This document shows, piece after piece, positions 1 through 64,000 of a stretch of DNA of 64,000 nt. A program made the position numbers and the translations under genes. The stretch lies in NCBI RefSeq assembly GCF_000758705.1, contig NZ_CP009287.1, positions 5,208,001 to 5,272,000 of the forward strand. Direction: 5' to 3'. Numbering within the stretch: the stretch's first letter is position 1; each line of letters opens with the position of its first letter. The notes below the pieces were generated by a model. That model saw nothing but the letters and a program-made list of their open reading frames with translations. It was not told the DNA's origin and did no database searches. Source of the stretch: Paenibacillus graminis. Its GTDB lineage: Bacteria; Bacillota; Bacilli; Paenibacillales; Paenibacillaceae.

Positions 1-482
1 TCACGCAAAGAGACGAGAGTCCGTCATCCAAGAGATTTTCGCAAGAATGATCATGTACAATTTTGCAGAAATGATGACCTCGCACGTCGTCATTTCCCAA
101 AAAGCTAACCAGCACCACTACCAAGTCAACTTCACGGTTGCCGTTCACGTTTGTAGACATTTCCTGCGCTCAAGAGACGTTGGACCCCCGCCCGATGTTG
201 AAGCACTGATTCAAAGAAACGTTTTGCCGATTCGACCCATTCGACCAGGACAGCAGAATACGCGCAAAATCCGTTACAAATCATCTGTTAGCTTCGTCTA
301 CAGAGTAGCATAAATTCGGTTTGTATGAACATTTTTTAAGTGGATAGTCTATCCGCTTGTTTGCTGTACGCTTTTTTTCCTTACATGCACTAAAAATAAA
401 CGACACGGGACTTTGTCCCATGCCGCTTAGATTTAATTCTTATTCCCGTTTTGTCTTTAAGCTAACTTAATGACATTGCCGA
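1..482 (+). mobile_element. Right end of an IS4-type insertion sequence (partial)
   Basis: The window opens inside a transposase gene that ends at 313. It is followed by about 170 bases of non-coding AT-rich DNA with a short GGGAC-TTT-GTCCC palindrome at 407-419. The element probably ends somewhere between the palindrome and about 482, but the terminal inverted repeat cannot be confirmed because the left end lies outside the window. The boundary is an inference. Confidence 0.45.
2..313 (+). CDS. IS4-family transposase, C-terminal part
   Basis: The open frame runs in from the window edge with no start codon of its own, so only about the last 103 residues are present. The reading frame begins with HAKRRESVIQEIFARM and continues through IMYNFAEMMTSHVV. 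This resembles the C-terminal helix of IS4/DDE transposases, which usually reads like KK..FIKQEIFARLIMYNF. The catalytic DDE residues would lie upstream, outside the window. The tail SSVSFVYRVA is a normal-looking C-terminus, so this may be the end of an intact element and not a fragment. It marks one flank of a rearranged accessory region. Confidence 0.6.
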   Translation, partial: HAKRRESVIQEIFARMIMYNFAEMMTSHVVISQKANQHHYQVNFTVAVHVCRHFLRSRDVGPPPDVEALIQRNVLPIRPIRPGQQNTRKIRYKSSVSFVYRVA

Positions 483-512
483 TAAATGGGAGCCTTTTTG
501 TTTGCAGCTACT

Positions 513-1187
513 TTAATTTATAAATTGCATAATACCTTCTGGATAGGTGTCTTCTGCCGCTTCTCTTTGCTCATATAGATGATACCAGGCTTCCGCCACT
601 TGATCTGGATCAAACCCTGTACCTCTCTTAATCAGAGGACTAATGGATAAATGTCCAACAAATACCCCATGAGGATGCAGACTTTGGTGTAAATTAAGGA
701 TATAGTTTCGCAATCCCGACATAACGATACCCGAATTCCCAAACATGGGAGTGGGACTCATAGCGGAGAAATCACTTGTAAACAGAAGTGCCCCTTCGCC
801 TCGTTCAATCATATCTGGAATGATTAGTCTTGCAGTATTGATGGCTCCGATCACCACATTATTAAAAATAGGAAGGACGGTTTCCTCTGTCGTATCAAGA
901 ACAGGTGTCACAGAAACACTTCCGCTATGTGGGCTAAACTCGACAACGTCAATTGTACCGTAGATGTTCTTAATTTGTTGATAAGCCCTTGCAAGCTCCA
1001 TTTTGTTTGTAATATCAGCAGCAAACCCTCTAGCTTCAATACCCAGCTCACTTAACTCTAAAGCATATTGATCCAGCTTCTCTTGTGTTCTTGAAACCAT
1101 AGCAATACGGAATCCATGCCTGCCAAAAGTTTTGGCCAATGAGAAACCAAGACCAGGCCCAGCGCCAATTATAGCAATTGTCTTCAA
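513..1187 (-). CDS. SDR-like NAD(P)-binding protein lacking the catalytic Tyr/Lys
   Basis: Short-chain dehydrogenase/reductase fold of about 224 residues. The glycine-rich loop GAGPGLG sits at the N-terminus. In the place where family members carry YxxxK this protein reads MFGNSGIVMSGLRNY, so neither catalytic tyrosine nor lysine is visible. The cofactor fold is therefore supported, but oxidoreductase activity by the usual mechanism is doubtful. A TTG start at 1187 is preferred because AGGGGA lies just upstream and the protein then begins MKTIAIIGAG; the longer frame starts with GTG at 1214, overlapping the stop of the upstream gene. It is the last gene of a three-gene leftward set and is more AT-rich than the two before it. 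Confidence 0.75.
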   Translation of the reverse strand: MKTIAIIGAGPGLGFSLAKTFGRHGFRIAMVSRTQEKLDQYALELSELGIEARGFAADITNKMELARAYQQIKNIYGTIDVVEFSPHSGSVSVTPVLDTTEETVLPIFNNVVIGAINTARLIIPDMIERGEGALLFTSDFSAMSPTPMFGNSGIVMSGLRNYILNLHQSLHPHGVFVGHLSISPLIKRGTGFDPDQVAEAWYHLYEQREAAEDTYPEGIMQFIN

Positions 1188-1210
1188 TAATCTATCCCCT
1201 ATTAGCAAAC

Positions 1211-1864
1211 TCACTTCAAGATGATCCGTTTCGCCCTGGCGAGATTGGCGGACAGCTCAGCACGGGTTTGGTGCGCATGCGCTATCCAAGCGGGCTGGCC
1301 GGGTCCGCTGCGCCATGACTCGCTCAGCGGACTGTTGTCGACCGTATCGAAACCAAACTGGTCGTACAGCCGCGTTACGAGTTCGATGGCTTCAGGAAAG
1401 TTGCTTGAGACCGACAACGCGTGGCGGTTAGGGTCGCCAGCGGGTCTACTCGAAATGAAGAGGCGGGGGGCCTGGATGTGGGTAAAGGCCTTCGCCACCT
1501 TCGAGGCCGGAAGCTGCTTCTGACGAAGCTCATGAACGGTCATCTCACCCGAGTCGATCATGGGAAAATGGCCATCACGCCAAGGCATGTAGTTGTTCGT
1601 GTCAAGCACGATCTTGCCCGCGAGCTGCTCCGCAGGCATGTCGTTGACCAGCTTGAGGGGGACGGCTACGACGACAAAGTCGCCAGCCTCGGCAGCGCCG
1701 GCCGCTGTTGCAGCACGTGCTGACGGGCCAAGCTCATCAATGAGGCCCTTCAACGTCTCGGGTCCCCGCGAATTGGCAATGACGACCTCATACCCGTTCG
1801 CGATCGCCGCACGCGCGATCTGGCTGCCGACTTCGCCCGCGCCAATGATGCCGATCACGGTCAT
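1211..1864 (-). CDS. NADPH-dependent F420 reductase-like oxidoreductase
   Basis: About 217 residues. The N-terminal Rossmann motif GIIGAGEVGSQIA is followed by NSRGPETL, the arrangement of the NADP oxidoreductase coenzyme F420-dependent family (NADP_F420). VVVAVPL and VLDTNNYMP continue the family pattern. Such proteins in bacteria without F420 act as NADP-binding reductases of unknown substrate. The ATG at 1864 overlaps the TGA of the upstream SDR by four bases, which fixes the start and points to translational coupling; the longer frame would add an unlikely basic extension. Base composition is clearly more GC-rich than the flanking DNA, as for the gene at 1861-2838, suggesting recent transfer of this pair. 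Confidence 0.8.
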   Translation of the reverse strand: MTVIGIIGAGEVGSQIARAAIANGYEVVIANSRGPETLKGLIDELGPSARAATAAGAAEAGDFVVVAVPLKLVNDMPAEQLAGKIVLDTNNYMPWRDGHFPMIDSGEMTVHELRQKQLPASKVAKAFTHIQAPRLFISSRPAGDPNRHALSVSSNFPEAIELVTRLYDQFGFDTVDNSPLSESWRSGPGQPAWIAHAHQTRAELSANLARAKRIILK

Positions 1865-2838
1865 AAACTCGCACCTTTGGCGCTTATCAATTCCTCGCTT
1901 TTTGCCCAAAGCTGCTCGGCTTTGTTAACGTCAAGCGCATACGATCTTACGCCATCGGCAAACGGGTTTGGGGTGTCATCAATCGGTGCGACTGCACAAT
2001 CCTCAAGGTAACGTCCGCTGATTTCGTCTTTGTCAGCCACGACTGCAGCCCAAACCGACGTAGCAGCTGCCTGTGGAATTTCTTTGAGCTCCGCTGCCGG
2101 AAGGCCAGCTTCAGCGCGGGCTTTGGCAACGTTCGCGAACAGACCCTCCATGTCTTCCTGCGAGAAATGGCGCGGGAGATCGGTAGGACTATTCCCGGGC
2201 ATCACCGAGGCCGCCCGGATACCACGGTTACGATGCCGTTTATCAAATTCCACTGCAAAGAGAGAAGTAGCCGTTTTCGATCGGCCATAGGCAACAAACG
2301 GGTCGTATTCCTGATGCTCAAAATTCGGGTCATCCAGGTCAATATCAGCGGCACGATGAGCTTGGGAAGACAGCACAATCAATCGTCCGTTATCGGCGAG
2401 CAGTGACTCGATCCGATTGATCAAAGCGAAATGGCCAAGATAATTCGTCCCAAACTGGACTTCGAAGCCGTCGGCCGTCCGGCCGAACGGGGTTGCCATG
2501 ACGCCAGCGTTGGCGATAATGACGTCGAACCGCTGGCCGATCGCCAACAGCTTATCCGCGCAGGAGCGAACGTTTTGCAGGGATGCGAGATCAAGTTCGA
2601 TCAATTCCAGGCTGCCGCCTCCTTGAACTGCAGCGTTAAGGGCCGATGCCGTGGACGACTCCGCTTTGACAAGGTCTCTAACCGTGCCAACGACGCTGGC
2701 GCCGTGAGCAACCAGTGATCGGGTAGTTTCGAGGCCAATGCCTGATGAAACACCCGTAATGAGAAATCGTTTCCCCTTGAGATATACGCCGGAAAGCACC
2801 TGATCAGCAGTTGACTTTGCATTAAATTTACTAGTCAT
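1861..2838 (-). CDS. Short-chain dehydrogenase/reductase, retinol-dehydrogenase-like
   Basis: A 325-residue SDR. It shows TGVSSGIG near residue 30, NAGVMATPF, the catalytic serine in VLSSQAHRA, and YGRSK for the catalytic Tyr and Lys. The NYLGHF motif and length match the WWOX/retinol dehydrogenase-like branch, which oxidises or reduces alcohols and ketones with NADP(H). GGAG lies 8 bases before the ATG. It is the first gene of the leftward three-gene set and sits directly behind a promoter with two repeated operator-like boxes. The gene is GC-rich compared with the AT-rich DNA upstream. The true substrate cannot be told from sequence. Confidence 0.85.
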   Translation of the reverse strand: MTSKFNAKSTADQVLSGVYLKGKRFLITGVSSGIGLETTRSLVAHGASVVGTVRDLVKAESSTASALNAAVQGGGSLELIELDLASLQNVRSCADKLLAIGQRFDVIIANAGVMATPFGRTADGFEVQFGTNYLGHFALINRIESLLADNGRLIVLSSQAHRAADIDLDDPNFEHQEYDPFVAYGRSKTATSLFAVEFDKRHRNRGIRAASVMPGNSPTDLPRHFSQEDMEGLFANVAKARAEAGLPAAELKEIPQAAATSVWAAVVADKDEISGRYLEDCAVAPIDDTPNPFADGVRSYALDVNKAEQLWAKSEELISAKGASL

Positions 2839-2963
2839 ATATTTGCTCCTTTACTTTCATATTTGTTATATGTTTTGTTCTTCAGCGGCCTAGCATTAAC
2901 GTACCGATGCCCGAGCGCTTCGCTGCACAGAATAAGGCACAGCAGTCTCACTGGTGCTTGATT

Positions 2964-3038
2964 AATATCATAATGATCATTACATAATTTTATACTATAC
3001 AATTGCGCACTAAATGTCAATATCATAACAATCATTAC
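2964..3038 (-). promoter_or_regulatory. Promoter of the 2838-513 set with two repeated operator-like boxes
   Basis: On the minus strand TTGACA is followed 17 bases later by TAGTAT, a plausible sigma-A promoter. Two nearly identical 20-base boxes (18 of 20 identical) flank it, at 2964-2983 and 3019-3038, 55 bases apart. The first contains the perfect palindrome TAATGATCATTA (2971-2982). Boxes placed around the -35 element and the start region are typical of repressor control, for example by MarR-, HxlR- or TetR-type proteins. The regulator itself is not identified. Confidence 0.5.
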
Positions 3039-3346
3039 GTTAATAATTGGTAATCCATTTCTAATATTTCGGCGATGCGGTAGTGATGACGTCATAGCCA
3101 GCTAAGACGGAGAGCAGAATGCCATTGCTGCACAGATTCGTAGAGCATCCCCAAAATCCGTACGCTTTTTCCGGTTGGGTTTGGAGGGACAGAGGGATAT
3201 TCCAGGGCAAGATGATCTTTCTGGAACAGGCCGCAGGCTGCGGTAGCCAAAGACAAGAACAGGTACTTTGGCATGTTCATAAGCCATGCTTTAGTAAATC
3301 AGCGCTGCTAGGTTTGCACGAACAGCCGTATTTGCTGAAAGTTAAT

Positions 3347-3375
3347 GAGGCCGCTGCAGGAAATGCAGCGGCCTC
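3347..3375. terminator. Perfect 12-bp hairpin
   Basis: GAGGCCGCTGCA (3347-3358) pairs perfectly with TGCAGCGGCCTC (3364-3375) around a 5-base loop. There is no immediate T-run on either strand, so it may be a terminator relic or a structural element. Confidence 0.4.
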
Positions 3376-3440
3376 TGGCAAGCAGAAAATGGTATTTTTC
3401 TGAAAAAATAATATTATGCTGCCATTACTGGCGATTACAG

Positions 3441-3683
3441 CTACAACGTATGAGCTTTATCCCGGTCTAAAAAGAGGCTGCTTAGATTATAGCTGTCCAT
3501 AATATAGTATCCTCCGCCCTTGCCGCTGGACTAGGCAATCGGTATGCCGACTTCGCTTATTTTTTCGATATCCCGGTAGATCGTCCGCAAGAATACCTCG
3601 AAATGCTCGGCAAGCTCCTTGCCCGTTACCGTACCTTTACCTGAGATGATCAGCAGCATGGAGAGCAACCGATCGACTCGCAT
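3441..3683 (-). pseudogene. WYL-type transcriptional regulator, N-terminal remnant with in-frame stop
   Basis: The frame starts MRVDRLLSMLLIIS and continues through a DeoR-like helix-turn-helix (HTH_11) with KELAEHFEVFLRTIYRDIEKI, ending GIPIA. This is the start of YafY/YobV-type WYL regulators. An in-frame TAG at 3531-3533 interrupts it, but the frame then continues with GKGGGYYIMDSYNL, the expected hinge sequence, until another stop at 3441. About 80 of the usual 300 residues are left, and the WYL domain is missing. No ribosome binding site at normal spacing precedes the ATG at 3683. It is a decayed gene. Confidence 0.75.
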
Positions 3684-3880
3684 GATTGTGTGTGAAGTTT
3701 GGTAACGTCTCCTCCTGTGGGTAGAATTCATTTTTCATATTATATATTTACGAAACACCTTATCCCATTTTCATCTGTTTGCTATAATCCTCCCTTCTCA
3801 GACATTATTTCTGTAAATGGCATTAAAAGAATTCGTGTGAGTTATCACTATTCGTTCTCTCATTATCTCTTTGAAAAATT

Positions 3881-3922
3881 CGCCCTACTTGTGATACGGT
3901 TCAGCGTATCATAAGTAGGGCG
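3881..3922 (-). terminator. Terminator hairpin after the WYL C-terminal mini-gene
   Basis: An 18-bp stem with one G-T wobble (3881-3898 with 3905-3922) and a 6-base loop. On the minus strand it is followed by a T-rich run. It lies 12 bases beyond the stop of the small frame at 3934-4065, as a Rho-independent terminator would. Confidence 0.65.
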
Positions 3923-3933
3923 AAATCAGGAGA

Positions 3934-4065
3934 CTAGTCTGGGACATTATACTCTTCGAGAGTACGGATCAATTTCCTTTTGACAGCTTCTCTTAATTCT
4001 TCCGGTTGGAGCAGAACCGCTTCAGATCCGAATTCTGGCGACGTTGGTGCATAAAATGTAGTCAT
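3934..4065 (-). pseudogene. WYL regulator C-terminal tail fused to a start codon (43 residues)
   Basis: A 43-residue frame begins MTTFYAPTSPEFGSEAVLLQ and ends RTLEEYNVPD. The central FGSEAVLLQPEELREAV segment matches the extreme C-terminus (WCX region) of WYL regulators, whose tails read like FG.EA.VL.PE.LR..V. A strong AAAGGAGG site stands seven bases before its ATG, and a good terminator follows. The simplest reading is an internal deletion that kept the start signals and the last 35-40 codons. It lies upstream of, and in the same direction as, the N-terminal remnant at 3441-3683, so the two pieces are not parts of one collinear gene. Whether a peptide is made is unknown. Confidence 0.6.
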
Positions 4066-4260
4066 TCAGATCCTCCTTTTCATCTTCAAAAGAATGCACT
4101 TACATCATACTTCTTTTACATGTTCCCAACTTGCATAAGTTTATGATTAAGTAGCTACAAATTGACGGTGACAATTCTAGCGGCTTTTTCCTGAAAAGAG
4201 TCGAAATAAACGGCTTCAACTGATATAGTTAAATATATAGATTGAGGGGAAGACAAATGA

Positions 4261-5238
4261 ATGAATAAGGAATTTGAAATTATAGACCACCCCAGTATCA
4301 AACATCTTAATATTTTCTTAGTGGATATGGACTATCGTACCTCTCATCTACACAGGGAACTGGAAATTGATCTCGTGCTTGAAGGCAAACTGGACATTCA
4401 TTCCAAGCAACAGGTCTATCGATTGAACCCTGACTCCTCTATACTTTTAAATACCAATCAGCCGCATGAGATTCGAACCTTAGAAAGCAAAACGACCATT
4501 TTATGCCTGCAGATTTCCCCCCACTTCTGCAAAAACTATTTTCGGGGAATGTCCAATATTGTTTTTGATTCCGTAACTTTGGAGCAGCATATAACCGGAG
4601 ATACCTATACATATATAAAATCCTTAATGATTGAAATGGCATGGCAGTATTTCGCACAGCCAAAAGGCTTTGAATTTTCTTGCATGAGTATGCTGAATTT
4701 ATTATTCGGGGTTCTTTTGAATAACCTGCCTTATCACCAAATTAGCGACGATGAAAAAAACAAAACTATGGTAAAGGTTGAACGTTTGACCCGGATATTA
4801 AATTATGTCGATGAGCATTATACCCACAAAATCCGTCTGTCCGATATCGCAGAAAATGAAGGCCTTTCGATGACCTACCTATCCCAGTTTATCAAAGAGA
4901 ATTTAAATCAATCCTTTCAGGATTATGTTAACAACCTTCGCTTCAGTTATGCTAAAAAGCTTCTAGCTGAAGATATGAAACTGCTAGATATCTGCTTGGA
5001 ATGCGGGTTCTCCGATTATAGATACATGAATAAAGCTTTCCTTGATAACGTTGGCTGTACACCTGGTGAATACAAGAAAAAGGTTTTGAAGGACAACATC
5101 ACAAGAAGTATACCAAGCCCTTTAAATACGGTGGAAAACTATTATTCTGAGCAGAATACGCTTAATCTATTACAAAAACTGCGCCATGAACATCTTTCTG
5201 TTCTTCGTGAATGTCCTAATCCTTTGCTAGGGATATAA
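4261..5238 (+). CDS. AraC-family regulator (cupin plus HTH)
   Basis: A 325-residue one-component regulator. Residues 1-100 form a cupin-like sensor with SHLHRELEIDLVLEGKL; residues about 176-275 hold the two AraC helix-turn-helix units with IRLSDIAENEGLS and the second-helix signature ending GCTPGEYKK. GAGGGGA lies 10 bases before the ATG. It is convergent with, and separated by a terminator from, the aldolase-kinase-isomerase genes at 5317-8401. It probably senses the sugar handled by that pathway and may bind the 20-base-spaced direct repeats at 8487-8519. That link is inferred from proximity and from the spacing typical of AraC half-sites. Confidence 0.85.
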   Translation: MNKEFEIIDHPSIKHLNIFLVDMDYRTSHLHRELEIDLVLEGKLDIHSKQQVYRLNPDSSILLNTNQPHEIRTLESKTTILCLQISPHFCKNYFRGMSNIVFDSVTLEQHITGDTYTYIKSLMIEMAWQYFAQPKGFEFSCMSMLNLLFGVLLNNLPYHQISDDEKNKTMVKVERLTRILNYVDEHYTHKIRLSDIAENEGLSMTYLSQFIKENLNQSFQDYVNNLRFSYAKKLLAEDMKLLDICLECGFSDYRYMNKAFLDNVGCTPGEYKKKVLKDNITRSIPSPLNTVENYYSEQNTLNLLQKLRHEHLSVLRECPNPLLGI

Positions 5239-5257
5239 AAACAAACCATCAAACATA

Positions 5258-5296
5258 AAAATCAGCGATTCTCCGTTTAAGAGAACCGCTGATTTT
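5258..5296. terminator. Bidirectional terminator between convergent genes
   Basis: AAAATCAGCGATTCTC (5258-5273) pairs with GAGAACCGCTGATTTT (5281-5296) with one mismatch. A/T runs on both sides fit termination of the AraC gene rightward and the aldolase gene leftward. Confidence 0.8.
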
Positions 5297-5316
5297 ATTT
5301 TCGCCTAAAATAGGTG

Positions 5317-6174
5317 TCAAGCCTTGTTATAAGAATCAAACAAGTCCATTTTTTCCATGACATTTTCTTTAATCGATTCAACCGTTGCCGGAATCAAATC
5401 AATCATTCCCTTGTTGAAAGAGCTGAAATGACGGAACATCGCTTCCACAGCAGCTGTGTTGATATCTGTAAAGATATTCACTTTGCTGATCCCTGATCGG
5501 ATAGCTTTTTTAAAATCAGAATCGCTTAATCCAGAGCCCCCATGCAGAACCAAAGGAACGGAAGTCGTTCTATAGATCGTTTCTATTCTCTCAAAATCCA
5601 GCATAGGTGGACGTTTATAAGCTCCGTGTGCAGTTCCTACCGCGATGGCCAGAGCATCGATACCGGTTTGATCTACGAAATTCTTCGCTATTTTAGGGTC
5701 CGTAAATAATACGCTGGGATCCTCCGTCGCATGTTCACCTTCATATGAACCTTCATTATCGCCCACATGACCCAATTCCCCTTCAATAGTAGCGCCGAAG
5801 GAATGCGCGAGCTTCGCCATCTCTTTAACTTTACGGACATTCACATCATACGATTCCAGAGAACAATCATACATGATGGATGTAAATCCAAGCTCCAGCG
5901 CCTTTGCGCATGCGTCCTCTGTCATACCGTGGTCCAAATGAATGGCGACCGGGACTTTGGCCTTCTTCGCCATAGGAATTAAATAGTAAGCTGCTTCCTC
6001 CAATGGACAGTAAGAGAAAAACACCTCCGCAGTCCCCATTATTACCGGAGAACTCGCTTGCTCCGCAGCTGCAATAATGCCTCTTGCCATTTCCAGATTC
6101 ACAGCATTGAACATACCTATACCGTACTTCCCTTTTCGTGCCGGCAGCAAAACTTCGTTCATATTCACTAACAT
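5317..6174 (-). CDS. Class II fructose-bisphosphate-type aldolase
   Basis: About 285 residues, the normal size for the class II (zinc) aldolases of the GatY/KbaY/FbaA/IolJ family. AIHLDHG near residue 80 gives the catalytic Asp and zinc His, EGELGHVG, VGTAHG and LHGGSG supply further metal and phosphate ligands, and KVNIFTDIN is the phosphate-binding C-terminal strand. It would cleave a ketose phosphate to dihydroxyacetone phosphate plus an aldehyde. The ATG at 6174 is chosen because GAGGGGG lies 9 bases upstream; the longer frame has no signal. It follows the PfkB kinase by 29 bases, so it probably splits that kinase's product. Substrate (fructose, tagatose, xylulose or ribulose phosphate) is not determinable here. 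Confidence 0.88.
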   Translation of the reverse strand: MLVNMNEVLLPARKGKYGIGMFNAVNLEMARGIIAAAEQASSPVIMGTAEVFFSYCPLEEAAYYLIPMAKKAKVPVAIHLDHGMTEDACAKALELGFTSIMYDCSLESYDVNVRKVKEMAKLAHSFGATIEGELGHVGDNEGSYEGEHATEDPSVLFTDPKIAKNFVDQTGIDALAIAVGTAHGAYKRPPMLDFERIETIYRTTSVPLVLHGGSGLSDSDFKKAIRSGISKVNIFTDINTAAVEAMFRHFSSFNKGMIDLIPATVESIKENVMEKMDLFDSYNKA

Positions 6175-6203
6175 CTTCCCAACCCCCTCGTTTACATTAC
6201 ATT

Positions 6204-7334
6204 TTACAATTTTCTTTGTTTTTCCCAACCACTATTAATTTTCTGCTGGAGCTCATCAATTGCGAGTAGTCCGCTTAATGGATCAAACTCGGTTACACAG
6301 GAGGCCCCTGCCGCAGCACCCAATTGAAGGCTTTGTTTAAGGGAATATCCATTTAACATGGCGTATAAGAAAGCGGCGATACACGTATCCCCGGCTCCTG
6401 TTGCCGATACAAGGCGATCCGGAATATAGCTTTCTTCAAAATGTTCCAGTTCTGTCCATTCGGAAATGCACATATCCGGAATAGACAACTGGTTAAAAAT
6501 ATCTTCATTTGCTGCCCGGTAGTACAATCCTAACGCACCGCATTTCAATAATAATACTTTTGCCCCCATACCCAGAATTTTATCGGCCAAAGGTTTTACG
6601 TCCTCGCTGATTGACAATATTTCAATGATGTCTTTTCCGGCAGCCCGTTTTTGCCAGTCGACGTATCGCTCATGGTCAATCATGTAACAGAGTTCTTCGA
6701 TACTCGGAACAAAAATATCAACGTAAGGAAGTATCCGGGACAGAATAGTTTCCCAGTCTACATGGCCTGCTTTAGACTTGGGATCCACAGCAGCCATATC
6801 CAGAGATGTAACAACCCCTATTTCTTTTACCGTCTTAAATATCCGTATAAGCTGCTCGCCTTCATTTTCATACATCCGCTTCATCAACGGTGGATAGCCG
6901 AAATGAAACAAATTCGCTTCCTTGATAGCATCCAGCGAGAGGTCCTCAAAAGTAAAGGTATCGTTGCTTCCGGGGCTATGCAGAAAGATCCGGTCAACTC
7001 CGGGAGCAGCCAAAACGATGGTATACGATGTATTTGAATCATTGCTTACAGCCATATAACTTGTATCCACATAGTCATTTAAAAGATCAAGAACAAGCTT
7101 TCCGAAGGCATCTTGTCCGATTTTCCCGTTTAAACTGACGTTTGCACCGAATAAGTTCAAAGCCAGGCCGGTATTTGCCACGACCCCGCCGGTATGAATA
7201 TCGGCACCCTGCATATGGACCAATTTCCCTGGCAACAGGATATCATTGAGATTTGAGCTTTTATCAAGCGGGAATTTCGGCGTAATATCCAGACATACAT
7301 GTCCTGCTACGACAACTTTTTTCTTGTGGGGCAA
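6204..7334 (-). CDS. PfkB-family carbohydrate kinase
   Basis: A ribokinase-fold sugar kinase of about 376 residues, longer than the usual 300-330. The N-terminal TGGVVANTGLALNLFG segment binds sugar, and ATGAGDTCIAAFLYAM near the C-terminus is the anion hole with the catalytic Asp. TTG at 7334 is taken as the start because AGGAGGTG lies 8 bases before it, inside a longer frame that would begin at 7361, only five bases from the upstream stop. In the set with an isomerase and a class II aldolase it should phosphorylate a ketose. Whether it makes the 1- or the 6-phosphate cannot be told from sequence. Confidence 0.85.
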   Translation of the reverse strand: MPHKKKVVVAGHVCLDITPKFPLDKSSNLNDILLPGKLVHMQGADIHTGGVVANTGLALNLFGANVSLNGKIGQDAFGKLVLDLLNDYVDTSYMAVSNDSNTSYTIVLAAPGVDRIFLHSPGSNDTFTFEDLSLDAIKEANLFHFGYPPLMKRMYENEGEQLIRIFKTVKEIGVVTSLDMAAVDPKSKAGHVDWETILSRILPYVDIFVPSIEELCYMIDHERYVDWQKRAAGKDIIEILSISEDVKPLADKILGMGAKVLLLKCGALGLYYRAANEDIFNQLSIPDMCISEWTELEHFEESYIPDRLVSATGAGDTCIAAFLYAMLNGYSLKQSLQLGAAAGASCVTEFDPLSGLLAIDELQQKINSGWEKQRKL

Positions 7335-7366
7335 TGTTTCCGCACCTCCTGGAATAGGCATTACTG

Positions 7367-8401
7367 TTAATCAATCCCCATCAGTAGGTTCATCACATAC
7401 ATTTCCAGTCCCTCAAAATCCCTAATTTCAACACATTGCTTCTGGAACTCATAGTCAAAACGTTTGGCCTTTTCTTCCAATGTTCTTACAATATTCAAGC
7501 TATTCTCCAAATGTTTATAACGGTCTTGATCCTTTGTGGTTCTCATCGCCTTGACATCAAGTCCCACATATTCGCCATTGGAGCCGTAATTATTTTCAAC
7601 CAGCACTTTAATCTGATTAAAAGCCTGTCGGAGATTCTCTACCCCAAAACTTTTGTCCTGATCGAATTTCAGACCGTTCTGGTCATTCAGGTGAACGCCC
7701 CACAGTTTATTCATTGCCAGAGCAAAGCCGATTTCGTGGGAAGGATCAAGTCCCGCCAAGGTTGCATGAGCAGATTCAAGTAAACCGCCTACTCTTGAAG
7801 GATCTATAGTTGCAGCAGATACGGCAAGAACATGACCCAGTGTTCCACAGATACTCCTGTCAATGGGCTCATTCGGTTTCGGTTCGATCAGAACTTTAAT
7901 CTTGTTATCATATTGCAGCATTTTATTAATAGCATCGATTAATTGCTTGGTTGCAGTCACCGGACTTTTACTTTCCGCACATAGAGTACCTTCTCTGGCA
8001 AGCCATAATACAAGTTTGTCACAGCCCAACTCGTTCGCAATGTCAATTGAACGATAGGATCTCCATAATGCAAATTCCCGGTCTTCTGCTGATCCGGACA
8101 TGAATCCACCGTCCACTGTATGTGGGTCCATCCATAATCTGGGCGCTACAAATTCTGCAACCAAATTATACTTGTCCAGAAGAGCCTTCACTTTTCTGGC
8201 TTCAGTTTTTATTTCTTCATCTGTCAGAACGTTCATATTGGGTACTGCATCATCGTCATGGAATTGGATTGCGCTGAACCCCATTTCAGCAAAGGTTTTA
8301 ATTTTCTCTTCAAAATCGATTTCCGTACGGGTTGCCGGCCCGTAAGTATCTGCTCCATCATGAACATTCCAAGGGCCGACAGAAAACTTAAACATAGACA
8401 T
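7367..8401 (-). CDS. Class I xylose-isomerase-like sugar isomerase
   Basis: A 344-residue TIM barrel. The active-site pattern of class I (actinobacterial-type) xylose isomerases is visible: FHDDD near residue 48, LIEPKPNEP near 172 for the metal Glu and the Lys, LESAHATLAG near 209, GVHLND near 236 and LDVKAMRTTKD near 281. Class I enzymes are about 390 residues, so this is a shorter relative, and sequence divergence leaves the substrate open. It would interconvert an aldose and a ketose. AGGAG lies 9 bases before the ATG. It is the first gene of the leftward isomerase-kinase-aldolase set, which seems to be transcribed from its own promoter downstream of the terminator at 8544-8573. Confidence 0.8.
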   Translation of the reverse strand: MSMFKFSVGPWNVHDGADTYGPATRTEIDFEEKIKTFAEMGFSAIQFHDDDAVPNMNVLTDEEIKTEARKVKALLDKYNLVAEFVAPRLWMDPHTVDGGFMSGSAEDREFALWRSYRSIDIANELGCDKLVLWLAREGTLCAESKSPVTATKQLIDAINKMLQYDNKIKVLIEPKPNEPIDRSICGTLGHVLAVSAATIDPSRVGGLLESAHATLAGLDPSHEIGFALAMNKLWGVHLNDQNGLKFDQDKSFGVENLRQAFNQIKVLVENNYGSNGEYVGLDVKAMRTTKDQDRYKHLENSLNIVRTLEEKAKRFDYEFQKQCVEIRDFEGLEMYVMNLLMGID

Positions 8402-8486
8402 TAAGCCATCTCCTCATATAAGCTAGTATAATGTTGCTTATCTAATGTAGTTCATCTCTGATAGGATGGCTTGCACAAGTTTACGT

Positions 8487-8519
8487 TTTTCCACCTACAA
8501 TATTGCTTTTAGACCTACA
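8487..8519 (-). promoter_or_regulatory. Direct repeats, candidate AraC-type operator
   Basis: The 13-base pattern TTTTNNACCTACA occurs at 8487-8499 and again at 8507-8519, exactly 20 bases apart. Two same-orientation half-sites about two helical turns apart are what AraC-family activators bind. They stand 86-118 bases upstream of the isomerase start, in a good position to activate it. The regulator at 4261 is the obvious candidate. Confidence 0.5.
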
Positions 8520-8543
8520 TTTTAATTATTTATGGAAATAAAA

Positions 8544-8573
8544 AAGGATGAGCGGTATATACCGCTTATCCTT
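8544..8573 (-). terminator. Rho-independent terminator after the zinc dehydrogenase
   Basis: A 14-bp stem (one G-T pair) AAGGATGAGCGGTA / TACCGCTTATCCTT with a 2-base centre. On the minus strand it is followed by TTTTTTATTT, a standard terminator for the gene ending at 8598. This separates the dehydrogenase from the isomerase set. Confidence 0.85.
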
Positions 8574-8597
8574 CTACACAGTTTTCTTACAATAAAA

Positions 8598-9713
8598 TTA
8601 ATTTTCACTCTGGTAGATAATTTTACAGCCTTCCATACTGATGTTCTTCTCGAAGGCTTCAGTAAGATTATCAATGCTGTAACGATGCGAGATAATTGAG
8701 GTAATCGGAATGCCGCGAAGTGTACATTCTTTCAGAAACTCGCATGCCTGCAGCCAGTCTTTTGATGCGTAGGTCCAGGAACCGACTACTTTAATTTCTT
8801 TGTTGCAGATATCCAGATGGGGATTATAAGATGTTTCTCCGTTGTTAACAAAGAAGCCCAATTCACAGAGCGAGCCGCCGCGTCGTACATAGTTCCAGAT
8901 CATGGATGCCGCTTTCGGCGATCCGGTCACCTGGAAAGCCATTTCAGCACCGAGCTTCCCCGTAACCGCTTTGACCGCAGCTACAGGATCTGCCGTTTGG
9001 GAAATGTTCACCACTTCGGCGGCGCCTAATTGTTTGGCCAGGTCTAGCCGCTTCTGATCGGCATCCACGGCAATAATGTTCCGTACTCCCATAGTCCGTA
9101 CCAGGCCCAATAAGAGCAGCCCAATCGGACCGCATCCTTGGATGAGAACATAGGAATCATGTTTGAAATTGAATATTTCCTTGGCCTTCTCTACCGCATG
9201 AACGACAACTGCAGCCGGCTCGATTAAAATCCGCAAATCGGTATCCATATCGCTCACATTAAACAAAACGCCGCCCGCATTCACTTTCATGTAATCCCCG
9301 AACCAGCCGTTAAAGTAATGCGCTTCTCCAGGCAGCAAACCGAAAATCTCTCCATTCCCACACAAATGAATCTGCTCCGGATGGTTCAGACAAATATCGC
9401 ATTTGCCGCAGGGCTTGAGGCCGGTTACGATTTTATCGCCGACAGCCAGCGGCTTGCCGGAATAGTCTCTGGTTACGTTTTTACCGAGCTTTACAATGGT
9501 ACCGGTTCCTTCATGCCCCAGATGGACCGGAATGTAACCGAACGGATCGCCCTTGTATTCATGAACATCCGTTCCGCAAATGCCGCATCCGTCCACACGA
9601 ACCAGAATCTCCTCATCATTGATTTCGGGAATTGGAAGCTCTTTGATTGTAATTTCCCGATTGCCGGTTAATACTGCAATTTTCCCTGTTGCTGGAATAG
9701 CATACTCTTTCAC
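8598..9713 (-). CDS. Zinc-dependent medium-chain dehydrogenase (polyol/threonine type)
   Basis: A 371-residue MDR enzyme. GCGICGTDVHEY carries the catalytic zinc Cys, LGHEGTG the His-Glu pair, and CGKCDICLNHPEQIHLC the four structural-zinc cysteines. GCGPIGLLLLG is the NAD-binding loop and VDADQKRL suggests NAD(H) preference because an Asp follows the second strand. Family members oxidise sorbitol, xylitol, other polyols or threonine. The start is GTG at 9713 with GGGGGA upstream. It lies between the isomerase set and a TetR gene, and has its own terminator. A role in feeding a polyol into, or removing an aldehyde from, the neighbouring pathway is inference. Confidence 0.88.
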   Translation of the reverse strand: MKEYAIPATGKIAVLTGNREITIKELPIPEINDEEILVRVDGCGICGTDVHEYKGDPFGYIPVHLGHEGTGTIVKLGKNVTRDYSGKPLAVGDKIVTGLKPCGKCDICLNHPEQIHLCGNGEIFGLLPGEAHYFNGWFGDYMKVNAGGVLFNVSDMDTDLRILIEPAAVVVHAVEKAKEIFNFKHDSYVLIQGCGPIGLLLLGLVRTMGVRNIIAVDADQKRLDLAKQLGAAEVVNISQTADPVAAVKAVTGKLGAEMAFQVTGSPKAASMIWNYVRRGGSLCELGFFVNNGETSYNPHLDICNKEIKVVGSWTYASKDWLQACEFLKECTLRGIPITSIISHRYSIDNLTEAFEKNISMEGCKIIYQSEN

Positions 9714-9746
9714 TCGGATTCCCCCAAAAGTAACATAATTATATTA

Positions 9747-9772
9747 GTGAATTAATTCACAATAAAATTATA
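9747..9772 (-). promoter_or_regulatory. -10 element and 14-bp palindrome upstream of the zinc dehydrogenase
   Basis: On the minus strand TATAAT (9767-9772) is followed seven bases later by the perfect palindrome GTGAATTAATTCAC (9747-9760). A palindrome over the transcription start is a typical TetR operator, and a TetR gene lies directly upstream at 9879-10439. Confidence 0.5.
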
Positions 9773-9878
9773 GTCTTTTGTTTTTTTAAAAGCAGTTCTC
9801 ATTCCAGTGAATCTGTCACCAATCGTTACACATCAGGCAGAATAGATCAAAACGTTACAACTTCAACTATATGTAAAC

Positions 9879-10439
9879 TCAAAAGCTTTCTGTATCAGCT
9901 AGAGGATACAGGCACAGATATATTTTTTGCGGCATTAAGTCGATTAACAGCGAAGCCATATATTCCGGGGATTGTCTCATTCCATGAAGTACCCAGTCTC
10001 CGGTCATATCCAGTGCTGAGCGGCAATAGTATTGGAGCAGCATATCTATATCCTCCGTCACCGTTTCTCTTTTCCGGATTATCTCCCTGAAAAAATGATA
10101 GATGCACTCATAATCATAACGCAGCAAACTGTTGTAATCAGAGGATGAAAAAGCAGAGATGAAAAAATAACGGTCCTCTTTCATCAACTTCAGCTTCTTA
10201 ATCAGTCCTTCCTCAATAGTGAGGCTTAGCCCCATTTGTCTGATCGTCTTTTGCACAATTTTATCAAAGTACCAATTTACCAGATCATATTTATCCTTAA
10301 AATTACGATAAAAAGTTTGCCGCGTTGTTCCGCAATGGGCAACGATTTCACTCACCGTTATTTTGTCCAGCGGTGTAGTCTTCATTAATTCCTTAACTGC
10401 ATTGGCTAAGGCATACTTTGTCCGTTCCTGAAATTCCAT
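9879..10439 (-). CDS. TetR-family regulator
   Basis: About 186 residues. The N-terminal helix-turn-helix contains KITVSEIVAHCGTTRQTFYRNF, a textbook TetR recognition helix. The C-terminal ligand domain with WVLHGMRQSPEYMASLLIDLMP resembles the DhaS-like subgroup (TetR_C_8), whose members control dihydroxyacetone or other small-carbonyl genes. ATG at 10439 is preferred over the longer frame because AAAGGAG lies 7 bases upstream. It is followed on the same strand by the zinc dehydrogenase at 8598, whose promoter carries a matching palindrome. Control of that gene is inferred. Confidence 0.85.
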   Translation of the reverse strand: MEFQERTKYALANAVKELMKTTPLDKITVSEIVAHCGTTRQTFYRNFKDKYDLVNWYFDKIVQKTIRQMGLSLTIEEGLIKKLKLMKEDRYFFISAFSSSDYNSLLRYDYECIYHFFREIIRKRETVTEDIDMLLQYYCRSALDMTGDWVLHGMRQSPEYMASLLIDLMPQKIYLCLYPLADTESF

Positions 10440-10466
10440 AGGTTTGCTCCTTTGCCAAGCCATTTG

Positions 10467-11418
10467 CTATTGTATATCTAGGCCGTAGTACATATCTCTA
10501 TATTCTCTCGGCGTATAACCATGCTTCGCTTTGAATATCGGGTAAAAATGGGAGCGGTTAGAGAAGCCGAGCTTGTGTACAATGTTGGAAATACTGTCGG
10601 TACTGTGAATTAGCAGAGCTTCCGACTCCTTCATGCTGAAGGTTTGCCCATATTCAAGTATGATTGCTCCGGTATTTTTTTTGATGATACGGTTGAGATA
10701 TTCAGGGTTAAAATTTAGCAGGCTCCCCAGCTCGCCTCGTGAGATATGGCCTTTTCGCTCTTCAAGCAGATAGGATGTACGCATAAACAGAATATCTTCA
10801 GGATTGGAGGATAAGGCCCATGCGTTTGGTATTGTATAAAGTCATTCTTCCAGCAGGGAGAACAGACCTTTCACCATATAGGACCATCCTGGTATCTGGT
10901 TTAATATTTCCATGATTAACTCGTTGATTAAGCGCTACAACCTGTCCGTGATACCGAAGTGGGATCTCGTATCATTCATGAAAAAGTTTATATACTCTTT
11001 GCGGTGTTGATCCTTTTTGTCAAGCTATCCGATATGAACTCATAAACGATGTTGGTATGATTAACAGGCTTGTTGCTCTCCGTATACGGTAAATTGTTTT
11101 GAATGACCTCCCTAATGGTTTCGTGCGAAATACAAAATACACCGCAGTTGAAATACGCTGAAAATTCTTCGACATATCTGGTATTAAGTCCGAACAAACA
11201 CACATAGCCACTGCCATAACTGCAACAGGTATCTTTAATGTAATTAATACTTCACCGCTGATCACATACATGAATTCAAAGTAATTGTGATTATGGATTG
11301 TCCGCCGATTATAGTGGGACTGAAGTTCTTTTTTGGATAAAGAGCTAAGATAATGTTGCCCGGGTATTACTGTATTCACAATTAAAGCCACATCCTCATT
11401 GCTTAAGTCACAATACAT
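10467..11418 (-). pseudogene. Broken AraC-family regulator
   Basis: Pieces of one AraC gene lie in order on the minus strand. An N-terminal cupin with HNHNYFEFMYVISGEV is at about 11418-11200, middle segments with HETIREVIQNNLPYTESN lie in another frame (10988-11203), and the C-terminal helix-turn-helix with GYTPREYRDMYY is at 10467-10784. At least two frameshifts and some stops separate them. The full length would have been about 300 residues. No good ribosome binding site precedes the first ATG. It probably once regulated the broken transporter genes to its right. Confidence 0.75.
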
Positions 11419-11716
11419 GCTGAAAAAGCTTTAAAGCATGGTAAGATTGTACTGCTTTGCAACGGAGTTGCCTGCATTTTGAACACGCAGAGCCTTATCC
11501 CATTGTACCTCTGAAGCGCTTTGAAATTTGATTGAGCTCATAGGACAACCCTTCTTACTTTAGTCAGTTTTTGATACACTTCAAGCGGATTAACGACTGT
11601 TATCAGCACTGTTCCCTAAAATAAAGCGATTACAATTGTATTATAGATTTTGCACATTGGCTTCGCAAGCCTGCCTAGGCAGATCTAGTGATAAAATCAT
11701 TTTAAAAGGGGATAAA

Positions 11717-11985
11717 CATGCAGCTAACAATCAAAATAACCTCATCGACTTCCACTCGATCGGGAAGATTGGTCTGAGAGAACGGATGGCTTATGGCTGC
11801 GGCGATGTGGTATGAGCTTCCATTGCTGCGTTCATGGTGTATTTTTTTACAGATAAAGTCGCCCTAACAGCAGGGATAACCGGTATTATTTTACTGGTCG
11901 AGCGTATTTTGGACGGTTTTGTAGATGTGCTTGAAGGAAATGGTCCAAATACAACCTTTCGTTCAAAAAGAACGCAAGGGAGAAG
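11717..11985 (+). pseudogene. GPH/MelB-type sugar symporter, N-terminal remnant
   Basis: Read across at least two frameshifts, the plus strand encodes KIGLRERMAYGCGDV, then MVYFFTDKVALTAGITG and IILLVERILDGFVDVLEG. This is the first 70 or so residues of glycoside-pentoside-hexuronide (MelB/XynP-like) cation symporters, which normally run to 450 residues. AAAAGGGG precedes the ATG at 11717, so the original start region seems kept. The sequence then switches abruptly at about 11990 into the antisense of an ABC permease gene, marking a deletion or rearrangement joint. Confidence 0.65.
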
Positions 11986-11996
11986 CATAATCGATA

Positions 11997-12338
11997 TTAC
12001 CATAACCAGCGTTTATTCATTTGGACGACCGCTAATACGGCTACGATCAGCGATAGCGCGATGCTGATCGGAACGACAAGAACGGTATACAGCAGCGTAT
12101 TACCGACAGCATGCCAGACTTGAACGTCATCAAACATCTTGCGGTAGTTATCAAGACCCACAAAGATATTTCCCCGGCCGAAATCTCCGCTCTTAAAGAA
12201 ACTTAGATAGGCTGATTGAATGATCGGGATGATATTCAGCACGATAAGTCCGATCATTGTCGGCGCAATCAGAAACCAGCCCCAGGACCATTCGCCCCAT
12301 GTCTGTCTGGAGATTCTTCTGGATACATCTTTACTCAT
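11997..12338 (-). pseudogene. CUT1 sugar ABC permease (MalF/UgpA-like), N-terminal fragment
   Basis: 113 residues survive: a basic N-terminus, a first membrane helix (GWFLIAPTMIGLIVLNIIP) and FVGLDNYRKMFDDVQVWHAVGNTLLYT, the family signature before the second and third helices. Full-length permeases have about 290-300 residues with the EAA loop, which is missing. GGAGAGGGGG precedes the ATG at 12338, so the 5' end is original. Truncation at about 12000 coincides with the broken symporter gene. The fragment follows a binding-protein remnant, as expected for a SBP-permease operon. Confidence 0.75.
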
Positions 12339-12423
12339 GGATTGTCCCCCTCTCCTATCCTTAGGCGGCAGCCCTCCAGATGCCGCCCAAAAGGATGGTA
12401 TATTTGAGTAAATCTTCTCCGGC

Positions 12424-12588
12424 TTACTTCTCCTGAGACAAGCTTTCGTTCATCACCTTGGCCGCATTTAGTGCCGCTTCCTTAACCGGAATCTTCCCGG
12501 AAAAAGCCTGGCCAAGGGCTTCATTGACCTTGTCTTCCCACACCGCCGTCGTGTTCGAGTATGGACGGATAACGCCGTAATCGACCAT
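12424..12588 (-). pseudogene. Sugar ABC binding protein, C-terminal remnant
   Basis: The last 54 residues of a CUT1 extracellular solute-binding protein: VDYGVIRPYSNTTAVW followed by NEALGQAFSGKIPVKEAALN and a Lys-rich end. Typical family members have 420-450 residues, and the N-terminal seven-eighths, including the lipobox, are gone. The break at about 12590 abuts a GC-rich plus-strand fragment of another transporter. It is the upstream partner of the truncated permease at 11997-12338. Confidence 0.65.
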
Positions 12589-12593
12589 ATGGC

Positions 12594-12680
12594 GCGTTAG
12601 GCATCTGGGGCGCACTCGCACTGTTGGCCGCGCTGTTCTGGTTGCCTCAAGCTCGGGCGGGTCACATGTCTTCCGGAACA
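12594..12680 (+). pseudogene. Short MFS (CynX-like) transporter fragment
   Basis: About 29 codons on the plus strand read LGIWGALALLAALFWLPQ and continue with ARAGH. This hydrophobic, tryptophan- and proline-ended segment looks like the sixth membrane helix of cyanate/NimT-type MFS transporters. The stretch is much richer in GC than its surroundings. No start or stop belongs to it, so it appears to be a scrap inserted between the binding-protein remnant and the AraC gene. Identification rests on one helix and is tentative. Confidence 0.3.
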
Positions 12681-12747
12681 GCAACAGGCGCTCAGACAAG
12701 TTGCTTCCTGAATTTCTATAGTATGTTAGATGAAGATCGTATATATG

Positions 12748-13590
12748 CTACGACTTCTGGTAGGTGCGGCGGAAGGCGCCGGGTGTAATCCGTTCCAGCT
12801 TCTTGAAGATTGCGCCATAATAGCTGGCAGATTCGAAACCGACTTGATGGGCAATATCCTGCATCCCGCGCTGCACATTGTCGAGCAGCAGTTCCTTGCT
12901 CTTGTTGACCCTCACCTGATTCACATAACTGATGGGACGAATGCCAGTCGTCTTCTTGAACAAATGGCAGAAGTATTCCGGTGTGACGCACATCAATCCG
13001 GCGAGCGTCTGCAAACTAATCTCTTCGGCATAATGCTGGTCAATATAGTCCAGGACCGGCTTTAACCGTTCATACTGCTGCCCGACTGTATCGCTGCCTT
13101 CTACAGAGATGCGCTGAATAATCTCCGTCAATAAGGTATAGAGGATGGCGGAGCATGCGTAATTGCTTAACGTTTGCTCTCGCGGCGTAAGGGCAGCCTG
13201 CAGCAGCTCCTTCATTCCGGATAAAAGGTATTCGGGCGATGCGAGTGTGAATACGCATGTGTCTACAATGCCGACTGTTTCAAACAAGCCCGCTGACCCG
13301 CTGCCATCGAAGATGATCCAGTCGACTTCCCAGCTCCCTGATAAAGCATAATATTCATGCTTCTGGCCGGGGAACAGCAGCATGCCCATACCTTGCTTGA
13401 CGATATGCTCCGTTTCACTCAGCTTGAGCTTGCCCCCGCCACTGCGGCATTGAATCCACTGATAATCCTGAATGCCCGGGTCCCGGTATATATGCTCCTG
13501 TTCATGATGCAGACCTATCCCTAGCAAATAAAATGGGAGCAGCTTGTCTCGGGCAGATAGTACCGGAAAAGCGCGATTTGGATGAGACAT
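12748..13590 (-). CDS. AraC-family regulator divergent from GH42
   Basis: A 280-residue regulator. The N-terminal cupin (residues about 30-120) shows QGMGMLLFPGQKHEYY, a typical sugar-sensing pocket. The C-terminal helix-turn-helix pair has ISLQTLAGLMCVTPEYFCHLF and ends with SYYGAIFKKLERITPGAFRR. GGAG stands 8 bases before the ATG. It is divergent from the beta-galactosidase at 13704 across a 113-base promoter region, so it very probably activates that gene in response to a galactoside. Left of it lies a stretch of broken genes. Confidence 0.87.
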   Translation of the reverse strand: MSHPNRAFPVLSARDKLLPFYLLGIGLHHEQEHIYRDPGIQDYQWIQCRSGGGKLKLSETEHIVKQGMGMLLFPGQKHEYYALSGSWEVDWIIFDGSGSAGLFETVGIVDTCVFTLASPEYLLSGMKELLQAALTPREQTLSNYACSAILYTLLTEIIQRISVEGSDTVGQQYERLKPVLDYIDQHYAEEISLQTLAGLMCVTPEYFCHLFKKTTGIRPISYVNQVRVNKSKELLLDNVQRGMQDIAHQVGFESASYYGAIFKKLERITPGAFRRTYQKS

Positions 13591-13642
13591 TCGACCAACT
13601 CCTATTATCTTAATATTCTTATGTCGTATTAATTATTTAGGA

Positions 13643-13671
13643 TATTCACTCCAATTAATATAGCATATAAT
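13643..13671 (+). promoter_or_regulatory. Promoter of the GH42 gene
   Basis: TATTCA (13643-13648) and a perfect TATAAT (13666-13671) are 17 bases apart. The surrounding AT-rich inverted motifs with ATTAATAT between the divergent genes are suitable for AraC binding, but no clear repeat could be fixed. AAAGGAG lies 7 bases before the ATG at 13704. Confidence 0.6.
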
Positions 13672-13703
13672 CGCAATATATTGATGAGCAAAGGAGATTA
13701 GGA

Positions 13704-15689
13704 ATGACGATTAAGATCGGAATTGATTATTATCCAGAGCAATGGACTCCCGAGCAATGGGAGAAGGATGCAGCGCTTATGCAAGAGACAGGTGTTGCTG
13801 TTGTGCGGATGGCGGAATTCGCCTGGAGCAGAATGGAACCGACCGAGGGTGATTATCGGTTTGAATGGTTGGATGCGGCTATAGAAGTATTCGCCGCACG
13901 CAATATGGCGATCGTGTTATGCACACCTACCAATACCCCGCCGAACTGGATGACAACCCGTTATCCGGATGTGCTGCCAATGGATGAGCAACGTCAAATC
14001 ATCCGTCCGGGTGTGCGTGGACATCGTTGCAACAACAGCTATTCCTTAAGAATGCTGGGATCCAAATTTGTGGAAGCGATGTCACAGCGCTATGCGAAGC
14101 ATCCCGCCGTCATTGGCTGGCAAATCGACAACGAGATGCACTACCAGGAATGCCATTGCGATACGTGCAATCGTGCATTTGTCGCTTGGCTGCAGAAGCG
14201 TTATTCCAGTCTGGAAGAGTTGAACCGGGAGTGGGGTACGGTCGTCTGGAGCGGGGAGTACAGCAACTGGTCCGAGGTAACGACACCGCTCGGTACCAGT
14301 AAACCGATGAATCCTTCCTATCTTCTGGAGTACAAGCGCTTCTGCTCGGACAGTGTAGGCTATCTGCTGGGATGGCAGCTTGATATTCTGCGCAGCAACT
14401 GTCCGGGCCAATTCGTGACGCATAACATGTGGCAATACCCGAATAGCCTGGACTATTACAATCTCTACAAGGAGCTGGACTTCGTCTCTGTCGATTATTA
14501 TCCGAATGAGCTGTATCGCGATTATGGCGACCGGTTCCCGAGGAACGGAGCGTTGACACTGGACTTGGTTCGAGGCATCAAGCGCCGCAATTTCTGGGTC
14601 ATGGAGCAGCTGAGCGGAGCGCAGGGCGCCTGGATGCCTATCCAGCGTACTCCTTATCCCGGATTAATCCGGGCCCGTTCCTGGCAGACAATCGCCCGCG
14701 GTGCCGACATGGTCGTCCATTTCCGTTGGCGGAGTGCTATCGTCGGAGCCGAACAGTTCTGGCATGGGCTTATCGACCACAGCAACGTTCCTGGACGCAG
14801 GTTCAGAGAGTTTGCGGAGCTTACTAGCGAGGTGAACCGCCTAGGAGAACTGCTGGCCGGCTCGACAATCGTTAACCAGGTTGCGATTTTGCATTCACAT
14901 GATCAACATACGGCGCTTTCCCTTCAGCCGCAAGCAGAGGGGGGAATACACTATATAGACAACTTGTCCTCTATGCACAATGTATTTCTGAAAATGGGCG
15001 TCGGTACGGACGTTATCAACTGGACCGAGGAGCTCGATGGCTACAAGCTGGTCATTGTCCCTTCCCTCTTTCTGTTAAATGAAGAAGCAGCACAGCGGCT
15101 GGAGCGATTCGCTGCCAGGGGCGGCACGGTCGTCCTCACCAATCGGACAGGCGTGAAGAACATGCGGAATGTCTGTGAGATGCTGCCTCTGCCGGGACTG
15201 CTGGCGGAAGCGGCGGGGGTTGTCGTTAGTGAGTATGATGCAATTGGCAACAGCGAGCATCGGATTCGAAACGCGGAGGGCCAGACATTCGCTGCGAAGC
15301 AATGGAGCGATCTGCTGGAACTGCGGGGAGCAGCACCGATTGCCTGGTATGACAACGACTTTTATGAGGGTGTACCGGCAGTTACCGTCAATAAGTTTGG
15401 TGAAGGTGAAGTGTATTATATCGGCACTTGGCCGGAGCCATCGTATTTCTATCAGCTGTTCGAAGGAATATTGAAGGAAAAGGACCTTGCGCCTAAGCTC
15501 CAGCTGCCGGAAGGTGTCGAGCTGTCGATTCGATCGAAGGGTAAGGAAAGCTTCCTGTTCCTGATCAATTTGACGAATGAGCAACAAGAGGTTGCGCTTG
15601 ACGTTCCCTATCGCAGCTTGTTGACGAGCAAGAGATCGGAGCAGAAGGTGATGCTGCCAGCTATGGGAGTAGATATTCTAACTTTATAG
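13704..15689 (+). CDS. GH42 beta-galactosidase
   Basis: A 661-residue cytoplasmic enzyme without signal peptide, the usual length for GH42. IGIDYYPEQW opens the TIM barrel. Glu144 in GWQIDNEMH is the expected acid/base and Glu301 in NFWVMEQLSG the nucleophile. A zinc-type cysteine cluster (HRCNNS, then ECHCDTC) lies around residues 109-154. A trimerisation domain (about 390-590) and a small C-terminal beta domain follow. It hydrolyses terminal beta-galactosides such as lacto-, arabino- or galacto-oligosaccharides after uptake. It is alone in its transcription unit, controlled by the divergent AraC gene and closed by two hairpins. Confidence 0.93.
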   Translation: MTIKIGIDYYPEQWTPEQWEKDAALMQETGVAVVRMAEFAWSRMEPTEGDYRFEWLDAAIEVFAARNMAIVLCTPTNTPPNWMTTRYPDVLPMDEQRQIIRPGVRGHRCNNSYSLRMLGSKFVEAMSQRYAKHPAVIGWQIDNEMHYQECHCDTCNRAFVAWLQKRYSSLEELNREWGTVVWSGEYSNWSEVTTPLGTSKPMNPSYLLEYKRFCSDSVGYLLGWQLDILRSNCPGQFVTHNMWQYPNSLDYYNLYKELDFVSVDYYPNELYRDYGDRFPRNGALTLDLVRGIKRRNFWVMEQLSGAQGAWMPIQRTPYPGLIRARSWQTIARGADMVVHFRWRSAIVGAEQFWHGLIDHSNVPGRRFREFAELTSEVNRLGELLAGSTIVNQVAILHSHDQHTALSLQPQAEGGIHYIDNLSSMHNVFLKMGVGTDVINWTEELDGYKLVIVPSLFLLNEEAAQRLERFAARGGTVVLTNRTGVKNMRNVCEMLPLPGLLAEAAGVVVSEYDAIGNSEHRIRNAEGQTFAAKQWSDLLELRGAAPIAWYDNDFYEGVPAVTVNKFGEGEVYYIGTWPEPSYFYQLFEGILKEKDLAPKLQLPEGVELSIRSKGKESFLFLINLTNEQQEVALDVPYRSLLTSKRSEQKVMLPAMGVDILTL

Positions 15690-15710
15690 GACAGCTGCTT
15701 ACTTCATTGC

Positions 15711-15755
15711 AAAGAGCTGTCTCACAAGGCGGAATATCTTGAAAGACAGCTCTTT
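15711..15755 (+). terminator. Terminator-like hairpin after GH42
   Basis: AAAGAGCTGTCT (15711-15722) pairs perfectly with AGACAGCTCTTT (15744-15755) around a 21-base loop. It lies 22 bases after the GH42 stop. The long loop and short T-run make it a weaker terminator than the next hairpin. Confidence 0.55.
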
Positions 15756-15894
15756 ATTGCTGTTCAATAGAAGTGTCGATGGACGTATGTTAAAATGAGC
15801 GAATTTTCTATTTTAGAATCTCATCAAGCCTTCCAACGGCCATTACTGGAATGTCCAGATAATCTATAGGGACTAAATAAATCTTTCATGTAAG

Positions 15895-15939
15895 AAAGAG
15901 AAAGACTGATTCCAGCAGACGGAATCAGTCTTTCTCTTT
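15895..15939. terminator. Strong bidirectional terminator between convergent GH42 and GH43 genes
   Basis: A perfect 19-bp stem: 15895-15913 pairs with 15921-15939 around the 7-base loop AGCAGAC. The stem ends are A/T-rich on both sides. It separates the rightward GH42 gene from the leftward GH43 operon. Confidence 0.8.
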
Positions 15940-16079
15940 ATCAATTCAGCATGTGCCCCTCGAACTCCTTGCCAAGATTCAAGGAGCTTCTTGGAGCCAA
16001 TCACAACAGCCACCAGTTAAACCATGAACATAATATACTATATTTTTACTTATGTTGTTTTCAGGAGTGCAGATTGCAA

Positions 16080-17669
16080 CTACAACCCCACCGGATTAAT
16101 TGATTGCTCAGTATAGCGGAAATAATCAAAATCTGCATGCTTGCCAGTACCACTTAAATCCTGAACGCAAAGACCTATAAAATTCCCTGTAAACCTTATA
16201 AAATCCCCGCCCTCATCTGATAGATGCAGAATATCCAACTTGGGACCGATGGGCGTCCATTCCCCACCATTTATGGCATAATAACAACAGGCATTCCGGC
16301 CTACGATGACGAATTTCAACTTGCAGCTCTCAGCTTGTTCAATAGAAATTTCCGAATCAGAAAACTCTTCCCACTTTCCATTCACAGTGCGGACGATTCC
16401 AAGACATTTGCCTAGGAGTTCATCACGGCTGACCCGCAAATATACATAATCTTGAGTGTCGTAGTATAATACCATTCCGGCCATCTGCTGAAAATGATCC
16501 GGCTGAAACTCCAGCATAGTCTCCGCTTCACAGTTCATCCCTTGCTGGCGCCGGGCGACAAGACTCTGACGATGTTTCGAGTTAAAAGATTCTCTACCAC
16601 GTAAGCGCAAATAGCCTGGACGCTCCGTCAGAGTAAGCCATGTTTCCTCTGCAGGTAACCTTAGCGTATTCCAATGGATACCCAATTTACTGCTAATGAA
16701 ATGATCGATATCCGGCTCGGCTGGAAAAGTATGCTCCGGCAAAGAAAACTCTTGAATCCTATGATTCGGAGCGTTGTCCCCACCTTTAATCCGAAGCCAT
16801 CCCTCTTCATTCCACTCCATTTTTTGAATAGCTGTTTCACGGCCAAGGATGCAGAAATCATCAGCTACAGGTCTTCCGACCAAATGTACCATAGCCCATT
16901 CTCCAGCTTGAGTTTCCACTATACAGCCATGCCCCGCTTTTTGGAGATACAACTCTTTCCGTTTCGAAGAAGTCAAGATCGGGTTTTGCGGGTCTATCTC
17001 ATAAGGTCCTAATATACTTTTAGAACGCGCCATCGTTGCTGCGTGTTCATAACCGGTACCGCCTTCAGCAGTCAATAAATAATAGTATCCATTTCGCTTG
17101 TACAGATGTGGTGCCTCAGTTGATTTGATTGGAGTTCCCAGAAAAATATTCTTTCGCTCTCCGATCAGTTTCCGCTGCTGCACACTATATTCCTGAAGTA
17201 CGATGCCTCCAAATGAATTGTGCTTAGTGCGGTGATCCCATAGCATGTTGACTAGCCATTTCCGTCCATCCTCATCATGGAAAAGCGATGGATCAAATCC
17301 GCTGCTATTCAGATAGACTGGATCAGACCATGGACCTTCAATAGACGGAGATGTGACCAGATAATTATGTGTATCCTTGAATACACCTAAGCGGCTCTTT
17401 ACATCCGTATAAATTAAATAGAAAAGACCGTTATCATATGTCAAACAAGGTGCCCAAATTCCACAAGAGTCGGGATCTCCGACCATATTAATCTGTGATT
17501 CCTCTGTAAGAACATGAGTAAGTAGCCGCCAGTGCTTCAAATCTCTTGAATGATGAATCTGTACACCTGGAAACCATTCAAATGTTGAGGTCGCGATATA
17601 ATAGTCCTCGTCAACACGAACTATAGATGGATCCGGGTTAAAACCTGTAAGTATTGGATTTTCAATCAT
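16080..17669 (-). CDS. GH43 beta-xylosidase/arabinofuranosidase (XynB-like)
   Basis: A 529-residue cytoplasmic enzyme. The five-bladed propeller carries Asp13 in GFNPDPSI (base), Asp126 in SGFDPSLFHD (pKa modulator) and Glu185 in STEAPHLYK (acid), the spacing of Selenomonas-type XynB. A C-terminal beta-sandwich domain (about 320-529) with MAGMVLYYDTQDYVYLRVS completes the active site in this subgroup. Likely activity is exo-hydrolysis of xylo- or arabino-oligosaccharides. GGAAGGAG precedes the ATG. It is the last gene of the leftward operon behind the binding protein, permeases and YesMN pair. A close paralogue starts beyond the right window edge (62692-64000). Confidence 0.92.
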   Translation of the reverse strand: MIENPILTGFNPDPSIVRVDEDYYIATSTFEWFPGVQIHHSRDLKHWRLLTHVLTEESQINMVGDPDSCGIWAPCLTYDNGLFYLIYTDVKSRLGVFKDTHNYLVTSPSIEGPWSDPVYLNSSGFDPSLFHDEDGRKWLVNMLWDHRTKHNSFGGIVLQEYSVQQRKLIGERKNIFLGTPIKSTEAPHLYKRNGYYYLLTAEGGTGYEHAATMARSKSILGPYEIDPQNPILTSSKRKELYLQKAGHGCIVETQAGEWAMVHLVGRPVADDFCILGRETAIQKMEWNEEGWLRIKGGDNAPNHRIQEFSLPEHTFPAEPDIDHFISSKLGIHWNTLRLPAEETWLTLTERPGYLRLRGRESFNSKHRQSLVARRQQGMNCEAETMLEFQPDHFQQMAGMVLYYDTQDYVYLRVSRDELLGKCLGIVRTVNGKWEEFSDSEISIEQAESCKLKFVIVGRNACCYYAINGGEWTPIGPKLDILHLSDEGGDFIRFTGNFIGLCVQDLSGTGKHADFDYFRYTEQSINPVGL

Positions 17670-17708
17670 TATAGTGCTCCTTCCACAGAAGTGACAGTAT
17701 TTAGCTTT

Positions 17709-18467
17709 CTAGCATTGAGATTTTCTGTATTCAGTCGGCTTACAGCCTACCAAACGTTCAAAGACTTTTGAAAAATGTGTTGGATCGTTATATCCTACCC
17801 TTTGAGCAATTTCATAAATTTTCAGATCAGTTCCGGTAAGTAGTTCCTTCGTCCGCTCCATCCGTACTTGTGTTAAATATTCGAGATAGTTCTGTCCTGT
17901 TTTTTCTTTGAAAAGTTGGCTCAAATAATTCAGATTTAAATAGAATCGGTTAGATAAATCTGCAAGGCTTATATTCTTGTCGAAATTATTGGCGACATAC
18001 TGCTTAATTTCAGTAATAATATCTTTTCTAGTAAATGATTCCTTAGCAGGTGGCGGGTATTCTGTGAGCAATTCACCGCTAATTCGCTCTTGTTCAATTT
18101 CATTGATGATCTGTTGCATGCATTCTTGAAGTTCATCTTCCTCAATGGGCTTATTCAGATAATATCTTACACCCAGATACATCCCTTTGCGTGCATACTC
18201 AAATTCAGCATAACCGCTGAGGATAATGAACTTTGAGGCTACACCTTCCTTTTTCAGCTTTTCAATCATCTCTAGTCCGTCAACTTGCAACATCCGGATA
18301 TCTGTAATTACGATATGGGGCTGCAAACGACGTACAAGCTCAAACCCTTCGTCCCCATCGTAAGCGAAGCCAATAACTTCACACTGGGGTAAGTAACGTC
18401 GTATAATGACTTTTAATCCATCAATAATACCCTTTTCGTCATCAACCAAAACTATAGTATAGTTCAA
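17709..18467 (-). CDS. YesN-like response regulator with AraC output domain
   Basis: 252 residues. The receiver domain (1-120) has the acidic pair Asp9-Asp10, phospho-acceptor Asp56 in VITDIRM and Lys106 in YLNKPIEE. The C-terminal AraC domain (150-252) shows ISLADLSNRFYLNLNYLSQLF and ends GCKPTEYRK. The start is a TTG at 18467 that overlaps the kinase stop, with GAGGGGG upstream, so both are translationally coupled. It is the partner of the YesM-like kinase and probably activates this transport operon when extracellular oligosaccharide is sensed. Confidence 0.92.
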   Translation of the reverse strand: MNYTIVLVDDEKGIIDGLKVIIRRYLPQCEVIGFAYDGDEGFELVRRLQPHIVITDIRMLQVDGLEMIEKLKKEGVASKFIILSGYAEFEYARKGMYLGVRYYLNKPIEEDELQECMQQIINEIEQERISGELLTEYPPPAKESFTRKDIITEIKQYVANNFDKNISLADLSNRFYLNLNYLSQLFKEKTGQNYLEYLTQVRMERTKELLTGTDLKIYEIAQRVGYNDPTHFSKVFERLVGCKPTEYRKSQC

Positions 18468-20296
18468 CTCAGTTCCCCCTCGATGTCATCCTGAAGTGGA
18501 ATTCGCATTTCCACCACTGTTCCGGCCTCTTCATCCGAACGTACCCTTAGAACGTAAGTTTCACCGTACTGTAGCCTGAGCCGTTCTGCTATATTGTATA
18601 GTCCAATCCCACCGTCAGCATTCCCTTCATCCGTACTCTGATACATTCCACCTGAATCAGACAAGCACAGAAGTTCATTAATTTCTAATGCCTTATCGGC
18701 AGTCATGGAGAACCCATCATCCGTAATTCGAATCAAGACATCTCCTGACTCAGTGAGTTCTTCCTCTATCGTAATATGCAGTTGACTTTCGTAATTGTGA
18801 AAGCCGTGTTTGATGCTGTTCTCAATGATAGGTTGAAAAACAAGTGGAATAATGGAAGTGTCTAATACTCTGTCGCTCAAGCGCACATCTAGAACAAACC
18901 GGTTATCATACCGGATATTCTGCAGAAATAAAAAATTCGCGGCATATTCTACCTCATGCATGACTAGATTGTGCTTATGTTGTTTGCCTAAAGAATGTCT
19001 GAACATACGGGCCAAAATCTTGATCATTTCAGCAATGTCATCCTGCTCTTTCACCACAGCCCTCATCCGGATTGATTCTAACGTGTTATAAAGCATATGC
19101 GGATTAATTTGCGCTTGTAGAGCAAGAAATTGAGCCTGTTTGCGCTTTAACCCGGCCAAATAAACATCCTCAATAAGCTCCTTGATTTTAACAATCATCT
19201 TGTTATAGCTCTTAACCAGATTACTGATTTCATCGTTTGCGAGTGGAGTCTGAATAAGGGATGTATAATTGCCAAGCTCCACCTGCTTCATGCTGCGGCG
19301 CAGATTCAGCACCGGTTTGGTAATTTTATAGCTAAACAGGATTGATAATAGAGCAATGAAAAACAGGAACACCATAATAGACCAGATCGTCACATGTTTG
19401 ATGTTACTGATGGTAGCCAGAAGATTTTTTAAAGGAATCTCCGTAATTATCCGCAGTCTCCCGTCATCCGCATCTTTTGACAACACAATATTGGCTTTCC
19501 CGGTCCCAGAAAGATCAGCAAAGTATTTGTCGGCAATAATGTCCTTCCATGCTGTCTTTCCAGTGGCACCATCAGAATGATATATTAACTCGCCTTCATC
19601 ATTGGTAATAATCATCTTGATGTTATAGCGGTTGCCTAGCATTAGGAAATCCTCGTTCAGATTTATCAGATGAGCAGGATCCATATCTAACAAAATCATC
19701 CCAGCGTAGGATCCGTTATAGTTACGGAGTATTCTTCCGACCGTAAACGTCGCATCGTCTTTTGATTTTCCGTAATAGCTTTTATCATGCACCGGGGTAA
19801 TAAAAAGTGCTGTTTCCGATTCCTGAATGCGCTTATACCACACCTGCTCCAGTAATCGGTCTGTATTTACCTTATCGGGATCCTTGGTGTAGTGATAAAT
19901 CGTTCCACCTGCGCTAACGAGCATCACTGTTTCAACCTCTGGGTATTCCATAGACACCCGTCCGAAATACCGTGAGATCATCGTTTGGGTCTCAATCGAC
20001 TCTTCCATCGTTAACGGATTACGCTTGTTTAGAATACCCATAATATCTGTTTCCAGCAGAACTGAACGCGTTGACCGGTTATACCGGTCAACGAAATCGT
20101 TTAAGTTCGTAGTCGCCTGTGAGATGTACATCGAAGCAAATTCCCTTGAAGCATCCTCCACACTTTTTGCAGATAAATGATAAATAGTGACGCCAATTAC
20201 AATAGTAGGAATAATCGAAGCAACGAAATAACTGAACATCAACTTGTTTCGCAGCTTCATTTCCCCGATTCGCCGACGTATCGTGCTGATAATCAT
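18464..20296 (-). CDS. YesM-like sensor histidine kinase
   Basis: About 610 residues. A first membrane helix (about residues 15-38) is followed by an extracellular Cache-type sensor of some 240 residues, a second helix near 300 (IMVFLFFIALLSILFSY), a HAMP domain, the phospho-acceptor region QINPHMLYNTLES and an ATPase domain with IENSIKHGF and GGIGLYNIAERL. This is the His_kinase/HATPase arrangement of sensors that pair with AraC-type response regulators. ATG at 20296 is preferred, with GGGAG upstream. It lies between the permeases and its regulator, within the operon it is expected to control. Confidence 0.92.
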   Translation of the reverse strand: MIISTIRRRIGEMKLRNKLMFSYFVASIIPTIVIGVTIYHLSAKSVEDASREFASMYISQATTNLNDFVDRYNRSTRSVLLETDIMGILNKRNPLTMEESIETQTMISRYFGRVSMEYPEVETVMLVSAGGTIYHYTKDPDKVNTDRLLEQVWYKRIQESETALFITPVHDKSYYGKSKDDATFTVGRILRNYNGSYAGMILLDMDPAHLINLNEDFLMLGNRYNIKMIITNDEGELIYHSDGATGKTAWKDIIADKYFADLSGTGKANIVLSKDADDGRLRIITEIPLKNLLATISNIKHVTIWSIMVFLFFIALLSILFSYKITKPVLNLRRSMKQVELGNYTSLIQTPLANDEISNLVKSYNKMIVKIKELIEDVYLAGLKRKQAQFLALQAQINPHMLYNTLESIRMRAVVKEQDDIAEMIKILARMFRHSLGKQHKHNLVMHEVEYAANFLFLQNIRYDNRFVLDVRLSDRVLDTSIIPLVFQPIIENSIKHGFHNYESQLHITIEEELTESGDVLIRITDDGFSMTADKALEINELLCLSDSGGMYQSTDEGNADGGIGLYNIAERLRLQYGETYVLRVRSDEEAGTVVEMRIPLQDDIEGELS

Positions 20297-20355
20297 GCTG
20301 TCTCCCGCCTTCAAATTTAAAATGAAAAGTCAGGGCGACAGCATGAGTTTATAGC

Positions 20356-21222
20356 TTATCCTTTTACGGAACCCAGCATCGCGCCTTTAGTGAAGTACTT
20401 CTGTAAGTAAGGGTAAATCATTAGGATCGGAACGATTGCAAAAACGATGGTAACTGCACGAAGCGTTCTTGCGCTGTAGTTCAGTTGCGACATATTGCCC
20501 ACAATTTGCAGCTCATTGTCACTAGTAATAAACTGTCTTATTTTGATCTGCAGTGGATACCAGTCCGGATTCTGGATGAACATTAACGGATGCTGGAATT
20601 GGTTCCAAATTGTCACTGCATAGAATAATCCAAGTGTAGCGAGTACGGCCTTGGACAACGGGAGCACAATGTTGAACAGCAACCGGAAGTACCCTGCTCC
20701 TTCGACAACCGCAGCTTCCTCAAGCTCACTCGGGAATTCCAGAAAAAAGGTACGCATAATAATTAGATTATAGGCAGTGAGTATATGCGGAATAACCAGC
20801 ACTAACGGATTGTCATACAGTCCAATATTCTTCATTGTCAAAAAGTAAGGAATAAGCGGAGCCTTAAAAACCATTGTAATAACTGCGGCAAGCATAACAA
20901 CTTTCCCTATCGTAAACTCTTTTTTGGTAAGCGGATAGGCTAACAACGCGGTAATTAACAGACTCAGAACGGTTCCGACAATGGTCGCAATTGCCGTTAC
21001 TCCGAATGATCTCCATAGGTCAGGCCGGTCAAGCACGTATTTCCATGAGTCCAGTGTAAACCCTTTCGGCCAAATGGTCACCTGATTCAGTTCCACCGGA
21101 ACCCTTGAGCTGAATGAAACAGACAAAACCGAAAGCAGTGGAATTAGAGCAATTACTGATAATATAATTAGAAAAGCAACGATGCATTTCTGAATGACTT
21201 TCTCACTAAAGGACATCGACAT
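20356..21222 (-). CDS. Sugar ABC permease, LplC/MalG-like
   Basis: About 288 residues with six predicted membrane helices. The EAA loop reads ELEEAAVVEGAGYFRLLFNIVLPLSK, the ATPase-docking motif of CUT1 permeases, and the C-terminus YLQKYFTKGAMLGSVKG is typical of LplC/YtcP proteins. The ATG at 21222 is chosen because a run of six G residues lies 8 bases upstream; the longer frame would overlap the upstream permease by 150 bases. It forms a heterodimer with the gene product at 21224-22135. The ATPase is not encoded here and must come from a shared MsmX-type protein. Confidence 0.9.
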   Translation of the reverse strand: MSMSFSEKVIQKCIVAFLIILSVIALIPLLSVLSVSFSSRVPVELNQVTIWPKGFTLDSWKYVLDRPDLWRSFGVTAIATIVGTVLSLLITALLAYPLTKKEFTIGKVVMLAAVITMVFKAPLIPYFLTMKNIGLYDNPLVLVIPHILTAYNLIIMRTFFLEFPSELEEAAVVEGAGYFRLLFNIVLPLSKAVLATLGLFYAVTIWNQFQHPLMFIQNPDWYPLQIKIRQFITSDNELQIVGNMSQLNYSARTLRAVTIVFAIVPILMIYPYLQKYFTKGAMLGSVKG

Positions 21223-21223
21223 A

Positions 21224-22135
21224 TTACCATAACCCCCCGCCAGTAACTTTTTTGGAAATCCGGTTGAAAACATACACAAGTACAAAACCGATAATGGCTT
21301 GGAACAGACCGACTGCTGTCGCAAAGCTGTACCGTGCTTCCTGAATACCTGACCGATACACATAAGTATCAATAATATCCCCGACGGAAAAAGTCATTGG
21401 CGTAAGCAAAGTGAAGACTTGATCAAAACCCAAATCAAGGAAACTTCCGAGATTAATCAAGAAAAGCACTAAAGCAGTTGGCAGGAGGAGCGGTAATGTA
21501 ATATGCCGGATTTGCTTCATTCTGGAAGCACCGTCAATTGTGGCTGACTCGTAAATTTGGGGATCCATTGCACTTATAGCTGCCAAATAAATAATTGTTC
21601 CCCAACCTGCTTCCCTCCATATGGAGGTAAATACATATATCCATCGAAAATAGCGTTCATCCTGCATAATCAAATTTGGTCCATAACCAAACCAATCCCG
21701 CACCGTATTGAATATCCCATTTAATGAAAACATGTCGAAGGCAATACCCGCAATAATTACCCAAGACAAGAAATGGGGAATATAAAGTGCAGTTTGAATC
21801 CCTTTCTTCAATAATACAGCCCGAACTTCGTTAATCATTAGAGCCAATATCAACGGTACCGGAAATATGACAACGACTTTTAAAAAGCCGAGGATCAGCG
21901 TATTTGCAAAAATACGGTAAAAATCAGGAGAATCAAATAAAATCTTGAAATGTTTTAATCCTACCCACGGACTATCTGCGATTCCTTTAAATAACGAATA
22001 ATCTTGAAAAGCGATAATAGATCCTCCGAGAGGAATATAGCGTAAGACTATGAAAAAAACTAAACCCGGCAAAGCCATGAGATACAACGGCCAGCATTTT
22101 CGTGCATGGTGATAAAATCGACCAGTAGCTTGCAT
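21224..22135 (-). CDS. Sugar ABC permease, LplB-like
   Basis: About 303 residues and six membrane helices. The family hallmark RYIPLGGSIIAFQDYSLFKG follows the first helix, and the EAA loop reads IYESATIDGASRMKQIRHITLPLL. FDQVFTLLTP and DIIDTYVYRSG are typical of LplB/YteP permeases. GGAGTGGAG before the ATG at 22135 makes this start more likely than the one six codons upstream. It lies 107 bases after the binding-protein gene and directly before the second permease. Confidence 0.9.
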   Translation of the reverse strand: MQATGRFYHHARKCWPLYLMALPGLVFFIVLRYIPLGGSIIAFQDYSLFKGIADSPWVGLKHFKILFDSPDFYRIFANTLILGFLKVVVIFPVPLILALMINEVRAVLLKKGIQTALYIPHFLSWVIIAGIAFDMFSLNGIFNTVRDWFGYGPNLIMQDERYFRWIYVFTSIWREAGWGTIIYLAAISAMDPQIYESATIDGASRMKQIRHITLPLLLPTALVLFLINLGSFLDLGFDQVFTLLTPMTFSVGDIIDTYVYRSGIQEARYSFATAVGLFQAIIGFVLVYVFNRISKKVTGGGLW

Positions 22136-22242
22136 ATGGATTCTCCACTCCATCCTGTTTATTTATTCGTTTTAAGAAAGAAATGGACAATCCGATAGTA
22201 ATCAAACTGCCCATTCTTCTTAAATTTCTATTTTATGTCCGT

Positions 22243-23844
22243 TTACTTTCCCAGTTTGGCATACCATTCTCTTGCCCTTTTTGTCACTTCTGCCCCACCA
22301 GAACTGTTCCACTTATCCACAAACTCATCAAATTTATCGATGGAATAGGTTCCGATAATAATTTTTGTCGCATATTCATACCAGAGCGTATTATTCTTGA
22401 TATCCGGATAATCGGTATATACGGTAGAAGGTAAACCGTCACCAGCAATTATTTTTACGTACTGCTGAAGATCCTTCATGTTGCGAATGCTTTGTTCAAA
22501 TTGCCATTTATCGCTTTCTGATGCTGATTCAGTCAGCAATTGCTCTTTGAATTCGATATTTCCAAATTGATCGTATGGGGTCAGACGATTTTGCTGAGTA
22601 CTTTTATCATCAGGTAATTTGGTTTTTTTACCATCTGCTACACTATAATGCATGCCTTCCGCTCCCCAGTAAATGTCCATCCATTTAGATTGGTCAGCAA
22701 TACCATTGAGGAATTTCAAGCTCGCTTTCAGGTGTTCATCATCCTGTTGAGCACTTACAACCCATTCAGGATTTCCCACTTGCTTAGTAGTGATAAACCC
22801 TTGCCCCTCATATCCCGGAGCTTCAAGAACCGGAAGTACCGAGAAGTCTGCCTTCACGCCAGATGATTGTTCAATGAGACCCAGATGTAAATAGGATGAC
22901 TCAGCCCATTGGAAATAGCTTCCAACTAGATTTCCATCAACTTTCCCATCCCAAGCCGCTTTGTCATTAAGAAATGTCTCCTGATCCATCAACTGTTCCT
23001 TATAGAGTTTAGCAATAAAAGCAAGCGCATCTTTCATATTTGGTGAAACAGCAGAGTATGTTAATTCCCCATTATAAATATCCCAATCCGGATAACCTTC
23101 AACCATCGCTACACCATACATGTTGAAGAGGTGATCCATCCAACGGGCATTTTGTCTTCCACCGGTAGGAATTTCATCCGCTGTGCCATTACCGTTAGGA
23201 TCTTGTTCTTTAAACGCTTTCAAAACATTTATATATTCATCTTGAGTCTTTGGAATTTGCAACCCTAATGTGTCCAGCCAGTCCTTGCGAATCATTCCCG
23301 TGGTTCTCTCATACCCTTTAATACCTGGAATCCAGTATATTCTTCCTTTCCCAGTTGGGTCATTCGCCTTGACTACATTCCATACATCCTCTGGGATCAG
23401 CTTCCATAGATTGGGTGCATATTCAGGCAACAAGTCAGTCAAATCCGCAATGGCACCATTTTTGGCAAGATCGGTTTCATTTCCGTTCCAGGGAAGAAAT
23501 ACATTGGGCATTTCCCCAGCAGCAATCTTCATATTGAGAGTGTTCAAGTAGTCCGTGCCGCCATTCCATTCTACATATGGGCTGATAACACCAACGCCAA
23601 GCAAATCAGCGTATTGTTTGTATAGCGGACTATCTTTCTCAATTCCCTTATAGCCCGTATTCGCCCACCAAACTTCGAGATCGACAAGTTTACCGTCTGT
23701 CGCCCCCTGCGTACTTTCTGTATTCGTCGTTTGAGCACTGTTCGTCTGTCCGGCATTTTCATTATTGTTCGACGAGCAGCCAGCAATAATACCTGGCAGC
23801 AATGCTGCAATCATGATAGAGCCAAAAAGTTTCTTTCTGAGCAT
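22243..23844 (-). CDS. LplA-like sugar-binding lipoprotein of an ABC importer
   Basis: A 533-residue extracellular solute-binding protein. A basic N-terminus and hydrophobic stretch lead to the lipobox IIAGC with Cys23 as the lipidated residue, followed by an Asn/Thr-rich linker. The long form (over 500 residues) with DLEVWWANTGYKG belongs to the LplA/YtcQ group, which binds complex oligosaccharides such as xylan-, pectin- or rhamnogalacturonan-derived ones. GAGGGGG precedes the ATG. It heads the importer part of the operon, behind a cre-like site. Given the GH43 and GH42 neighbours, arabinoxylan- or arabinogalactan-type oligosaccharides are the likely ligands (inference). Confidence 0.92.
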   Translation of the reverse strand: MLRKKLFGSIMIAALLPGIIAGCSSNNNENAGQTNSAQTTNTESTQGATDGKLVDLEVWWANTGYKGIEKDSPLYKQYADLLGVGVISPYVEWNGGTDYLNTLNMKIAAGEMPNVFLPWNGNETDLAKNGAIADLTDLLPEYAPNLWKLIPEDVWNVVKANDPTGKGRIYWIPGIKGYERTTGMIRKDWLDTLGLQIPKTQDEYINVLKAFKEQDPNGNGTADEIPTGGRQNARWMDHLFNMYGVAMVEGYPDWDIYNGELTYSAVSPNMKDALAFIAKLYKEQLMDQETFLNDKAAWDGKVDGNLVGSYFQWAESSYLHLGLIEQSSGVKADFSVLPVLEAPGYEGQGFITTKQVGNPEWVVSAQQDDEHLKASLKFLNGIADQSKWMDIYWGAEGMHYSVADGKKTKLPDDKSTQQNRLTPYDQFGNIEFKEQLLTESASESDKWQFEQSIRNMKDLQQYVKIIAGDGLPSTVYTDYPDIKNNTLWYEYATKIIIGTYSIDKFDEFVDKWNSSGGAEVTKRAREWYAKLGK

Positions 23845-23903
23845 ACTGATGTTCCCCCTCTAATATTAGTTAAGTAGCGCAGAATTTGTGTTTCAGATAT
23901 TTA

Positions 23904-23955
23904 TGGTTGCGCTTGCATTTAGAATATACTATTGGCATCCTGGCTTAAACCAGGA
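23904..23955 (-). promoter_or_regulatory. cre-like site and palindrome upstream of the binding-protein gene
   Basis: On the minus strand ATGCAAGCGCAACCA (23904-23918) fits the CcpA consensus WTGNAANCGNWNNCW at every fixed position. Just upstream lies an 18-base inverted repeat TCCTGG-N6-CCAGGA (23938-23955), with TATATT between them as a candidate -10. The layout suggests a regulated promoter with catabolite repression by roadblock. Confidence 0.55.
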
Positions 23956-24021
23956 GATTTAGGATTTTACTAAGGTGTTTTTAGGGTCTCTGAAATCGTT
24001 TACTTTATTCAGTCAAACTGA

Positions 24022-24055
24022 AACAAACCGGAGTATACCGCTACTCCGGTTTGTT
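24022..24055 (-). terminator. Terminator hairpin after the second GH42 gene
   Basis: AACAAACCGGAGTA (24022-24035) pairs perfectly with TACTCCGGTTTGTT (24042-24055) around a 6-base loop. It lies 38 bases beyond the GH42 stop on the minus strand. T-rich sequence follows but no long run, so some read-through into the importer genes is possible. Confidence 0.7.
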
Positions 24056-24092
24056 GAGAAAAATTGTATAATTGCACTAATAATGACTGTGA

Positions 24093-26117
24093 CTAGCTGA
24101 AATCCAAATTCTTAAGAACTTCTACACCATAAGGTTTCAGTACCAGTTCATCCTTAACTACACTATCTGATAAGAAGCTTCGTCCCTCTTCGGTAAGGAT
24201 TACTGTCTGCTCCAAGCCAGTTGTGTTCACATAAATAGCTGAGTCTCCTATCTGGCGGGCTACAACACCGTCCGGAGTAGTAATTCCCTTACGTATACCC
24301 AGATTAAGATAGCAAACCTCAAGCAACGCTTGCAGTATATCTGCTTGTGCAGGAACAGCCAGATAGATCGCTGTTCCCTGTCCGTAAGCATTTGCAGTAA
24401 CAGCTGGTAATTCCTGCTCTAAATCGGTAAATACAGCCCACGTCTCTGCCGTGTTAGGCTCTAGAATCTCATAATAATCAATGGGTGTGTCCATAATTTT
24501 CTCACCCATGCGAACTCGTGGCGATTCACGGCGCAAATTCATCCGCTCCTTCTGAAGCCCTCCTTCGTTCGCTTCGGAAGTATGATAAATCGGACGTTCA
24601 AACGCACCTGCACGGATGCCGAATACATCGCTGAGCCTGCCGGGCATGGTCGAACTGAAAACCTGATTATTTTCATCCACTTTGGCAGAATATGCAGTCA
24701 TAATGACCGTACCGCCCTGTTCTACAAATTGACGAATAGACTGGGCAGAAGCTTCGTCCATAATGCAATGACCGGGAATCAATAGAAGCTTGTAATCCTT
24801 TTCAATATTCCGCAGATTCACTACATTACAGTCTGTGTTGTCAGCCATCAAAGCCTGATAAGTCGTTATAACTTGTTTCAGATAAGGCGTTTTGTAATAC
24901 GCCTTCTGATTCTCGGAGACTTTGAAAGCTTCATAGGAATAGGCAAGTGCAATTTCGGGATTTGGCAGGTATGGTAAGCCCAGATCAGAAAGTTTATCGA
25001 GTTCAGATGTAAACTGCCGGAATTCATCCAGCTTTCTTCCCGGAAGTCCGTCATGATCCAACAAACCGTAAAAGTACTGCTCTTCGCCTCCCAGCATGGA
25101 TCGCCATGTCCAGGCACATACAGCCTCTGCACGGAATAACAAAGCTAGATAGGCATACATTCTTAGCACACCTTTTGGTGGGGCATATGCCCCAAACGAC
25201 CCCGTTTGGAATTCCAGACACCAAATCGGTTTGTTGGTCTCACCAATCCGGTGATTCAGTGAGAAGCAGGTACCGTGAAGAGCATTTCTGTCTTCGGGAT
25301 TGACACCAGGATAAAAGCCAACTCCGGGAATATCAAATAATGTTCCATTAGTCTTCAAATAATCGAATCCATATCCAGGATGCTCACCCCAGTGATTAGT
25401 CGACTCTTTAATCCCTGGAGCATTTTTACGAACTAAGTCCCTTAGTCCCTGTAGATAATCAATCTGTTCATCCGAGAAAAAACGCCACATGTCCAGCATA
25501 CGCTCTGGTGCTCCATTCATTGCACCCGCTACCGGGAACTCTGCATCCTCAAAGCTGTTCAACTTGCGTGACCATCGATGCGCAGCCCAGCAATGATTCA
25601 ACTGTTCAATCGTAAGATATTTATCTCTGAGCCACTGCACATAACGCCGGCGTGCATCCTCTGAGAAGCTTGGTGCCCCACTGCCTATCTCATTGCATAA
25701 ACCTAGAGCATAGAGCGCTGGAGCATTAGCGTAACGTTTGGTTAGCATATCAGCAAACCGATAGGCGTACTCTTGAAAGACGGGATTTCCTACATCATCC
25801 ATATACCGATGGACTGCAGCAAGCCGATGGCCACTGCGATCGGCCAGGTCGATTTCCGGGTATTTCTTATGCAACCAAGTCGGAGCGGGACGGGTGGCAA
25901 TATCAAGTACAACCTTGATTCCTGCTTCCGCAAACAGATCCATTACTTCATCAAACCACTCGAATGTGAAATTCCCTTCCGAAGGCTCAAAGCTGTCCCA
26001 ACACAGATGTCCCAAACGAACGAGATTGAATCCGGATTCCTTCATCAATTGAATATCAACTGGCCAGCGTTCTCGAGGCCAATCATGCGGATGGTAGTTC
26101 GTTCCTACAAAAATCAA
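24093..26117 (-). CDS. GH42 beta-galactosidase (second, divergent type)
   Basis: About 674 residues, no signal peptide. VGTNYHPHDW opens the barrel. The acid/base Glu lies in ALGLCNEIGSG (about residue 143) and the nucleophile Glu in PIWCLEFQTG (about residue 302). A trimerisation-type domain and small C-terminal domain follow. It is only distantly related to the GH42 at 13704 and lacks that protein's cysteine cluster. A TTG start at 26117 is preferred because GAGGTGA lies 5 bases before it; a GTG three codons earlier has no ribosome binding site. It is the first gene of the leftward oligosaccharide operon and has its own cre-like promoter region. Confidence 0.9.
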   Translation of the reverse strand: MIFVGTNYHPHDWPRERWPVDIQLMKESGFNLVRLGHLCWDSFEPSEGNFTFEWFDEVMDLFAEAGIKVVLDIATRPAPTWLHKKYPEIDLADRSGHRLAAVHRYMDDVGNPVFQEYAYRFADMLTKRYANAPALYALGLCNEIGSGAPSFSEDARRRYVQWLRDKYLTIEQLNHCWAAHRWSRKLNSFEDAEFPVAGAMNGAPERMLDMWRFFSDEQIDYLQGLRDLVRKNAPGIKESTNHWGEHPGYGFDYLKTNGTLFDIPGVGFYPGVNPEDRNALHGTCFSLNHRIGETNKPIWCLEFQTGSFGAYAPPKGVLRMYAYLALLFRAEAVCAWTWRSMLGGEEQYFYGLLDHDGLPGRKLDEFRQFTSELDKLSDLGLPYLPNPEIALAYSYEAFKVSENQKAYYKTPYLKQVITTYQALMADNTDCNVVNLRNIEKDYKLLLIPGHCIMDEASAQSIRQFVEQGGTVIMTAYSAKVDENNQVFSSTMPGRLSDVFGIRAGAFERPIYHTSEANEGGLQKERMNLRRESPRVRMGEKIMDTPIDYYEILEPNTAETWAVFTDLEQELPAVTANAYGQGTAIYLAVPAQADILQALLEVCYLNLGIRKGITTPDGVVARQIGDSAIYVNTTGLEQTVILTEEGRSFLSDSVVKDELVLKPYGVEVLKNLDFS

Positions 26118-26142
26118 TTGTTTCACCTCATTTTCGTAATTC

Positions 26143-26193
26143 TAATGTAAAAGTACATTAGCGTCATACAGTATGATAACAGAGCGCTTACAT
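26143..26193 (-). promoter_or_regulatory. Control region of the GH42 operon: two palindromes and a cre-like site
   Basis: Three motifs lie in a row upstream of 26117. TAATGTA-AAAG-TACATTA (26143-26160) and TCATAC-A-GTATGA (26164-26176) are inverted repeats. ATGTAAGCGCTCTGT (26179-26193, minus strand) matches the cre consensus in all fixed positions but one. A specific regulator plus CcpA is therefore likely; the regulator is not known. Confidence 0.5.
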
Positions 26194-26370
26194 ATTTTTA
26201 AACCGACAAAGTTAGGGACTTTCTAGGGTATTTTCCGGACAATAAAGTGAGCATGCAAAATGCCCCATTGCCCGGAACAGACGGGGAAGGTCGTCGTACT
26301 TTTTTTTATTTCACCTGTCCTTCTTTACTTTTAGTCGTGTAAAAAAACTTTAGAAAATCCTTTCAGCGAG

Positions 26371-26643
26371 TTACAACCTACGTAGAATTAAACAATCTCT
26401 TCTACATTCCAGCTGTTGGCTACATACAGTCGCAGCGGTTGGGAAACAAGTTGCTTGAATGCTGGGATTTAGTCCATGATGGTTTGCTGCTGCCAGCCTT
26501 TTAACACCATGTGGCCTATCCGCCAGATACAGGCTGCGGATTCCCAGACGGTCGAGGTTTTGAGTCGTCCAGAAATCCTTGCCTGACATTAACAATGCTT
26601 TCTCTTCTAAAGTCATTTGTTTAATTAAAGTTTTATACTTCAT
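26371..26643 (-). pseudogene. GH3 glycosidase, N-terminal fragment
   Basis: The frame begins MKYKTLIKQMTLEEKALLMSG and shows SLYLADRPHGVKR and ATCFPTAATV, the N-terminal signature of standard-order GH3 beta-glucosidases (usually DGPHGVR and CFPTA). A one-base shift after about residue 72 turns the expected ANSWNVEEI into another frame, and even in the right frame a stop follows at 26388. Only about 80 of 700-900 residues remain. Its ATG overlaps the stop of the UDP-galactopyranose mutase gene by four bases, so it was once a translationally coupled last gene of that operon. Confidence 0.75.
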
Positions 26644-27746
26644 CTGAATTCTTCTTTGACTAAGCTTAATGCTGCTGCAATTACTTGATGCATATCGAAA
26701 TATTTATACATACCCAGTCGTCCTCCGAGCATAATATTGGGCAGCTCCTCCGCTAGCCCACGGTACTTTCTATATTTCTCGTTATTACAGTCGTCATTTA
26801 AAGGATAATACGGTTCATCGCCCTTCTTCCAGGCTTTCGGGTATTCTCGAGTAATGATGGTCTTTGGCTGTTCGCCAAATTCAAAATGTTTATGCTCAAT
26901 AATCCGCGTGTATGAAGTTTCTGCGTCGGTATAATTGACCACTGCATTTCCTTGATAGTTTTGCCGGTCCAAAGTAACGGATTCAAATCTTAAACTCCGG
27001 TATTCTAATTCACCATACCTGTAATCAAACAATTGATCAATCATTCCTGTATAAACAATCTTGGGGTATTCTTCTAAGTAAGTCGCTTTATTTACAAAAA
27101 AGTCTTGATTCAGCTCTACGTTAATCAATTCACTAGACAGCATTTTTTCAATGATTTGCGTATAGCCGCCGATAGGAATTCCCTGATACCGGTCATTGAA
27201 ATAATTATTATCATAGGTGAAACGGACAGGGATCCGTTTGAAGATGAAGGCAGGCAGCTCTGCTGCTTTACGCCCCCATTGTTTTTCCGTATAACCCTTT
27301 ACCAGTTTCTCATAGATATCGAGTCCAACTAATGAAATCGCTTGTTCTTCCAGGTTTTGCGGAGATTCAATCTTTGCAGCAGCCCTTTGCCCGGCAATCT
27401 TTCTTAGTGCCTCATCAGGAGTAATCGTCCCCCATAACTGGTTAAACGTATTCATATTAAACGGCAAGTTGTAAATTTCACCTTTATAATTAGCAATGGG
27501 ACTATTGGTGTACCGGTTAAATTCCGCAAATTGATTGATATAGTCCCAAATATCTTTACAATTAGAATGAAAGATATGAGCACCATATTTATGCACCTGT
27601 ATACCTTCTATCTCTTCTGTATAAATATTTCCGCCTATATGTTCTCTTTTATCAATAACCTTTACCCGTTTCCCCCGTTTGGCTGCTTCATAAGCAAAAG
27701 TACTGCCATACAGTCCAGAGCCAACAACCAGATAGTCATACTGCAC
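26640..27746 (-). CDS. glf: UDP-galactopyranose mutase
   Basis: A 368-residue flavoenzyme, the usual length. The FAD loop reads VVGSGLYGSTFAYEAAKRG, followed by IGGNIYTEEIEGIQVHKYGAHIFHS, a UGM hallmark. KGYTEKQWGR, RIPVRFTYDNNYFND and GRLGMYKYFDMHQVI supply substrate-binding Arg and Tyr residues and the C-terminal FAD motif. It converts UDP-galactopyranose to UDP-galactofuranose, the donor for galactofuranose in surface glycans. The start is GTG with AAGGGTG upstream. A strong terminator separates it from the glycosyltransferase gene before it, so it may depend on read-through or a weak promoter of its own. Confidence 0.93.
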   Translation of the reverse strand: MQYDYLVVGSGLYGSTFAYEAAKRGKRVKVIDKREHIGGNIYTEEIEGIQVHKYGAHIFHSNCKDIWDYINQFAEFNRYTNSPIANYKGEIYNLPFNMNTFNQLWGTITPDEALRKIAGQRAAAKIESPQNLEEQAISLVGLDIYEKLVKGYTEKQWGRKAAELPAFIFKRIPVRFTYDNNYFNDRYQGIPIGGYTQIIEKMLSSELINVELNQDFFVNKATYLEEYPKIVYTGMIDQLFDYRYGELEYRSLRFESVTLDRQNYQGNAVVNYTDAETSYTRIIEHKHFEFGEQPKTIITREYPKAWKKGDEPYYPLNDDCNNEKYRKYRGLAEELPNIMLGGRLGMYKYFDMHQVIAAALSLVKEEFR

Positions 27747-27783
27747 TCGTAATCACCCTTTCTTAAATTTATTGCATGCTAAA

Positions 27784-27817
27784 AAAACCTGCGGATAGTA
27801 GACCGCATCCACAGGTT
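27784..27817 (-). terminator. Rho-independent terminator between GT2 and glf
   Basis: On the minus strand AAACCTGTGGAT pairs with ATCCGCAGGTTT (one G-U pair) around a 10-base loop and is followed by a run of seven T. It stands 6 bases after the glycosyltransferase stop. This is one of the clearest terminators in the window. Confidence 0.85.
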
Positions 27818-27822
27818 TAAGA

Positions 27823-28839
27823 TCAGTTAAATCCAACAATCTTCTGTGACACTTTATAGGCCGAAACGGTGATACTGCGGCCCAAGTAACCCGGTATATT
27901 CATTAATCTTCCCATTACACCATACCGAATACTATTGTATAACTGGATATCTTTATCCTTAATATACTTCCACAATTCCTTTTTCTTCTTCAGATCCTCT
28001 TCCTTTCCTGAACGGATTAACAGTATCGTAGAAATGACAGTGATAATTTCAAGATAATTCAGCATATACTTACGAAGTTCGGGACTTGTTATTTGCTCAA
28101 TGTCCACCCCGTCGATCATGAGTTTATTCACTTTAAGCTGTTGATCAATTCTTTCAATCATTACTTTTTCATTGACTGACTGATCCGCCCTCCCGATAAA
28201 ATACCGGTAGAAATCAACATTTATATAGTAGATCCGCTCTACTTTTTCAAGAGGTTTAAATACGAACAGATTATCTACGTAAAAAGTATGTTCGGGAAGT
28301 GTGAATTGGCCTTCTTTCAGCAGGTTCGTCCGGTAGATAATCGAATGCATCAGAATATACTGGCCTTTACGAAAGGAGCTAATTTCATCCCAGGTGAACA
28401 CACGTTCTTCAGGAAAATTTTTGTCATATTTCATCACTTTCCGATGCCGTTTCCCCTGCTTTTCATAGACAAAATTGCTAACCACCATATCCACTGGCTT
28501 CGTTTCCGCAACCAGTTTCTTTAGGCTCATTAGTATTTTCAGATATGCATGTCGGTCCACCCAATCATCGCTATCAACTACCTTCACAAACATCCCGGCA
28601 GCAAGTTTAATCCCCGTATTGACTGCTCCACCATGACCCAGGTTATCTTGATGTATTACTCTAACTATAGATGGATACCTGACCTTATAGTCTTCAGCAA
28701 TAAGTCCGGTATGATCACTGGATCCGTCATTAACAATAATGATTTCAATTTCTTCGTCATTAACTAGCAGGCTGCTAATACAGCGGTCCATATAATCCTG
28801 AGAGTTATAGCAGGGTACAATGAATGACAATAATTTCAT
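27823..28839 (-). CDS. Family 2 glycosyltransferase
   Basis: A 338-residue GT-A fold enzyme. FIVPCYNSQDYMDRCISSLL at the N-terminus binds the nucleotide, IIIVNDGSSDHTG follows, and VDSDDWVD near residue 95 is the DXD metal site. No membrane helices of the GtrB/DPM1 type are visible at the C-terminus, so it is probably a peripheral transferase adding a sugar to a lipid-linked or surface glycan. GAGG precedes the ATG. Position next to GtrA and UGM suggests a role in galactofuranose-containing surface glycan synthesis; donor and acceptor are unknown. Confidence 0.88.
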   Translation of the reverse strand: MKLLSFIVPCYNSQDYMDRCISSLLVNDEEIEIIIVNDGSSDHTGLIAEDYKVRYPSIVRVIHQDNLGHGGAVNTGIKLAAGMFVKVVDSDDWVDRHAYLKILMSLKKLVAETKPVDMVVSNFVYEKQGKRHRKVMKYDKNFPEERVFTWDEISSFRKGQYILMHSIIYRTNLLKEGQFTLPEHTFYVDNLFVFKPLEKVERIYYINVDFYRYFIGRADQSVNEKVMIERIDQQLKVNKLMIDGVDIEQITSPELRKYMLNYLEIITVISTILLIRSGKEEDLKKKKELWKYIKDKDIQLYNSIRYGVMGRLMNIPGYLGRSITVSAYKVSQKIVGFN

Positions 28840-28865
28840 TATTACTAACCTCTTTTTATTCTTTT

Positions 28866-29462
28866 TTAGGCCACCTTTTGCTGTTTATCTTCTTTGAAAA
28901 TAATTTTCAGTATCGGGAAGTATACCCAGAACGAAATAACCGCATTAATAATCATCGTAACCAGGTCTGCCGCAATTTCACCGGTTCCTTCAAATTTATC
29001 AATAAAGAATTGGTAGATAGGATCCTTATACCATCCCTGGAGAGCCCCTGCACAAATGGTTATCAAGATGTACGCTATAACGTACCAAATAGCTGCTTTG
29101 TAAATATTTCCGGTTGAACGGAAGGTTATATTACGTTGAGCAAAGAAATTAATTACCTGTGCGATCCCCAGAGTCAGTTGAACGGCAATAAAGTAGGCAA
29201 GTCCCCCGCCTCCGCCAGAGGCTATAGAGCCTGATGGATAGTTAAAAATGTAATACGGTGATCCATCAGAATTATGACCGATCGGTAGAATTTGAAAATC
29301 ATGAGCCTCCAAAGCAGATCCGCTAAATATCGCCTTCAAAACCGGCATAAGAATCATCTGAAATACGGTAATTCCGTTACTCAATATTAGAAACATAATA
29401 AACTGTGCAATTTGGGGATGTTTAACACTATAATTATTCCAAAACGACTTAACTCCACTCAC
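28866..29462 (-). CDS. GtrA-family membrane protein
   Basis: About 198 residues with four membrane helices (about 20-45, 90-110, 125-145 and 170-190). The family sequence AQVINFFAQRNITFRS before the third helix is clear. The helix 1-2 region is enlarged by an extracellular insert with SIASGGGGG. GtrA proteins are thought to flip polyprenyl-phosphate-linked sugars or to take part in surface polysaccharide glycosylation. A GTG at 29462 with AAGGAA upstream is taken as start. It overlaps the end of the GH2 gene, so the two are coupled. It is a good partner for the GT2 and UGM genes that follow. Confidence 0.83.
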   Translation of the reverse strand: MSGVKSFWNNYSVKHPQIAQFIMFLILSNGITVFQMILMPVLKAIFSGSALEAHDFQILPIGHNSDGSPYYIFNYPSGSIASGGGGGLAYFIAVQLTLGIAQVINFFAQRNITFRSTGNIYKAAIWYVIAYILITICAGALQGWYKDPIYQFFIDKFEGTGEIAADLVTMIINAVISFWVYFPILKIIFKEDKQQKVA

Positions 29463-31848
29463 TGCTGCCACTTCCTTCTATTTTTACACTAAAGAGCAAT
29501 TGGACCGATTCAGTCTGATTAGATGTAATGGTGAGTTTCCCCTCACCCGTTACCCCCGTTGTTTTAACATAAGTACCACACATTCCACCTTCTGTAGCGA
29601 CACAGTCCGGACCTACAATTTCTATAGCACCCTCTGCTTTTAAGAAAATGGGCAGATGAGCGTACGTTGCGTTATTATTATTCGCATCTGCTACTCGAAT
29701 ACGAACTGAGGCGACATCATAAGTATCTGCTTCAGTAAGGCTGGTACCGCTGACTGTAGTTTCCAGGTGAAGGGCCGCGCTAGAAGCTTTAGTGACCTCA
29801 GCTACAACCTGCCCATTTTTGATAGCCTCAAAGCGATAGACCGGTGCAGATACACCCCAATTTTCAATATATTTGAAGAATAATTTGTAAAAGGTTACCG
29901 GCGATACAAGATGCCGCAGCATTACCCACATCGCTTTAAAAATGTATTTTGGCGGTAATGCGGTACCAAACCGTTGGATTGCTAACAAACATTCTTTGAT
30001 GGCTTCAGCTTTCTTGTGGGAATACTTTTCTCCCTCTTCAATTACATTTCCGACAGTGTCGTAGAATTCAATAGGCGAATGTGGTAAATAACGGTATTTT
30101 TTGTTGAACGGCATAAACTCCCGAATCATCCGTTCATTTTTGTACAGGCGTACTGAATCTGCATTAGTGAAGATATAGTTTTCACCAACAGCACCTCCGG
30201 GGTAATCGCCAATATGCATATCTGAACCGACTTCCAGAACCGACGTTTCTTCCGAGAAACTCGCGTAAACTTTTGTGGCAAGTTTATGATTGCGGTACAT
30301 GTCCATGATGCCGTGGTAACAAATACGGTCTCCGGATCCAAAATCGCCATGCGTTTGATAGTCGAACATACACCAGCCAAAAGCGCCTGCAATATCTTCC
30401 CTTTTATAAACTTCATTCAATACATTGGCATGACGCATAGCGTGTGACAGGCGATGGGTAGGCGTATCCGTTGCTTTGGTTGGAAACATGTGACCATTAA
30501 ATTCGGCAATCAAATAAGCTTTATTCTTATTAGGTGAAATCAGCCACCTTGGCAGTAAGCCGCCATTTTTTCCTGTATGAGAGAAATCGTTGAATGCATA
30601 TACATCTTCTAATAAACTGCTTCTCCATAAGAAGCGAACCCCGCTTGTTTGTCTGCTATGATCCAGACGGCGGGCAATTTCATTGGTCTTGGAGTACAAG
30701 ACATCATCATCTTGTGACTCGTTAACACGAACACCCCAGAGAATAATCGAAGGATGGTTACGGTACTGCAAGATCATTTCTTCCACATTATCACAGACAA
30801 TTTGTTTCCATTCTTCATCGTTTTTGATATGCTGCCAGCCTGGTGTCTCTGTGAATACAAGCAATCCCATACGGTCGCACGCATTCAGAAAATGCTTGGA
30901 CTGAGGATAATGGGAGGTGCGAACCGCATTAACATGCAGTTCTTCTTTCAGTATTCTTACATCCTCAATCTGCATGGATGCAGGCATAGCATACCCTACA
31001 TAAGGATAGCTTTGATGGCGGTTTACTCCGCGAATTTTATATTTCTTGCCGTTTAAGTAAAAACCGTCACTGCGAAACACAGCTTGGCGGAATCCAAAAG
31101 TTACATTGTACTCGTCCACAAGCTCCTCATCAGGGCCCTTTATTATAGCTGCTAATGTGTATAGATAAGGAGTTTCTGGACTCCATGCATGACTATTTGA
31201 TACAGCAATGCTGCAATCCGTGATTGCTGCTCCTGATACCTTTAAGCTTTTTTGGCCAACAACATTTTTCTGCTCATCCAGTAGAAATAATTCCAGCGTG
31301 TGGTTTGTATCAGGCTGGCTGATCGTAACATCAACAAGCGCTTGATTCATGTCTGGTGTCCGAACAAACACATCTGCCACGTAGCTCTGTTCTGCTATTA
31401 GCAACCATGCTTCGCGATAAAGTCCACCGTAAGTCATATAATCAATTACATGGCCAAACGGCGGTACATTTGCATCTTCCCGTGTGTTTAAGCGAACAAC
31501 AATTCTGTTTTCGGCTCCGTACACCAGTTTATCAGTTACCTCTGCCCTGAATGCCGTATACCCGCCGTTATGAGTCATAAGCTTCTCACCATTGACAAAC
31601 ACTTCTGCAACGTGAGCAGCACCATCAAACTGCAGGAACATTCGCCTGCCTTTCAAGTTCTCAGGAACGTCAAGATAACGTCTATAACCGCATATCATTT
31701 GACAGGAGCTTTCTTCCATATAGTGCACAGGTATTTCTTTACAAGTGTGGGGCAGCCTTACGGCTGTCCCCTCTCCTGTAAAGTTGAAAAATTCATCAGT
31801 AAAATTCTCTATAAAACTCCATCCGTCACAGATACTAATTTTTCTCAT
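29449..31848 (-). CDS. GH2 glycosidase (beta-galactosidase/beta-glucuronidase type)
   Basis: 799 residues without signal peptide. A jelly-roll sugar-binding domain (about 1-155), an immunoglobulin-like domain (155-255) and a TIM barrel (260-560) appear in the standard order. RGVNRHQSYPYVGYA opens the barrel, Glu377 in WGVRVNESQ is the acid/base and Glu449 in YLIAEFNGHMFP the nucleophile. Extra beta domains follow. It is probably an exo-beta-glycosidase acting in the cytoplasm, while the GH3 upstream acts outside. GGAG lies 9 bases before the ATG. Substrate is not certain: beta-galactoside, beta-glucuronide or beta-mannoside are all possible. Confidence 0.88.
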   Translation of the reverse strand: MRKISICDGWSFIENFTDEFFNFTGEGTAVRLPHTCKEIPVHYMEESSCQMICGYRRYLDVPENLKGRRMFLQFDGAAHVAEVFVNGEKLMTHNGGYTAFRAEVTDKLVYGAENRIVVRLNTREDANVPPFGHVIDYMTYGGLYREAWLLIAEQSYVADVFVRTPDMNQALVDVTISQPDTNHTLELFLLDEQKNVVGQKSLKVSGAAITDCSIAVSNSHAWSPETPYLYTLAAIIKGPDEELVDEYNVTFGFRQAVFRSDGFYLNGKKYKIRGVNRHQSYPYVGYAMPASMQIEDVRILKEELHVNAVRTSHYPQSKHFLNACDRMGLLVFTETPGWQHIKNDEEWKQIVCDNVEEMILQYRNHPSIILWGVRVNESQDDDVLYSKTNEIARRLDHSRQTSGVRFLWRSSLLEDVYAFNDFSHTGKNGGLLPRWLISPNKNKAYLIAEFNGHMFPTKATDTPTHRLSHAMRHANVLNEVYKREDIAGAFGWCMFDYQTHGDFGSGDRICYHGIMDMYRNHKLATKVYASFSEETSVLEVGSDMHIGDYPGGAVGENYIFTNADSVRLYKNERMIREFMPFNKKYRYLPHSPIEFYDTVGNVIEEGEKYSHKKAEAIKECLLAIQRFGTALPPKYIFKAMWVMLRHLVSPVTFYKLFFKYIENWGVSAPVYRFEAIKNGQVVAEVTKASSAALHLETTVSGTSLTEADTYDVASVRIRVADANNNNATYAHLPIFLKAEGAIEIVGPDCVATEGGMCGTYVKTTGVTGEGKLTITSNQTESVQLLFSVKIEGSGSSEWS

Positions 31849-31867
31849 TTACTTTTTCTCCATATTT

Positions 31868-32290
31868 TCATTTTGAAGTATTAACGGTATAGATTAATCC
31901 TTCTGACTTGGATTGATTCATAAAGCAAGAGATCAGTGAAGCAACGCTTCCAACGGCAAAGGCAATCCCAAAAATAATGACAGCTTGAGGATTTCCCCCA
32001 ATGAAGTTGACCCCATTCACGACATCTGACAAGGTTGGGAATCCCAAATATAGATGCATCGACAGCCCCACACCAAAACAAATTGATGATAGCAACGGTG
32101 CGAAATAGTAATTTTTGATTAGAACCAACAATTCTGCCGCAAAGCCAGCGATAATTAGACCAAAGGTTACAATGGAAAAGGTCCGGTCTCCATAATCAAA
32201 AATAATAAACGCGATGTCCGCTGCAAGCATCAAGCAGGCTGCCATAAAGCCGATCCAAAAACCAAACGTTCTGTCTTTAAATAAGACCAT
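31868..32290 (-). CDS. Small four-helix membrane protein of unknown function
   Basis: 140 residues with four hydrophobic segments at about 11-32, 38-60, 64-85 and 100-122, short loops and a polar C-terminus. No family could be named. GGGAGG stands 7 bases before the ATG, and its start overlaps the GH3 stop by 14 bases, so it is translated together with the membrane-anchored GH3. It may be an accessory membrane partner for that enzyme or for the GtrA-type export step. This is inference from position only. Confidence 0.7.
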   Translation of the reverse strand: MVLFKDRTFGFWIGFMAACLMLAADIAFIIFDYGDRTFSIVTFGLIIAGFAAELLVLIKNYYFAPLLSSICFGVGLSMHLYLGFPTLSDVVNGVNFIGGNPQAVIIFGIAFAVGSVASLISCFMNQSKSEGLIYTVNTSK

Positions 32291-35234
32291 TCTTTTTCCC
32301 TCCCTTTGCGTTTCTTCTAAGGCTGGTTCGGATGAAGAAGAACAAGCTTAACAGTAACAACGCGCCTAGCGTATAATTAATAACTTTTAGCAGTGTTTGC
32401 CACCAAGGTGTAAATCCTTTAACTTCTGTTTCATCTGTCAGGCCGTTAAGAAGACTGGATTTGGCCAGTGAGTAATAGAAATGTTTATTGGCTCGTCTTA
32501 ACTCTTGCAGAACATATCCGTCTTTCTTACTTGCAAGATATTTATGGATTTCACTGGCACGGTCGGTATCCGCATTAAACGTGTCTGTTCCGGCAACAAG
32601 CGACTCGACCGTTGGAATATTCGGATTGCCCTTGACAGAATCTGTAATTGTTACCCCTTTAAAGCCCCATTCATTTCTGAGGACCTGCTTTAGCGTTGCA
32701 GAATCGGCATAGGCCAGGCGGGCACCAATCCGGGAGAAAGACATCATTGTTCCAAGTGCTCCCCCTTCTGTAAACGCACCCTCAAAAGCTTTCAACGGTC
32801 CTTGGCGGTATGCCTGCTCCGTCATAAATGTAGCCAGTTCTGATCTGTTCGTTTCCTGATCATTGGATACGAAATGTTTAATGGCCGCTGTTAACCCCTT
32901 GGCCTGCATCGCCTTTGTCTGATTAGCTCCCATCAGGTAGGACATAATACTGTCTTCGGAATAGTATTCAAAGTTACGTCCGCTGAATGGAGTCCGGTGC
33001 ATATTAGCACCTGGTGACCACAGTTGTGTGGTACCACTAAACAGACAATCCTCTGCAATGAAATTACCGCGTTCTGCGATTAATTTCTGGTTCCATGTGG
33101 AGGCTGCCACGATTTGGCTGACATGAGCCGTTGCTGGCTGATTACCGCCATACAAATAACTGGATTGTGAACCTGAAGGGCCATCTGTATTTTTGTTGGC
33201 CGGTTTATTAATCGATTTGACAGCAGGTTGACCGAAGTTCTCACCAATTGTTGTGCTTAATTCACTGATTGTTAACTGATCAAGGAATTTATTCCAGGTC
33301 TCATCATCTTCAAAAGGAACGTCTTTCATATCGAGCAGCTTAAGGGTGACCTCAGCACCTTGAGTAAAGCTGTCGTACGCAGGTGCATCTGCCGGTTTTT
33401 CATATTTCTGATCGTACATCACTGCTTTCAGTTCATCTGTTGCTGTGAGATCAATATAAGGCTTAGGATAAGTGTTCCAGTCATTGCGTGTTAAATAAGT
33501 AACAGGGGCCCCTGCATAGTAGTTAAGATCCATATCATCGAACTGATTGGAAACAACTTCGTCCGTATACTCAGACTTGGCATAAGTAACATTATCCAGT
33601 GACTCCAGTGGAACAGAGATTACTTTATCCGGAGCACCCTCTATACTGGTTCCATCAGCAGAAATTAGTTTCCCTTCTACTTTAGCGCCTTCTTTTTTTG
33701 CCAGGATATTATTTAAGGCATCATGACTGTCATTTCCAATGGCAAAATAATAATTACCTGGATCAAAAACGTAACTGCCCTTCTTGCTTGTCTCCGCTCC
33801 ATTGACAGCGTTAGCGTCATAAGTTGCGAACAAATACTCATCAATAGTAACTTTTACTTCTTCCGATTCGCCTGCGCTGAGTTCGCCCGTTTTTCCGAAG
33901 CCAATCAATTGAATCGCTGATTTCTCGGCTTGCCCTTCTTCATACGGGAGTTGGGCATATACTTGTACTACTGACTTTGACTTGCCAGTATAGGCTGACT
34001 CTGCCGGATATCCTTCATTGGTCACCTTCACGGTTGCAGTAACTGTTTTTGCTTGTCTATCCCAATTCACAGCTGTTAACTCCTGGGAGAAATTAGCGTA
34101 AGAACTCCCGTATCCAAACGAATACACCATTTCATCTGCATAGTTCCAGCTGTCTTTATTAACGAAAGCCCCGGCATTGCTGTCTGCATTATGAAGCCCT
34201 AAGACAGCATCCTGATATCTGGTTTCATAATATTTATATCCCTGATAGATCCCTTCTGCTTCAACAACATAGTGACCATCGTCATTCGCATATTGGAAAT
34301 CACCTGCGTTTCTGACTGCTGGTGCAGACAGTGAATCTGCAGCAAAGGTGTCTACCAGCCTGCCTGAAGGATCCGCTGCCCCTATTATTACATTGACAAC
34401 ACCTTCGAATCCTTTCAAACCGGGATTACCGATCCAGAGAGCGGCATCGACCCCATATTCCTCTTCTTCAAGCCAACCAAGCTCCATGGCATAAGCACTG
34501 TTTATTAGAACAATAGTCTTCGAGAATTTGCCGCTATCTTTAATCATCTTTAATAAATCTTTCTCTGAATCGTGAAGGGCAAGATAAGAAATCCCATCCC
34601 GGTCAGAGGTCGCCAAGTCTTTGCCCTCCCCACCATCACGGGATAACATTACAATAGCCGCATCATTGAAATTATCCTGGTATGTGGCCTGCAAATCGGC
34701 AGTATAAAAGCTTTTTCCAACTTCTCCAATAAACCAATCCGGCGCAGCCTTCACTCTGGCAACTTCGCTATTTTTATAGGCATCAAATAACTTTTCATTG
34801 ATTTTGAATCCAGCCTCCGCAAGTGCACTATGCAGACTGACCTGACGTTTCTCATCCATTCCCGGACCGCCGGAATTTCCGCTGTACACAGGGTCGGCTG
34901 TTGATCGGCCAAACAATGTCACACTGCGTTCTCCGGAGCTCAATGGCAGAACCGCCTGATCGTTCTTTAATAGAACCATACCTTCTTCCATCGTTTGAAC
35001 ATCATGTTTATCAGAATCTACTAACATTGCCTTTAAGCCTTCATCAGATAACCCATAATCGCTCTTATAGTGCATAGTACTGGCATCCGCTTCAATTACA
35101 GGTGCCGTGACATTTAAAAAGACGTTAACTTGACCGCTCCAACTTATGAGCAGTTGCGTCATAAGAATACTAAATGTTAGAAAGATCGCCGTAACAGCTG
35201 TAAGCCCACGCCAGATATTTGATTTTCTACTCAA
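32277..35234 (-). CDS. Membrane-anchored GH3 beta-glycosidase with swapped domain order
   Basis: 985 residues. An N-terminal membrane helix (about 11-32) and a C-terminal helix (about 950-975) followed by a Lys/Arg-rich tail place the body outside the cell. The (alpha/beta) sandwich domain with EEGMVLLKND comes first (from about residue 80), then a fibronectin-like part, and the barrel domain comes last, with LWSPGANMHRTPFSGRNFEY, KHFVSNDQE and Asp865 in VTITDSVKG as nucleophile. Standard GH3 proteins have the reverse order; a few such as Ruminococcus albus and Butyrivibrio beta-glucosidases share this one. TTG start with GGAGG. Probable role: trimming an extracellular glycan, possibly the glycan made by the neighbours. 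Confidence 0.88.
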   Translation of the reverse strand: MSRKSNIWRGLTAVTAIFLTFSILMTQLLISWSGQVNVFLNVTAPVIEADASTMHYKSDYGLSDEGLKAMLVDSDKHDVQTMEEGMVLLKNDQAVLPLSSGERSVTLFGRSTADPVYSGNSGGPGMDEKRQVSLHSALAEAGFKINEKLFDAYKNSEVARVKAAPDWFIGEVGKSFYTADLQATYQDNFNDAAIVMLSRDGGEGKDLATSDRDGISYLALHDSEKDLLKMIKDSGKFSKTIVLINSAYAMELGWLEEEEYGVDAALWIGNPGLKGFEGVVNVIIGAADPSGRLVDTFAADSLSAPAVRNAGDFQYANDDGHYVVEAEGIYQGYKYYETRYQDAVLGLHNADSNAGAFVNKDSWNYADEMVYSFGYGSSYANFSQELTAVNWDRQAKTVTATVKVTNEGYPAESAYTGKSKSVVQVYAQLPYEEGQAEKSAIQLIGFGKTGELSAGESEEVKVTIDEYLFATYDANAVNGAETSKKGSYVFDPGNYYFAIGNDSHDALNNILAKKEGAKVEGKLISADGTSIEGAPDKVISVPLESLDNVTYAKSEYTDEVVSNQFDDMDLNYYAGAPVTYLTRNDWNTYPKPYIDLTATDELKAVMYDQKYEKPADAPAYDSFTQGAEVTLKLLDMKDVPFEDDETWNKFLDQLTISELSTTIGENFGQPAVKSINKPANKNTDGPSGSQSSYLYGGNQPATAHVSQIVAASTWNQKLIAERGNFIAEDCLFSGTTQLWSPGANMHRTPFSGRNFEYYSEDSIMSYLMGANQTKAMQAKGLTAAIKHFVSNDQETNRSELATFMTEQAYRQGPLKAFEGAFTEGGALGTMMSFSRIGARLAYADSATLKQVLRNEWGFKGVTITDSVKGNPNIPTVESLVAGTDTFNADTDRASEIHKYLASKKDGYVLQELRRANKHFYYSLAKSSLLNGLTDETEVKGFTPWWQTLLKVINYTLGALLLLSLFFFIRTSLRRNAKGGKKNGLI

Positions 35235-35267
35235 TGATGTTACCTCCTCGCTCAGGTGCCCGTTAGC

Positions 35268-35891
35268 TTATTTTGATGCAGCAGCTTCACCGGTCAACTC
35301 GACGTAGTCGAAGCTGGCTTTTGCAGCGTCAACAATAATAGATGTTTCCGGGAAAGCAACGGAATTTAGATACTCCTCAACAGATAATGCTGGCCCTTCA
35401 CCGCCAACTGCCTTGCCCATCTCATCGGTCCATTCTTTCGTGTTTACGTAACCAATCGGATTCGCACCTGCCGAGTATGAACTATTCATAATGACTGCTG
35501 TGGGTTTTGATAATTTAAGTGTAATCAGGCCCTCTTCATCAACTTCAGTCAGGGTTCCGTAGTACTTAGTAATGTTCGCCCCTCTGGGAACAACATCATA
35601 CTTACCGTTGTCATTAAACTCCAAGGCTCCAGAAAAAAAGGTATCGGTCTTTGTTAAAATATAAGTATTGTCTGCAAATGTCTCAATATTTTGTACGCCG
35701 AAAGTAGCCTGTTTAAATGTATGCTCTGGATAAGCACTCATAAATGCAACATTTGATGTGGAAGCATAGTACCCTGTCATCTTACTCGACCCCGCTGCCT
35801 TCTCTCCTCCCGACCCACATGCTGTTAAACCAATCAGCAACACCATGGCACAAATTACTACAAATGATTTCTTTACTGTTTTTCTTTTCAT
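35268..35891 (-). CDS. Lipoprotein of unknown function
   Basis: 207 residues. A basic N-terminus, hydrophobic core and lipobox LTAC place the lipidated Cys at residue 25. The mature part shows no recognised domain; it contains many short beta-like segments (YILTKTDTFFSGALEFND, LITLKLSKP) consistent with a small beta-rich fold. AAAGGGG lies 7 bases before the ATG. It is the first gene of the leftward glycan block and is transcribed away from the LytTR/GHKL sensor pair. A role in binding or presenting the extracellular glycan, or in signalling to the sensor kinase, is conjecture. Confidence 0.8.
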   Translation of the reverse strand: MKRKTVKKSFVVICAMVLLIGLTACGSGGEKAAGSSKMTGYYASTSNVAFMSAYPEHTFKQATFGVQNIETFADNTYILTKTDTFFSGALEFNDNGKYDVVPRGANITKYYGTLTEVDEEGLITLKLSKPTAVIMNSSYSAGANPIGYVNTKEWTDEMGKAVGGEGPALSVEEYLNSVAFPETSIIVDAAKASFDYVELTGEAAASK

Positions 35892-35917
35892 GATTATTCC
35901 CCTTTGATTGAGTATTT

Positions 35918-35931
35918 TGAATGCGCTTTCT
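35918..35931 (-). promoter_or_regulatory. cre-like site in the leader of the lipoprotein gene
   Basis: AGAAAGCGCATTCA on the minus strand resembles the CcpA box TGAAAGCGCTTTCA with two mismatches. It lies between a candidate TACAAT -10 element (35945-35950) and the lipoprotein start, where CcpA would block elongation. The -35 region of this promoter is poor, as expected when an activator is needed. Confidence 0.4.
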
Positions 35932-36018
35932 AATAAGCAGATTCATTGTACGATATGGTCTTTATTCTGTGTGCTTCTCGGCATAATCTCAAAAAAATTC
36001 AGGATAATCCAAAAGGGG

Positions 36019-36051
36019 TTTTTAGTTTAAGCGGTTATTTTTTAGTCTATG
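36019..36051. promoter_or_regulatory. Direct repeats, candidate LytTR-regulator binding site
   Basis: TTTTTAGTTTAAG starts at 36019 and TTTTTAGTCTATG at 36039, 11 of 13 bases identical and 20 bases apart. LytTR-domain regulators bind pairs of roughly 9-base direct repeats about two helical turns apart. The site lies between the lipoprotein gene and the LytTR gene and could serve both. Confidence 0.4.
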
Positions 36052-36070
36052 ATGAGTTGGAGGTACCTTA

Positions 36071-36099
36071 TTGACAAACGGGAAAGCGCTTCATATAGT
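36071..36099 (+). promoter_or_regulatory. Promoter of the LytTR/GHKL pair with embedded cre-like site
   Basis: TTGACA (36071-36076) and TATAGT (36094-36099) are 17 bases apart, a strong sigma-A promoter. The spacer contains GGGAAAGCGCTTCA (36080-36093), close to the CcpA consensus, so glucose should repress the sensor system by blocking RNA polymerase. Confidence 0.65.
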
Positions 36100-36133
36100 G
36101 AACATTGACCTAACATAAACGGAGAGGTGAACA

Positions 36134-36844
36134 ATGATAACAATTGCCATTGTGGAAGATGATATGAATCAAGCCCGTTTATTAGAGAGTCATCTGACAA
36201 GCTATGGTGCAGAGATAGGACTTTCTTTCAACATTGTGCATTTTCCGCAAGCTGTCGCCCTACTGGAGAATTACACAGCAAATTTTGATATTATCTTTAT
36301 GGATATTCAATTGCCTTATATGAATGGTATGGATGCTGCCCGCAGTATTAGAGCCCTCGATAAAAGTGTTATCCTGATCTTCATAACAAATCTTACCCAG
36401 TACGCTATTCATGGTTATGAAGTAGAAGCGCTCGATTATATATTAAAGCCTGTTGAATACTTTGATTTTGCTCTGAAAATGTCCCGTGCCATTCGAAGAA
36501 TTAGCGAAGAAACACGAAATAACATCCTCATTGCTGCTGACAATGGCATCCGTAAAGTATCGCCTAAAAGTATCCGTTATGTGGAGACTGAAGGGCATCA
36601 CGTCATTTATCACACGGCAGATGGTGAATTCCGGCAGTATGCCACGATCTCATCCATCGAAAAAAAACTGCAGTCCTATGATTTTTTTAGATGTAATAAT
36701 TGTTATCTAGTCAATCTTGCGTATGTACAAAGAATTCAGGGATATACAGTTATATTGGATGGTGTCGATTTGAAAATCAGTCAACCCCGGAAAAAGGCTT
36801 TTGTGGAAAAATTAATGGAGTATGTAAAAAGGAAAAACCTATGA
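36134..36844 (+). CDS. LytTR-type response regulator
   Basis: 236 residues. The receiver domain has the acidic pair Asp9-Asp10 in IVEDD, phospho-acceptor Asp57 in IFMDIQLPY and Lys in YILKPVEYFDF. The LytTR DNA-binding domain occupies about 137-236, with VSPKSIRYVETEGHHVIYHT and FFRCNNCYLVNLAYVQ as its signature. GGAGAGG lies 7 bases before the ATG. It pairs with the GHKL kinase that overlaps its stop. AgrA/VirR-like proteins of this type often control surface or extracellular functions. Being divergent from the lipoprotein/GH3/glf block, it is the probable regulator of that block. Confidence 0.92.
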   Translation: MITIAIVEDDMNQARLLESHLTSYGAEIGLSFNIVHFPQAVALLENYTANFDIIFMDIQLPYMNGMDAARSIRALDKSVILIFITNLTQYAIHGYEVEALDYILKPVEYFDFALKMSRAIRRISEETRNNILIAADNGIRKVSPKSIRYVETEGHHVIYHTADGEFRQYATISSIEKKLQSYDFFRCNNCYLVNLAYVQRIQGYTVILDGVDLKISQPRKKAFVEKLMEYVKRKNL

Positions 36845-38172
36845 GCGGAATAATGCATGAACTTTTAGGAGGCTACTACAAGCAGTTTATCATTCGCTCC
36901 GCCAGTATGATTGAATTTGTATTTTGTGTGTTTCTTCTGATACGGCCCTTCCATAAAAGAAGTGGCTTTGGCAGGAAATTAGGCATGCTTACTCCGTTAG
37001 CACTTCCGCTTGTTCTTATAATGTCGGTAATTAATACGCGGTATCCCCAGCTGTATTCCGGAATGACAAATATTCTGATGTATTTATTTATTTTGGCAGC
37101 CTTATACTTGCTATTCCAGGAAACCTTCTCTGAGCTGTTGCTGTGTCTTTGTGGCGCCGTAGCCATTCAGGTGGTTGTAGGGCGACTATACGAAATTTTA
37201 ATTATAGCTTTAGATAAAAATCCATATGAAACTCTTTCACTATTTAAGGAAATGGTTCCATTGCGGGATTGGGCACTTTACTATTTAATTCATTTTATGC
37301 TTTGTTTCTTACTTGCCCTTCTTTTCCGCCGAACTAGAGTGTATGAACATGACAGAGCTAGCAAGAGATTAATCTTTATATTCTCATTCTTATTTATTTT
37401 TGTAACTGTGATCCTTACCTCTGTCAGCCGCTCCTTTGAGGGCGAGAACAACATCCTGGATTTCATCATCCGAACTTTTGCAATTCTGTATGCATTACTT
37501 ACTTTATTGCTGCGTACAAGAATACTCGAGACAAGCAAGCTAAAACAGGATTTGTTAATCATGGATGAATTGCTGTATGCAGAGAAAAAGCAGTTTGACA
37601 ACATGCGGAGTGAAATTGACATTATCAACATGAAAGCTCATGACCTTCGTCAGCAACTGGCAAATATCAGCTACAAGCTAACCCATCAAGAAGTTGATTC
37701 TTTGAAGGCTGCTATTGAGGTTTACGATACGACAATAAAAACGGGAAGCGATATTCTGGATGTGATCCTTTATAAGAAACAGCTTTACTGTGAGAAAAAT
37801 CAGATTCGTATGAGCTGCATGGCCGATGGTCAGTGTTTATCCTTCATCTCAACTACTCATTTATATTCTCTGTTAAGCAACGCGATAGAAAACTCTTTGG
37901 AGGCTGTACAAATGGTCAGTAACGATAGAAAACGAATCATTTCAATTTCTATCGGTAGAGAGAACGGCGTTATTGGAATTCATGTCACAAACTATTTTGA
38001 GAGCGATTTCACTATTAGTGACCATGTGCCGCAAACCGTTAAGAAGGATAAGAATCGCCATGGGTTTGGCATAAAAAGCATGCGACATATTGCAGAACAG
38101 TATAACGGGACATTATCATTTCACGCAGAGGAAGATATCTTTTATCTGCATATCTATTTTCCGATTTCTTGA
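36841..38172 (+). CDS. GHKL-type sensor histidine kinase (AgrC/VirS-like)
   Basis: 443 residues. About six membrane helices occupy residues 12-225 with only short external loops, suggesting that the sensed signal is a membrane-embedded or small molecule. The dimerisation segment carries the phospho-acceptor His in MKAHDLRQQL. The ATPase domain has LLSNAIENSLEA (N box) and HGFGIKSMRHIAEQYNG (G box), a GHKL/HATPase_c_5 pattern without other boxes. Its ATG at 36841 overlaps the TGA of the response regulator; a longer frame reaching back to 36700 is within that gene and is not used. The pair ends at the strong terminator at 38187-38224. Confidence 0.9.
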   Translation: MSGIMHELLGGYYKQFIIRSASMIEFVFCVFLLIRPFHKRSGFGRKLGMLTPLALPLVLIMSVINTRYPQLYSGMTNILMYLFILAALYLLFQETFSELLLCLCGAVAIQVVVGRLYEILIIALDKNPYETLSLFKEMVPLRDWALYYLIHFMLCFLLALLFRRTRVYEHDRASKRLIFIFSFLFIFVTVILTSVSRSFEGENNILDFIIRTFAILYALLTLLLRTRILETSKLKQDLLIMDELLYAEKKQFDNMRSEIDIINMKAHDLRQQLANISYKLTHQEVDSLKAAIEVYDTTIKTGSDILDVILYKKQLYCEKNQIRMSCMADGQCLSFISTTHLYSLLSNAIENSLEAVQMVSNDRKRIISISIGRENGVIGIHVTNYFESDFTISDHVPQTVKKDKNRHGFGIKSMRHIAEQYNGTLSFHAEEDIFYLHIYFPIS

Positions 38173-38186
38173 TCTTGACTAGCAGA

Positions 38187-38224
38187 AAGATCAAGGTACT
38201 TGTCCGTGACAGTACCTTGATCTT
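38187..38224 (+). terminator. Terminator of the LytTR/GHKL pair
   Basis: AAGATCAAGGTACT (38187-38200) pairs perfectly with AGTACCTTGATCTT (38211-38224) around a 10-base loop and is followed by ATTTTGG. It starts 15 bases after the kinase stop. Confidence 0.8.
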
Positions 38225-38483
38225 ATTTTGGCAGTGGCAGATGACTCCCTGAAATACATCACACAGTTTGATAAAATTTCCAGTAACCCGTAAGAATTCT
38301 CCAGGTACATCCGATAGATGCTAATATTGATCCTTGAGCCCCTATAAAATGAACCGTCTGCTACATATCTCAGAAAGAGTGGATTGGTACACCAAGAAAT
38401 CACTCTTATTCATTCTCTCAGTTGTTAATTTCCGTGGTCAATTTCTATGAACAAAATCCGTTGTATATAAAGGAACTTTTGTA
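38225..38483. other. Gene-free stretch before the sucrose-use genes
   Basis: About 260 bases with no recognisable gene. A 70-codon minus-strand frame (38191-38403) runs through the terminator and has no known domain or ribosome binding site. The stretch ends at the operator region of the fructokinase gene. Confidence 0.4.
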
Positions 38484-38521
38484 TGTCAACCGGTTGACAT
38501 GTCAAACGGTTAGCATATAAA
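38484..38521 (+). promoter_or_regulatory. Promoter with two tandem LacI-type operators
   Basis: TGTCAACCGGTTGACA (38484-38499) is a perfect 16-base palindrome. It is followed without a gap by TGTCAAACGGTTAGCA (38500-38515), an imperfect copy. TTGACA of the first copy is the -35 element and TATAAA (38516-38521) the -10, 16 bases apart, so a bound repressor would cover the promoter completely. The CG-centred palindrome is typical of LacI/GalR-family repressors such as ScrR. No LacI-family gene is present in the window. Confidence 0.75.
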
Positions 38522-38559
38522 ATAGGGAATAATCTTTCAATCAGTTTGGGAGGCAAGCT

Positions 38560-39516
38560 ATGTTTAAATTAGATGAAACAATCAACTTTCATAACAAAAA
38601 AAATGATCTGCTGTCAATCGGAGAGATTCTAATCGATCTGATCTCAAACGAGTATGATATGGATTCCTCAAGCAATTGTTATCAGAAGCATTTTGGGGGA
38701 TCACCCTCTAATATCGCAATGAATGCAAAAAAACTTGGGATTCGTTCGGTAGTAGCTTCAGCAGTCGGACAAGATGGATCAGGGAATTTTCTATTGAAGC
38801 AACTCCAAGACGCCGGAATGAATACAGAATGTATTCAAACCGCAGACGAGGCGACAAGCATGGTAATGCTGACGAAAAGCCAGTCGACTCCAATTCCGAT
38901 TTTCTATAGAGAAGCTGATTACCAGCTGGTATACACCCCAAAACTTGAACATTACCTGAATGAGTCTAAGATATTGCATTTTTCTTGCTGGCCAATTTCC
39001 AGGTCCCCTGCCCGTCAGACTATTGAGAAATCAATTGAAGTTGCTAAGGAAAACGGTCTGCTCGTTTGCTTTGATCCAAATTATCACGAACGATTATGGG
39101 AAAAAGACATGGATGGAATACGCTACATTCAATCTATTATCGCAAAGTGCGATATTGTAAAACCATCTGAAGATGATGCCGAGCGACTATTTGGCAGAGA
39201 CTTACCTGAACGTTACATCGAAAAGTTTCTTAAACTAGGAGCTAAACTAGTTATATTAACTATGGGAAAAAAGGGAGCGATGGTATCTAACGGCAGCACA
39301 ATCGAAACGTTTTCGACATTAGCCACAAATGTAGTAGATACTACAGGAGCAGGTGATGCTTTTTGGTCGGGATTCTATGCAGGGATTGTAAAAGGTTATA
39401 CCATCCGTAAATCCATTCAGATTGGGTTTGCTACAAGTGCATATAAACTACAATATACGGGAGCCGTCGTAGATTTACCTAAGCTCGAAGTCCTTTGCTC
39501 CATATATCAAATTTAG
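38560..39516 (+). CDS. PfkB-family kinase, probable fructokinase
   Basis: 318 residues, the normal fructokinase length. GGSPSNIAMNAKKLG near residue 46 and VVDTTGAGDAFWSGFYAG near 265 are the two PfkB signatures, the second with the catalytic Asp. GGGAGG lies 6 bases before the ATG. It is immediately followed by the phosphorylase gene (13 bases), and both are behind the LacI-type operators. The expected role is phosphorylation of the fructose set free from sucrose. If the neighbour uses sucrose 6'-phosphate instead, fructose 6-phosphate would already be formed and the kinase might serve another ketose. Confidence 0.88.
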   Translation: MFKLDETINFHNKKNDLLSIGEILIDLISNEYDMDSSSNCYQKHFGGSPSNIAMNAKKLGIRSVVASAVGQDGSGNFLLKQLQDAGMNTECIQTADEATSMVMLTKSQSTPIPIFYREADYQLVYTPKLEHYLNESKILHFSCWPISRSPARQTIEKSIEVAKENGLLVCFDPNYHERLWEKDMDGIRYIQSIIAKCDIVKPSEDDAERLFGRDLPERYIEKFLKLGAKLVILTMGKKGAMVSNGSTIETFSTLATNVVDTTGAGDAFWSGFYAGIVKGYTIRKSIQIGFATSAYKLQYTGAVVDLPKLEVLCSIYQI

Positions 39517-39529
39517 GAGGAATTACAAT

Positions 39530-40999
39530 ATGACTATAAAAAACCAGGTACAATTGATTACATACCCGGATTCACTTGGCGGAGATTTAAAAACACTAAA
39601 GGAAGTGCTGTACTCACATTTTACCGGGGTATTCAAAGGCGGAGTGCATATTCTCCCTCCATTCCCTTCTTCTGGCGACAGAGGCTTTGCCCCGCTTACC
39701 TATCTTGAAATTGACCCCTCATTTGGAACATGGGACGATATTCGTGAAATTGGGGAAGAATTTGATATCCTGGTTGACTTGATGGTCAATCATATTTCAC
39801 AGAAGTCGGAATATTTCCAAGACTTCCTAAAGTCTGGCCGTAACTCAAAATATTCGGATCTGTTCCTCACCCTGGATAAACTATGGAAAGATGGAACCCC
39901 TGTACAAGAAGATATCAACAAAATGTTTTTGCGCAGGCCTCTGCCCTACTCTGCCTTTCAGATTCAAGAAACCGGTACAGAGGAAAGGGTATGGACTACG
40001 TTTGGAAAGACGGATCCATCCGAACAAATTGATTTGGATGTAAGTTCAGAGCTGACAAAACAGATCCTAACGTCGTTCTTCCAAAATTTCAAAAAACACA
40101 AGGTCAAGATCGTACGCTTGGATGCAGTCGGTTACGTAATTAAGAAGCTGGGAACCAGTTGCTTTTTTGTGGAGCCAGAAATTTATGACTTCCTTGATTG
40201 GGTCAAAGAACTTGCCAGATCACTAGAGATTGAATTGCTGCCGGAGGTGCACTCCCATTACTCCATTCAGTATAAATTGGCAGAGCACGGTTGCTGGATT
40301 TATGACTTTATTTTGCCCTATCGGATTCTGGATACCATGATTAATCAGTCTAGCGATGCTCTATGCGACTACTTGAAGAACCGCCCCGCCAAGCAGTTCA
40401 CGATGCTTGACTGCCATGACGGTATACCAGTAAAACCTGATTTGGATGATCTGATTGATACTACAGAGGCCAAAAAACTAGTAGACACCTGCCTAGATAG
40501 AGGATCTAATCTCAGTTTAATTCTTTCGGATGAGCATAAGGGAACAGATGGCTTCGATGTGCATCAGATCCGCGGTACCTATTACTCTGTTCTTAACTCC
40601 GATGATGATTCTTATCTGGCTGCCAGAGCCATTCAATTTTTTGCCCCCGGAATTCCACAGGTGTATTATGTAGGGCTGCTTGCCGGCGAGAATGACTACG
40701 AACGGGTTCAGGAAACCGGTGACGGCCGTGAAATAAATCGTCACAACTACACACTTGAAGAAATCGAGCAATCGCTTCAAAAACAGGTCGTACAACGGCT
40801 TTTGAAGCTCATTCAATTCAGAAACGATTATGAGGCATTTAATGGCGTGTTTGAAGTTATGAAATCTTCAAATGAAGAGGTTAGATTGCGCTGGGACAAT
40901 AATGGAAAATACTGCGAACTATTTATCGACCTTATGACCAAGCGAACCACTATCCAATACATTGATGAGAATAACGACTTGATTGAATATATTGTCTGA
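39530..40999 (+). CDS. gtfA: GH13_18 sucrose phosphorylase or sucrose 6'-phosphate phosphorylase
   Basis: 489 residues. The catalytic triad is Asp198 in IVRLDAVGY (nucleophile), Glu239 in LLPEVHSHY (acid/base) and Asp297 in MLDCHDG, aligned with Asp192, Glu232 and Asp290 of Bifidobacterium sucrose phosphorylase. It converts sucrose plus phosphate to glucose 1-phosphate and fructose. In the substrate loop the usual LYQ reads VHQ, with His345, and Arg135-Arg136 lie in FLRRPLPY; His and Arg at these positions are, as recalled, features of sucrose 6'-phosphate phosphorylases. The substrate is therefore open. AGGAGG precedes the ATG. It forms an operon with the fructokinase and ends at a strong terminator. 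Confidence 0.88.
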   Translation: MTIKNQVQLITYPDSLGGDLKTLKEVLYSHFTGVFKGGVHILPPFPSSGDRGFAPLTYLEIDPSFGTWDDIREIGEEFDILVDLMVNHISQKSEYFQDFLKSGRNSKYSDLFLTLDKLWKDGTPVQEDINKMFLRRPLPYSAFQIQETGTEERVWTTFGKTDPSEQIDLDVSSELTKQILTSFFQNFKKHKVKIVRLDAVGYVIKKLGTSCFFVEPEIYDFLDWVKELARSLEIELLPEVHSHYSIQYKLAEHGCWIYDFILPYRILDTMINQSSDALCDYLKNRPAKQFTMLDCHDGIPVKPDLDDLIDTTEAKKLVDTCLDRGSNLSLILSDEHKGTDGFDVHQIRGTYYSVLNSDDDSYLAARAIQFFAPGIPQVYYVGLLAGENDYERVQETGDGREINRHNYTLEEIEQSLQKQVVQRLLKLIQFRNDYEAFNGVFEVMKSSNEEVRLRWDNNGKYCELFIDLMTKRTTIQYIDENNDLIEYIV

Positions 41000-41017
41000 T
41001 TAGCAGCTTGTTCTGTT

Positions 41018-41047
41018 AAAAAAGCACGCCAATGGCGTGCTTTTTTT
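41018..41047 (+). terminator. Rho-independent terminator after the phosphorylase gene
   Basis: AAAAAGCACGCC and GGCGTGCTTTTT form a 12-bp stem with the loop AAT and run straight into seven T. It is a textbook terminator 18 bases after the stop. Confidence 0.92.
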
Positions 41048-41060
41048 GCCGAAACAGGAA

Positions 41061-41094
41061 GCAGCCAAGACGCAATGAAATTGCGCTTGGCTGC
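41061..41094 (-). terminator. Second hairpin between convergent genes
   Basis: GCAGCCAAG pairs with CTTGGCTGC, and inside it CGCAAT pairs with ATTGCG around GAA, leaving one bulged A. On the minus strand it lies 18 bases after the GH36-like gene, with T-rich sequence behind. It is probably the terminator of that leftward operon. Confidence 0.65.
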
Positions 41095-41112
41095 GTTAAT
41101 GAAATAAAATAT

Positions 41113-43248
41113 CTATGATTTCTCCTTCATCACAATTTGAACACAAAGCGGTCCATGAAGGTCAAGGCAATCGACGGTATAAAGCTGCGAATTATCGGAA
41201 TGAGATCTCAGCTCTCTCGTTACTCCGTTTACTTCAACGAAATCAGGTCTTTTATCCGCAAAGAAAGTAAATGCTCCCCCTTCGTCAAGAAAAAGCGTGG
41301 TCCTGGATTCATTTCGAATGATATGCTTGATCGTTTTGGGGGAAATCATCTTGTTTGTCAATCCAATCGGGGCAATCCCCAAGTCGCAGCTGACCAGAAT
41401 GAACAGTTTGGCTTCCTTCTCATTCAGGACGATCGGATATTCTTCATCACGCCCAATCACCGAACATGCTTCCGAGAAATATTCGTAGACTGCAAACCGG
41501 CTTCCATGCAGCCCCGGAATATCTGCAGGACGAATCCGGCTTTGGATCGGCTGTCCATCCTTGTTGATATGAAATGCAGCAACAATTCCAGCATCCCCGG
41601 CACGGCTCCATATCTTTAATGCAGCATTTTCATGTACCGGATCTACAGTCAAGCAATCCAATGTCGGCATTCCGGGCAAATCGCAGCGCAACAGCTTCCC
41701 GTCACGTTCAATCAGCGCTCGGATCAAATTGGGGTCGGTTGCTTGAAGAGGATCGCTAAAATATACTGGTCCACCGCTTACCGCTCGAAGAAGGGCATGA
41801 CGTTCCGCATCGGCATGAACCGTCCAGAACATATCCCAATCTCCCCAGTAGAGATTCCCATGATAGAACGAGTTGTATACATTTTGCATGGCGTGTTCTG
41901 CGAAGCAATCCGGGTTCTGGGGAACAAAATCATCACTGTTACGGCTAATGGCGGACATGGGCCTGCTCCATAAGTTTTCCGAGGCCATTCCCATGCAGTT
42001 GATCATTTGATAATGGAAATACATGGCGGCAGAAGCCTCTAGTGCCACATGTCCCCCTTTAGCGGCCTTACCTGCAGAAAGATGATGTTTTGTTAAATTG
42101 CCTATCGCACTTTGTCCATCTACCTTGATGAGTCGAATTCCCTGAAGGCGTAACTGCTGATGAAACTCTTTCCAAAAGCCAAATCCGTGGTCATCACATG
42201 CAGGAATAAGAGCACCCCCGTTGGTGGGCATCAGATGTTCTTTCATCTTCGTAGCCATTTCACTTTCAGGATGAATACCGCCCCAATAGCCTGCGAATGT
42301 ATGCCATACTCCTACTGAATTGATATCCAGCTCCTTCAACTTGTCTACAACACTTGCAAGTCCGCCCGGAAATTTGCCTGCATCAGCCTTAAAAGATACA
42401 AGCTTCCCCTCCTTAATGTCCTGCCATCCGTCGTCAATGATCACCCAGCGTACCGGAAGATTCATGTTCTTAAATTCATTGCACTTCTGTACGATCCCCT
42501 CTTCGGACACCTGTTGGTAAAAGGCATCCCAAGTACACCATCCAATGTACTCAAAAATATCCGGATATTGCCGTTCATCCTTATTTGCAACACCAAGTTT
42601 GCGTCTCGCCGAGGTTAACGTATGTTCCGCCAGTTCGAACGGATTCTCATGGATCCCCAACATCGCAACAGAGGTATTCATCCGGCTGTACCCGCCTGTG
42701 TTGTTAAACACAACCAATTGCAAATTCCCTGTGGTTGTTCCCTGCAAATCTGCCTTACCGTTTTCTTCGCAAAGCGGTATGATTTGAAAGAAGGAGCCTG
42801 TTTCACGTTCTATCAGCAGCTGCTGCGTTCGGCTGGGCAACCCATCGAGTGTCCCGGTATATGGTCTTGTCCACCAATCGTTAAACCGGTAATGCCCCAA
42901 CAGGCCCGTCATTCCAGGGAAGCTTTCCATCGTTAGCACAATCCCTTTGTTACTGTCAAAAAAACGCAAATGATCAAACAGCGGATTATCAATCGAAGCA
43001 GAAAGAGATATCGCTGCACAACTTTCCTCTATACTCAAATGAAGATTTACAAAAAGTCCTTCATCTTCATTCCGAAATTCGCAATCGGTTACCGGCAACC
43101 CGCTTTCTTCTCCTCCTCTCACCTGTGACAAATATAAAGTGTGGCTGGAACCATCATCCAAGTTCACAACAGCCGAAATTCCTTTTATAACCGTCTCCAC
43201 GCCGTTAACCAAATCAAGCCTATCTCCTGTTTGCAAGAAATTCAGCAT
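41113..43248 (-). CDS. GH36-like alpha-galactosidase of the raffinose synthase/Sip1 family (copy 1)
   Basis: 711 residues, cytoplasmic. An N-terminal beta domain (about 1-225) precedes a barrel with GWCTWDAFY and WVIIDDGWQ. Asp377 in RLIKVDGQS is the expected nucleophile, and Asp439/Asp440 in SRNSDDF includes the acid/base. A small beta domain closes the protein. Members hydrolyse or transfer alpha-galactosyl groups; bacterial members are poorly characterised. GGGGAGGG lies 8 bases before the ATG at 43248, and the longer frame begins with a TTG that is part of this site. It ends the leftward importer operon and has a full paralogue at 49549-51678. Confidence 0.85.
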   Translation of the reverse strand: MLNFLQTGDRLDLVNGVETVIKGISAVVNLDDGSSHTLYLSQVRGGEESGLPVTDCEFRNEDEGLFVNLHLSIEESCAAISLSASIDNPLFDHLRFFDSNKGIVLTMESFPGMTGLLGHYRFNDWWTRPYTGTLDGLPSRTQQLLIERETGSFFQIIPLCEENGKADLQGTTTGNLQLVVFNNTGGYSRMNTSVAMLGIHENPFELAEHTLTSARRKLGVANKDERQYPDIFEYIGWCTWDAFYQQVSEEGIVQKCNEFKNMNLPVRWVIIDDGWQDIKEGKLVSFKADAGKFPGGLASVVDKLKELDINSVGVWHTFAGYWGGIHPESEMATKMKEHLMPTNGGALIPACDDHGFGFWKEFHQQLRLQGIRLIKVDGQSAIGNLTKHHLSAGKAAKGGHVALEASAAMYFHYQMINCMGMASENLWSRPMSAISRNSDDFVPQNPDCFAEHAMQNVYNSFYHGNLYWGDWDMFWTVHADAERHALLRAVSGGPVYFSDPLQATDPNLIRALIERDGKLLRCDLPGMPTLDCLTVDPVHENAALKIWSRAGDAGIVAAFHINKDGQPIQSRIRPADIPGLHGSRFAVYEYFSEACSVIGRDEEYPIVLNEKEAKLFILVSCDLGIAPIGLTNKMISPKTIKHIIRNESRTTLFLDEGGAFTFFADKRPDFVEVNGVTRELRSHSDNSQLYTVDCLDLHGPLCVQIVMKEKS

Positions 43249-43300
43249 ATATTTTGCCCTCCCCAAACCAAAAGTTCAACCTGTTGAAATTACTCCCAAA

Positions 43301-44191
43301 TCAACCTTTCACACTGCCGAGCACGAGACCTTTCGTGAAATATTTCTGCAGGAACGGATATACGATCAGGATCGGGAGCGTTCCAAGGAACAACTGCGCA
43401 GCGCGGCCGGTTCGCACGTTCATTTGCGCGAGCAACTCCGAATAGTCGGTGCCGGCTCTCAACATAATTTGGTCGAAGTTGAGCAGCAATGTCTGCAAAT
43501 AGCTTTGCAGCGGATAATTATCGGGATTGTTCATATAGATGATGCCATCAAACCATGAGTTCCAATGCCCAACGATGCTAAACAGACCGACGGTGGCAAG
43601 CGCCGGTTTAAGAAGCGGCAAGAGGATCCGGATCAAGATTTGCATCGGCCCAGCTCCGTCGATCGTTGCTGATTCCTCGATCTCTTCCGGCAGACTCCGA
43701 ATGAAGTTCATGAGAATGATCATGCTGTAGACGGGCAACGCGCCCGGCAGAATGAGCGACCAAATGGAGTCGATGAGTCCGGCTTTGACGACGATAAGAT
43801 AGCTCGGGATCAACCCTCCGTTAAATAGCATCGTCAATACAAAAAAACCCATATAGATTCCGCGTCCCATCACTTTGTCTTTCGTCTTGGAAAGCGGATA
43901 GGCGGTGAGTACCATCAAGATGAGGTTGACTATGGTCCCCAGCACGACTCGCTGGGTCGCAACCCACAACGATTGTAAAAATTGGCTTCCTTCCAACGCA
44001 AACTCATAAGCCTTCGTCGTAAAATCGACTGGCCAAAATACAACATCTCCTGCAGCTACCGCCGCGCTCCCGCTAAAGGAAACAGCAAGTAGATTAACAA
44101 ACGGCAGAATGCAAATTAGCGAAGCCACGAACAGAATTAAATAATTGGCGAAAATAAATAGCCTGCGCCCTAGGCTTTTGTCTTGAACCAT
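43301..44191 (-). CDS. Sugar ABC permease, LplC/YtcP-like
   Basis: 296 residues with six membrane helices. The EAA loop reads EIEESATIDGAGPMQILIRILLP and the C-terminus YFTKGLVLGSVKG is diagnostic for this group. AAGGAGG lies 5 bases before the ATG. It forms the inner-membrane channel with the product of 44202-45086. The gene is more GC-rich than the rightward importer genes at 47835-49546, so the two importers have different histories. No ATPase gene is present. Confidence 0.9.
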   Translation of the reverse strand: MVQDKSLGRRLFIFANYLILFVASLICILPFVNLLAVSFSGSAAVAAGDVVFWPVDFTTKAYEFALEGSQFLQSLWVATQRVVLGTIVNLILMVLTAYPLSKTKDKVMGRGIYMGFFVLTMLFNGGLIPSYLIVVKAGLIDSIWSLILPGALPVYSMIILMNFIRSLPEEIEESATIDGAGPMQILIRILLPLLKPALATVGLFSIVGHWNSWFDGIIYMNNPDNYPLQSYLQTLLLNFDQIMLRAGTDYSELLAQMNVRTGRAAQLFLGTLPILIVYPFLQKYFTKGLVLGSVKG

Positions 44192-44201
44192 AGTTTCCTC
44201 C

Positions 44202-45086
44202 TTAATAAATCCTATATCCTGCTACTTTCTTCGCTAGTACGAGAGACAAGACAACCAGGATGCTAGTGATGACCGATTTGAAGAGACCGATCGCCGTGCC
44301 TATTGAATATTGAGCTTGCACAATGCCAAGCCGATACACATAGGTATCGATGATGTCGCCAGATTCGTAAACAGCGGGGGAGTAGAGGTTGTAGATTTGG
44401 TCGAAGCCCGCGTTTAAGACGTTACCGAGTGCCAGGACCGCCATTAGGATGATCGTTGGCGTGAGTAGAGGCAGCGTAATATAGATCGTCTGCTTCCAAC
44501 GTTTCGCCCCGTCGATCAGTGCCGCCTCATACAGCCCAGGGTCGATGCCGGTCAAAGCGGCCAAGTAAACGATTGTGCCGAATCCGAAGCCTTTCCAGAT
44601 ATCGGTGACGATCATCGTCCACGGAAAAATCGAGGGGTTTCCCAGGAAAGAAACGGGCTTCAAGCCGAAGAGACTGAGAAACGTGTTGATGATTCCATCC
44701 GAAGCTAGAATATCGATCATAATGCCGGCCATAATAACCCAGGATAGAAAGTTCGGAAAATAGACAAGCGTTTGGAACGTGCGTTTTAAGTGCTTTATCT
44801 CGTTTAGTAATAAGGCGAAGATAACCGGCACGACTAGGCCGCCGACCAATTTGAAAATCGACATGTACAGCGTATTCCAAATCGTGCGCAAGAATTTCTC
44901 CTGCTTGAAAACGTGTTCAAAGTTTTCCATTCCGACCCATGGCGAATGGAAGCCAAGTCCCGGATTATAGTCTTGAAACGCGATGACCAATCCGTAGAAG
45001 GGGAGATAGCTGAAGATAAAAACGAGTATGATACTCGGAACCAGCATGAGATGGAAAGCCCTTTGTTGTCTTAACTTTCTTAGCAT
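44202..45086 (-). CDS. Sugar ABC permease, LplB/YteP-like
   Basis: 294 residues, six membrane helices. YLPFYGLVIAFQDYNPGLGF is the LplB hallmark after helix 1, and the EAA loop reads LYEAALIDGAKRWKQTIYITLPLL. GGAGG lies 8 bases before the ATG. It lies between the binding-protein gene and the second permease, 10 bases from the latter, in the usual order of these operons. Confidence 0.9.
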   Translation of the reverse strand: MLRKLRQQRAFHLMLVPSIILVFIFSYLPFYGLVIAFQDYNPGLGFHSPWVGMENFEHVFKQEKFLRTIWNTLYMSIFKLVGGLVVPVIFALLLNEIKHLKRTFQTLVYFPNFLSWVIMAGIMIDILASDGIINTFLSLFGLKPVSFLGNPSIFPWTMIVTDIWKGFGFGTIVYLAALTGIDPGLYEAALIDGAKRWKQTIYITLPLLTPTIILMAVLALGNVLNAGFDQIYNLYSPAVYESGDIIDTYVYRLGIVQAQYSIGTAIGLFKSVITSILVVLSLVLAKKVAGYRIY

Positions 45087-45164
45087 GTCCCGATCCTCCG
45101 TTCCTAGAATAATATGCAGGAGGCGAGCGTAACCTCGCCTCTTCGCATGGTTCTCAATCGTTAG

Positions 45165-46456
45165 TTATTTGTTGCCGTACATTTTGTTTACAGCTTCGGT
45201 CGCTTCGTCTCCACCGGCTTCCCGCCAGTCCTGGATGAGCTTATCGAAATAATCGATGCTCTCCTTACCCATGATGATCTTCGTAAAGCCTTCGGTCAGA
45301 ATATCATCCAGCGTTGAGCCGTATTTGGCAAGTTCCTTGGGTTGTGCTCCCCAAAGCGAGGTCTTGATATACTGAGTGTTGTCGATAAAGGGCTTGGCGA
45401 GGCCATATGCGCTCCTCGGCGCGCCTTGCTGCAAGTAGTCGCCAACCGCGGTTGGTGTGCCTTTCGTCTCAAACTCGACACTGTTATTATACTTCTGCCA
45501 CTGACCGGTCGCTGTGAAATGGCTCGTGTCTTTCGTCTTCATCGCCTCGCTGACCTTCACGAACTGCTCGTAGTCCGTGTTCGGGTTTGTGACCTTAAAC
45601 GGTTGAGAAGCGTGCTCCAAGCCATCGTTCACGAAAGCGGCCATAGTCTCTGGCGATTCCTTGCTGAATCCTTCGTCCATCATATAGGCGTAGAAGTTAA
45701 TCAGCTTGATCGCCGCTTCCGGATTCTTAGCTTTCTTGTTTACGACAACGTAGTTCCCGTTTAAGAAGGAAACTGAATGAATCACTTCTTCGCCATTGGC
45801 GGACGGTATGTTGTAAGGATAAAATATCGCATTCTTACCCAAGTTCGTGACAACATCCGCGCCCAGACTAAAGCCCCACCACTGGTAGTGAGGTTGTACG
45901 CCGACTTTTCCGGCTATGACATTGGTGTTCATTGCTGCCATATCTTTAATCGGAAAGTCCGGATCGATAATACCGAGCTTATACCACTCTGCAAATGTTG
46001 CAAGTGCGTCCTTCATCGCGGGCTGAGTCGAACCATGGACGATCTTGCCGTCTTTGCCTGGAACCCATATGTCCGGATGAGCCCCCCATGCGACTGCGAG
46101 AGTGTTTAATGTATCGAGCGTCTGATCAACTGCCATTCCATAACCGCCGTGTTTTTCCATAAACTTGAGGGCGATGTTCTTAATGTCGTCTATCGTTTGC
46201 GGATCCGGGAGTCCGAGTTCCTCCTTCCAATCGTTGCGGATCCAGACAAAATCCGGCTGATCAATTAAGCCGTAGTGCAATTGCGGGATACCGTATAATT
46301 TGCCATCTTTCATGCCAGATTCAAAGCTGGCACGGTCCATTTCCATGTATTTTTTCACCCGATCGGATGCGTACTTGTCAAACACCTCGGTCAGATCCAT
46401 GACCATGCCAGCTTCCATCAACTTCGGCAGCTGCGAAGCGCTTACACGATAAATGT
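45165..46456 (-). pseudogene. Sugar ABC binding protein without its 5' end (LplA-like)
   Basis: About 430 residues of a CUT1-type solute-binding protein remain, from DIYRVSASQLPKLMEAG to EAVNKMYGNK. The start, signal peptide, lipobox and roughly the first 70 residues are missing. The open frame continues to 46592, but beyond about 46456 it is only the antisense of the rightward lipoprotein gene (it reads EEEEFSDPLQAAKPEARR) and has no ribosome binding site. The protein would not be exported, so the importer at 43301-45086 is probably disabled, and its promoter is gone too. The alternative, an assembly error at the joint, cannot be excluded. Confidence 0.8.
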
Positions 46457-47757
46457 CAGCTCTTCTTGCTTCCGGCTTAGCTGCTTGCAGCGGATCAGAA
46501 AACTCCTCTTCTTCAGCCAATCCAAACGCTGAACCTGCCAAAGCAGGTAGTCCTACAGAGATATCTGTACTTATCGGAAAATCCGAGATCATTAGCCAGT
46601 TTGAAGAAATGGTAGAACACTACAACACGTCACAGGATCAAGTCAATGTTTCTATCATTTCACTCGGTAATCAAAATGCTTTCGACAAAATGACAACCCT
46701 TTATGCTTCAAACAATGCGCCCACCATCACTATGATGGGTTCAGAATATGAATCTATGCATGACAAACTGTTGGACCTGTCCGATCAGCCCTGGGTTCCG
46801 CATGTAATGAAAGGCAGTTTGGATTATGTAACGGATGGCAGCCAAATCAAAGGCATGCCAGTTTCGGTTGAGGCCTTCGGTTTGATGTATAACAAAAAGG
46901 TGCTGGACCAAGCAAGTGGCGGGGATTTTGATCCCGCGTCAATAAAAACCCAGGATCAGCTCAAATCGCTGATGGATAATATCACTTCATCCGGTGCAGC
47001 TGAAGGAGCGATCCATATTTCTCCCATGGACTGGTCATTGGGTGCCCATTATACCAATATTTTCTTTACAGACCAATCTTCAGACAGAGATCAACGTCAT
47101 AAATTTCTCGACGACCTTAAAAAAGGTACCGTCAACCTCTCCGAGAATAAAGTCTTCTCCGGTTGGATGAATACTCTTGATCTTATGAAAGCGTACAACA
47201 TTAACAAAAGCTCTCCTCTTTCCCCTGTCTATGACGATGGTCCCACAGCTTTGGCTACCGGACAAGTCGGGCTATGGTTTATGGGAAACTGGGCATATCC
47301 TCAGATTCAAGAACTCGATCCCGAAGGCCAATATGGATTTCTCCCTGTACCAATAAGCAATAACGCCGAAGACTATGGAAATTCCGAGATCTCTGTTGGC
47401 GTTCCGTCTTATTGGGTTGTAGATGCAGAGCAATCCACCACCGACCAGCAAAAAGCGGCCAAAGAATTTTTAAATTGGATGATCTCTTCTGAAGATGGCC
47501 AGGATTATTATGTGAACAAACTCAATTTCCTTTCTGTCTTCGATAATTTTACTGCGGAACCCGCAGATTCCCTTTCCCAATCCGTTCTTAGTTATATGAA
47601 ATCAGGAAATACGCTTGAATGGATGAATACTTATTATCCAGCAGACGCTTTCCCTGCGATGGGAACTTCCATGCAAAAATATTTGGCCGATAAAATTAAC
47701 AAATCTGAATTAGTTAAAGAATTCGAAGCATATTGGATCAAGAAAGGATCTAACTAA
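46453..47757 (+). CDS. Sugar ABC binding lipoprotein with truncated signal peptide (MsmE-like)
   Basis: 434 residues. The frame begins MSALLASGLAAC, so the lipobox Cys would be residue 12, but the basic n-region of the signal peptide is missing, a TAA directly precedes the ATG and there is no ribosome binding site. A normal gene would start some 8-15 codons earlier. The mature part, with PTEISVLIGKSEIISQFEEMV and QVGLWFMGNWAYPQI, is a complete CUT1 binding protein. It heads the rightward MsmEFG-like operon and probably binds raffinose-type oligosaccharides. The missing 5' end coincides with the truncation of the opposite gene. Expression from this locus is doubtful. Confidence 0.8.
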   Translation: MSALLASGLAACSGSENSSSSANPNAEPAKAGSPTEISVLIGKSEIISQFEEMVEHYNTSQDQVNVSIISLGNQNAFDKMTTLYASNNAPTITMMGSEYESMHDKLLDLSDQPWVPHVMKGSLDYVTDGSQIKGMPVSVEAFGLMYNKKVLDQASGGDFDPASIKTQDQLKSLMDNITSSGAAEGAIHISPMDWSLGAHYTNIFFTDQSSDRDQRHKFLDDLKKGTVNLSENKVFSGWMNTLDLMKAYNINKSSPLSPVYDDGPTALATGQVGLWFMGNWAYPQIQELDPEGQYGFLPVPISNNAEDYGNSEISVGVPSYWVVDAEQSTTDQQKAAKEFLNWMISSEDGQDYYVNKLNFLSVFDNFTAEPADSLSQSVLSYMKSGNTLEWMNTYYPADAFPAMGTSMQKYLADKINKSELVKEFEAYWIKKGSN

Positions 47758-47834
47758 GACTTTAAGATGGTGGGATATGCGGACTCGCTTATCCCACTCA
47801 CATTCTCCAGCACGGAGGGAACGGGGGAGTAACC

Positions 47835-48719
47835 TTGTATAAAGAAACGACTTTGAAAAAAAAGATAACGGTATTCTCCATCTTTGCTTTGATTCCGCTA
47901 TTTGTTTTTACAGCAGTGGTGATCGTTCCATTTATCATCGGTTTTATAATGACCTTAACTAATTGGAATGGAACCTCTTCTGTCTTTCAATTTATTGGTT
48001 TTAATAATTATAAAGCTGCATTTTCAGACAATCAATTTTGGGTGTCCCTATGGCTCACCATCCGTTACGTATTTTTCACGCTTATTTTAACCAATATTGT
48101 TGCTTTCTTCCTTGCTTTACTGGTAACAGCAGGCCGAAAGGGGCAGCATTTTTTTCGCGCGGGCTTTTTCACTCCTAACCTAGTAGGCGGAATCATTCTT
48201 GGTTTTGTATGGCAATTCATATTTGCTCGTGTACTCGTTTATTTTGGAAAGACATGGGGCCTAGATATTTTCACTTACTCTTGGTTAGGAGATACAACAA
48301 AGGCGTTTTGGGCTCTTGTAATTGTCGGAGTTTGGCAAAATGCAGGATATATGATGCTAATTTATATTGCCGGTTTGATGAGTATTCCTTCGTCTCTTTC
48401 CGAGGCCGCCAATTTAGATGGAGCAGGTTCATTCCAACAGCTCTTCCGGATCAAAATCCCGATGATGATTTCCTCCTTTACCATTTGTTTATTTTTGACC
48501 CTGCAACGAAGTTTCATGGTGTATGATACAAATCTTTCGTTAACAAAAGGCGGGCCTTATCGATCCACCGAGATCATCGCCATGCATGTATATGACGATG
48601 CATTTATTTACCGGAATTTTGGATCGGGCCAGGCGAAAGCCATCATGTTATTTATAATCGTATCGTTAATCGTCACTCTGCAAGTTAGGGTCATGAAGAG
48701 ATTGGAGGTAGACGCCTGA
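47835..48719 (+). CDS. Sugar ABC permease, MsmF/MalF-like
   Basis: 294 residues, six membrane helices. FNNYKAAFSDNQFWVSLWLTIRY and the EAA loop SLSEAANLDGAGSFQQLFRIKIPMM are the CUT1 signatures. The start is TTG at 47835 with GGGGGAG 5 bases upstream. It lies 77 bases behind the binding-protein gene and overlaps the next permease. Intact by sequence; its use depends on whether the upstream gene is expressed. Confidence 0.9.
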   Translation: MYKETTLKKKITVFSIFALIPLFVFTAVVIVPFIIGFIMTLTNWNGTSSVFQFIGFNNYKAAFSDNQFWVSLWLTIRYVFFTLILTNIVAFFLALLVTAGRKGQHFFRAGFFTPNLVGGIILGFVWQFIFARVLVYFGKTWGLDIFTYSWLGDTTKAFWALVIVGVWQNAGYMMLIYIAGLMSIPSSLSEAANLDGAGSFQQLFRIKIPMMISSFTICLFLTLQRSFMVYDTNLSLTKGGPYRSTEIIAMHVYDDAFIYRNFGSGQAKAIMLFIIVSLIVTLQVRVMKRLEVDA

Positions 48720-49546
48720 TGCGAAATAAACGCTTAAATATTGCTGCAGGCTGGTATGCAGGTATGTCTATCCTTTTCATTATCTTTATTTTTCCTTTTT
48801 TATTGATTCTTCTTAACTCTTTCAAGTCTAGAGTAGAGATTATCCGAAATCCTCTAACTCTTCCTAAAACGCTTGATTTTTCAAACTATACGGAAGCATA
48901 CAACCGAATGAATTTTTCGTACGGATTATCTAACTCTTTGTTTATTACTTGCGTCTCCGTTCTGGCTATTTTGGTGTTTTCTTCTATGTTAGCTTATTAT
49001 CTGGTTCGTTGGTCGAATAAAATATCTTCCATTATACTGCTTACGTTAGTTTCGTCGATGCTTATTCCATTTCAGTCCATAATGATTCCATTTGTCACGC
49101 TGTATGGAAATCTTCACATGCTTAACAGCAGATGGGCACTTATCTTCTTTTACCTTGGATTCGGTATCAGTCTGGCCACCTTCATGTACCACGGTTTTAT
49201 AAAAACTGTTCCAAAAGACCTGGAGGAAGCCTCATTAATGGATGGAGCCGGGCGGGTTCAAGTGTTCTGGAAAATTATCTTCCCCATTTTAAAACCGATC
49301 TCAACGACGATTGCCATTGTAGACGTTTTGTGGATATGGAATGATTTCTTGTTGCCCTCTTTGGTTTTACTTTCGAAAGAACAACAAACGTTGCCGTTAT
49401 CGACCTATTATTTCTTTGGCAAATATACATCGAACTATGGAGTTGCCATGGCAGCACTGGTTATGGCAATCATTCCTGTTATTATCTTCTACCTCATTAT
49501 GCAAAAGCAAATTATTAAAGGTGTCGTCGAAGGAGCTGTTAAATAG
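48719..49546 (+). CDS. Sugar ABC permease, MsmG/MalG-like
   Basis: 275 residues, six membrane helices. The EAA loop DLEEASLMDGAGRVQVFWKIIFPILKP is clear, and the C-terminus KQIIKGVVEGAVK is typical of MsmG/MalG proteins. Its ATG overlaps the TGA of the preceding permease (TGATG), showing translational coupling. It lies three bases before the GH36-like gene. A trans-acting MsmK/MsmX ATPase is needed, since none is encoded here. Confidence 0.9.
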   Translation: MRNKRLNIAAGWYAGMSILFIIFIFPFLLILLNSFKSRVEIIRNPLTLPKTLDFSNYTEAYNRMNFSYGLSNSLFITCVSVLAILVFSSMLAYYLVRWSNKISSIILLTLVSSMLIPFQSIMIPFVTLYGNLHMLNSRWALIFFYLGFGISLATFMYHGFIKTVPKDLEEASLMDGAGRVQVFWKIIFPILKPISTTIAIVDVLWIWNDFLLPSLVLLSKEQQTLPLSTYYFFGKYTSNYGVAMAALVMAIIPVIIFYLIMQKQIIKGVVEGAVK

Positions 49547-49548
49547 GT

Positions 49549-51678
49549 ATGGAAACAATAATTAATTTAGAAGACACTACATTTTTAACGAATTTAAAAG
49601 TGTCCGTTTCGACTGATGAAGGCTCCTCTTTACAAAGTTTAGATTTAAAAGAAATGAACCAAACTTCAGAGGTGGACGGACACGGCGCTTTCATTAAAAA
49701 GACAAGTATGTATACAGACAAAGACAATTCTATCCTAGTCTACCTTCATCTCATAGATTATGGCTCAACGGTTGTCTGCTTTGTGGAAGCAAGTCTGGCT
49801 GCCAAGGAGGTATTCTGGCGTCAGTTATCTTTCAATTCAAGACATTCCATCGTTATTTCGGTTCCACAACCACAAAAAACGGACAAGATTTTGGGTTTTT
49901 ACCACTTTAACGACTGGTGGACACGTCCCTCATTCACTTCCCGTGTGAGAGATCTGCCAGAGCGTACCCAATCGATTCTCTGGCAGTCTGGCTCCCGCTA
50001 TGCTTACTGTTTACCTGTTGTAACTTTGACTGAAAAAACAGAGATACGAGGCAGTAATGACGGCTTTGATCTTTGTCTTTCGACAAACGTAGGTGGTCGG
50101 GACGACATTTCCGCGCCACTGTTCGTTCTTTCATACGGAGAGAACCCTTATCACTTAATCCAGGAAACGATGAAGTTTACACTTGATTTAATTGGTAACC
50201 CTACTTCACTTAGAGAACACAAACGTTATCCCAATACTTTGGAATACTTGGGCTGGTGCTCCTGGGACGCGTTCCGTGACGAGGTTAACGCGACGGGTAT
50301 AATTGAAAAAATCAAAGAATTAAACGAGAAACAAATTCCTGTGCGTTGGATCATGATTGATGATGGCTGGTTAGATGTGAAAGAAAAGGGCCTGATGTCA
50401 TTTGATGCGGATCAAACGAAATTCCCCGATGGCCTCACTCCATTAATTGAAGAGTTAAAATCGAACTTTGGGGTCCGCTGGGTCGGTGTATGGCATACCT
50501 TCTTTGGTTATTGGGCAGGGATTCATCCAGACAGCCCGATTATTCAGGATCATGGTGAGTTTGTGTATAAAACCGCAAAAGGCCGTTTCATACCTTATCC
50601 CCGTGCGGATAAAGGCTTCGGTTTCTGGAATGCTTTCCATCGCAGTCTGCGCCATTCAGGTGTGGATTTTGTGAAGGTCGACAGCCAGGGGTCGATAAAC
50701 AGTTTTTTGCTCCACCATATTCCCGATGGCCATTCAGCGTATGAGATGCATACCGCTTTAGAAGCATCTACCGGATTGCATTTTGATCAGCAATTGATCA
50801 ATTGCATGGGAATGGAGTCGGAAAATATATGGTTTCGGCCATCCTCAGCGTTATCCCGGAACAGTGATGATTTTGTCCCTGGCAAAGAAATTAGTTTTAA
50901 AGAACATGCGCTCCAAAATGCCTATAACTCATTGTATCATCATGTACTGTACTGGGGAGATTGGGATATGTTCTGGACCAATCATGAAGAGGCAACACAA
51001 AACGGGGTACTTCGGGCCGTAAGCGGTGGTCCGGTTTATTTTAGCGACAAGCCTGGAACTACGGAACCGAAAGATCTTCTTCCACTTGTATTTCATGATG
51101 GTAAAGTGCTGAGAGCCGATCAACCCGGACTCCCGACCTCCGATATTTTGATGGTTAACCCTCAACAGGATGGGGTACCACTTAAGGTCTGGACTCCTGT
51201 CGGAGACTCTATAGCAGTTGGGGTATTCAACATTGACCAGGAAGACCGGATTTTAAGTGGATCTATCAGCCCTTCCCAGATTCCGGTGCTGTGTAATGAA
51301 GATCAAGAATTCTATCTCTATGAGCATTTCAGCCGAAAGCTGTTGAAGTGTTCATACCGTCAGAGCATCCCATTTATACTTAAGGAAGACGAAGTGGCAT
51401 TATACTTGATAATTCCAATTCTGAACCACCGGTTTACACCGATCGGCCTTCTTAATAAGTATCTGTCCTCCGCAGCGGTTACAATTTTATTTACTGATGA
51501 AAACTCTGCCTTGCTGCAACTAAGAGAAGGCGGAACATTAGGCTTTGGCGCCAGCCAGGAGCCTGCGTTAATTACGGTCAATGGAGCACCAACTCCATTC
51601 CGGCGGGATGGGGATCTTTTTGTCACTGATACTATCCAGTCCAGTGAACCCGTAATTATTAACGTCGTGTTTGCATGA
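49549..51678 (+). CDS. GH36-like alpha-galactosidase of the raffinose synthase/Sip1 family (copy 2)
   Basis: 709 residues. The same layout as the gene at 41113-43248: GFYHFNDWWTRP near 117, GWCSWDAF near 235, WIMIDDGW near 267, Asp378 in DFVKVDSQGS (nucleophile) and Asp440/Asp441 in SRNSDDF. The two copies share these motifs throughout but differ in many places, so they are old paralogues, not a recent duplication. Cytoplasmic, with no signal peptide. It ends the rightward importer operon and probably splits the alpha-galactoside brought in by it. GGAG stands about 13 bases before the ATG, within the end of the permease gene. Confidence 0.85.
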   Translation: METIINLEDTTFLTNLKVSVSTDEGSSLQSLDLKEMNQTSEVDGHGAFIKKTSMYTDKDNSILVYLHLIDYGSTVVCFVEASLAAKEVFWRQLSFNSRHSIVISVPQPQKTDKILGFYHFNDWWTRPSFTSRVRDLPERTQSILWQSGSRYAYCLPVVTLTEKTEIRGSNDGFDLCLSTNVGGRDDISAPLFVLSYGENPYHLIQETMKFTLDLIGNPTSLREHKRYPNTLEYLGWCSWDAFRDEVNATGIIEKIKELNEKQIPVRWIMIDDGWLDVKEKGLMSFDADQTKFPDGLTPLIEELKSNFGVRWVGVWHTFFGYWAGIHPDSPIIQDHGEFVYKTAKGRFIPYPRADKGFGFWNAFHRSLRHSGVDFVKVDSQGSINSFLLHHIPDGHSAYEMHTALEASTGLHFDQQLINCMGMESENIWFRPSSALSRNSDDFVPGKEISFKEHALQNAYNSLYHHVLYWGDWDMFWTNHEEATQNGVLRAVSGGPVYFSDKPGTTEPKDLLPLVFHDGKVLRADQPGLPTSDILMVNPQQDGVPLKVWTPVGDSIAVGVFNIDQEDRILSGSISPSQIPVLCNEDQEFYLYEHFSRKLLKCSYRQSIPFILKEDEVALYLIIPILNHRFTPIGLLNKYLSSAAVTILFTDENSALLQLREGGTLGFGASQEPALITVNGAPTPFRRDGDLFVTDTIQSSEPVIINVVFA

Positions 51679-51704
51679 CCTTTCTTTCTTTGAACCTGCT
51701 ACAA

Positions 51705-51734
51705 AACAGGCTGCCGAAATCTCGGCAGCCTGTT
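51705..51734. terminator. Bidirectional terminator
   Basis: AACAGGCTGCCGA (51705-51717) pairs perfectly with TCGGCAGCCTGTT (51722-51734) around a 4-base loop. It lies between the convergent GH36-like and AraC genes. Confidence 0.85.
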
Positions 51735-51755
51735 ACTCTTTGTAAGACCCCGTTT

Positions 51756-52619
51756 TTATTGACCACTCCGGATCACCCGCCGAATTAGGTACAAATCGCC
51801 CTCCTTACGAAATTCACCTGGAGCCATTCCTGTATACTTCCGGAACACTTTGCCGAAATAATTCGCATTAGCGAAACCAGATTGCTCAGCCACCTGCTCA
51901 AGCGTCAGATTTGCGGGCTCCAGCAGCAGAGCAGCCGCTCTTTCCAACCTCATTCGAGTTAAATAGCGACCGGGAGAGAGGCCAAGCTTGTGCTCAAACT
52001 CTCGGGTGAGATGGTACTTCGAACAGCCAGAGACCTCGGCCATGTCTTTTAGGCCAATATTCCGATGCAGATTGCTGTCAATAAAGGTTTTACACCGTTC
52101 TACAAACGGAGGCAATGGGATACTGCTAGCAAGCGTGACAAGATGACTGGCAAGAGACATTGCTAATGAGTACGCAGCCCTAGAACACTGATACATATCG
52201 AGATAACTATCCTCAATTGCCTCCCGATAAGTCATCCACAGGAGGCGCTCCAATTCTGACCCCTGTTCAATCCGGAAAATGTAGCCGTTAATATCAATCC
52301 ATTCCTGCAGAAGATGCAACGCTAAGTGTGACAGTTCGAAGTATAGCACTTCCCATCTGGGAGAATCAGACGGGAGACGGTAGATATGGTTGCCAGGAAC
52401 ATCAGCAAGAAAGGCATCCCCCGGCCCAAGAGAATGTTTTCTCCCCCCCGTTTCGATCTCACCGCGACCATCCAATGTATACTGAAGTACACAATGGTCT
52501 CCGGTACGGTTCCGCCCATCCCAGATATAATCATGTGAAGTAATCATCTCATATCCGGCACCTTTTAATAAAATATATGGCATTGGTGTTATATAGTGAA
52601 AAGATACCGAGGACTGCAT
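51756..52619 (-). CDS. AraC-family regulator (MsmR/RafR-like)
   Basis: About 287 residues. The N-terminal cupin with LQYTLDGRGEIETGG and the C-terminal AraC domain with IGLKDMAEVSGCSKYHLTREF, ending YTGMAPGEFRK, resemble regulators of raffinose/melibiose genes. ATG at 52619 has GAGGGGG 11 bases upstream; a GTG at 52646 with GGGAGGG is an alternative start. It is divergent from the alpha-galactosidase at 52794 over about 170 bases and most likely activates it in response to an alpha-galactoside, and possibly the neighbouring importers as well (inference). Confidence 0.87.
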   Translation of the reverse strand: MQSSVSFHYITPMPYILLKGAGYEMITSHDYIWDGRNRTGDHCVLQYTLDGRGEIETGGRKHSLGPGDAFLADVPGNHIYRLPSDSPRWEVLYFELSHLALHLLQEWIDINGYIFRIEQGSELERLLWMTYREAIEDSYLDMYQCSRAAYSLAMSLASHLVTLASSIPLPPFVERCKTFIDSNLHRNIGLKDMAEVSGCSKYHLTREFEHKLGLSPGRYLTRMRLERAAALLLEPANLTLEQVAEQSGFANANYFGKVFRKYTGMAPGEFRKEGDLYLIRRVIRSGQ

Positions 52620-52793
52620 CCCTTTACTTTCCCCCTCGTGACTCACAGCAATATTTTACCCTCCCACCCTCACAAAGTTACTCTTGTTTCGTTTCTCCTT
52701 CACCTATAAGCTAATGAAGAAGGGTTGTTTTCTACAATCAGTTATTTCATAGGCTTACTACATTGTAACATTAAAAGGAGCACGATTTCACTT

Positions 52794-54989
52794 ATGAGCA
52801 TTCATTTTGACGAGAAAAGCCGTGTATTCCATCTGCAGACCCCTGGTTCCAGTTACTGCATTCAGATTGTCCGTGACGGCTATCTGGGGCATTTATACTG
52901 GGGACGGCGAATCGCCTCCTATCGGGATTCTGTACCTTTTGATTTCATTGACCGTGGTTTTTCTCCGAATCCCGACCCTGCCGACCGAAAGTTCTCCTTA
53001 GACAACCTTCCGCAGGAGTATCCGGGCTACGGGAACGGTGATTTCGGCATACCCGCCTATCAGGTCGCCCAGTCTACCGGATCCGAAATCTGCGATTTCC
53101 GTTACCAGACTCATCGGATATTTGCCGGCAAGCCAAAGCTCCCAGGTCTTCCTGCCACTTACATCGAGGGGGAGCAGGAAGCGGATACGCTGGAGCTTGT
53201 GCTCGAAGATGCTCTGACCGGTCTTAGAGCTACCTTGATTTACACTGTCTTCAACAAATATGACGCTATGGCGCGATCGGTTCGCTTCGACCATACCGGC
53301 TCCGACAATCTGACCCTTCTCCGCGCATTTAGCGCCAGCATCGATTTCAGAGATGACGAGTATGATATGTTGACCTTCTACGGGGCGCATACCAATGAAC
53401 GAAATATCGCACGCAGACCCCTGATGCCAGGTATTCAGAGTGCGGAAAGCCGGCGGGGAGCCAGCAGTCCCCAGCAAAATCCGTTTCTAGCTCTGCTTCG
53501 TCCTGGCGCTGATGAAGACAATGGTGAGGTGTACGCGCTCAGCCTCGTTTACAGCGGGAATTTCATCGCCCAGGCGGAGGTTCAACAATATGGGACGACC
53601 CGGGTTTCGATAGGGATCAATCCGTTTGGCTTCTCCTGGAAGCTGACTCCCGGGGAAAGCTTTCAAACACCCGAGACCATTATGGTGTATTCGGCACAAG
53701 GCTTGGGCGGGATGTCCCGTATCTTTAATTCGCTGTATCGCACCCGGCTCAGTCGCGGCAAATTTCGTGACGCCGAACGCCCAATATTAATCAATAACTG
53801 GGAAGCCACCTATTTTGACTTCAATGCCGACAAGATCGAAGCGATTGCCCGTGAAGGGAAGGAACTTGGTATGGAGCTCTTTGTCCTAGACGATGGTTGG
53901 TTCGGCAAGCGGGATAATGATCTGAGTTCCTTAGGCGACTGGACCGTTGACCACCGCAAGCTTCCGGAGGGGCTGGACAATCTTGCCCGGCGTATAACCG
54001 GAATGGGCATGCAGTTCGGTCTGTGGTTCGAACCGGAGATGGTCTCACCGGACAGCGAACTCTACCGACGCCATCCCGACTGGTGTCTTCATGTGGCGGA
54101 TCGTCCCCGCACAGTGGGGCGGAATCAGCTTGTGCTCGATCTGTCGCGGCAGGATGTATGCGACTATATTGTTGGAGCACTGTCCGATATTCTGTCTTCC
54201 GCGCCTATTACCTATGTCAAATGGGATATGAACCGTCACCTGACCGAGATTGGCTCGGCCCTGCTCCCGCCAGAACGCCAGCGCGAAACGGGACACCGTT
54301 ATATCCTCGGCCTGTACAGTGTACTGGATCAGCTCACTTCCGCCTTCCCGGACGTACTATTCGAGAGCTGTTCGAGCGGAGGAGGGCGCTATGATCCTGG
54401 CATGCTCTATTACATGCCGCAAACGTGGGCTAGTGACAATACGGACGCGATCAGCCGACTAAAAATCCAGTACGGTAACAGCATGGTCTATCCAACCGTG
54501 TCTATGGGCGCTCATGTTTCAGGTGTGCCGAATCATCAAGTCAACCGGATTACTCCTCTTGACACAAGGGGACATGTCGCGATGTCGGGAAACTTTGGCT
54601 ACGAGCTGGATCTCACCACGATGTCGCCAGAGGAAAAGCTAACGGTCAAGTCTCAAGTTGCGCTATATAAAGACATTCGCCCCCTTATCCAATTCGGGGA
54701 ATTTTATCGGATTTCAAGTCCGTTCGAGGGAAATGATGCCGCCTGGTCCTTTGTTTCTGATGACAAAAGCGAAGCAATACTTGCTTTCTTTCGAGTGCTG
54801 AGCCAGCCGGGGGAAGGGGTTCCCATTCTGAAATGCAAAGGATTGAATCCGGATTACTTATATCGCCATCACGAAACCGGAAAAGTATATGGAGGTGACG
54901 AGCTGATGTTCGCCGGACTGACGCTTCCCAGAATTAATGGCGATTTCATCAGCCTATTCTGGCGGTTCAGCAAGACCGGCGCGCAATGA
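52794..54989 (+). CDS. rafA: GH36 alpha-galactosidase
   Basis: 731 residues, the length of Geobacillus AgaA/AgaB/AgaN. Asp478 in YVKWDMNRH is the nucleophile and Asp548 in WASDNTDAISRL the acid/base; both numbers agree with the characterised enzymes. CSSGGGRYDPGMLYY near 526 forms the substrate pocket. An N-terminal beta-supersandwich and C-terminal beta-sheet flank the barrel. Cytoplasmic, likely a tetramer. It removes terminal alpha-1,6-galactose from melibiose, raffinose and stachyose, giving sucrose for the phosphorylase at 39530. ATG at 52794 is used since AAGGAG lies 13 bases upstream; 23 codons of extra frame have no signal. The gene is GC-rich compared with its left neighbours. Confidence 0.94.
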   Translation: MSIHFDEKSRVFHLQTPGSSYCIQIVRDGYLGHLYWGRRIASYRDSVPFDFIDRGFSPNPDPADRKFSLDNLPQEYPGYGNGDFGIPAYQVAQSTGSEICDFRYQTHRIFAGKPKLPGLPATYIEGEQEADTLELVLEDALTGLRATLIYTVFNKYDAMARSVRFDHTGSDNLTLLRAFSASIDFRDDEYDMLTFYGAHTNERNIARRPLMPGIQSAESRRGASSPQQNPFLALLRPGADEDNGEVYALSLVYSGNFIAQAEVQQYGTTRVSIGINPFGFSWKLTPGESFQTPETIMVYSAQGLGGMSRIFNSLYRTRLSRGKFRDAERPILINNWEATYFDFNADKIEAIAREGKELGMELFVLDDGWFGKRDNDLSSLGDWTVDHRKLPEGLDNLARRITGMGMQFGLWFEPEMVSPDSELYRRHPDWCLHVADRPRTVGRNQLVLDLSRQDVCDYIVGALSDILSSAPITYVKWDMNRHLTEIGSALLPPERQRETGHRYILGLYSVLDQLTSAFPDVLFESCSSGGGRYDPGMLYYMPQTWASDNTDAISRLKIQYGNSMVYPTVSMGAHVSGVPNHQVNRITPLDTRGHVAMSGNFGYELDLTTMSPEEKLTVKSQVALYKDIRPLIQFGEFYRISSPFEGNDAAWSFVSDDKSEAILAFFRVLSQPGEGVPILKCKGLNPDYLYRHHETGKVYGGDELMFAGLTLPRINGDFISLFWRFSKTGAQ

Positions 54990-55026
54990 GCTGTGTTAAA
55001 GCCTAAAAATTAGGAAAACCACAGAA

Positions 55027-55062
55027 AGCGGGGCATGAAATCATAAGATTTCATGCCCCGCT
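55027..55062 (+). terminator. Hairpin after the alpha-galactosidase gene
   Basis: AGCGGGGCATGAAATC (55027-55042) pairs perfectly with GATTTCATGCCCCGCT (55047-55062) around ATAA. No T-run follows, but the stability and place (37 bases after the stop) suggest a terminator. Confidence 0.6.
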
Positions 55063-55227
55063 GGCTGCGTCCCAACGCCGTTTTGACGTGATTATCCAGG
55101 TTATATCATTATTTCAAATGAACGCGGAGCAACGGGACATCGCCTGTCACTCATGAAACGACGTGTCCGCGAATCTCAAAACGGCGTGTACACGAACAGA
55201 TCGACTTTTCACACAATTTCTCCAATT

Positions 55228-56079
55228 TCATTCACTGATATTTATATGGGCTCCACCGTCTACAAGTATACTTGCCCCATACATGAAATCTGCTATTCTT
55301 GTGCACAGCATGAAGATAACGCGTGCTACATCGTCTGGAGTTGTACTCATCGGCATTTTAATATACGCCATTTTAGCGCGAGTTTCTTTGTTATCCATGC
55401 CTTTATAATTTAGATAATTTGCACCAATGGTGTTCATTGCTCCAGGCAATACCATGTTTACATTGATACCATACTGCTTAACCTCACGGGCAAAGGATCT
55501 GGAAAAACCCATGGCACCGGCTTTTGCGGCGGCATAGTGATTGAGAATACCAAGCGGAGGTTCACAATTCACGGCAGCATCAGATCCAATGGGGACAATT
55601 TTACCTCCATTGCCAAGTTGCTTCATGACTTTTGCGGCACTGCGACAAGTATTGAACGTGCCTGTTAAAACTGTATCAATGGTGTATTTCCACTCTTCAT
55701 CTGTTAGCTCAAGGGAGGGGAAGTAACTCCAGTATGCTGCACTATTAACACATATATCAAGTCTGCCAAACTGTTCAACAGCAAAATTCATAACGGCATC
55801 CATTTCCTCTGAATTCCTGATATCGGCCTTTATGAATTTAATATTTTCCCTTCCTATGGTAGTGAAAGCTTCCAATGCAAAAGCACCACACTCCTCGTCG
55901 ATATCTGTCAATACGATTGCGGCACCTGCTTCTGAAAGACGGTTAGCCACCAGAAACCCCAGGCTACCTGCACCACCTGTTACAACAGCGACTTTGCCGG
56001 TCAGATCGAGTAAATCAGACATCGGGCCTGCCTCAGTTACATATTTCGAAGTCAAACTTAGAAATACATTATTTTCCAT
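55228..56079 (-). CDS. Short-chain dehydrogenase/reductase
   Basis: 283 residues of classical SDR type. VVTGGAGSLGFLVA is the cofactor loop, VLTDID with Asp suggests NAD preference, NSAAYWS replaces NNAG, and Ser in PIGSDAAV with YAAAK complete the active site. DFMYGASILVDGGAHI is the usual C-terminus. GGGAG lies 13 bases before the ATG; a second Met at residue 20 is also possible. It is divergent from the AraC gene at 56211, so a sugar- or polyol-dehydrogenase role under that regulator is likely but unproven. Confidence 0.87.
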   Translation of the reverse strand: MENNVFLSLTSKYVTEAGPMSDLLDLTGKVAVVTGGAGSLGFLVANRLSEAGAAIVLTDIDEECGAFALEAFTTIGRENIKFIKADIRNSEEMDAVMNFAVEQFGRLDICVNSAAYWSYFPSLELTDEEWKYTIDTVLTGTFNTCRSAAKVMKQLGNGGKIVPIGSDAAVNCEPPLGILNHYAAAKAGAMGFSRSFAREVKQYGINVNMVLPGAMNTIGANYLNYKGMDNKETRAKMAYIKMPMSTTPDDVARVIFMLCTRIADFMYGASILVDGGAHINISE

Positions 56080-56210
56080 TTGTACACTAACTCCCTTATT
56101 TTGATATTATCGGCTATGAAATAGCCCTAATGCCTTTTTAGTATGGCAGAGGTCTTTCAGGAAATATGGTATAATACATATAAAAATCATATAAAATCGA
56201 GGGATTTACA

Positions 56211-57473
56211 ATGTTCACAACGAATGATATTCCCGATTTGGCTTATCTGTGTAAACAGCTACATGAAAGTTTGCAGCTTCCGGTTTATTGCACGTCGAAT
56301 GCAGACTTTGAAGAGGAAATGATTTTAAACTCCAGCCTTTCCCCACATCCCTTCTTTTCAGATTCGGCTGAGCTTTTCCGTTCTGTGATAAGTCAGGGAA
56401 CAGATTGGCATGGTCCAATTCTCAGCGAAACCAATTTCATGGAGCAATTTATCGTTCTACCGTTAAAACATAACGGCCACGGACAATCCATCATTGTCAT
56501 CGGCCCGGCCATCCGGCAAAAGCTGAATGACGAGATTTGCGGCAATCTCTTAAACGATTACAGCTTATTTCACACAGAACGGACAAGCTGGAAGGAATAT
56601 TGGAACCGCCTTCCAGTCATGAACCGGCTACGAATGTTGCATATCGGCGTATTGGCCAACTGGATAATTCACCGGGAAGCATTGGATATTACGGATGTGC
56701 TTCAATCCAGCTTGCAATATGAACTTCCAGTTCGCCAGAAGGAGATAGTAGAGCTTGCTCTGGCGGACCGCCGCGAATTCCCCATCTTTTATGAGGAGAT
56801 TGGAAAGGCAAACCAAATGCTAGCTTTAATCCGCAGCGGGAATAAAAACGAGCTTATGAAGAAGTTAGCCGAAACCACTTACGAAGAAACCGAAGCACTC
56901 TCTAAGCGTAGCCATCTTCGCAGCGTAAAGAACCTAGCGATAAGCGGAGTCTCCATAAGCATGCTTGCGGCAATTGAAGGAGGTTTGTATGAGGAATTAG
57001 CCTTTACGCTCTGCAATATACATATTCAACATATAGAAGAACTTAACGAGGGCAAAACGGTAGAGGCCGCCGCCATCCAAGCGATGCTGGATTTCGCCGA
57101 CCGTGTCGCCCAATGCCGCAAGAACAGCGTCTCCAAACCGGTTTATGTTTGCAAGGAATACATTTACCGTCATCTGTTCGAAGAAATTAGTCTGCAACAG
57201 CTTTCGGAACTCTCTGGGCTTAACCCCGAATATCTGTCGCAGTTATTCAAGAAGGAAACTGGATTGACATTAATGAACTATATCCAATGGGAACGAATCG
57301 AAGAGGCAAAAAAGCTGCTCGCCCATTCCAATGCGCCGATTTTAACCATCGGAGCGCGGCTCACCTTTTATGATCAGTCGCATTTTATTAAAGTCTTCAA
57401 AAAACACACAGGAGTAACGCCTAAGCAGTACAGGAACGGGATTCGCGCGGGCAGTGTTCAATTCCCGTGGTAA
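56211..57473 (+). CDS. AraC-family regulator with long N-terminal domain (YSIRK-type architecture)
   Basis: 420 residues, longer than ordinary AraC proteins. The N-terminal 300 residues hold no cupin motif; LAYLCKQLHESLQLPVYCTSN and the helical middle part resemble the sensor of YSIRK-associated AraC regulators. The C-terminal domain has ISLQQLSELSGLNPEYLSQLFKK and HTGVTPKQYRNG. TATAAT at 56170-56175 and GAGGG before the ATG provide promoter and ribosome binding site. It is divergent from the SDR gene. No surface protein with a YSIRK signal occurs in the window, so its target is probably the SDR. Confidence 0.82.
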   Translation: MFTTNDIPDLAYLCKQLHESLQLPVYCTSNADFEEEMILNSSLSPHPFFSDSAELFRSVISQGTDWHGPILSETNFMEQFIVLPLKHNGHGQSIIVIGPAIRQKLNDEICGNLLNDYSLFHTERTSWKEYWNRLPVMNRLRMLHIGVLANWIIHREALDITDVLQSSLQYELPVRQKEIVELALADRREFPIFYEEIGKANQMLALIRSGNKNELMKKLAETTYEETEALSKRSHLRSVKNLAISGVSISMLAAIEGGLYEELAFTLCNIHIQHIEELNEGKTVEAAAIQAMLDFADRVAQCRKNSVSKPVYVCKEYIYRHLFEEISLQQLSELSGLNPEYLSQLFKKETGLTLMNYIQWERIEEAKKLLAHSNAPILTIGARLTFYDQSHFIKVFKKHTGVTPKQYRNGIRAGSVQFPW

Positions 57474-57556
57474 CAACTCGCCAAATTATGTAAGTCTGAA
57501 GCCCTATTATTATCGAACCATTATTTTTCTCTCGATCTTCAACTTCTCCCTGATAA

Positions 57557-57590
57557 TCACAACACATCCTTGCAGCCGGATGTGTTGTGA
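57557..57590 (+). terminator. Hairpin downstream of the AraC gene
   Basis: CACAACACATCC (57558-57569) pairs with GGATGTGTTGTG (57578-57589), extended by one T-A pair, around an 8-base loop. It lies 84 bases after the regulator stop. There is no clear T-run. Confidence 0.45.
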
Positions 57591-57754
57591 AGTTGCAACA
57601 ATGAATAGGTCTGTCTCTCCGGCTCCACGACTTGATTCCTCCATAGAAAACCTTCAGGAGAATGATAAAACATTGTTAAAATCTTCCTTCGTAATCAGAG
57701 TCGACTCTACTCTCATTTTATAAAATGCTTTTCTAACTATTCCCCATGAAAAAA

Positions 57755-57786
57755 GCGGCGTGTCCGGGTTGATGCCGGACTGCCGC
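57755..57786 (+). terminator. GC-rich hairpin
   Basis: GCGGC pairs with GCCGC and GTCCGG with CCGGAC, separated by a small internal loop, followed by TGTATTTTG. It is preceded by a run of A, so it could terminate in either direction. Confidence 0.5.
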
Positions 57787-58251
57787 TGTATTTTGTGCTT
57801 AATGGACTACTACACGAACACTCCTCAGGTTTTGAACTTTCGCAAAAGACGAGGCCTTATCACCTTAACGGTCGAAGGTCGCTTGCAACGCCGGGAAATA
57901 GGTACCGGGCGTTTTGTAAGTGAATGTTACGATATTACTATCTGACCGGATCTTCCGTAGGGCGATACAGCGAAATCGCGATTACAAGAAAATTCCAATC
58001 GACGCCCACAATATTGCTATTTTTGGATAAACTGGACTTCGCAGTAAAAATAACGGTCTGGCCGGTAACAACACCAATTCGGTCGAATCAGTCCACTGTC
58101 ATTTTGACAACAGGCTGAATTACTGTATATATGAAGTTTTAAAATTTGACTTGCACCAGTCAATGTATGAGATCTCTTGAAATAAGTATATTAAGAGGGA
58201 CGAATACGTGTATGGTACTCAATTCGGGTTTTGAACTTCCCTTTGTGAATT

Positions 58252-59562
58252 TTACTTCGTCTCCTCAGTACGCCGGTTGTCCCCGAACCAAAAGCTCTCC
58301 AGATTAAACAATCTTCCATTTGGGCGGCCTTTAAAGATCAGAAAAACCGCATGAATGCCTGAAGTAGGTTTAATCATGCATGATACATTCTCCCAGACAT
58401 GCCAGCCTCCAGTACAGCCGATCTTGCAAGAACCGATCCACGTACCCTCTGGAGAATCGAGCACAATTTCAATTTCACCTCCATAGACGGCGCTGGCCAC
58501 CAATGCTTCGAATGAGGTTTTACCGAGGCCGAAATCGATATATTTGTATGCCGCCCAATTTTCGTTCTCAATGAAAGCCAGATGCTCGCGATAGCGTTCT
58601 TCTCCCGCTTCAAGACCTTTGTCAACAGGCTCCGTGCGAACCTTACCCGACAGCAGACACGCACGCCAGGCTTCCACTCGACTTCCCGCGTCGAGCGGTG
58701 CCGACACACCTTGAGTGGTCATCTCGACCTCATTAATGCTGCCGTTATCACTGAAGAAGATCGGCTCTATACAAACGCGGCGGTTGTAACGGCTAGCTTG
58801 AGAGGATCGATGATAGAAGACGTACCAATTCCCGTTGAATTCCGCAATCGACCCATGGTTATTCCACGTTTCTGAATCACATCCATCGTTATCGATAATA
58901 ATGCCTCTCTTCTTGAACGGACCGAGCGGGGTCATACTGGTCGCATATCCGATGCATGTTGCTCTCCCTCGACTAATATCGGTATAGACTAAATAATAAA
59001 TCTCGTTCCGCTTGCGTAGGGAGGCTCCTTCGTGAAAGCCATGCTCTTCTTCGTTGATCAGGCTTGTATTCAAGGTGGCAGGATCGATTGATTTCATATC
59101 AGGCTTCAGCCTTGCGCCGCGGCATTTGAATTGTCCCCAATAGATATATGCTTGCCCATCATCATCGACAAAAACGGCCGGGTCGATTGCATCCCCGTGC
59201 GGTCCGTCTACGGGCACCGCATCTCTGAAAGGCCCGTATGGTGTATCGCTGACGGCAACCCCTTCACTATTATCCGCAGAGCAGAAATACAAATAGTAGC
59301 GTCCGTCTTTATAGATGCAATCTGGCGCGTAGAGCGGGAGCGGGGTAATCCCTGTGTGCCATGGCACGTCTTCCGATGTGAAACTGACACCATCCTTCTG
59401 CCAGTTCACCAAATCTGCCGAAGAAAATACACTGTATTCGTTGCTGCACCAGAATGTATCACCACTGAGGTCATAGGAACCGTAGATATACATTCTCCCA
59501 TCTTTCCATTGTCGAGCCTCTGCATCCGGAACAAAATACTGCACAGGTAATATTGGATTCAA
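58252..59562 (-). CDS. GH43 glycosidase with C-terminal CBM6-like domain
   Basis: 436 residues, no signal peptide. The five-bladed propeller starts VQYFVPDAEARQWKDGRMYIYGSYD (the base Asp lies in PDAEA), with DAIDPAVFVDDDG as the second acidic position and GFHEGASLRKRNE as the acid Glu. The last 130 residues (IDFGLGKTSFEALVASAV, WENVSCMI) form a CBM6-type beta-sandwich that binds xylan or arabinan chains. Probable alpha-L-arabinofuranosidase or beta-xylosidase. The start is TTG with AAAGGAGG 7 bases upstream. It stands in a row of leftward hydrolase genes but has its own upstream space. Confidence 0.88.
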   Translation of the reverse strand: MNPILPVQYFVPDAEARQWKDGRMYIYGSYDLSGDTFWCSNEYSVFSSADLVNWQKDGVSFTSEDVPWHTGITPLPLYAPDCIYKDGRYYLYFCSADNSEGVAVSDTPYGPFRDAVPVDGPHGDAIDPAVFVDDDGQAYIYWGQFKCRGARLKPDMKSIDPATLNTSLINEEEHGFHEGASLRKRNEIYYLVYTDISRGRATCIGYATSMTPLGPFKKRGIIIDNDGCDSETWNNHGSIAEFNGNWYVFYHRSSQASRYNRRVCIEPIFFSDNGSINEVEMTTQGVSAPLDAGSRVEAWRACLLSGKVRTEPVDKGLEAGEERYREHLAFIENENWAAYKYIDFGLGKTSFEALVASAVYGGEIEIVLDSPEGTWIGSCKIGCTGGWHVWENVSCMIKPTSGIHAVFLIFKGRPNGRLFNLESFWFGDNRRTEETK

Positions 59563-59645
59563 GGAACAACCTCCTTTTAATTGTATGAATTTGAACGAAT
59601 ATAAAGCTCTTCCGCCATCGTCAAATGACGTTAAGAATGAAAAAT

Positions 59646-60075
59646 TTAAATTTGCTCATCAAGTGACTCCTTCAGTTCCTTCTTAAAGCGAATCATCGCC
59701 GGGTGATCTGAATAATTCAATAAAAACGCATAGCTCGTTCCGTTTGAAGAACACATCCTCAATTCCACTTCGGCCGGCGCATCTAACCAGTCGGCAGCGG
59801 GAGACACAAGTCCCAGTTCTCCAATGAGCGCATCGTTCGCTGAAGGCGACGCCGAAATATCATACTTGGCCCTTCCCTATTGCGCGTCTCGTTAGCGCCG
59901 GAACCGGACGCATGTAACAATGGCTGTGCGGATTCTTGTATCCGGTACGCGCACCGTACAATAACATGCCGCCCTGTGCAACGTATTGCGTTAAGGGGGA
60001 GTGCCAAGGATAACCTTAAGTCCATACTCATAAGACGCCCAGCTCAAATTCTCGAACCTAATCGATTTCCTTCAT
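59646..60075 (-). pseudogene. GH42 beta-galactosidase remnant with internal deletion
   Basis: Minus-strand pieces match GH42 in order. An N-terminal stub begins MKEI behind AGGAGG at about 60075, then YEYGLKVILGTPP (barrel strand). The sequence jumps directly to VAQGGMLLYGARTGYKNPHS and PALTRRAIGKGQV (trimerisation domain). A further break leads to DALIGELGLVSPAADWLDAP and TSYAFLLNYSDHPAMI, ending at a TAA at 59646. About 500 residues, including both catalytic Glu, have been lost, and several frameshifts are present. It is a third GH42 in this window, now dead. Confidence 0.75.
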
Positions 60076-60235
60076 TGTGTTTCTGGCCTCCTATTTTCCA
60101 GGTTTCTATGCTTTGTCTCATTAATTACTAGCTAACGGACACTCTTTTGGCAGCACAAGTTTCAATTACAGTAACGTTCCTTGTTATACGTTTTCTTATT
60201 TCTAGCTGCCTCACCAGTACCTACTTTAGTGATTT

Positions 60236-62650
60236 TTATAGCGATGTATCACAATTTACGGACTCATTAAATGAACCGCCATTTGGATAATTAACATCGA
60301 TCACACCATTCCATCGAACCGTAAGCGCAATTCCATCAGGCACATTACCGGCTATGTAAAAAGCCTTATCGGTCTTTTTCCAATTCACTGATATAATTCC
60401 TGCTGGAGTAGAAATCTCTCCCTTCATTTCCGGAAGATTCAGCGTATGCGGCTCAATCAGGACCTCGCACCATCCTGGTTTAAGACTTTTCACGCCAAGG
60501 ATGCAGTGAGTAAGTTCATACAGGGGCAGCGCGCTCCACGCATGGCAATCACTCCGAGACTCCGTAGGTGTCTCCGGAAGAGTTGTAAGATTAAGCGGCA
60601 GCAGTTCAATCCATTGGTTCATAAGTTCAACTGTTCGTTCATACATTCCAGCCTTTTCAAGAGCACGGAACAGGAAAAATGCCATTGAGAAAGAGCACTT
60701 CAACACTTCTGGTTTATCAAGCGCATTGTTCATCACGCGCTTCGCCTTCTCGCCTGTGGAAAGTCCGGTAAGTACTGCCCATAGCTGGGCATGCTGGCTG
60801 TATTGTTCGAATGCCGGACCTTCGCAGTACATTCCCTGTTGTTCAGACCAACAAAGCCGCTCAATGGATTGAAGAATTCCGCGCGCGCGCAGCTCGTACT
60901 CTTCTCCGACCTGACTGCGTCCGGTCACAATACTTAGTTGTGCTGCAACCTGTAAGGCACTTACATAAACCAAATTATGGACCGTGGATGGTCCTTCTTT
61001 AGAAGCTGCAGGCTCACCAGCTTCCCATTCTGTGACCCAATCGATATATTCCCAGTAACCAATGCGTTCCACCAAGCCTGTATTGCCTACCTTGCGTTCA
61101 AACCAGTCAAGGATGGCATCAACTGTAGGGCGGTAGCGTTTAACAAGCTCTGTATCCCCCGTCTGCTGATAATAATCATGAAGCATGAAAATATAATGTA
61201 AAGAAAACGAAGGAATGATCTGAACCATCGTGCTCGGGAAACGGTTCTGTGTAATTCCTTCCGGTAAAAGAGAACAGTGAAAGTCCTCTAATGCTTTTCG
61301 GGCAAGACCAATGTCGCCTCCGACGCTATATGTAAATAGTGCCTGGAGCCTCGTATCCATAATAAACTGCATTTGTTCATAATAAGGGCAGTCTTCGTAG
61401 GTCTCATGCATACAGAACTGCAAGGTTCTCAAACTGACATTGTAAAGAGGTTCAACCCAGTCTGCAGGTGATGCAACAGAAGATTTAGCCTGCAACGGGT
61501 AGGCACTTTCCAAATATCGGGGGCGCCGAAGAAGTATTGGCGACTCCCCCGTCTGCACTTCAATCCGAATAAAACGGAAGGTTCTAAGCCAGAATGGCTC
61601 GTAAAGTTCAGCTTGGCCGGACGGATAATAAATATCTTCAAATCCCATAATGACGCCGTTATAAGCATCGTCCCGGACGGTACTGTTCTTCACGTTACCC
61701 GGTTCAAAATAACGCTCTGCATAGCGGAAAGTAACCTTGGCTCCTTTTCCTTGATCAATGTAATAAAGGGGGTACCCGGTAACCAGCTCTCCGGCATCCA
61801 GTTCTATAACCAGATTGCTGTGAGGCGGAAGATTGACCTCATAGTTGGCATCAACAGAGCTATAAAAGCTAAACGAATCAAGATCATTCTGACGGATAGG
61901 CATCTCACGGACAAACTCCCGCTGTCTCTCATACAACAACGGAATTGGACGTGAAACAAGAGGAAGGGTCGGTACGATAAAATGTGGATACGGATCGCCA
62001 ATACTCAGACAAGGGTCGCTCTTTTCCGCCTGGTACCACCCCCCCTCCGGCTCAGCCTCCTCTTTCCATCTGCGTGGTAGTAGTGCTCCCTTAACACGTT
62101 CGGCAATGGCTCCCATATAAATGGTATATTGATTGTCTGAATGAACAGTAATAGCATCATCCACAGCTGCTTGCCAATCGGCAAAGCCGGTTGTCAAATC
62201 TGCCAGCACTTCACCTTGAGCGTTTATACAAACTCCTCTTACCGCCAGTCTTGGACCGATCGGTAAAGACGAAATAGAGTATATAGGCTGATTGGCCTTC
62301 AGTGGGTCATTAACTAGATACGTATTTAATGACCATACTTGAACAGCGAAGATATTAAGTCCGGGCCGAAGGTAGGAACTTACATCCAGTGTCTCGTAAT
62401 AATGTCGCCAGCGGTCCCCTTTGCAAGGACCCGATACGACTGGTTCACCGTTAACCCAAAGTCGATAGCGACTGTTGGCACTAATTGAAAGTTCGAGTGA
62501 ACCAGGGGTGTCAAGATGAACGGTGTAACGGTAATAAACAAAGCGATTTTCTTTTACATCCGGATCAAGTCCTTTTTTTTCATAGGCATTCCAGGGAGGT
62601 TTAATCCAATATGCTCCACTGAGCTTGCTGGATGTCTCTGTCATGAACAT
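60236..62650 (-). CDS. GH78-like alpha-L-rhamnosidase
   Basis: 804 residues without signal peptide. N-terminal beta-sandwich domains (about 1-385, with RYRLWVNGEPVVSGPCKGD as in the rhamnosidase N domain) precede an (alpha/alpha)6 barrel. Asp420, Glu425 and Asp432 in YEDCPYYEQMQFIMDTR correspond to the DCPxRxExxGW-type acidic cluster of GH78, though the usual Arg and GW are replaced. ESRSDCHAWSAL near 690 is the second signature. It probably removes terminal rhamnose or a related sugar from oligosaccharides. TAGGAGG lies 6 bases before the ATG. It follows the GH43 at 62692 by about 40 bases and is likely co-transcribed with it. Confidence 0.82.
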   Translation of the reverse strand: MFMTETSSKLSGAYWIKPPWNAYEKKGLDPDVKENRFVYYRYTVHLDTPGSLELSISANSRYRLWVNGEPVVSGPCKGDRWRHYYETLDVSSYLRPGLNIFAVQVWSLNTYLVNDPLKANQPIYSISSLPIGPRLAVRGVCINAQGEVLADLTTGFADWQAAVDDAITVHSDNQYTIYMGAIAERVKGALLPRRWKEEAEPEGGWYQAEKSDPCLSIGDPYPHFIVPTLPLVSRPIPLLYERQREFVREMPIRQNDLDSFSFYSSVDANYEVNLPPHSNLVIELDAGELVTGYPLYYIDQGKGAKVTFRYAERYFEPGNVKNSTVRDDAYNGVIMGFEDIYYPSGQAELYEPFWLRTFRFIRIEVQTGESPILLRRPRYLESAYPLQAKSSVASPADWVEPLYNVSLRTLQFCMHETYEDCPYYEQMQFIMDTRLQALFTYSVGGDIGLARKALEDFHCSLLPEGITQNRFPSTMVQIIPSFSLHYIFMLHDYYQQTGDTELVKRYRPTVDAILDWFERKVGNTGLVERIGYWEYIDWVTEWEAGEPAASKEGPSTVHNLVYVSALQVAAQLSIVTGRSQVGEEYELRARGILQSIERLCWSEQQGMYCEGPAFEQYSQHAQLWAVLTGLSTGEKAKRVMNNALDKPEVLKCSFSMAFFLFRALEKAGMYERTVELMNQWIELLPLNLTTLPETPTESRSDCHAWSALPLYELTHCILGVKSLKPGWCEVLIEPHTLNLPEMKGEISTPAGIISVNWKKTDKAFYIAGNVPDGIALTVRWNGVIDVNYPNGGSFNESVNCDTSL

Positions 62651-62691
62651 TTCGCCTCCTATTTCTATTTTAAATTATTGAACTATCAAGA

Positions 62692-64000
62692 TTATTCATA
62701 TTCCACATACTCAAACCAATCGAAATCGGCATGCTTGCCGCCTCCGCTCATATCTTGGCAGCAAAGACCGACAAAGGCGCCGGTAAAGGTCATTCCATCA
62801 CAGAATTCATCGGACAATGTGCTTGCATCCATCACCGGACCAATCGGAATCCAATCTTCTTCATTTTTGGCATAATAAAACTGCAATTGATCATAGTCGA
62901 TTGCTGCCCGGAGGAAGATATGCTTCCATCCGTCAATTCCAATATCCGGAATGGGTAAATTGAACGCCATATTTTGTGCAGAGATGATACCGAGGCATTT
63001 TCCCAAATGCTCATCATGGCTTACCCTCAAATAATAGAAATTCTGTCTATTGTAATAACATACAAGACCGGCCATTTGCTGAAAGTTGTCGGGTTCAAAT
63101 TCCATGAAGGTGGATGCGGTGTAACGAAATGCTTGCTGCCTTCTAGCCACCAGGCTTTGCCTGTGAGTGGATATCAATGATTCTTTTCCTTTTAATCTAA
63201 GATATCCCGGCCGCTCTTTTAACGACATCATATCCTCGCCTAAAGGAATTCTTAGCGTAGCAAACTGCATGTCTAACTTCACTGAGGCAAAGTGATCTCT
63301 CGTGGCGCTCGGTTCCCATTTATGCTCAGACAGAGCTGGAGCCTGCACTTTTACTTGAGGCTCCCGTCCCCCATGCTCGAGCCTAAACCAGCCTTCTTCA
63401 GTCCATATCATTTTTTGAATGGCTGTCTCCCTGCCCAAAATACATCTCCCGGTTGCAGGAATCGGCCTGCCGCAAAGATGAACTATATACCATTCTCCAC
63501 TCGGAGTATCCACAAGGCTAGCATGCCCTGCTTTCTGAAGAAGTAATGTCGGATCATGCCTGGAAGTCAGTATGGGATTGGCCGGATCCAGTTCATACGG
63601 GCCTTCGATATTGATGGAACGTGCCATTGTAACCGCATGATGCAACCCAGTCCCCCCTTCCGCAGTCATCAGATAGTAATAACCATTATGCTTGTAAAGA
63701 TGAGGCCCTTCCGTTATGCCTAGCTCTGATCCCATAAAAATATTCACCGGATTGCCCACGAGCTTTTTCTCCTTCATGGAATATTCCTGAAGAACAATTC
63801 CTGCAAACAGATTCCTCACCGAACGGTAATCCCACAGCATGTTGACGAGCCATTTTCTGCCGTCATCATCGTGAAATAATGAAGGATCAAATCCGCTGCT
63901 GTTCAGGTATATAGGCTCAGACCATTTCCCAGTCAAATCCGTGGCCGTCACAAGATAATTGTGCGTATCCTTGAACCCCCAACCATCCACTGATTTTGCA
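62692..64000 (-). CDS. GH43 beta-xylosidase/arabinofuranosidase, partial (runs off the window)
   Basis: The C-terminal 436 codons are present; the frame is open to the window edge, so the N-terminal 90 or so residues lie outside. FKDTHNYLVTATD, SGFDPSLFHDDDGRKWLVNML and TEGPHLYKHNGYYYLMTAEGG line up with residues 97 onward of the GH43 at 16080, including the pKa-modulating Asp and the acid Glu. The C-terminal sandwich ends GGGKHADFDWFEYVEYE, again like its paralogue. The two differ in many positions, so they are diverged duplicates. It heads the pair with the GH78-like gene. Confidence 0.9.
   Translation of the reverse strand, partial: AKSVDGWGFKDTHNYLVTATDLTGKWSEPIYLNSSGFDPSLFHDDDGRKWLVNMLWDYRSVRNLFAGIVLQEYSMKEKKLVGNPVNIFMGSELGITEGPHLYKHNGYYYLMTAEGGTGLHHAVTMARSINIEGPYELDPANPILTSRHDPTLLLQKAGHASLVDTPSGEWYIVHLCGRPIPATGRCILGRETAIQKMIWTEEGWFRLEHGGREPQVKVQAPALSEHKWEPSATRDHFASVKLDMQFATLRIPLGEDMMSLKERPGYLRLKGKESLISTHRQSLVARRQQAFRYTASTFMEFEPDNFQQMAGLVCYYNRQNFYYLRVSHDEHLGKCLGIISAQNMAFNLPIPDIGIDGWKHIFLRAAIDYDQLQFYYAKNEEDWIPIGPVMDASTLSDEFCDGMTFTGAFVGLCCQDMSGGGKHADFDWFEYVEYE

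Follow-up and report, generated by a model that had tools for sequence, protein, structure and literature searches.

A putatively regulated Paenibacillus graminis gene cluster pairing a membrane-associated GH3 with a UDP-galactopyranose mutase

Gene content of the block

The window analyzed here is a 64,000-nucleotide stretch of Paenibacillus graminis contig NZ_CP009287.1. Within it we confirmed the nine genes that the first-pass annotation had described, seven running leftward and a divergent LytTR/GHKL pair, with family calls made by profile (Table 1). That annotation had further joined the genes from GH3 to GtrA by overlapping starts. GH3 and 4TM do overlap by 14 bases and GH2 and GtrA by 23, but 4TM and GH2 are separated by a gap of 19 bases. 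It had also ended the block at the UDP-galactopyranose mutase (UGM), which follows GT2 after 76 bases, whereas what is left of a soluble GH3 gene, 90 codons, continues past UGM and overlaps its stop by 4 bases; in relatives L033 and L072, the soluble GH3 is full length at this place. The start of the histidine kinase is most likely the ATG at 36841, which overlaps the RR stop, rather than the longest start in the open reading frame list (36700). Against L033, the seven leftward genes have dN values of 0.05 to 0.13 and dS values of 0.53 to 1.57 and are therefore under purifying selection.

Table 1. Features of the block, in window coordinates
Feature	Position	Strand	Basis or description
GHKL histidine kinase (HK), 443 aa	36841..38172	+	about seven hydrophobic segments, then HATPase_c_5; PF14501 80.5 bits
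LytTR response regulator (RR) with receiver domain	36134..36844	+	PF04397 66.8 bits, PF00072 59.6 bits
Likely RR-HK promoter, TTGACA-17-TATAGT	36071..36099	+	11/12 consensus matches
Predicted LytTR operator, direct repeat TTTAGTTTA-N11-TTTAGTCTA	36021..36049	+	repeat conservation
Lipoprotein (LIPO), 207 aa, mostly beta strands	35268..35891	-	lipobox-like Cys25
GH3TM, permuted GH3 (sandwich, Fn3, barrel), TTG start	32277..35234	-	PF01915, PF14310, PF00933
4TM, four-helix membrane protein, 140 aa	31868..32290	-	AlphaFold2 model
GH2 without export segment	29449..31848	-	PF02836 100.3 bits
GtrA-like membrane protein	28866..29471	-	PF04138 22.0 bits (below cut-off), four hydrophobic segments
GT2 glycosyltransferase without membrane segments	27823..28839	-	PF00535 99.7 bits
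UDP-galactopyranose mutase (UGM, glf)	26640..27746	-	TIGR00031 440.8 bits
Soluble GH3 gene remnant, 90 codons	26371..26643	-	NF041610 45.6 bits

UGM scores above the curated TIGR00031 equivalog cut-off of 303.75 bits and, as the sole PF03275 match at an E value of ≤1e-20, is the only UGM found in this genome. The GtrA call stood in part: the hydrophobic segments agree with it, but the PF04138 score falls below the gathering cut-off of 26.1 bits (E = 1.9e-4), and the protein is therefore called no more than GtrA-like here. GT2 has no hydropathy segment above threshold in a crude test, and neither GH2 nor the soluble GH3 has an export segment. The closest solved relative of GH2 is a beta-D-galactosidase (5euv/5ldr; 449 bits), and a GH2 specific for galactofuranose (Galf) is described from Streptomyces in the available part of one paper (PMC4560423). 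Among the block genes scanned there was no GT-C transferase (8 to 13 membrane helices), no polymer exporter, and no ABC, GPH, or MFS transporter; the ABC permease gene at 21224-22153 is not part of the block.

The membrane-associated GH3, its partners, and the divergent promoter

The Pfam domains of GH3TM lie in permuted order (PF01915, residues 86-379; PF14310, 422-503; PF00933, 706-897), the sandwich-Fn3-barrel order of GlyA1 (PDB 5k6l-5k6o), BrGH3A, and P. barengoltzii 5wug, and its sequence matches 5k6l and 5wug. The conserved catalytic Glu/Asp and the GRNFEYYSED motif are likewise common to GH3TM and this subfamily. It differs from them in its 4TM partner and in having a hydrophobic segment at both ends, as read from hydropathy; neither of two papers on permuted GH3s (PMC5104943, PMC11233000) uses "transmembrane" in its main text, as available. 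Residues E203, D865, K786, H787, and R753 are invariant in all 35 GH3 rows compared (hand-picked from the loci fetched, leaving out an array gene truncated where L074 ends), and by homology E203 and D865 would be the catalytic Glu and Asp, both intact. The best NCBIfam match is the arabinopyranosidase model NF041610, at 191.6 bits where the cut-off is 1300. We predict that GH3TM is an exo-glycosidase at the outer membrane face, a topology taken from hydropathy alone.

Two of its neighbors represent conserved membrane-associated families without annotation. 4TM belongs to no Pfam family and is modeled by AlphaFold2 as four helices (pLDDT 84.4); in L073 it is fused with GH3 in one protein. LIPO has no Pfam family above cut-off, and its lipobox-like Cys25 is present in 18 of 20 aligned relatives; the fold of its AlphaFold2 model (pLDDT 74.8) weakly resembles VtrC/ToxS.

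Upstream of RR, 21 bases before TTGACA, lies the predicted operator, two 9-bp direct repeats whose spacing falls within the 11 to 13 bp published for LytTR operators (PMC6193735, as available). The repeat occurs in 10 of the 12 divergent promoters tested. In nine other loci it has a spacing of 11 with 2 to 3 mismatches in 18 positions; among spacings from 8 to 15 none did as well as 11, and 0 to 2 of 500 shuffles were as good. It was not found in divergent loci L074 and L044. Both promoter hexamer blocks are largely conserved across the aligned loci; RR-HK promoter-type sites are not in excess in the region (41 sites, where shuffles average 35.2). The predicted operator is the sole site in the genome with at most one mismatch; a control pattern also gives one. 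The predicted LytTR switch of the cluster has a single good target. The LytTR Regulatory Systems HdrRM and BrsRM similarly have 9-bp direct repeats upstream of the regulator promoter, although usually 10 bases from the -35 element rather than 21, according to the available text (PMC6193735). Those systems pair a LytTR protein with a membrane inhibitor and lack a two-component pair, whereas here RR has a receiver domain and a GHKL kinase is present.

Conservation in Paenibacillaceae and Clostridia

The order RR-HK/LIPO-GH3-4TM-GH2-GtrA-GT2 is kept in all eight Paenibacillaceae loci, two of which (L035 and L036) are nearly identical. Since most flanks change while gene order is kept, we conclude that the block is more than a chance arrangement. 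Conservation as a unit in relatives was one of the tests on which the first-pass annotation had staked its proposal of a single system, and its outcome did not refute the proposal. UGM is whole in six of the eight loci; in L032 two frames share it, and it was not found in the stretch fetched for L034.

Outside the family, the proposal of seven families acting as one system finds no support in that form. In Clostridia there is a smaller core consisting of RR/HK, the membrane GH3, and 4TM, with the lipoprotein in 7 of 14 loci. GH3TM adjoins the 4TM match in all 14 loci, every one of which was found through the 4TM search, and 12 of them have RR, HK, or both in the cluster. GH2 is present in 5 of the 14 and GtrA in 2 (L037 and L076). 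GT2 and UGM were found in none of the 14, two of which (L073 and L042) lie on contigs that stop within the cluster or directly behind it; module 1, as we call the RR/HK switch, the lipoprotein, and GH3 with 4TM, therefore needs no Galf arm. Neighbors were labeled by BLASTP against window proteins (E value 1e-4) within the stretches fetched, so divergent genes score as absent. In a GH3 tree, midpoint-rooted for drawing, the window GH3 falls in a 25-row clade (support 100/100), and the GH3s of the Paenibacillaceae block group with rows from Clostridia. Module 1 is shown to be a conserved unit, and the gene set is a core with accessories and not one fixed set.

A second cluster type has the composition GH3-GtrA-GT2-UGM, without the kinase pair, lipoprotein, 4TM, or GH2, and its GH3s fall outside the 25-row clade. 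Across 100 genus genomes, GT2, GtrA, and UGM are tied to these clusters. This GT2 occurs in six of them, and all seven of its places (E ≤1e-40) lie inside GH3TM clusters. UGM is present in all six GT2-bearing genomes, solely in the cluster, compared with 7 of the 94 other genomes (Fisher P = 1.4e-6, with no correction for relatedness). At least one block family lies within 1.5 kb of the cluster UGM in 7/7 places; no block family was found within 1.5 kb on either side of the nine UGM places elsewhere. Three of 11 GtrA places accompany a permuted GH3 without membrane segments. Among the clusters, GT2 and UGM were found only in those of Paenibacillales. Among 398 phylum genomes the 4TM model matches only that of the window itself, which is also one of the 4 matching genomes among 100 of the genus. 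In the Anaerobium family it matches 5 of 397 genomes, counting Anaerobium, two of these weakly (E = 2.2e-5 and 9.7e-4); the true spread may be wider than these survey counts.

Related systems and possible roles

Parts of the block have counterparts in published systems, compared here as the available portions of the papers present them. The CsbB/GtlA, GtcA, and YfhO/GtlB systems of multicomponent transmembrane glycosylation also place a GtrA-type protein beside a GT2 (PMC8035078), but the block differs in its GT2 without membrane segments, in having no GT-C, and in its additional UGM and two glycosidases. A membrane-linked GT-A is typical of such systems, and no segment of this kind was detected in our GT2 by the crude hydropathy test; such systems may also use a soluble GT-A together with a distinct membrane protein (PMC8035078). 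In Klebsiella, the O1/O2 rfb locus carrying glf and gmlABC joins UGM to a gtrABC-like modification set with a Galf product (PMC7556023); it is, however, a Gram-negative O-antigen locus with an ABC exporter, and no glycosidase or LytTR switch is described in that text. Gram-positive PULs (PMC5320581) contain a regulator alongside GH2 and GH3; in one locus it is RR[LytTR] with HK. They have a transport system per locus, whereas no oligosaccharide transporter was found among the block genes scanned, and "GtrA" and "UDP-galactopyranose mutase" are absent from the available text. In Actinoplanes missouriensis (PMC13390465), gsf encodes a GtrA-type flippase and GT2 enzymes, with a transmembrane transferase said not to be GT-C. 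The synthesis cluster wps-1 of the same species contains a GH26, and the first-pass premise that glycan-synthesis operons lack glycosidases is thus not strict. The available text lacks "udp-galactopyranose" and describes no GH3/4TM or LytTR pair.

No such cluster was described among the literature matches listed (titles and starts of abstracts, with few subscription papers covered), and no paper in literature of that coverage mentioned as many as three of the four terms GtrA, UDP-galactopyranose mutase, glycoside hydrolase, and LytTR. Two papers, one of them that on the Klebsiella locus, do bring together UGM, GtrA, and galactofuranose. The pairing of membrane-bound sugar-cutting enzymes with Galf-making genes looks undescribed. 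It brings glycan cutting and galactofuranose making, usually found at separate loci, together in a compact, genetically testable unit.

We tentatively favor, with somewhat less than even confidence, a module for trimming surface glycans to which a galactofuranose-building arm was added, the two modules forming one regulated cluster for remodeling the cell's own glycan. The kinase would sense a membrane-near signal, and RR would bind the direct repeat and switch on the cluster, including the leftward operon. GH3, held at the outer membrane face by both its ends and by 4TM, would trim a terminal beta-linked sugar off a membrane-proximal glycan. In Paenibacillales clusters, module 2 (UGM, GT2, and the GtrA-like protein) would make UDP-galactofuranose, transfer Galf onto an acceptor at the cytoplasmic face, and carry it to the outside, and this Galf arm may rebuild or cap the trimmed glycan. 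Returned fragments would be cleaved by the cytoplasmic GH2 and, in relatives, also by the soluble GH3. The recurrence of GtrA, GT2, and UGM in the second cluster type, with distant GH3s, argues for a two-module cluster. Against it stand the missing or broken UGM in two of eight Paenibacillaceae loci, the lack of a GT-C or polymer exporter in the block, the loci without the repeat, the GtrA places with a nonmembrane GH3, and catabolic-looking neighbors. Should remodeling of the cell's own envelope be correct, the cluster would offer a handle on on-demand surface-glycan editing by Gram-positive bacteria.

Nearly equally likely is the scavenging of foreign glycans, in which the surface GH3 and cytoplasmic GH2/GH3 would degrade an external plant or host glycoside under the two-component switch. 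The substrate might partition into membranes (a galactolipid or saponin), with GtrA helping to import the product and GT2 and UGM in a side role. Catabolic-looking neighbors favor this use in several loci, as judged by Pfam on 40 chosen neighbors and accessory proteins of other loci rather than on every neighbor. An MFS_2 sugar transporter adjoins GH2 in L077 and L078, where no GtrA was found; L077 also has GH43, a rhamnosidase-type hydrolase, and an esterase, L045 a rhamnosidase-type neighbor, L037 an FGGY kinase and LacI, and L076 LacI, while GH78 and GH106 lie beside the block in L072 and L035. The window block itself is flanked by sugar-use genes, with GH42, GH43, and ABC-transport genes on one side and PfkB and raffinose-synthase-type genes on the other. 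GH2 and the soluble GH3 have no export segment, and permuted GH3s have been linked to plant-feeding gut habitats (PMC5104943, as available). However, no ABC, GPH, or MFS transporter lies inside the block, and all seven GT2 places found in the 100 genus genomes lie in these clusters, in genomes without another UGM. We know of no catabolic step for UGM and GT2. If scavenging is correct, the cluster would represent a surface-anchored glycosidase system common to Paenibacillaceae and gut Clostridia.

It is unlikely that two unrelated sets, a clostridial-type GH3/4TM switch operon and a Paenibacillus GT2-UGM set, are merely coexpressed neighbors working apart. The grouping of the Paenibacillaceae GH3 with Clostridia rows, the finding of GT2 and UGM in none of the 14 loci outside the family, and the gap between GT2 and UGM would suit such an arrangement, but GH3TM accompanies GtrA-GT2-UGM in two cluster types with distant GH3s, and GtrA already stands beside module 1 in L037 and L076. 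Quite improbable is a sugar exchange, in which the doubly anchored GH3 with 4TM would swap an outer-face beta-linked sugar on a lipid- or wall-linked glycan for Galf that UGM-GT2-GtrA would supply in lipid-linked form, controlled by a dedicated switch that responds to a membrane signal; it would be the first known case of a GH-fold enzyme replacing a GT-C transferase in such a pathway. We know of no GH3 with a polyprenyl-phosphate donor, GT2 has no membrane segments, and module 1 occurs without GT2 in 14/14 loci outside the family (with two contigs ending early). On the other side, transfer is in principle open to retaining GH3s in addition to hydrolysis. The block combines a GtrA-like protein, GT2, and a predicted outer-face membrane enzyme with no GT-C, and comparable multicomponent systems have been described (PMC8035078, as available).

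Conservation of the block in Paenibacillaceae

The window derives from a single 7.17-Mb contig, and the nearest named relatives of its proteins belong to Paenibacillus and Fontibacillus. The first-pass annotation had treated the leftward genes and the divergent kinase pair as one set possibly serving a galactofuranose (Galf)-containing surface glycan and proposed conservation as a unit in relatives as a test. Its observation of the gene set was right, and the unity of the block is supported: response regulator (RR), histidine kinase (HK), lipoprotein (LIPO), membrane GH3 (labeled GH3TM here), four-helix protein (4TM), GH2, GtrA-like protein, and GT2 are found in the same order in all eight Paenibacillaceae loci, comprising the window, five loci from a species-genome scan with a 4TM alignment, and two from genus genomes (genome G115 and locus L033 are one contig). 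UDP-galactopyranose mutase (UGM) is whole in six of the eight. UGM matches in Fontibacillus panacisegetis (L032, ~13637-14733) are split over two reading frames, and the gene may be broken or the assembly in error; UGM was not found in the fetched L034 stretch. Two loci, L035 and L036, are near-identical, including their flanks.

Ten flank proteins were scanned, both sides together, and both flanks carry sugar-use genes: GH43, an AraC-type two-component pair, an ABC permease, and GH42 on the left, and PfkB, alpha-amylase-type, raffinose-synthase-type, and solute-binding proteins on the right. In the other seven Paenibacillaceae loci, the PfkB, GH13-type, and raffinose-synthase-type neighbors were undetected within the 2.3 to 5.3 kb fetched past the kinase, and GH42 was present at high identity in L033 only; L035 and L036 gave 24% matches. 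The G+C content of the block is slightly lower (0.421, and 0.385 for the kinase pair) than that of the flanks (0.445 and 0.457). A full-length soluble GH3 gene occupies the place of the window's remnant in L033 and L072. Between the window and L033 (14552-15658), UGM has a dS of 0.53, far below the 1.07 to 1.57 of the other six genes, a difference that recombination at the block's 3' end may explain.

Features of the block and its surroundings (window positions)
Feature	Position	Strand or remark
LIPO -> GH3 -> 140-aa 4TM -> GH2 -> GtrA-like -> GT2 -> UGM	leftward from 35891	-
LytTR response regulator -> GHKL kinase	rightward from 36134	+
LIPO lipoprotein (207 aa)	35268-35891	-
UGM	26640-27746	-
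Soluble-GH3 gene remnant, 90 codons	26371-26643	overlaps UGM end/stop
Repeat in divergent promoter	36021-36049	
Left flank	16080-26126	
Right flank	38560-46592	

Membrane GH3 and a smaller core outside the family

The Pfam domains of GH3TM are permuted (sandwich, 86-379; Fn3, 422-503; barrel, 706-897), an order shared with GlyA1 (PMC5104943) and BrGH3A (PMC11233000). A search of solved structures ranked 2x40 first, followed by the permuted 5k6l and 5wug. Since a hydrophobic segment lies near either end, both termini are predicted to be inside and the enzyme outside. With residue roles assigned by homology, catalytic Glu203 and Asp865 as well as Lys786, His787, and Arg753 are invariant across the 35 GH3 rows compared; the putative sugar-binding Asp684 varies in 5 of the 35.

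Outside the family, 4TM searches recovered 14 loci (9 from the species-genome scan and 5 from a second search), and GH3TM adjoins the 4TM match in every one, the match being weak in L077 and L078 and fused in L073. RR and/or HK lie inside the cluster in 12 of the 14; L074 has an RR piece at its edge only, and neither was seen in the L075 and L077 clusters. Recognizable LIPO (7/14), GH2 (5/14), and GtrA (2/14) are less frequent, and GT2 and UGM were found in none, an absence that is uninformative in L073 and L042, which end within or just past the cluster. Thus, the composition holds as a conserved unit in Paenibacillaceae, but the single set is better redrawn as a core with accessories. L073 and L040 lie on one contig of a Lachnospiraceae MAG; here a single 1106-aa reading frame encodes both GH3TM and 4TM, a fusion that points to joint action of the two proteins. 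By BLASTP, the L074 stretch (G842:C100) contains five GH3TM-type genes in an array, two of them followed by 4TM; the last gene is truncated where the stretch ends.

In a GH3 tree, with midpoint rooting used for display, all eight Paenibacillaceae rows group as a single clade (100/100). Together with Anaerobium and the fused protein they make up a 10-row group (100/100), in which the Anaerobium-alone branch is weak (85/72), and this group is nested in a 25-row clade (100/100) whose remainder is Clostridia. We infer that the Paenibacillaceae GH3 was acquired by transfer from Clostridia.

A predicted LytTR operator

The divergent promoter spans 242 bases and contains the repeat TTTAGTTTA-N11-TTTAGTCTA, with a likely TTGACA-17-TATAGT promoter facing RR that starts 21 bases downstream. 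The repeat recurs in nine other loci, Anaerobium and L073 included, with 2 to 3 mismatches of 18; in all ten, a spacing of 11 outperforms all alternatives between 8 and 15, and 0 to 2 of 500 dinucleotide shuffles match it. The comparison, also made by alignment, covered loci with a divergent RR. No repeat was found in L074 or L044, both with divergent RR, and the genome has no second site with ≤1 mismatch. Published LytTR repeats are 9 bp long and usually 12, at times 11 or 13, bp apart (PMC6193735), and AgrA sites are centered near -60 (PMC4227749). Relative to the RR promoter, the center of the near repeat falls at about -61 if the start is assumed to lie 7 bases past the -10 element. The repeat is farther from the LIPO start than from the RR promoter; it is plausible that the predicted operator also controls the leftward operon. 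The fold of the LIPO model weakly resembles those of VtrC and ToxS, two co-sensors of bile salts, as might be expected if LIPO binds a ligand and acts with the switch.

Galf genes and the possible role of the block

A second cluster type combines a GH3TM (33 to 36% identity to the window's) with soluble GH3, GtrA-like protein, GT2, and UGM in G007, in G016, in G078 (a genome from another family of the order), and at an additional site in G115 (loci L079, L080, L081, and L111). An adjacent kinase pair, LIPO, 4TM, and GH2 were undetected there; L080 has a single weak partial RR match ~5 kb away. Contig G115:C2 carries both types (~88400-102400 and 119600-132000; L033 and L111), their GT2 genes ~32 kb apart. 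In G059, G008, and G120, GtrA-like protein and soluble GH3 accompany a permuted GH3 without membrane segments.

Among 100 genus genomes, the window's own included, this GT2 (E ≤1e-40) occurs in 6, at seven places, all GH3TM clusters. GtrA-like genes (E ≤1e-15) occupy 11 places in 9 genomes, 8 in GH3TM clusters (one, in G016, is ~10 kb distant within the same cluster) and 3 with the nonmembrane permuted GH3. UGM (E ≤1e-20) occupies 16 places in 13 genomes: all six GT2-bearing genomes have it, only inside these clusters, versus 7 of the 94 others (Fisher P = 1.4e-6, uncorrected for relatedness). Within the 1.5 kb fetched on each side, each of the seven cluster UGM places has at least one block family and the nine elsewhere have none. 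Since the window genome's only UGM lies in the block, any UDP-Galf there should derive from it, provided that PF03275 detects all mutases.

The block shares GtrA and GT2 with transmembrane glycosylation systems (PMC8035078), but hydropathy shows no membrane segment in its GT2, and its genes include no GT-C; it shares glycoside hydrolases with Gram-positive PULs (PMC5320581), one with a LytTR-HK, but those list transporters. Actinoplanes (PMC13390465) offers precedents in a synthesis cluster holding a glycosidase and a GtrA cluster with a non-GT-C transmembrane transferase, so every oddity of the block is partly precedented. The combination itself was not seen among the matches listed in the literature searches.

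One hypothesis for the overall function is remodeling, in which building and trimming would act on one and the same glycan. In its favor, two cluster types whose GH3s are distant from each other both combine a predicted outer-face exo-glycosidase with the sole UGM, the accompanying GT2, and a flippase-like protein. Alternatively, surface and cytoplasmic glycosidases may degrade an external glycoside. Scavenging of this kind is favored by the sugar-use genes flanking the block and, among the chosen neighbors scanned, by MFS_2 transporters in L077 and L078 and by GH43, rhamnosidase-type, GH78, GH106, esterase, FGGY kinase, and LacI regulator genes; other scanned neighbors are neutral, e.g., an M18 peptidase in L043 and an AAA protein in L039. 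Remodeling and scavenging both remain, close to each other, and we tentatively favor a trimming module that had a catabolic origin and gained a Galf arm. GH2 resembles beta-D-galactosidase (5euv); since a Galf-specific GH2 is already known (PMC4560423), a role in removing Galf is possible.
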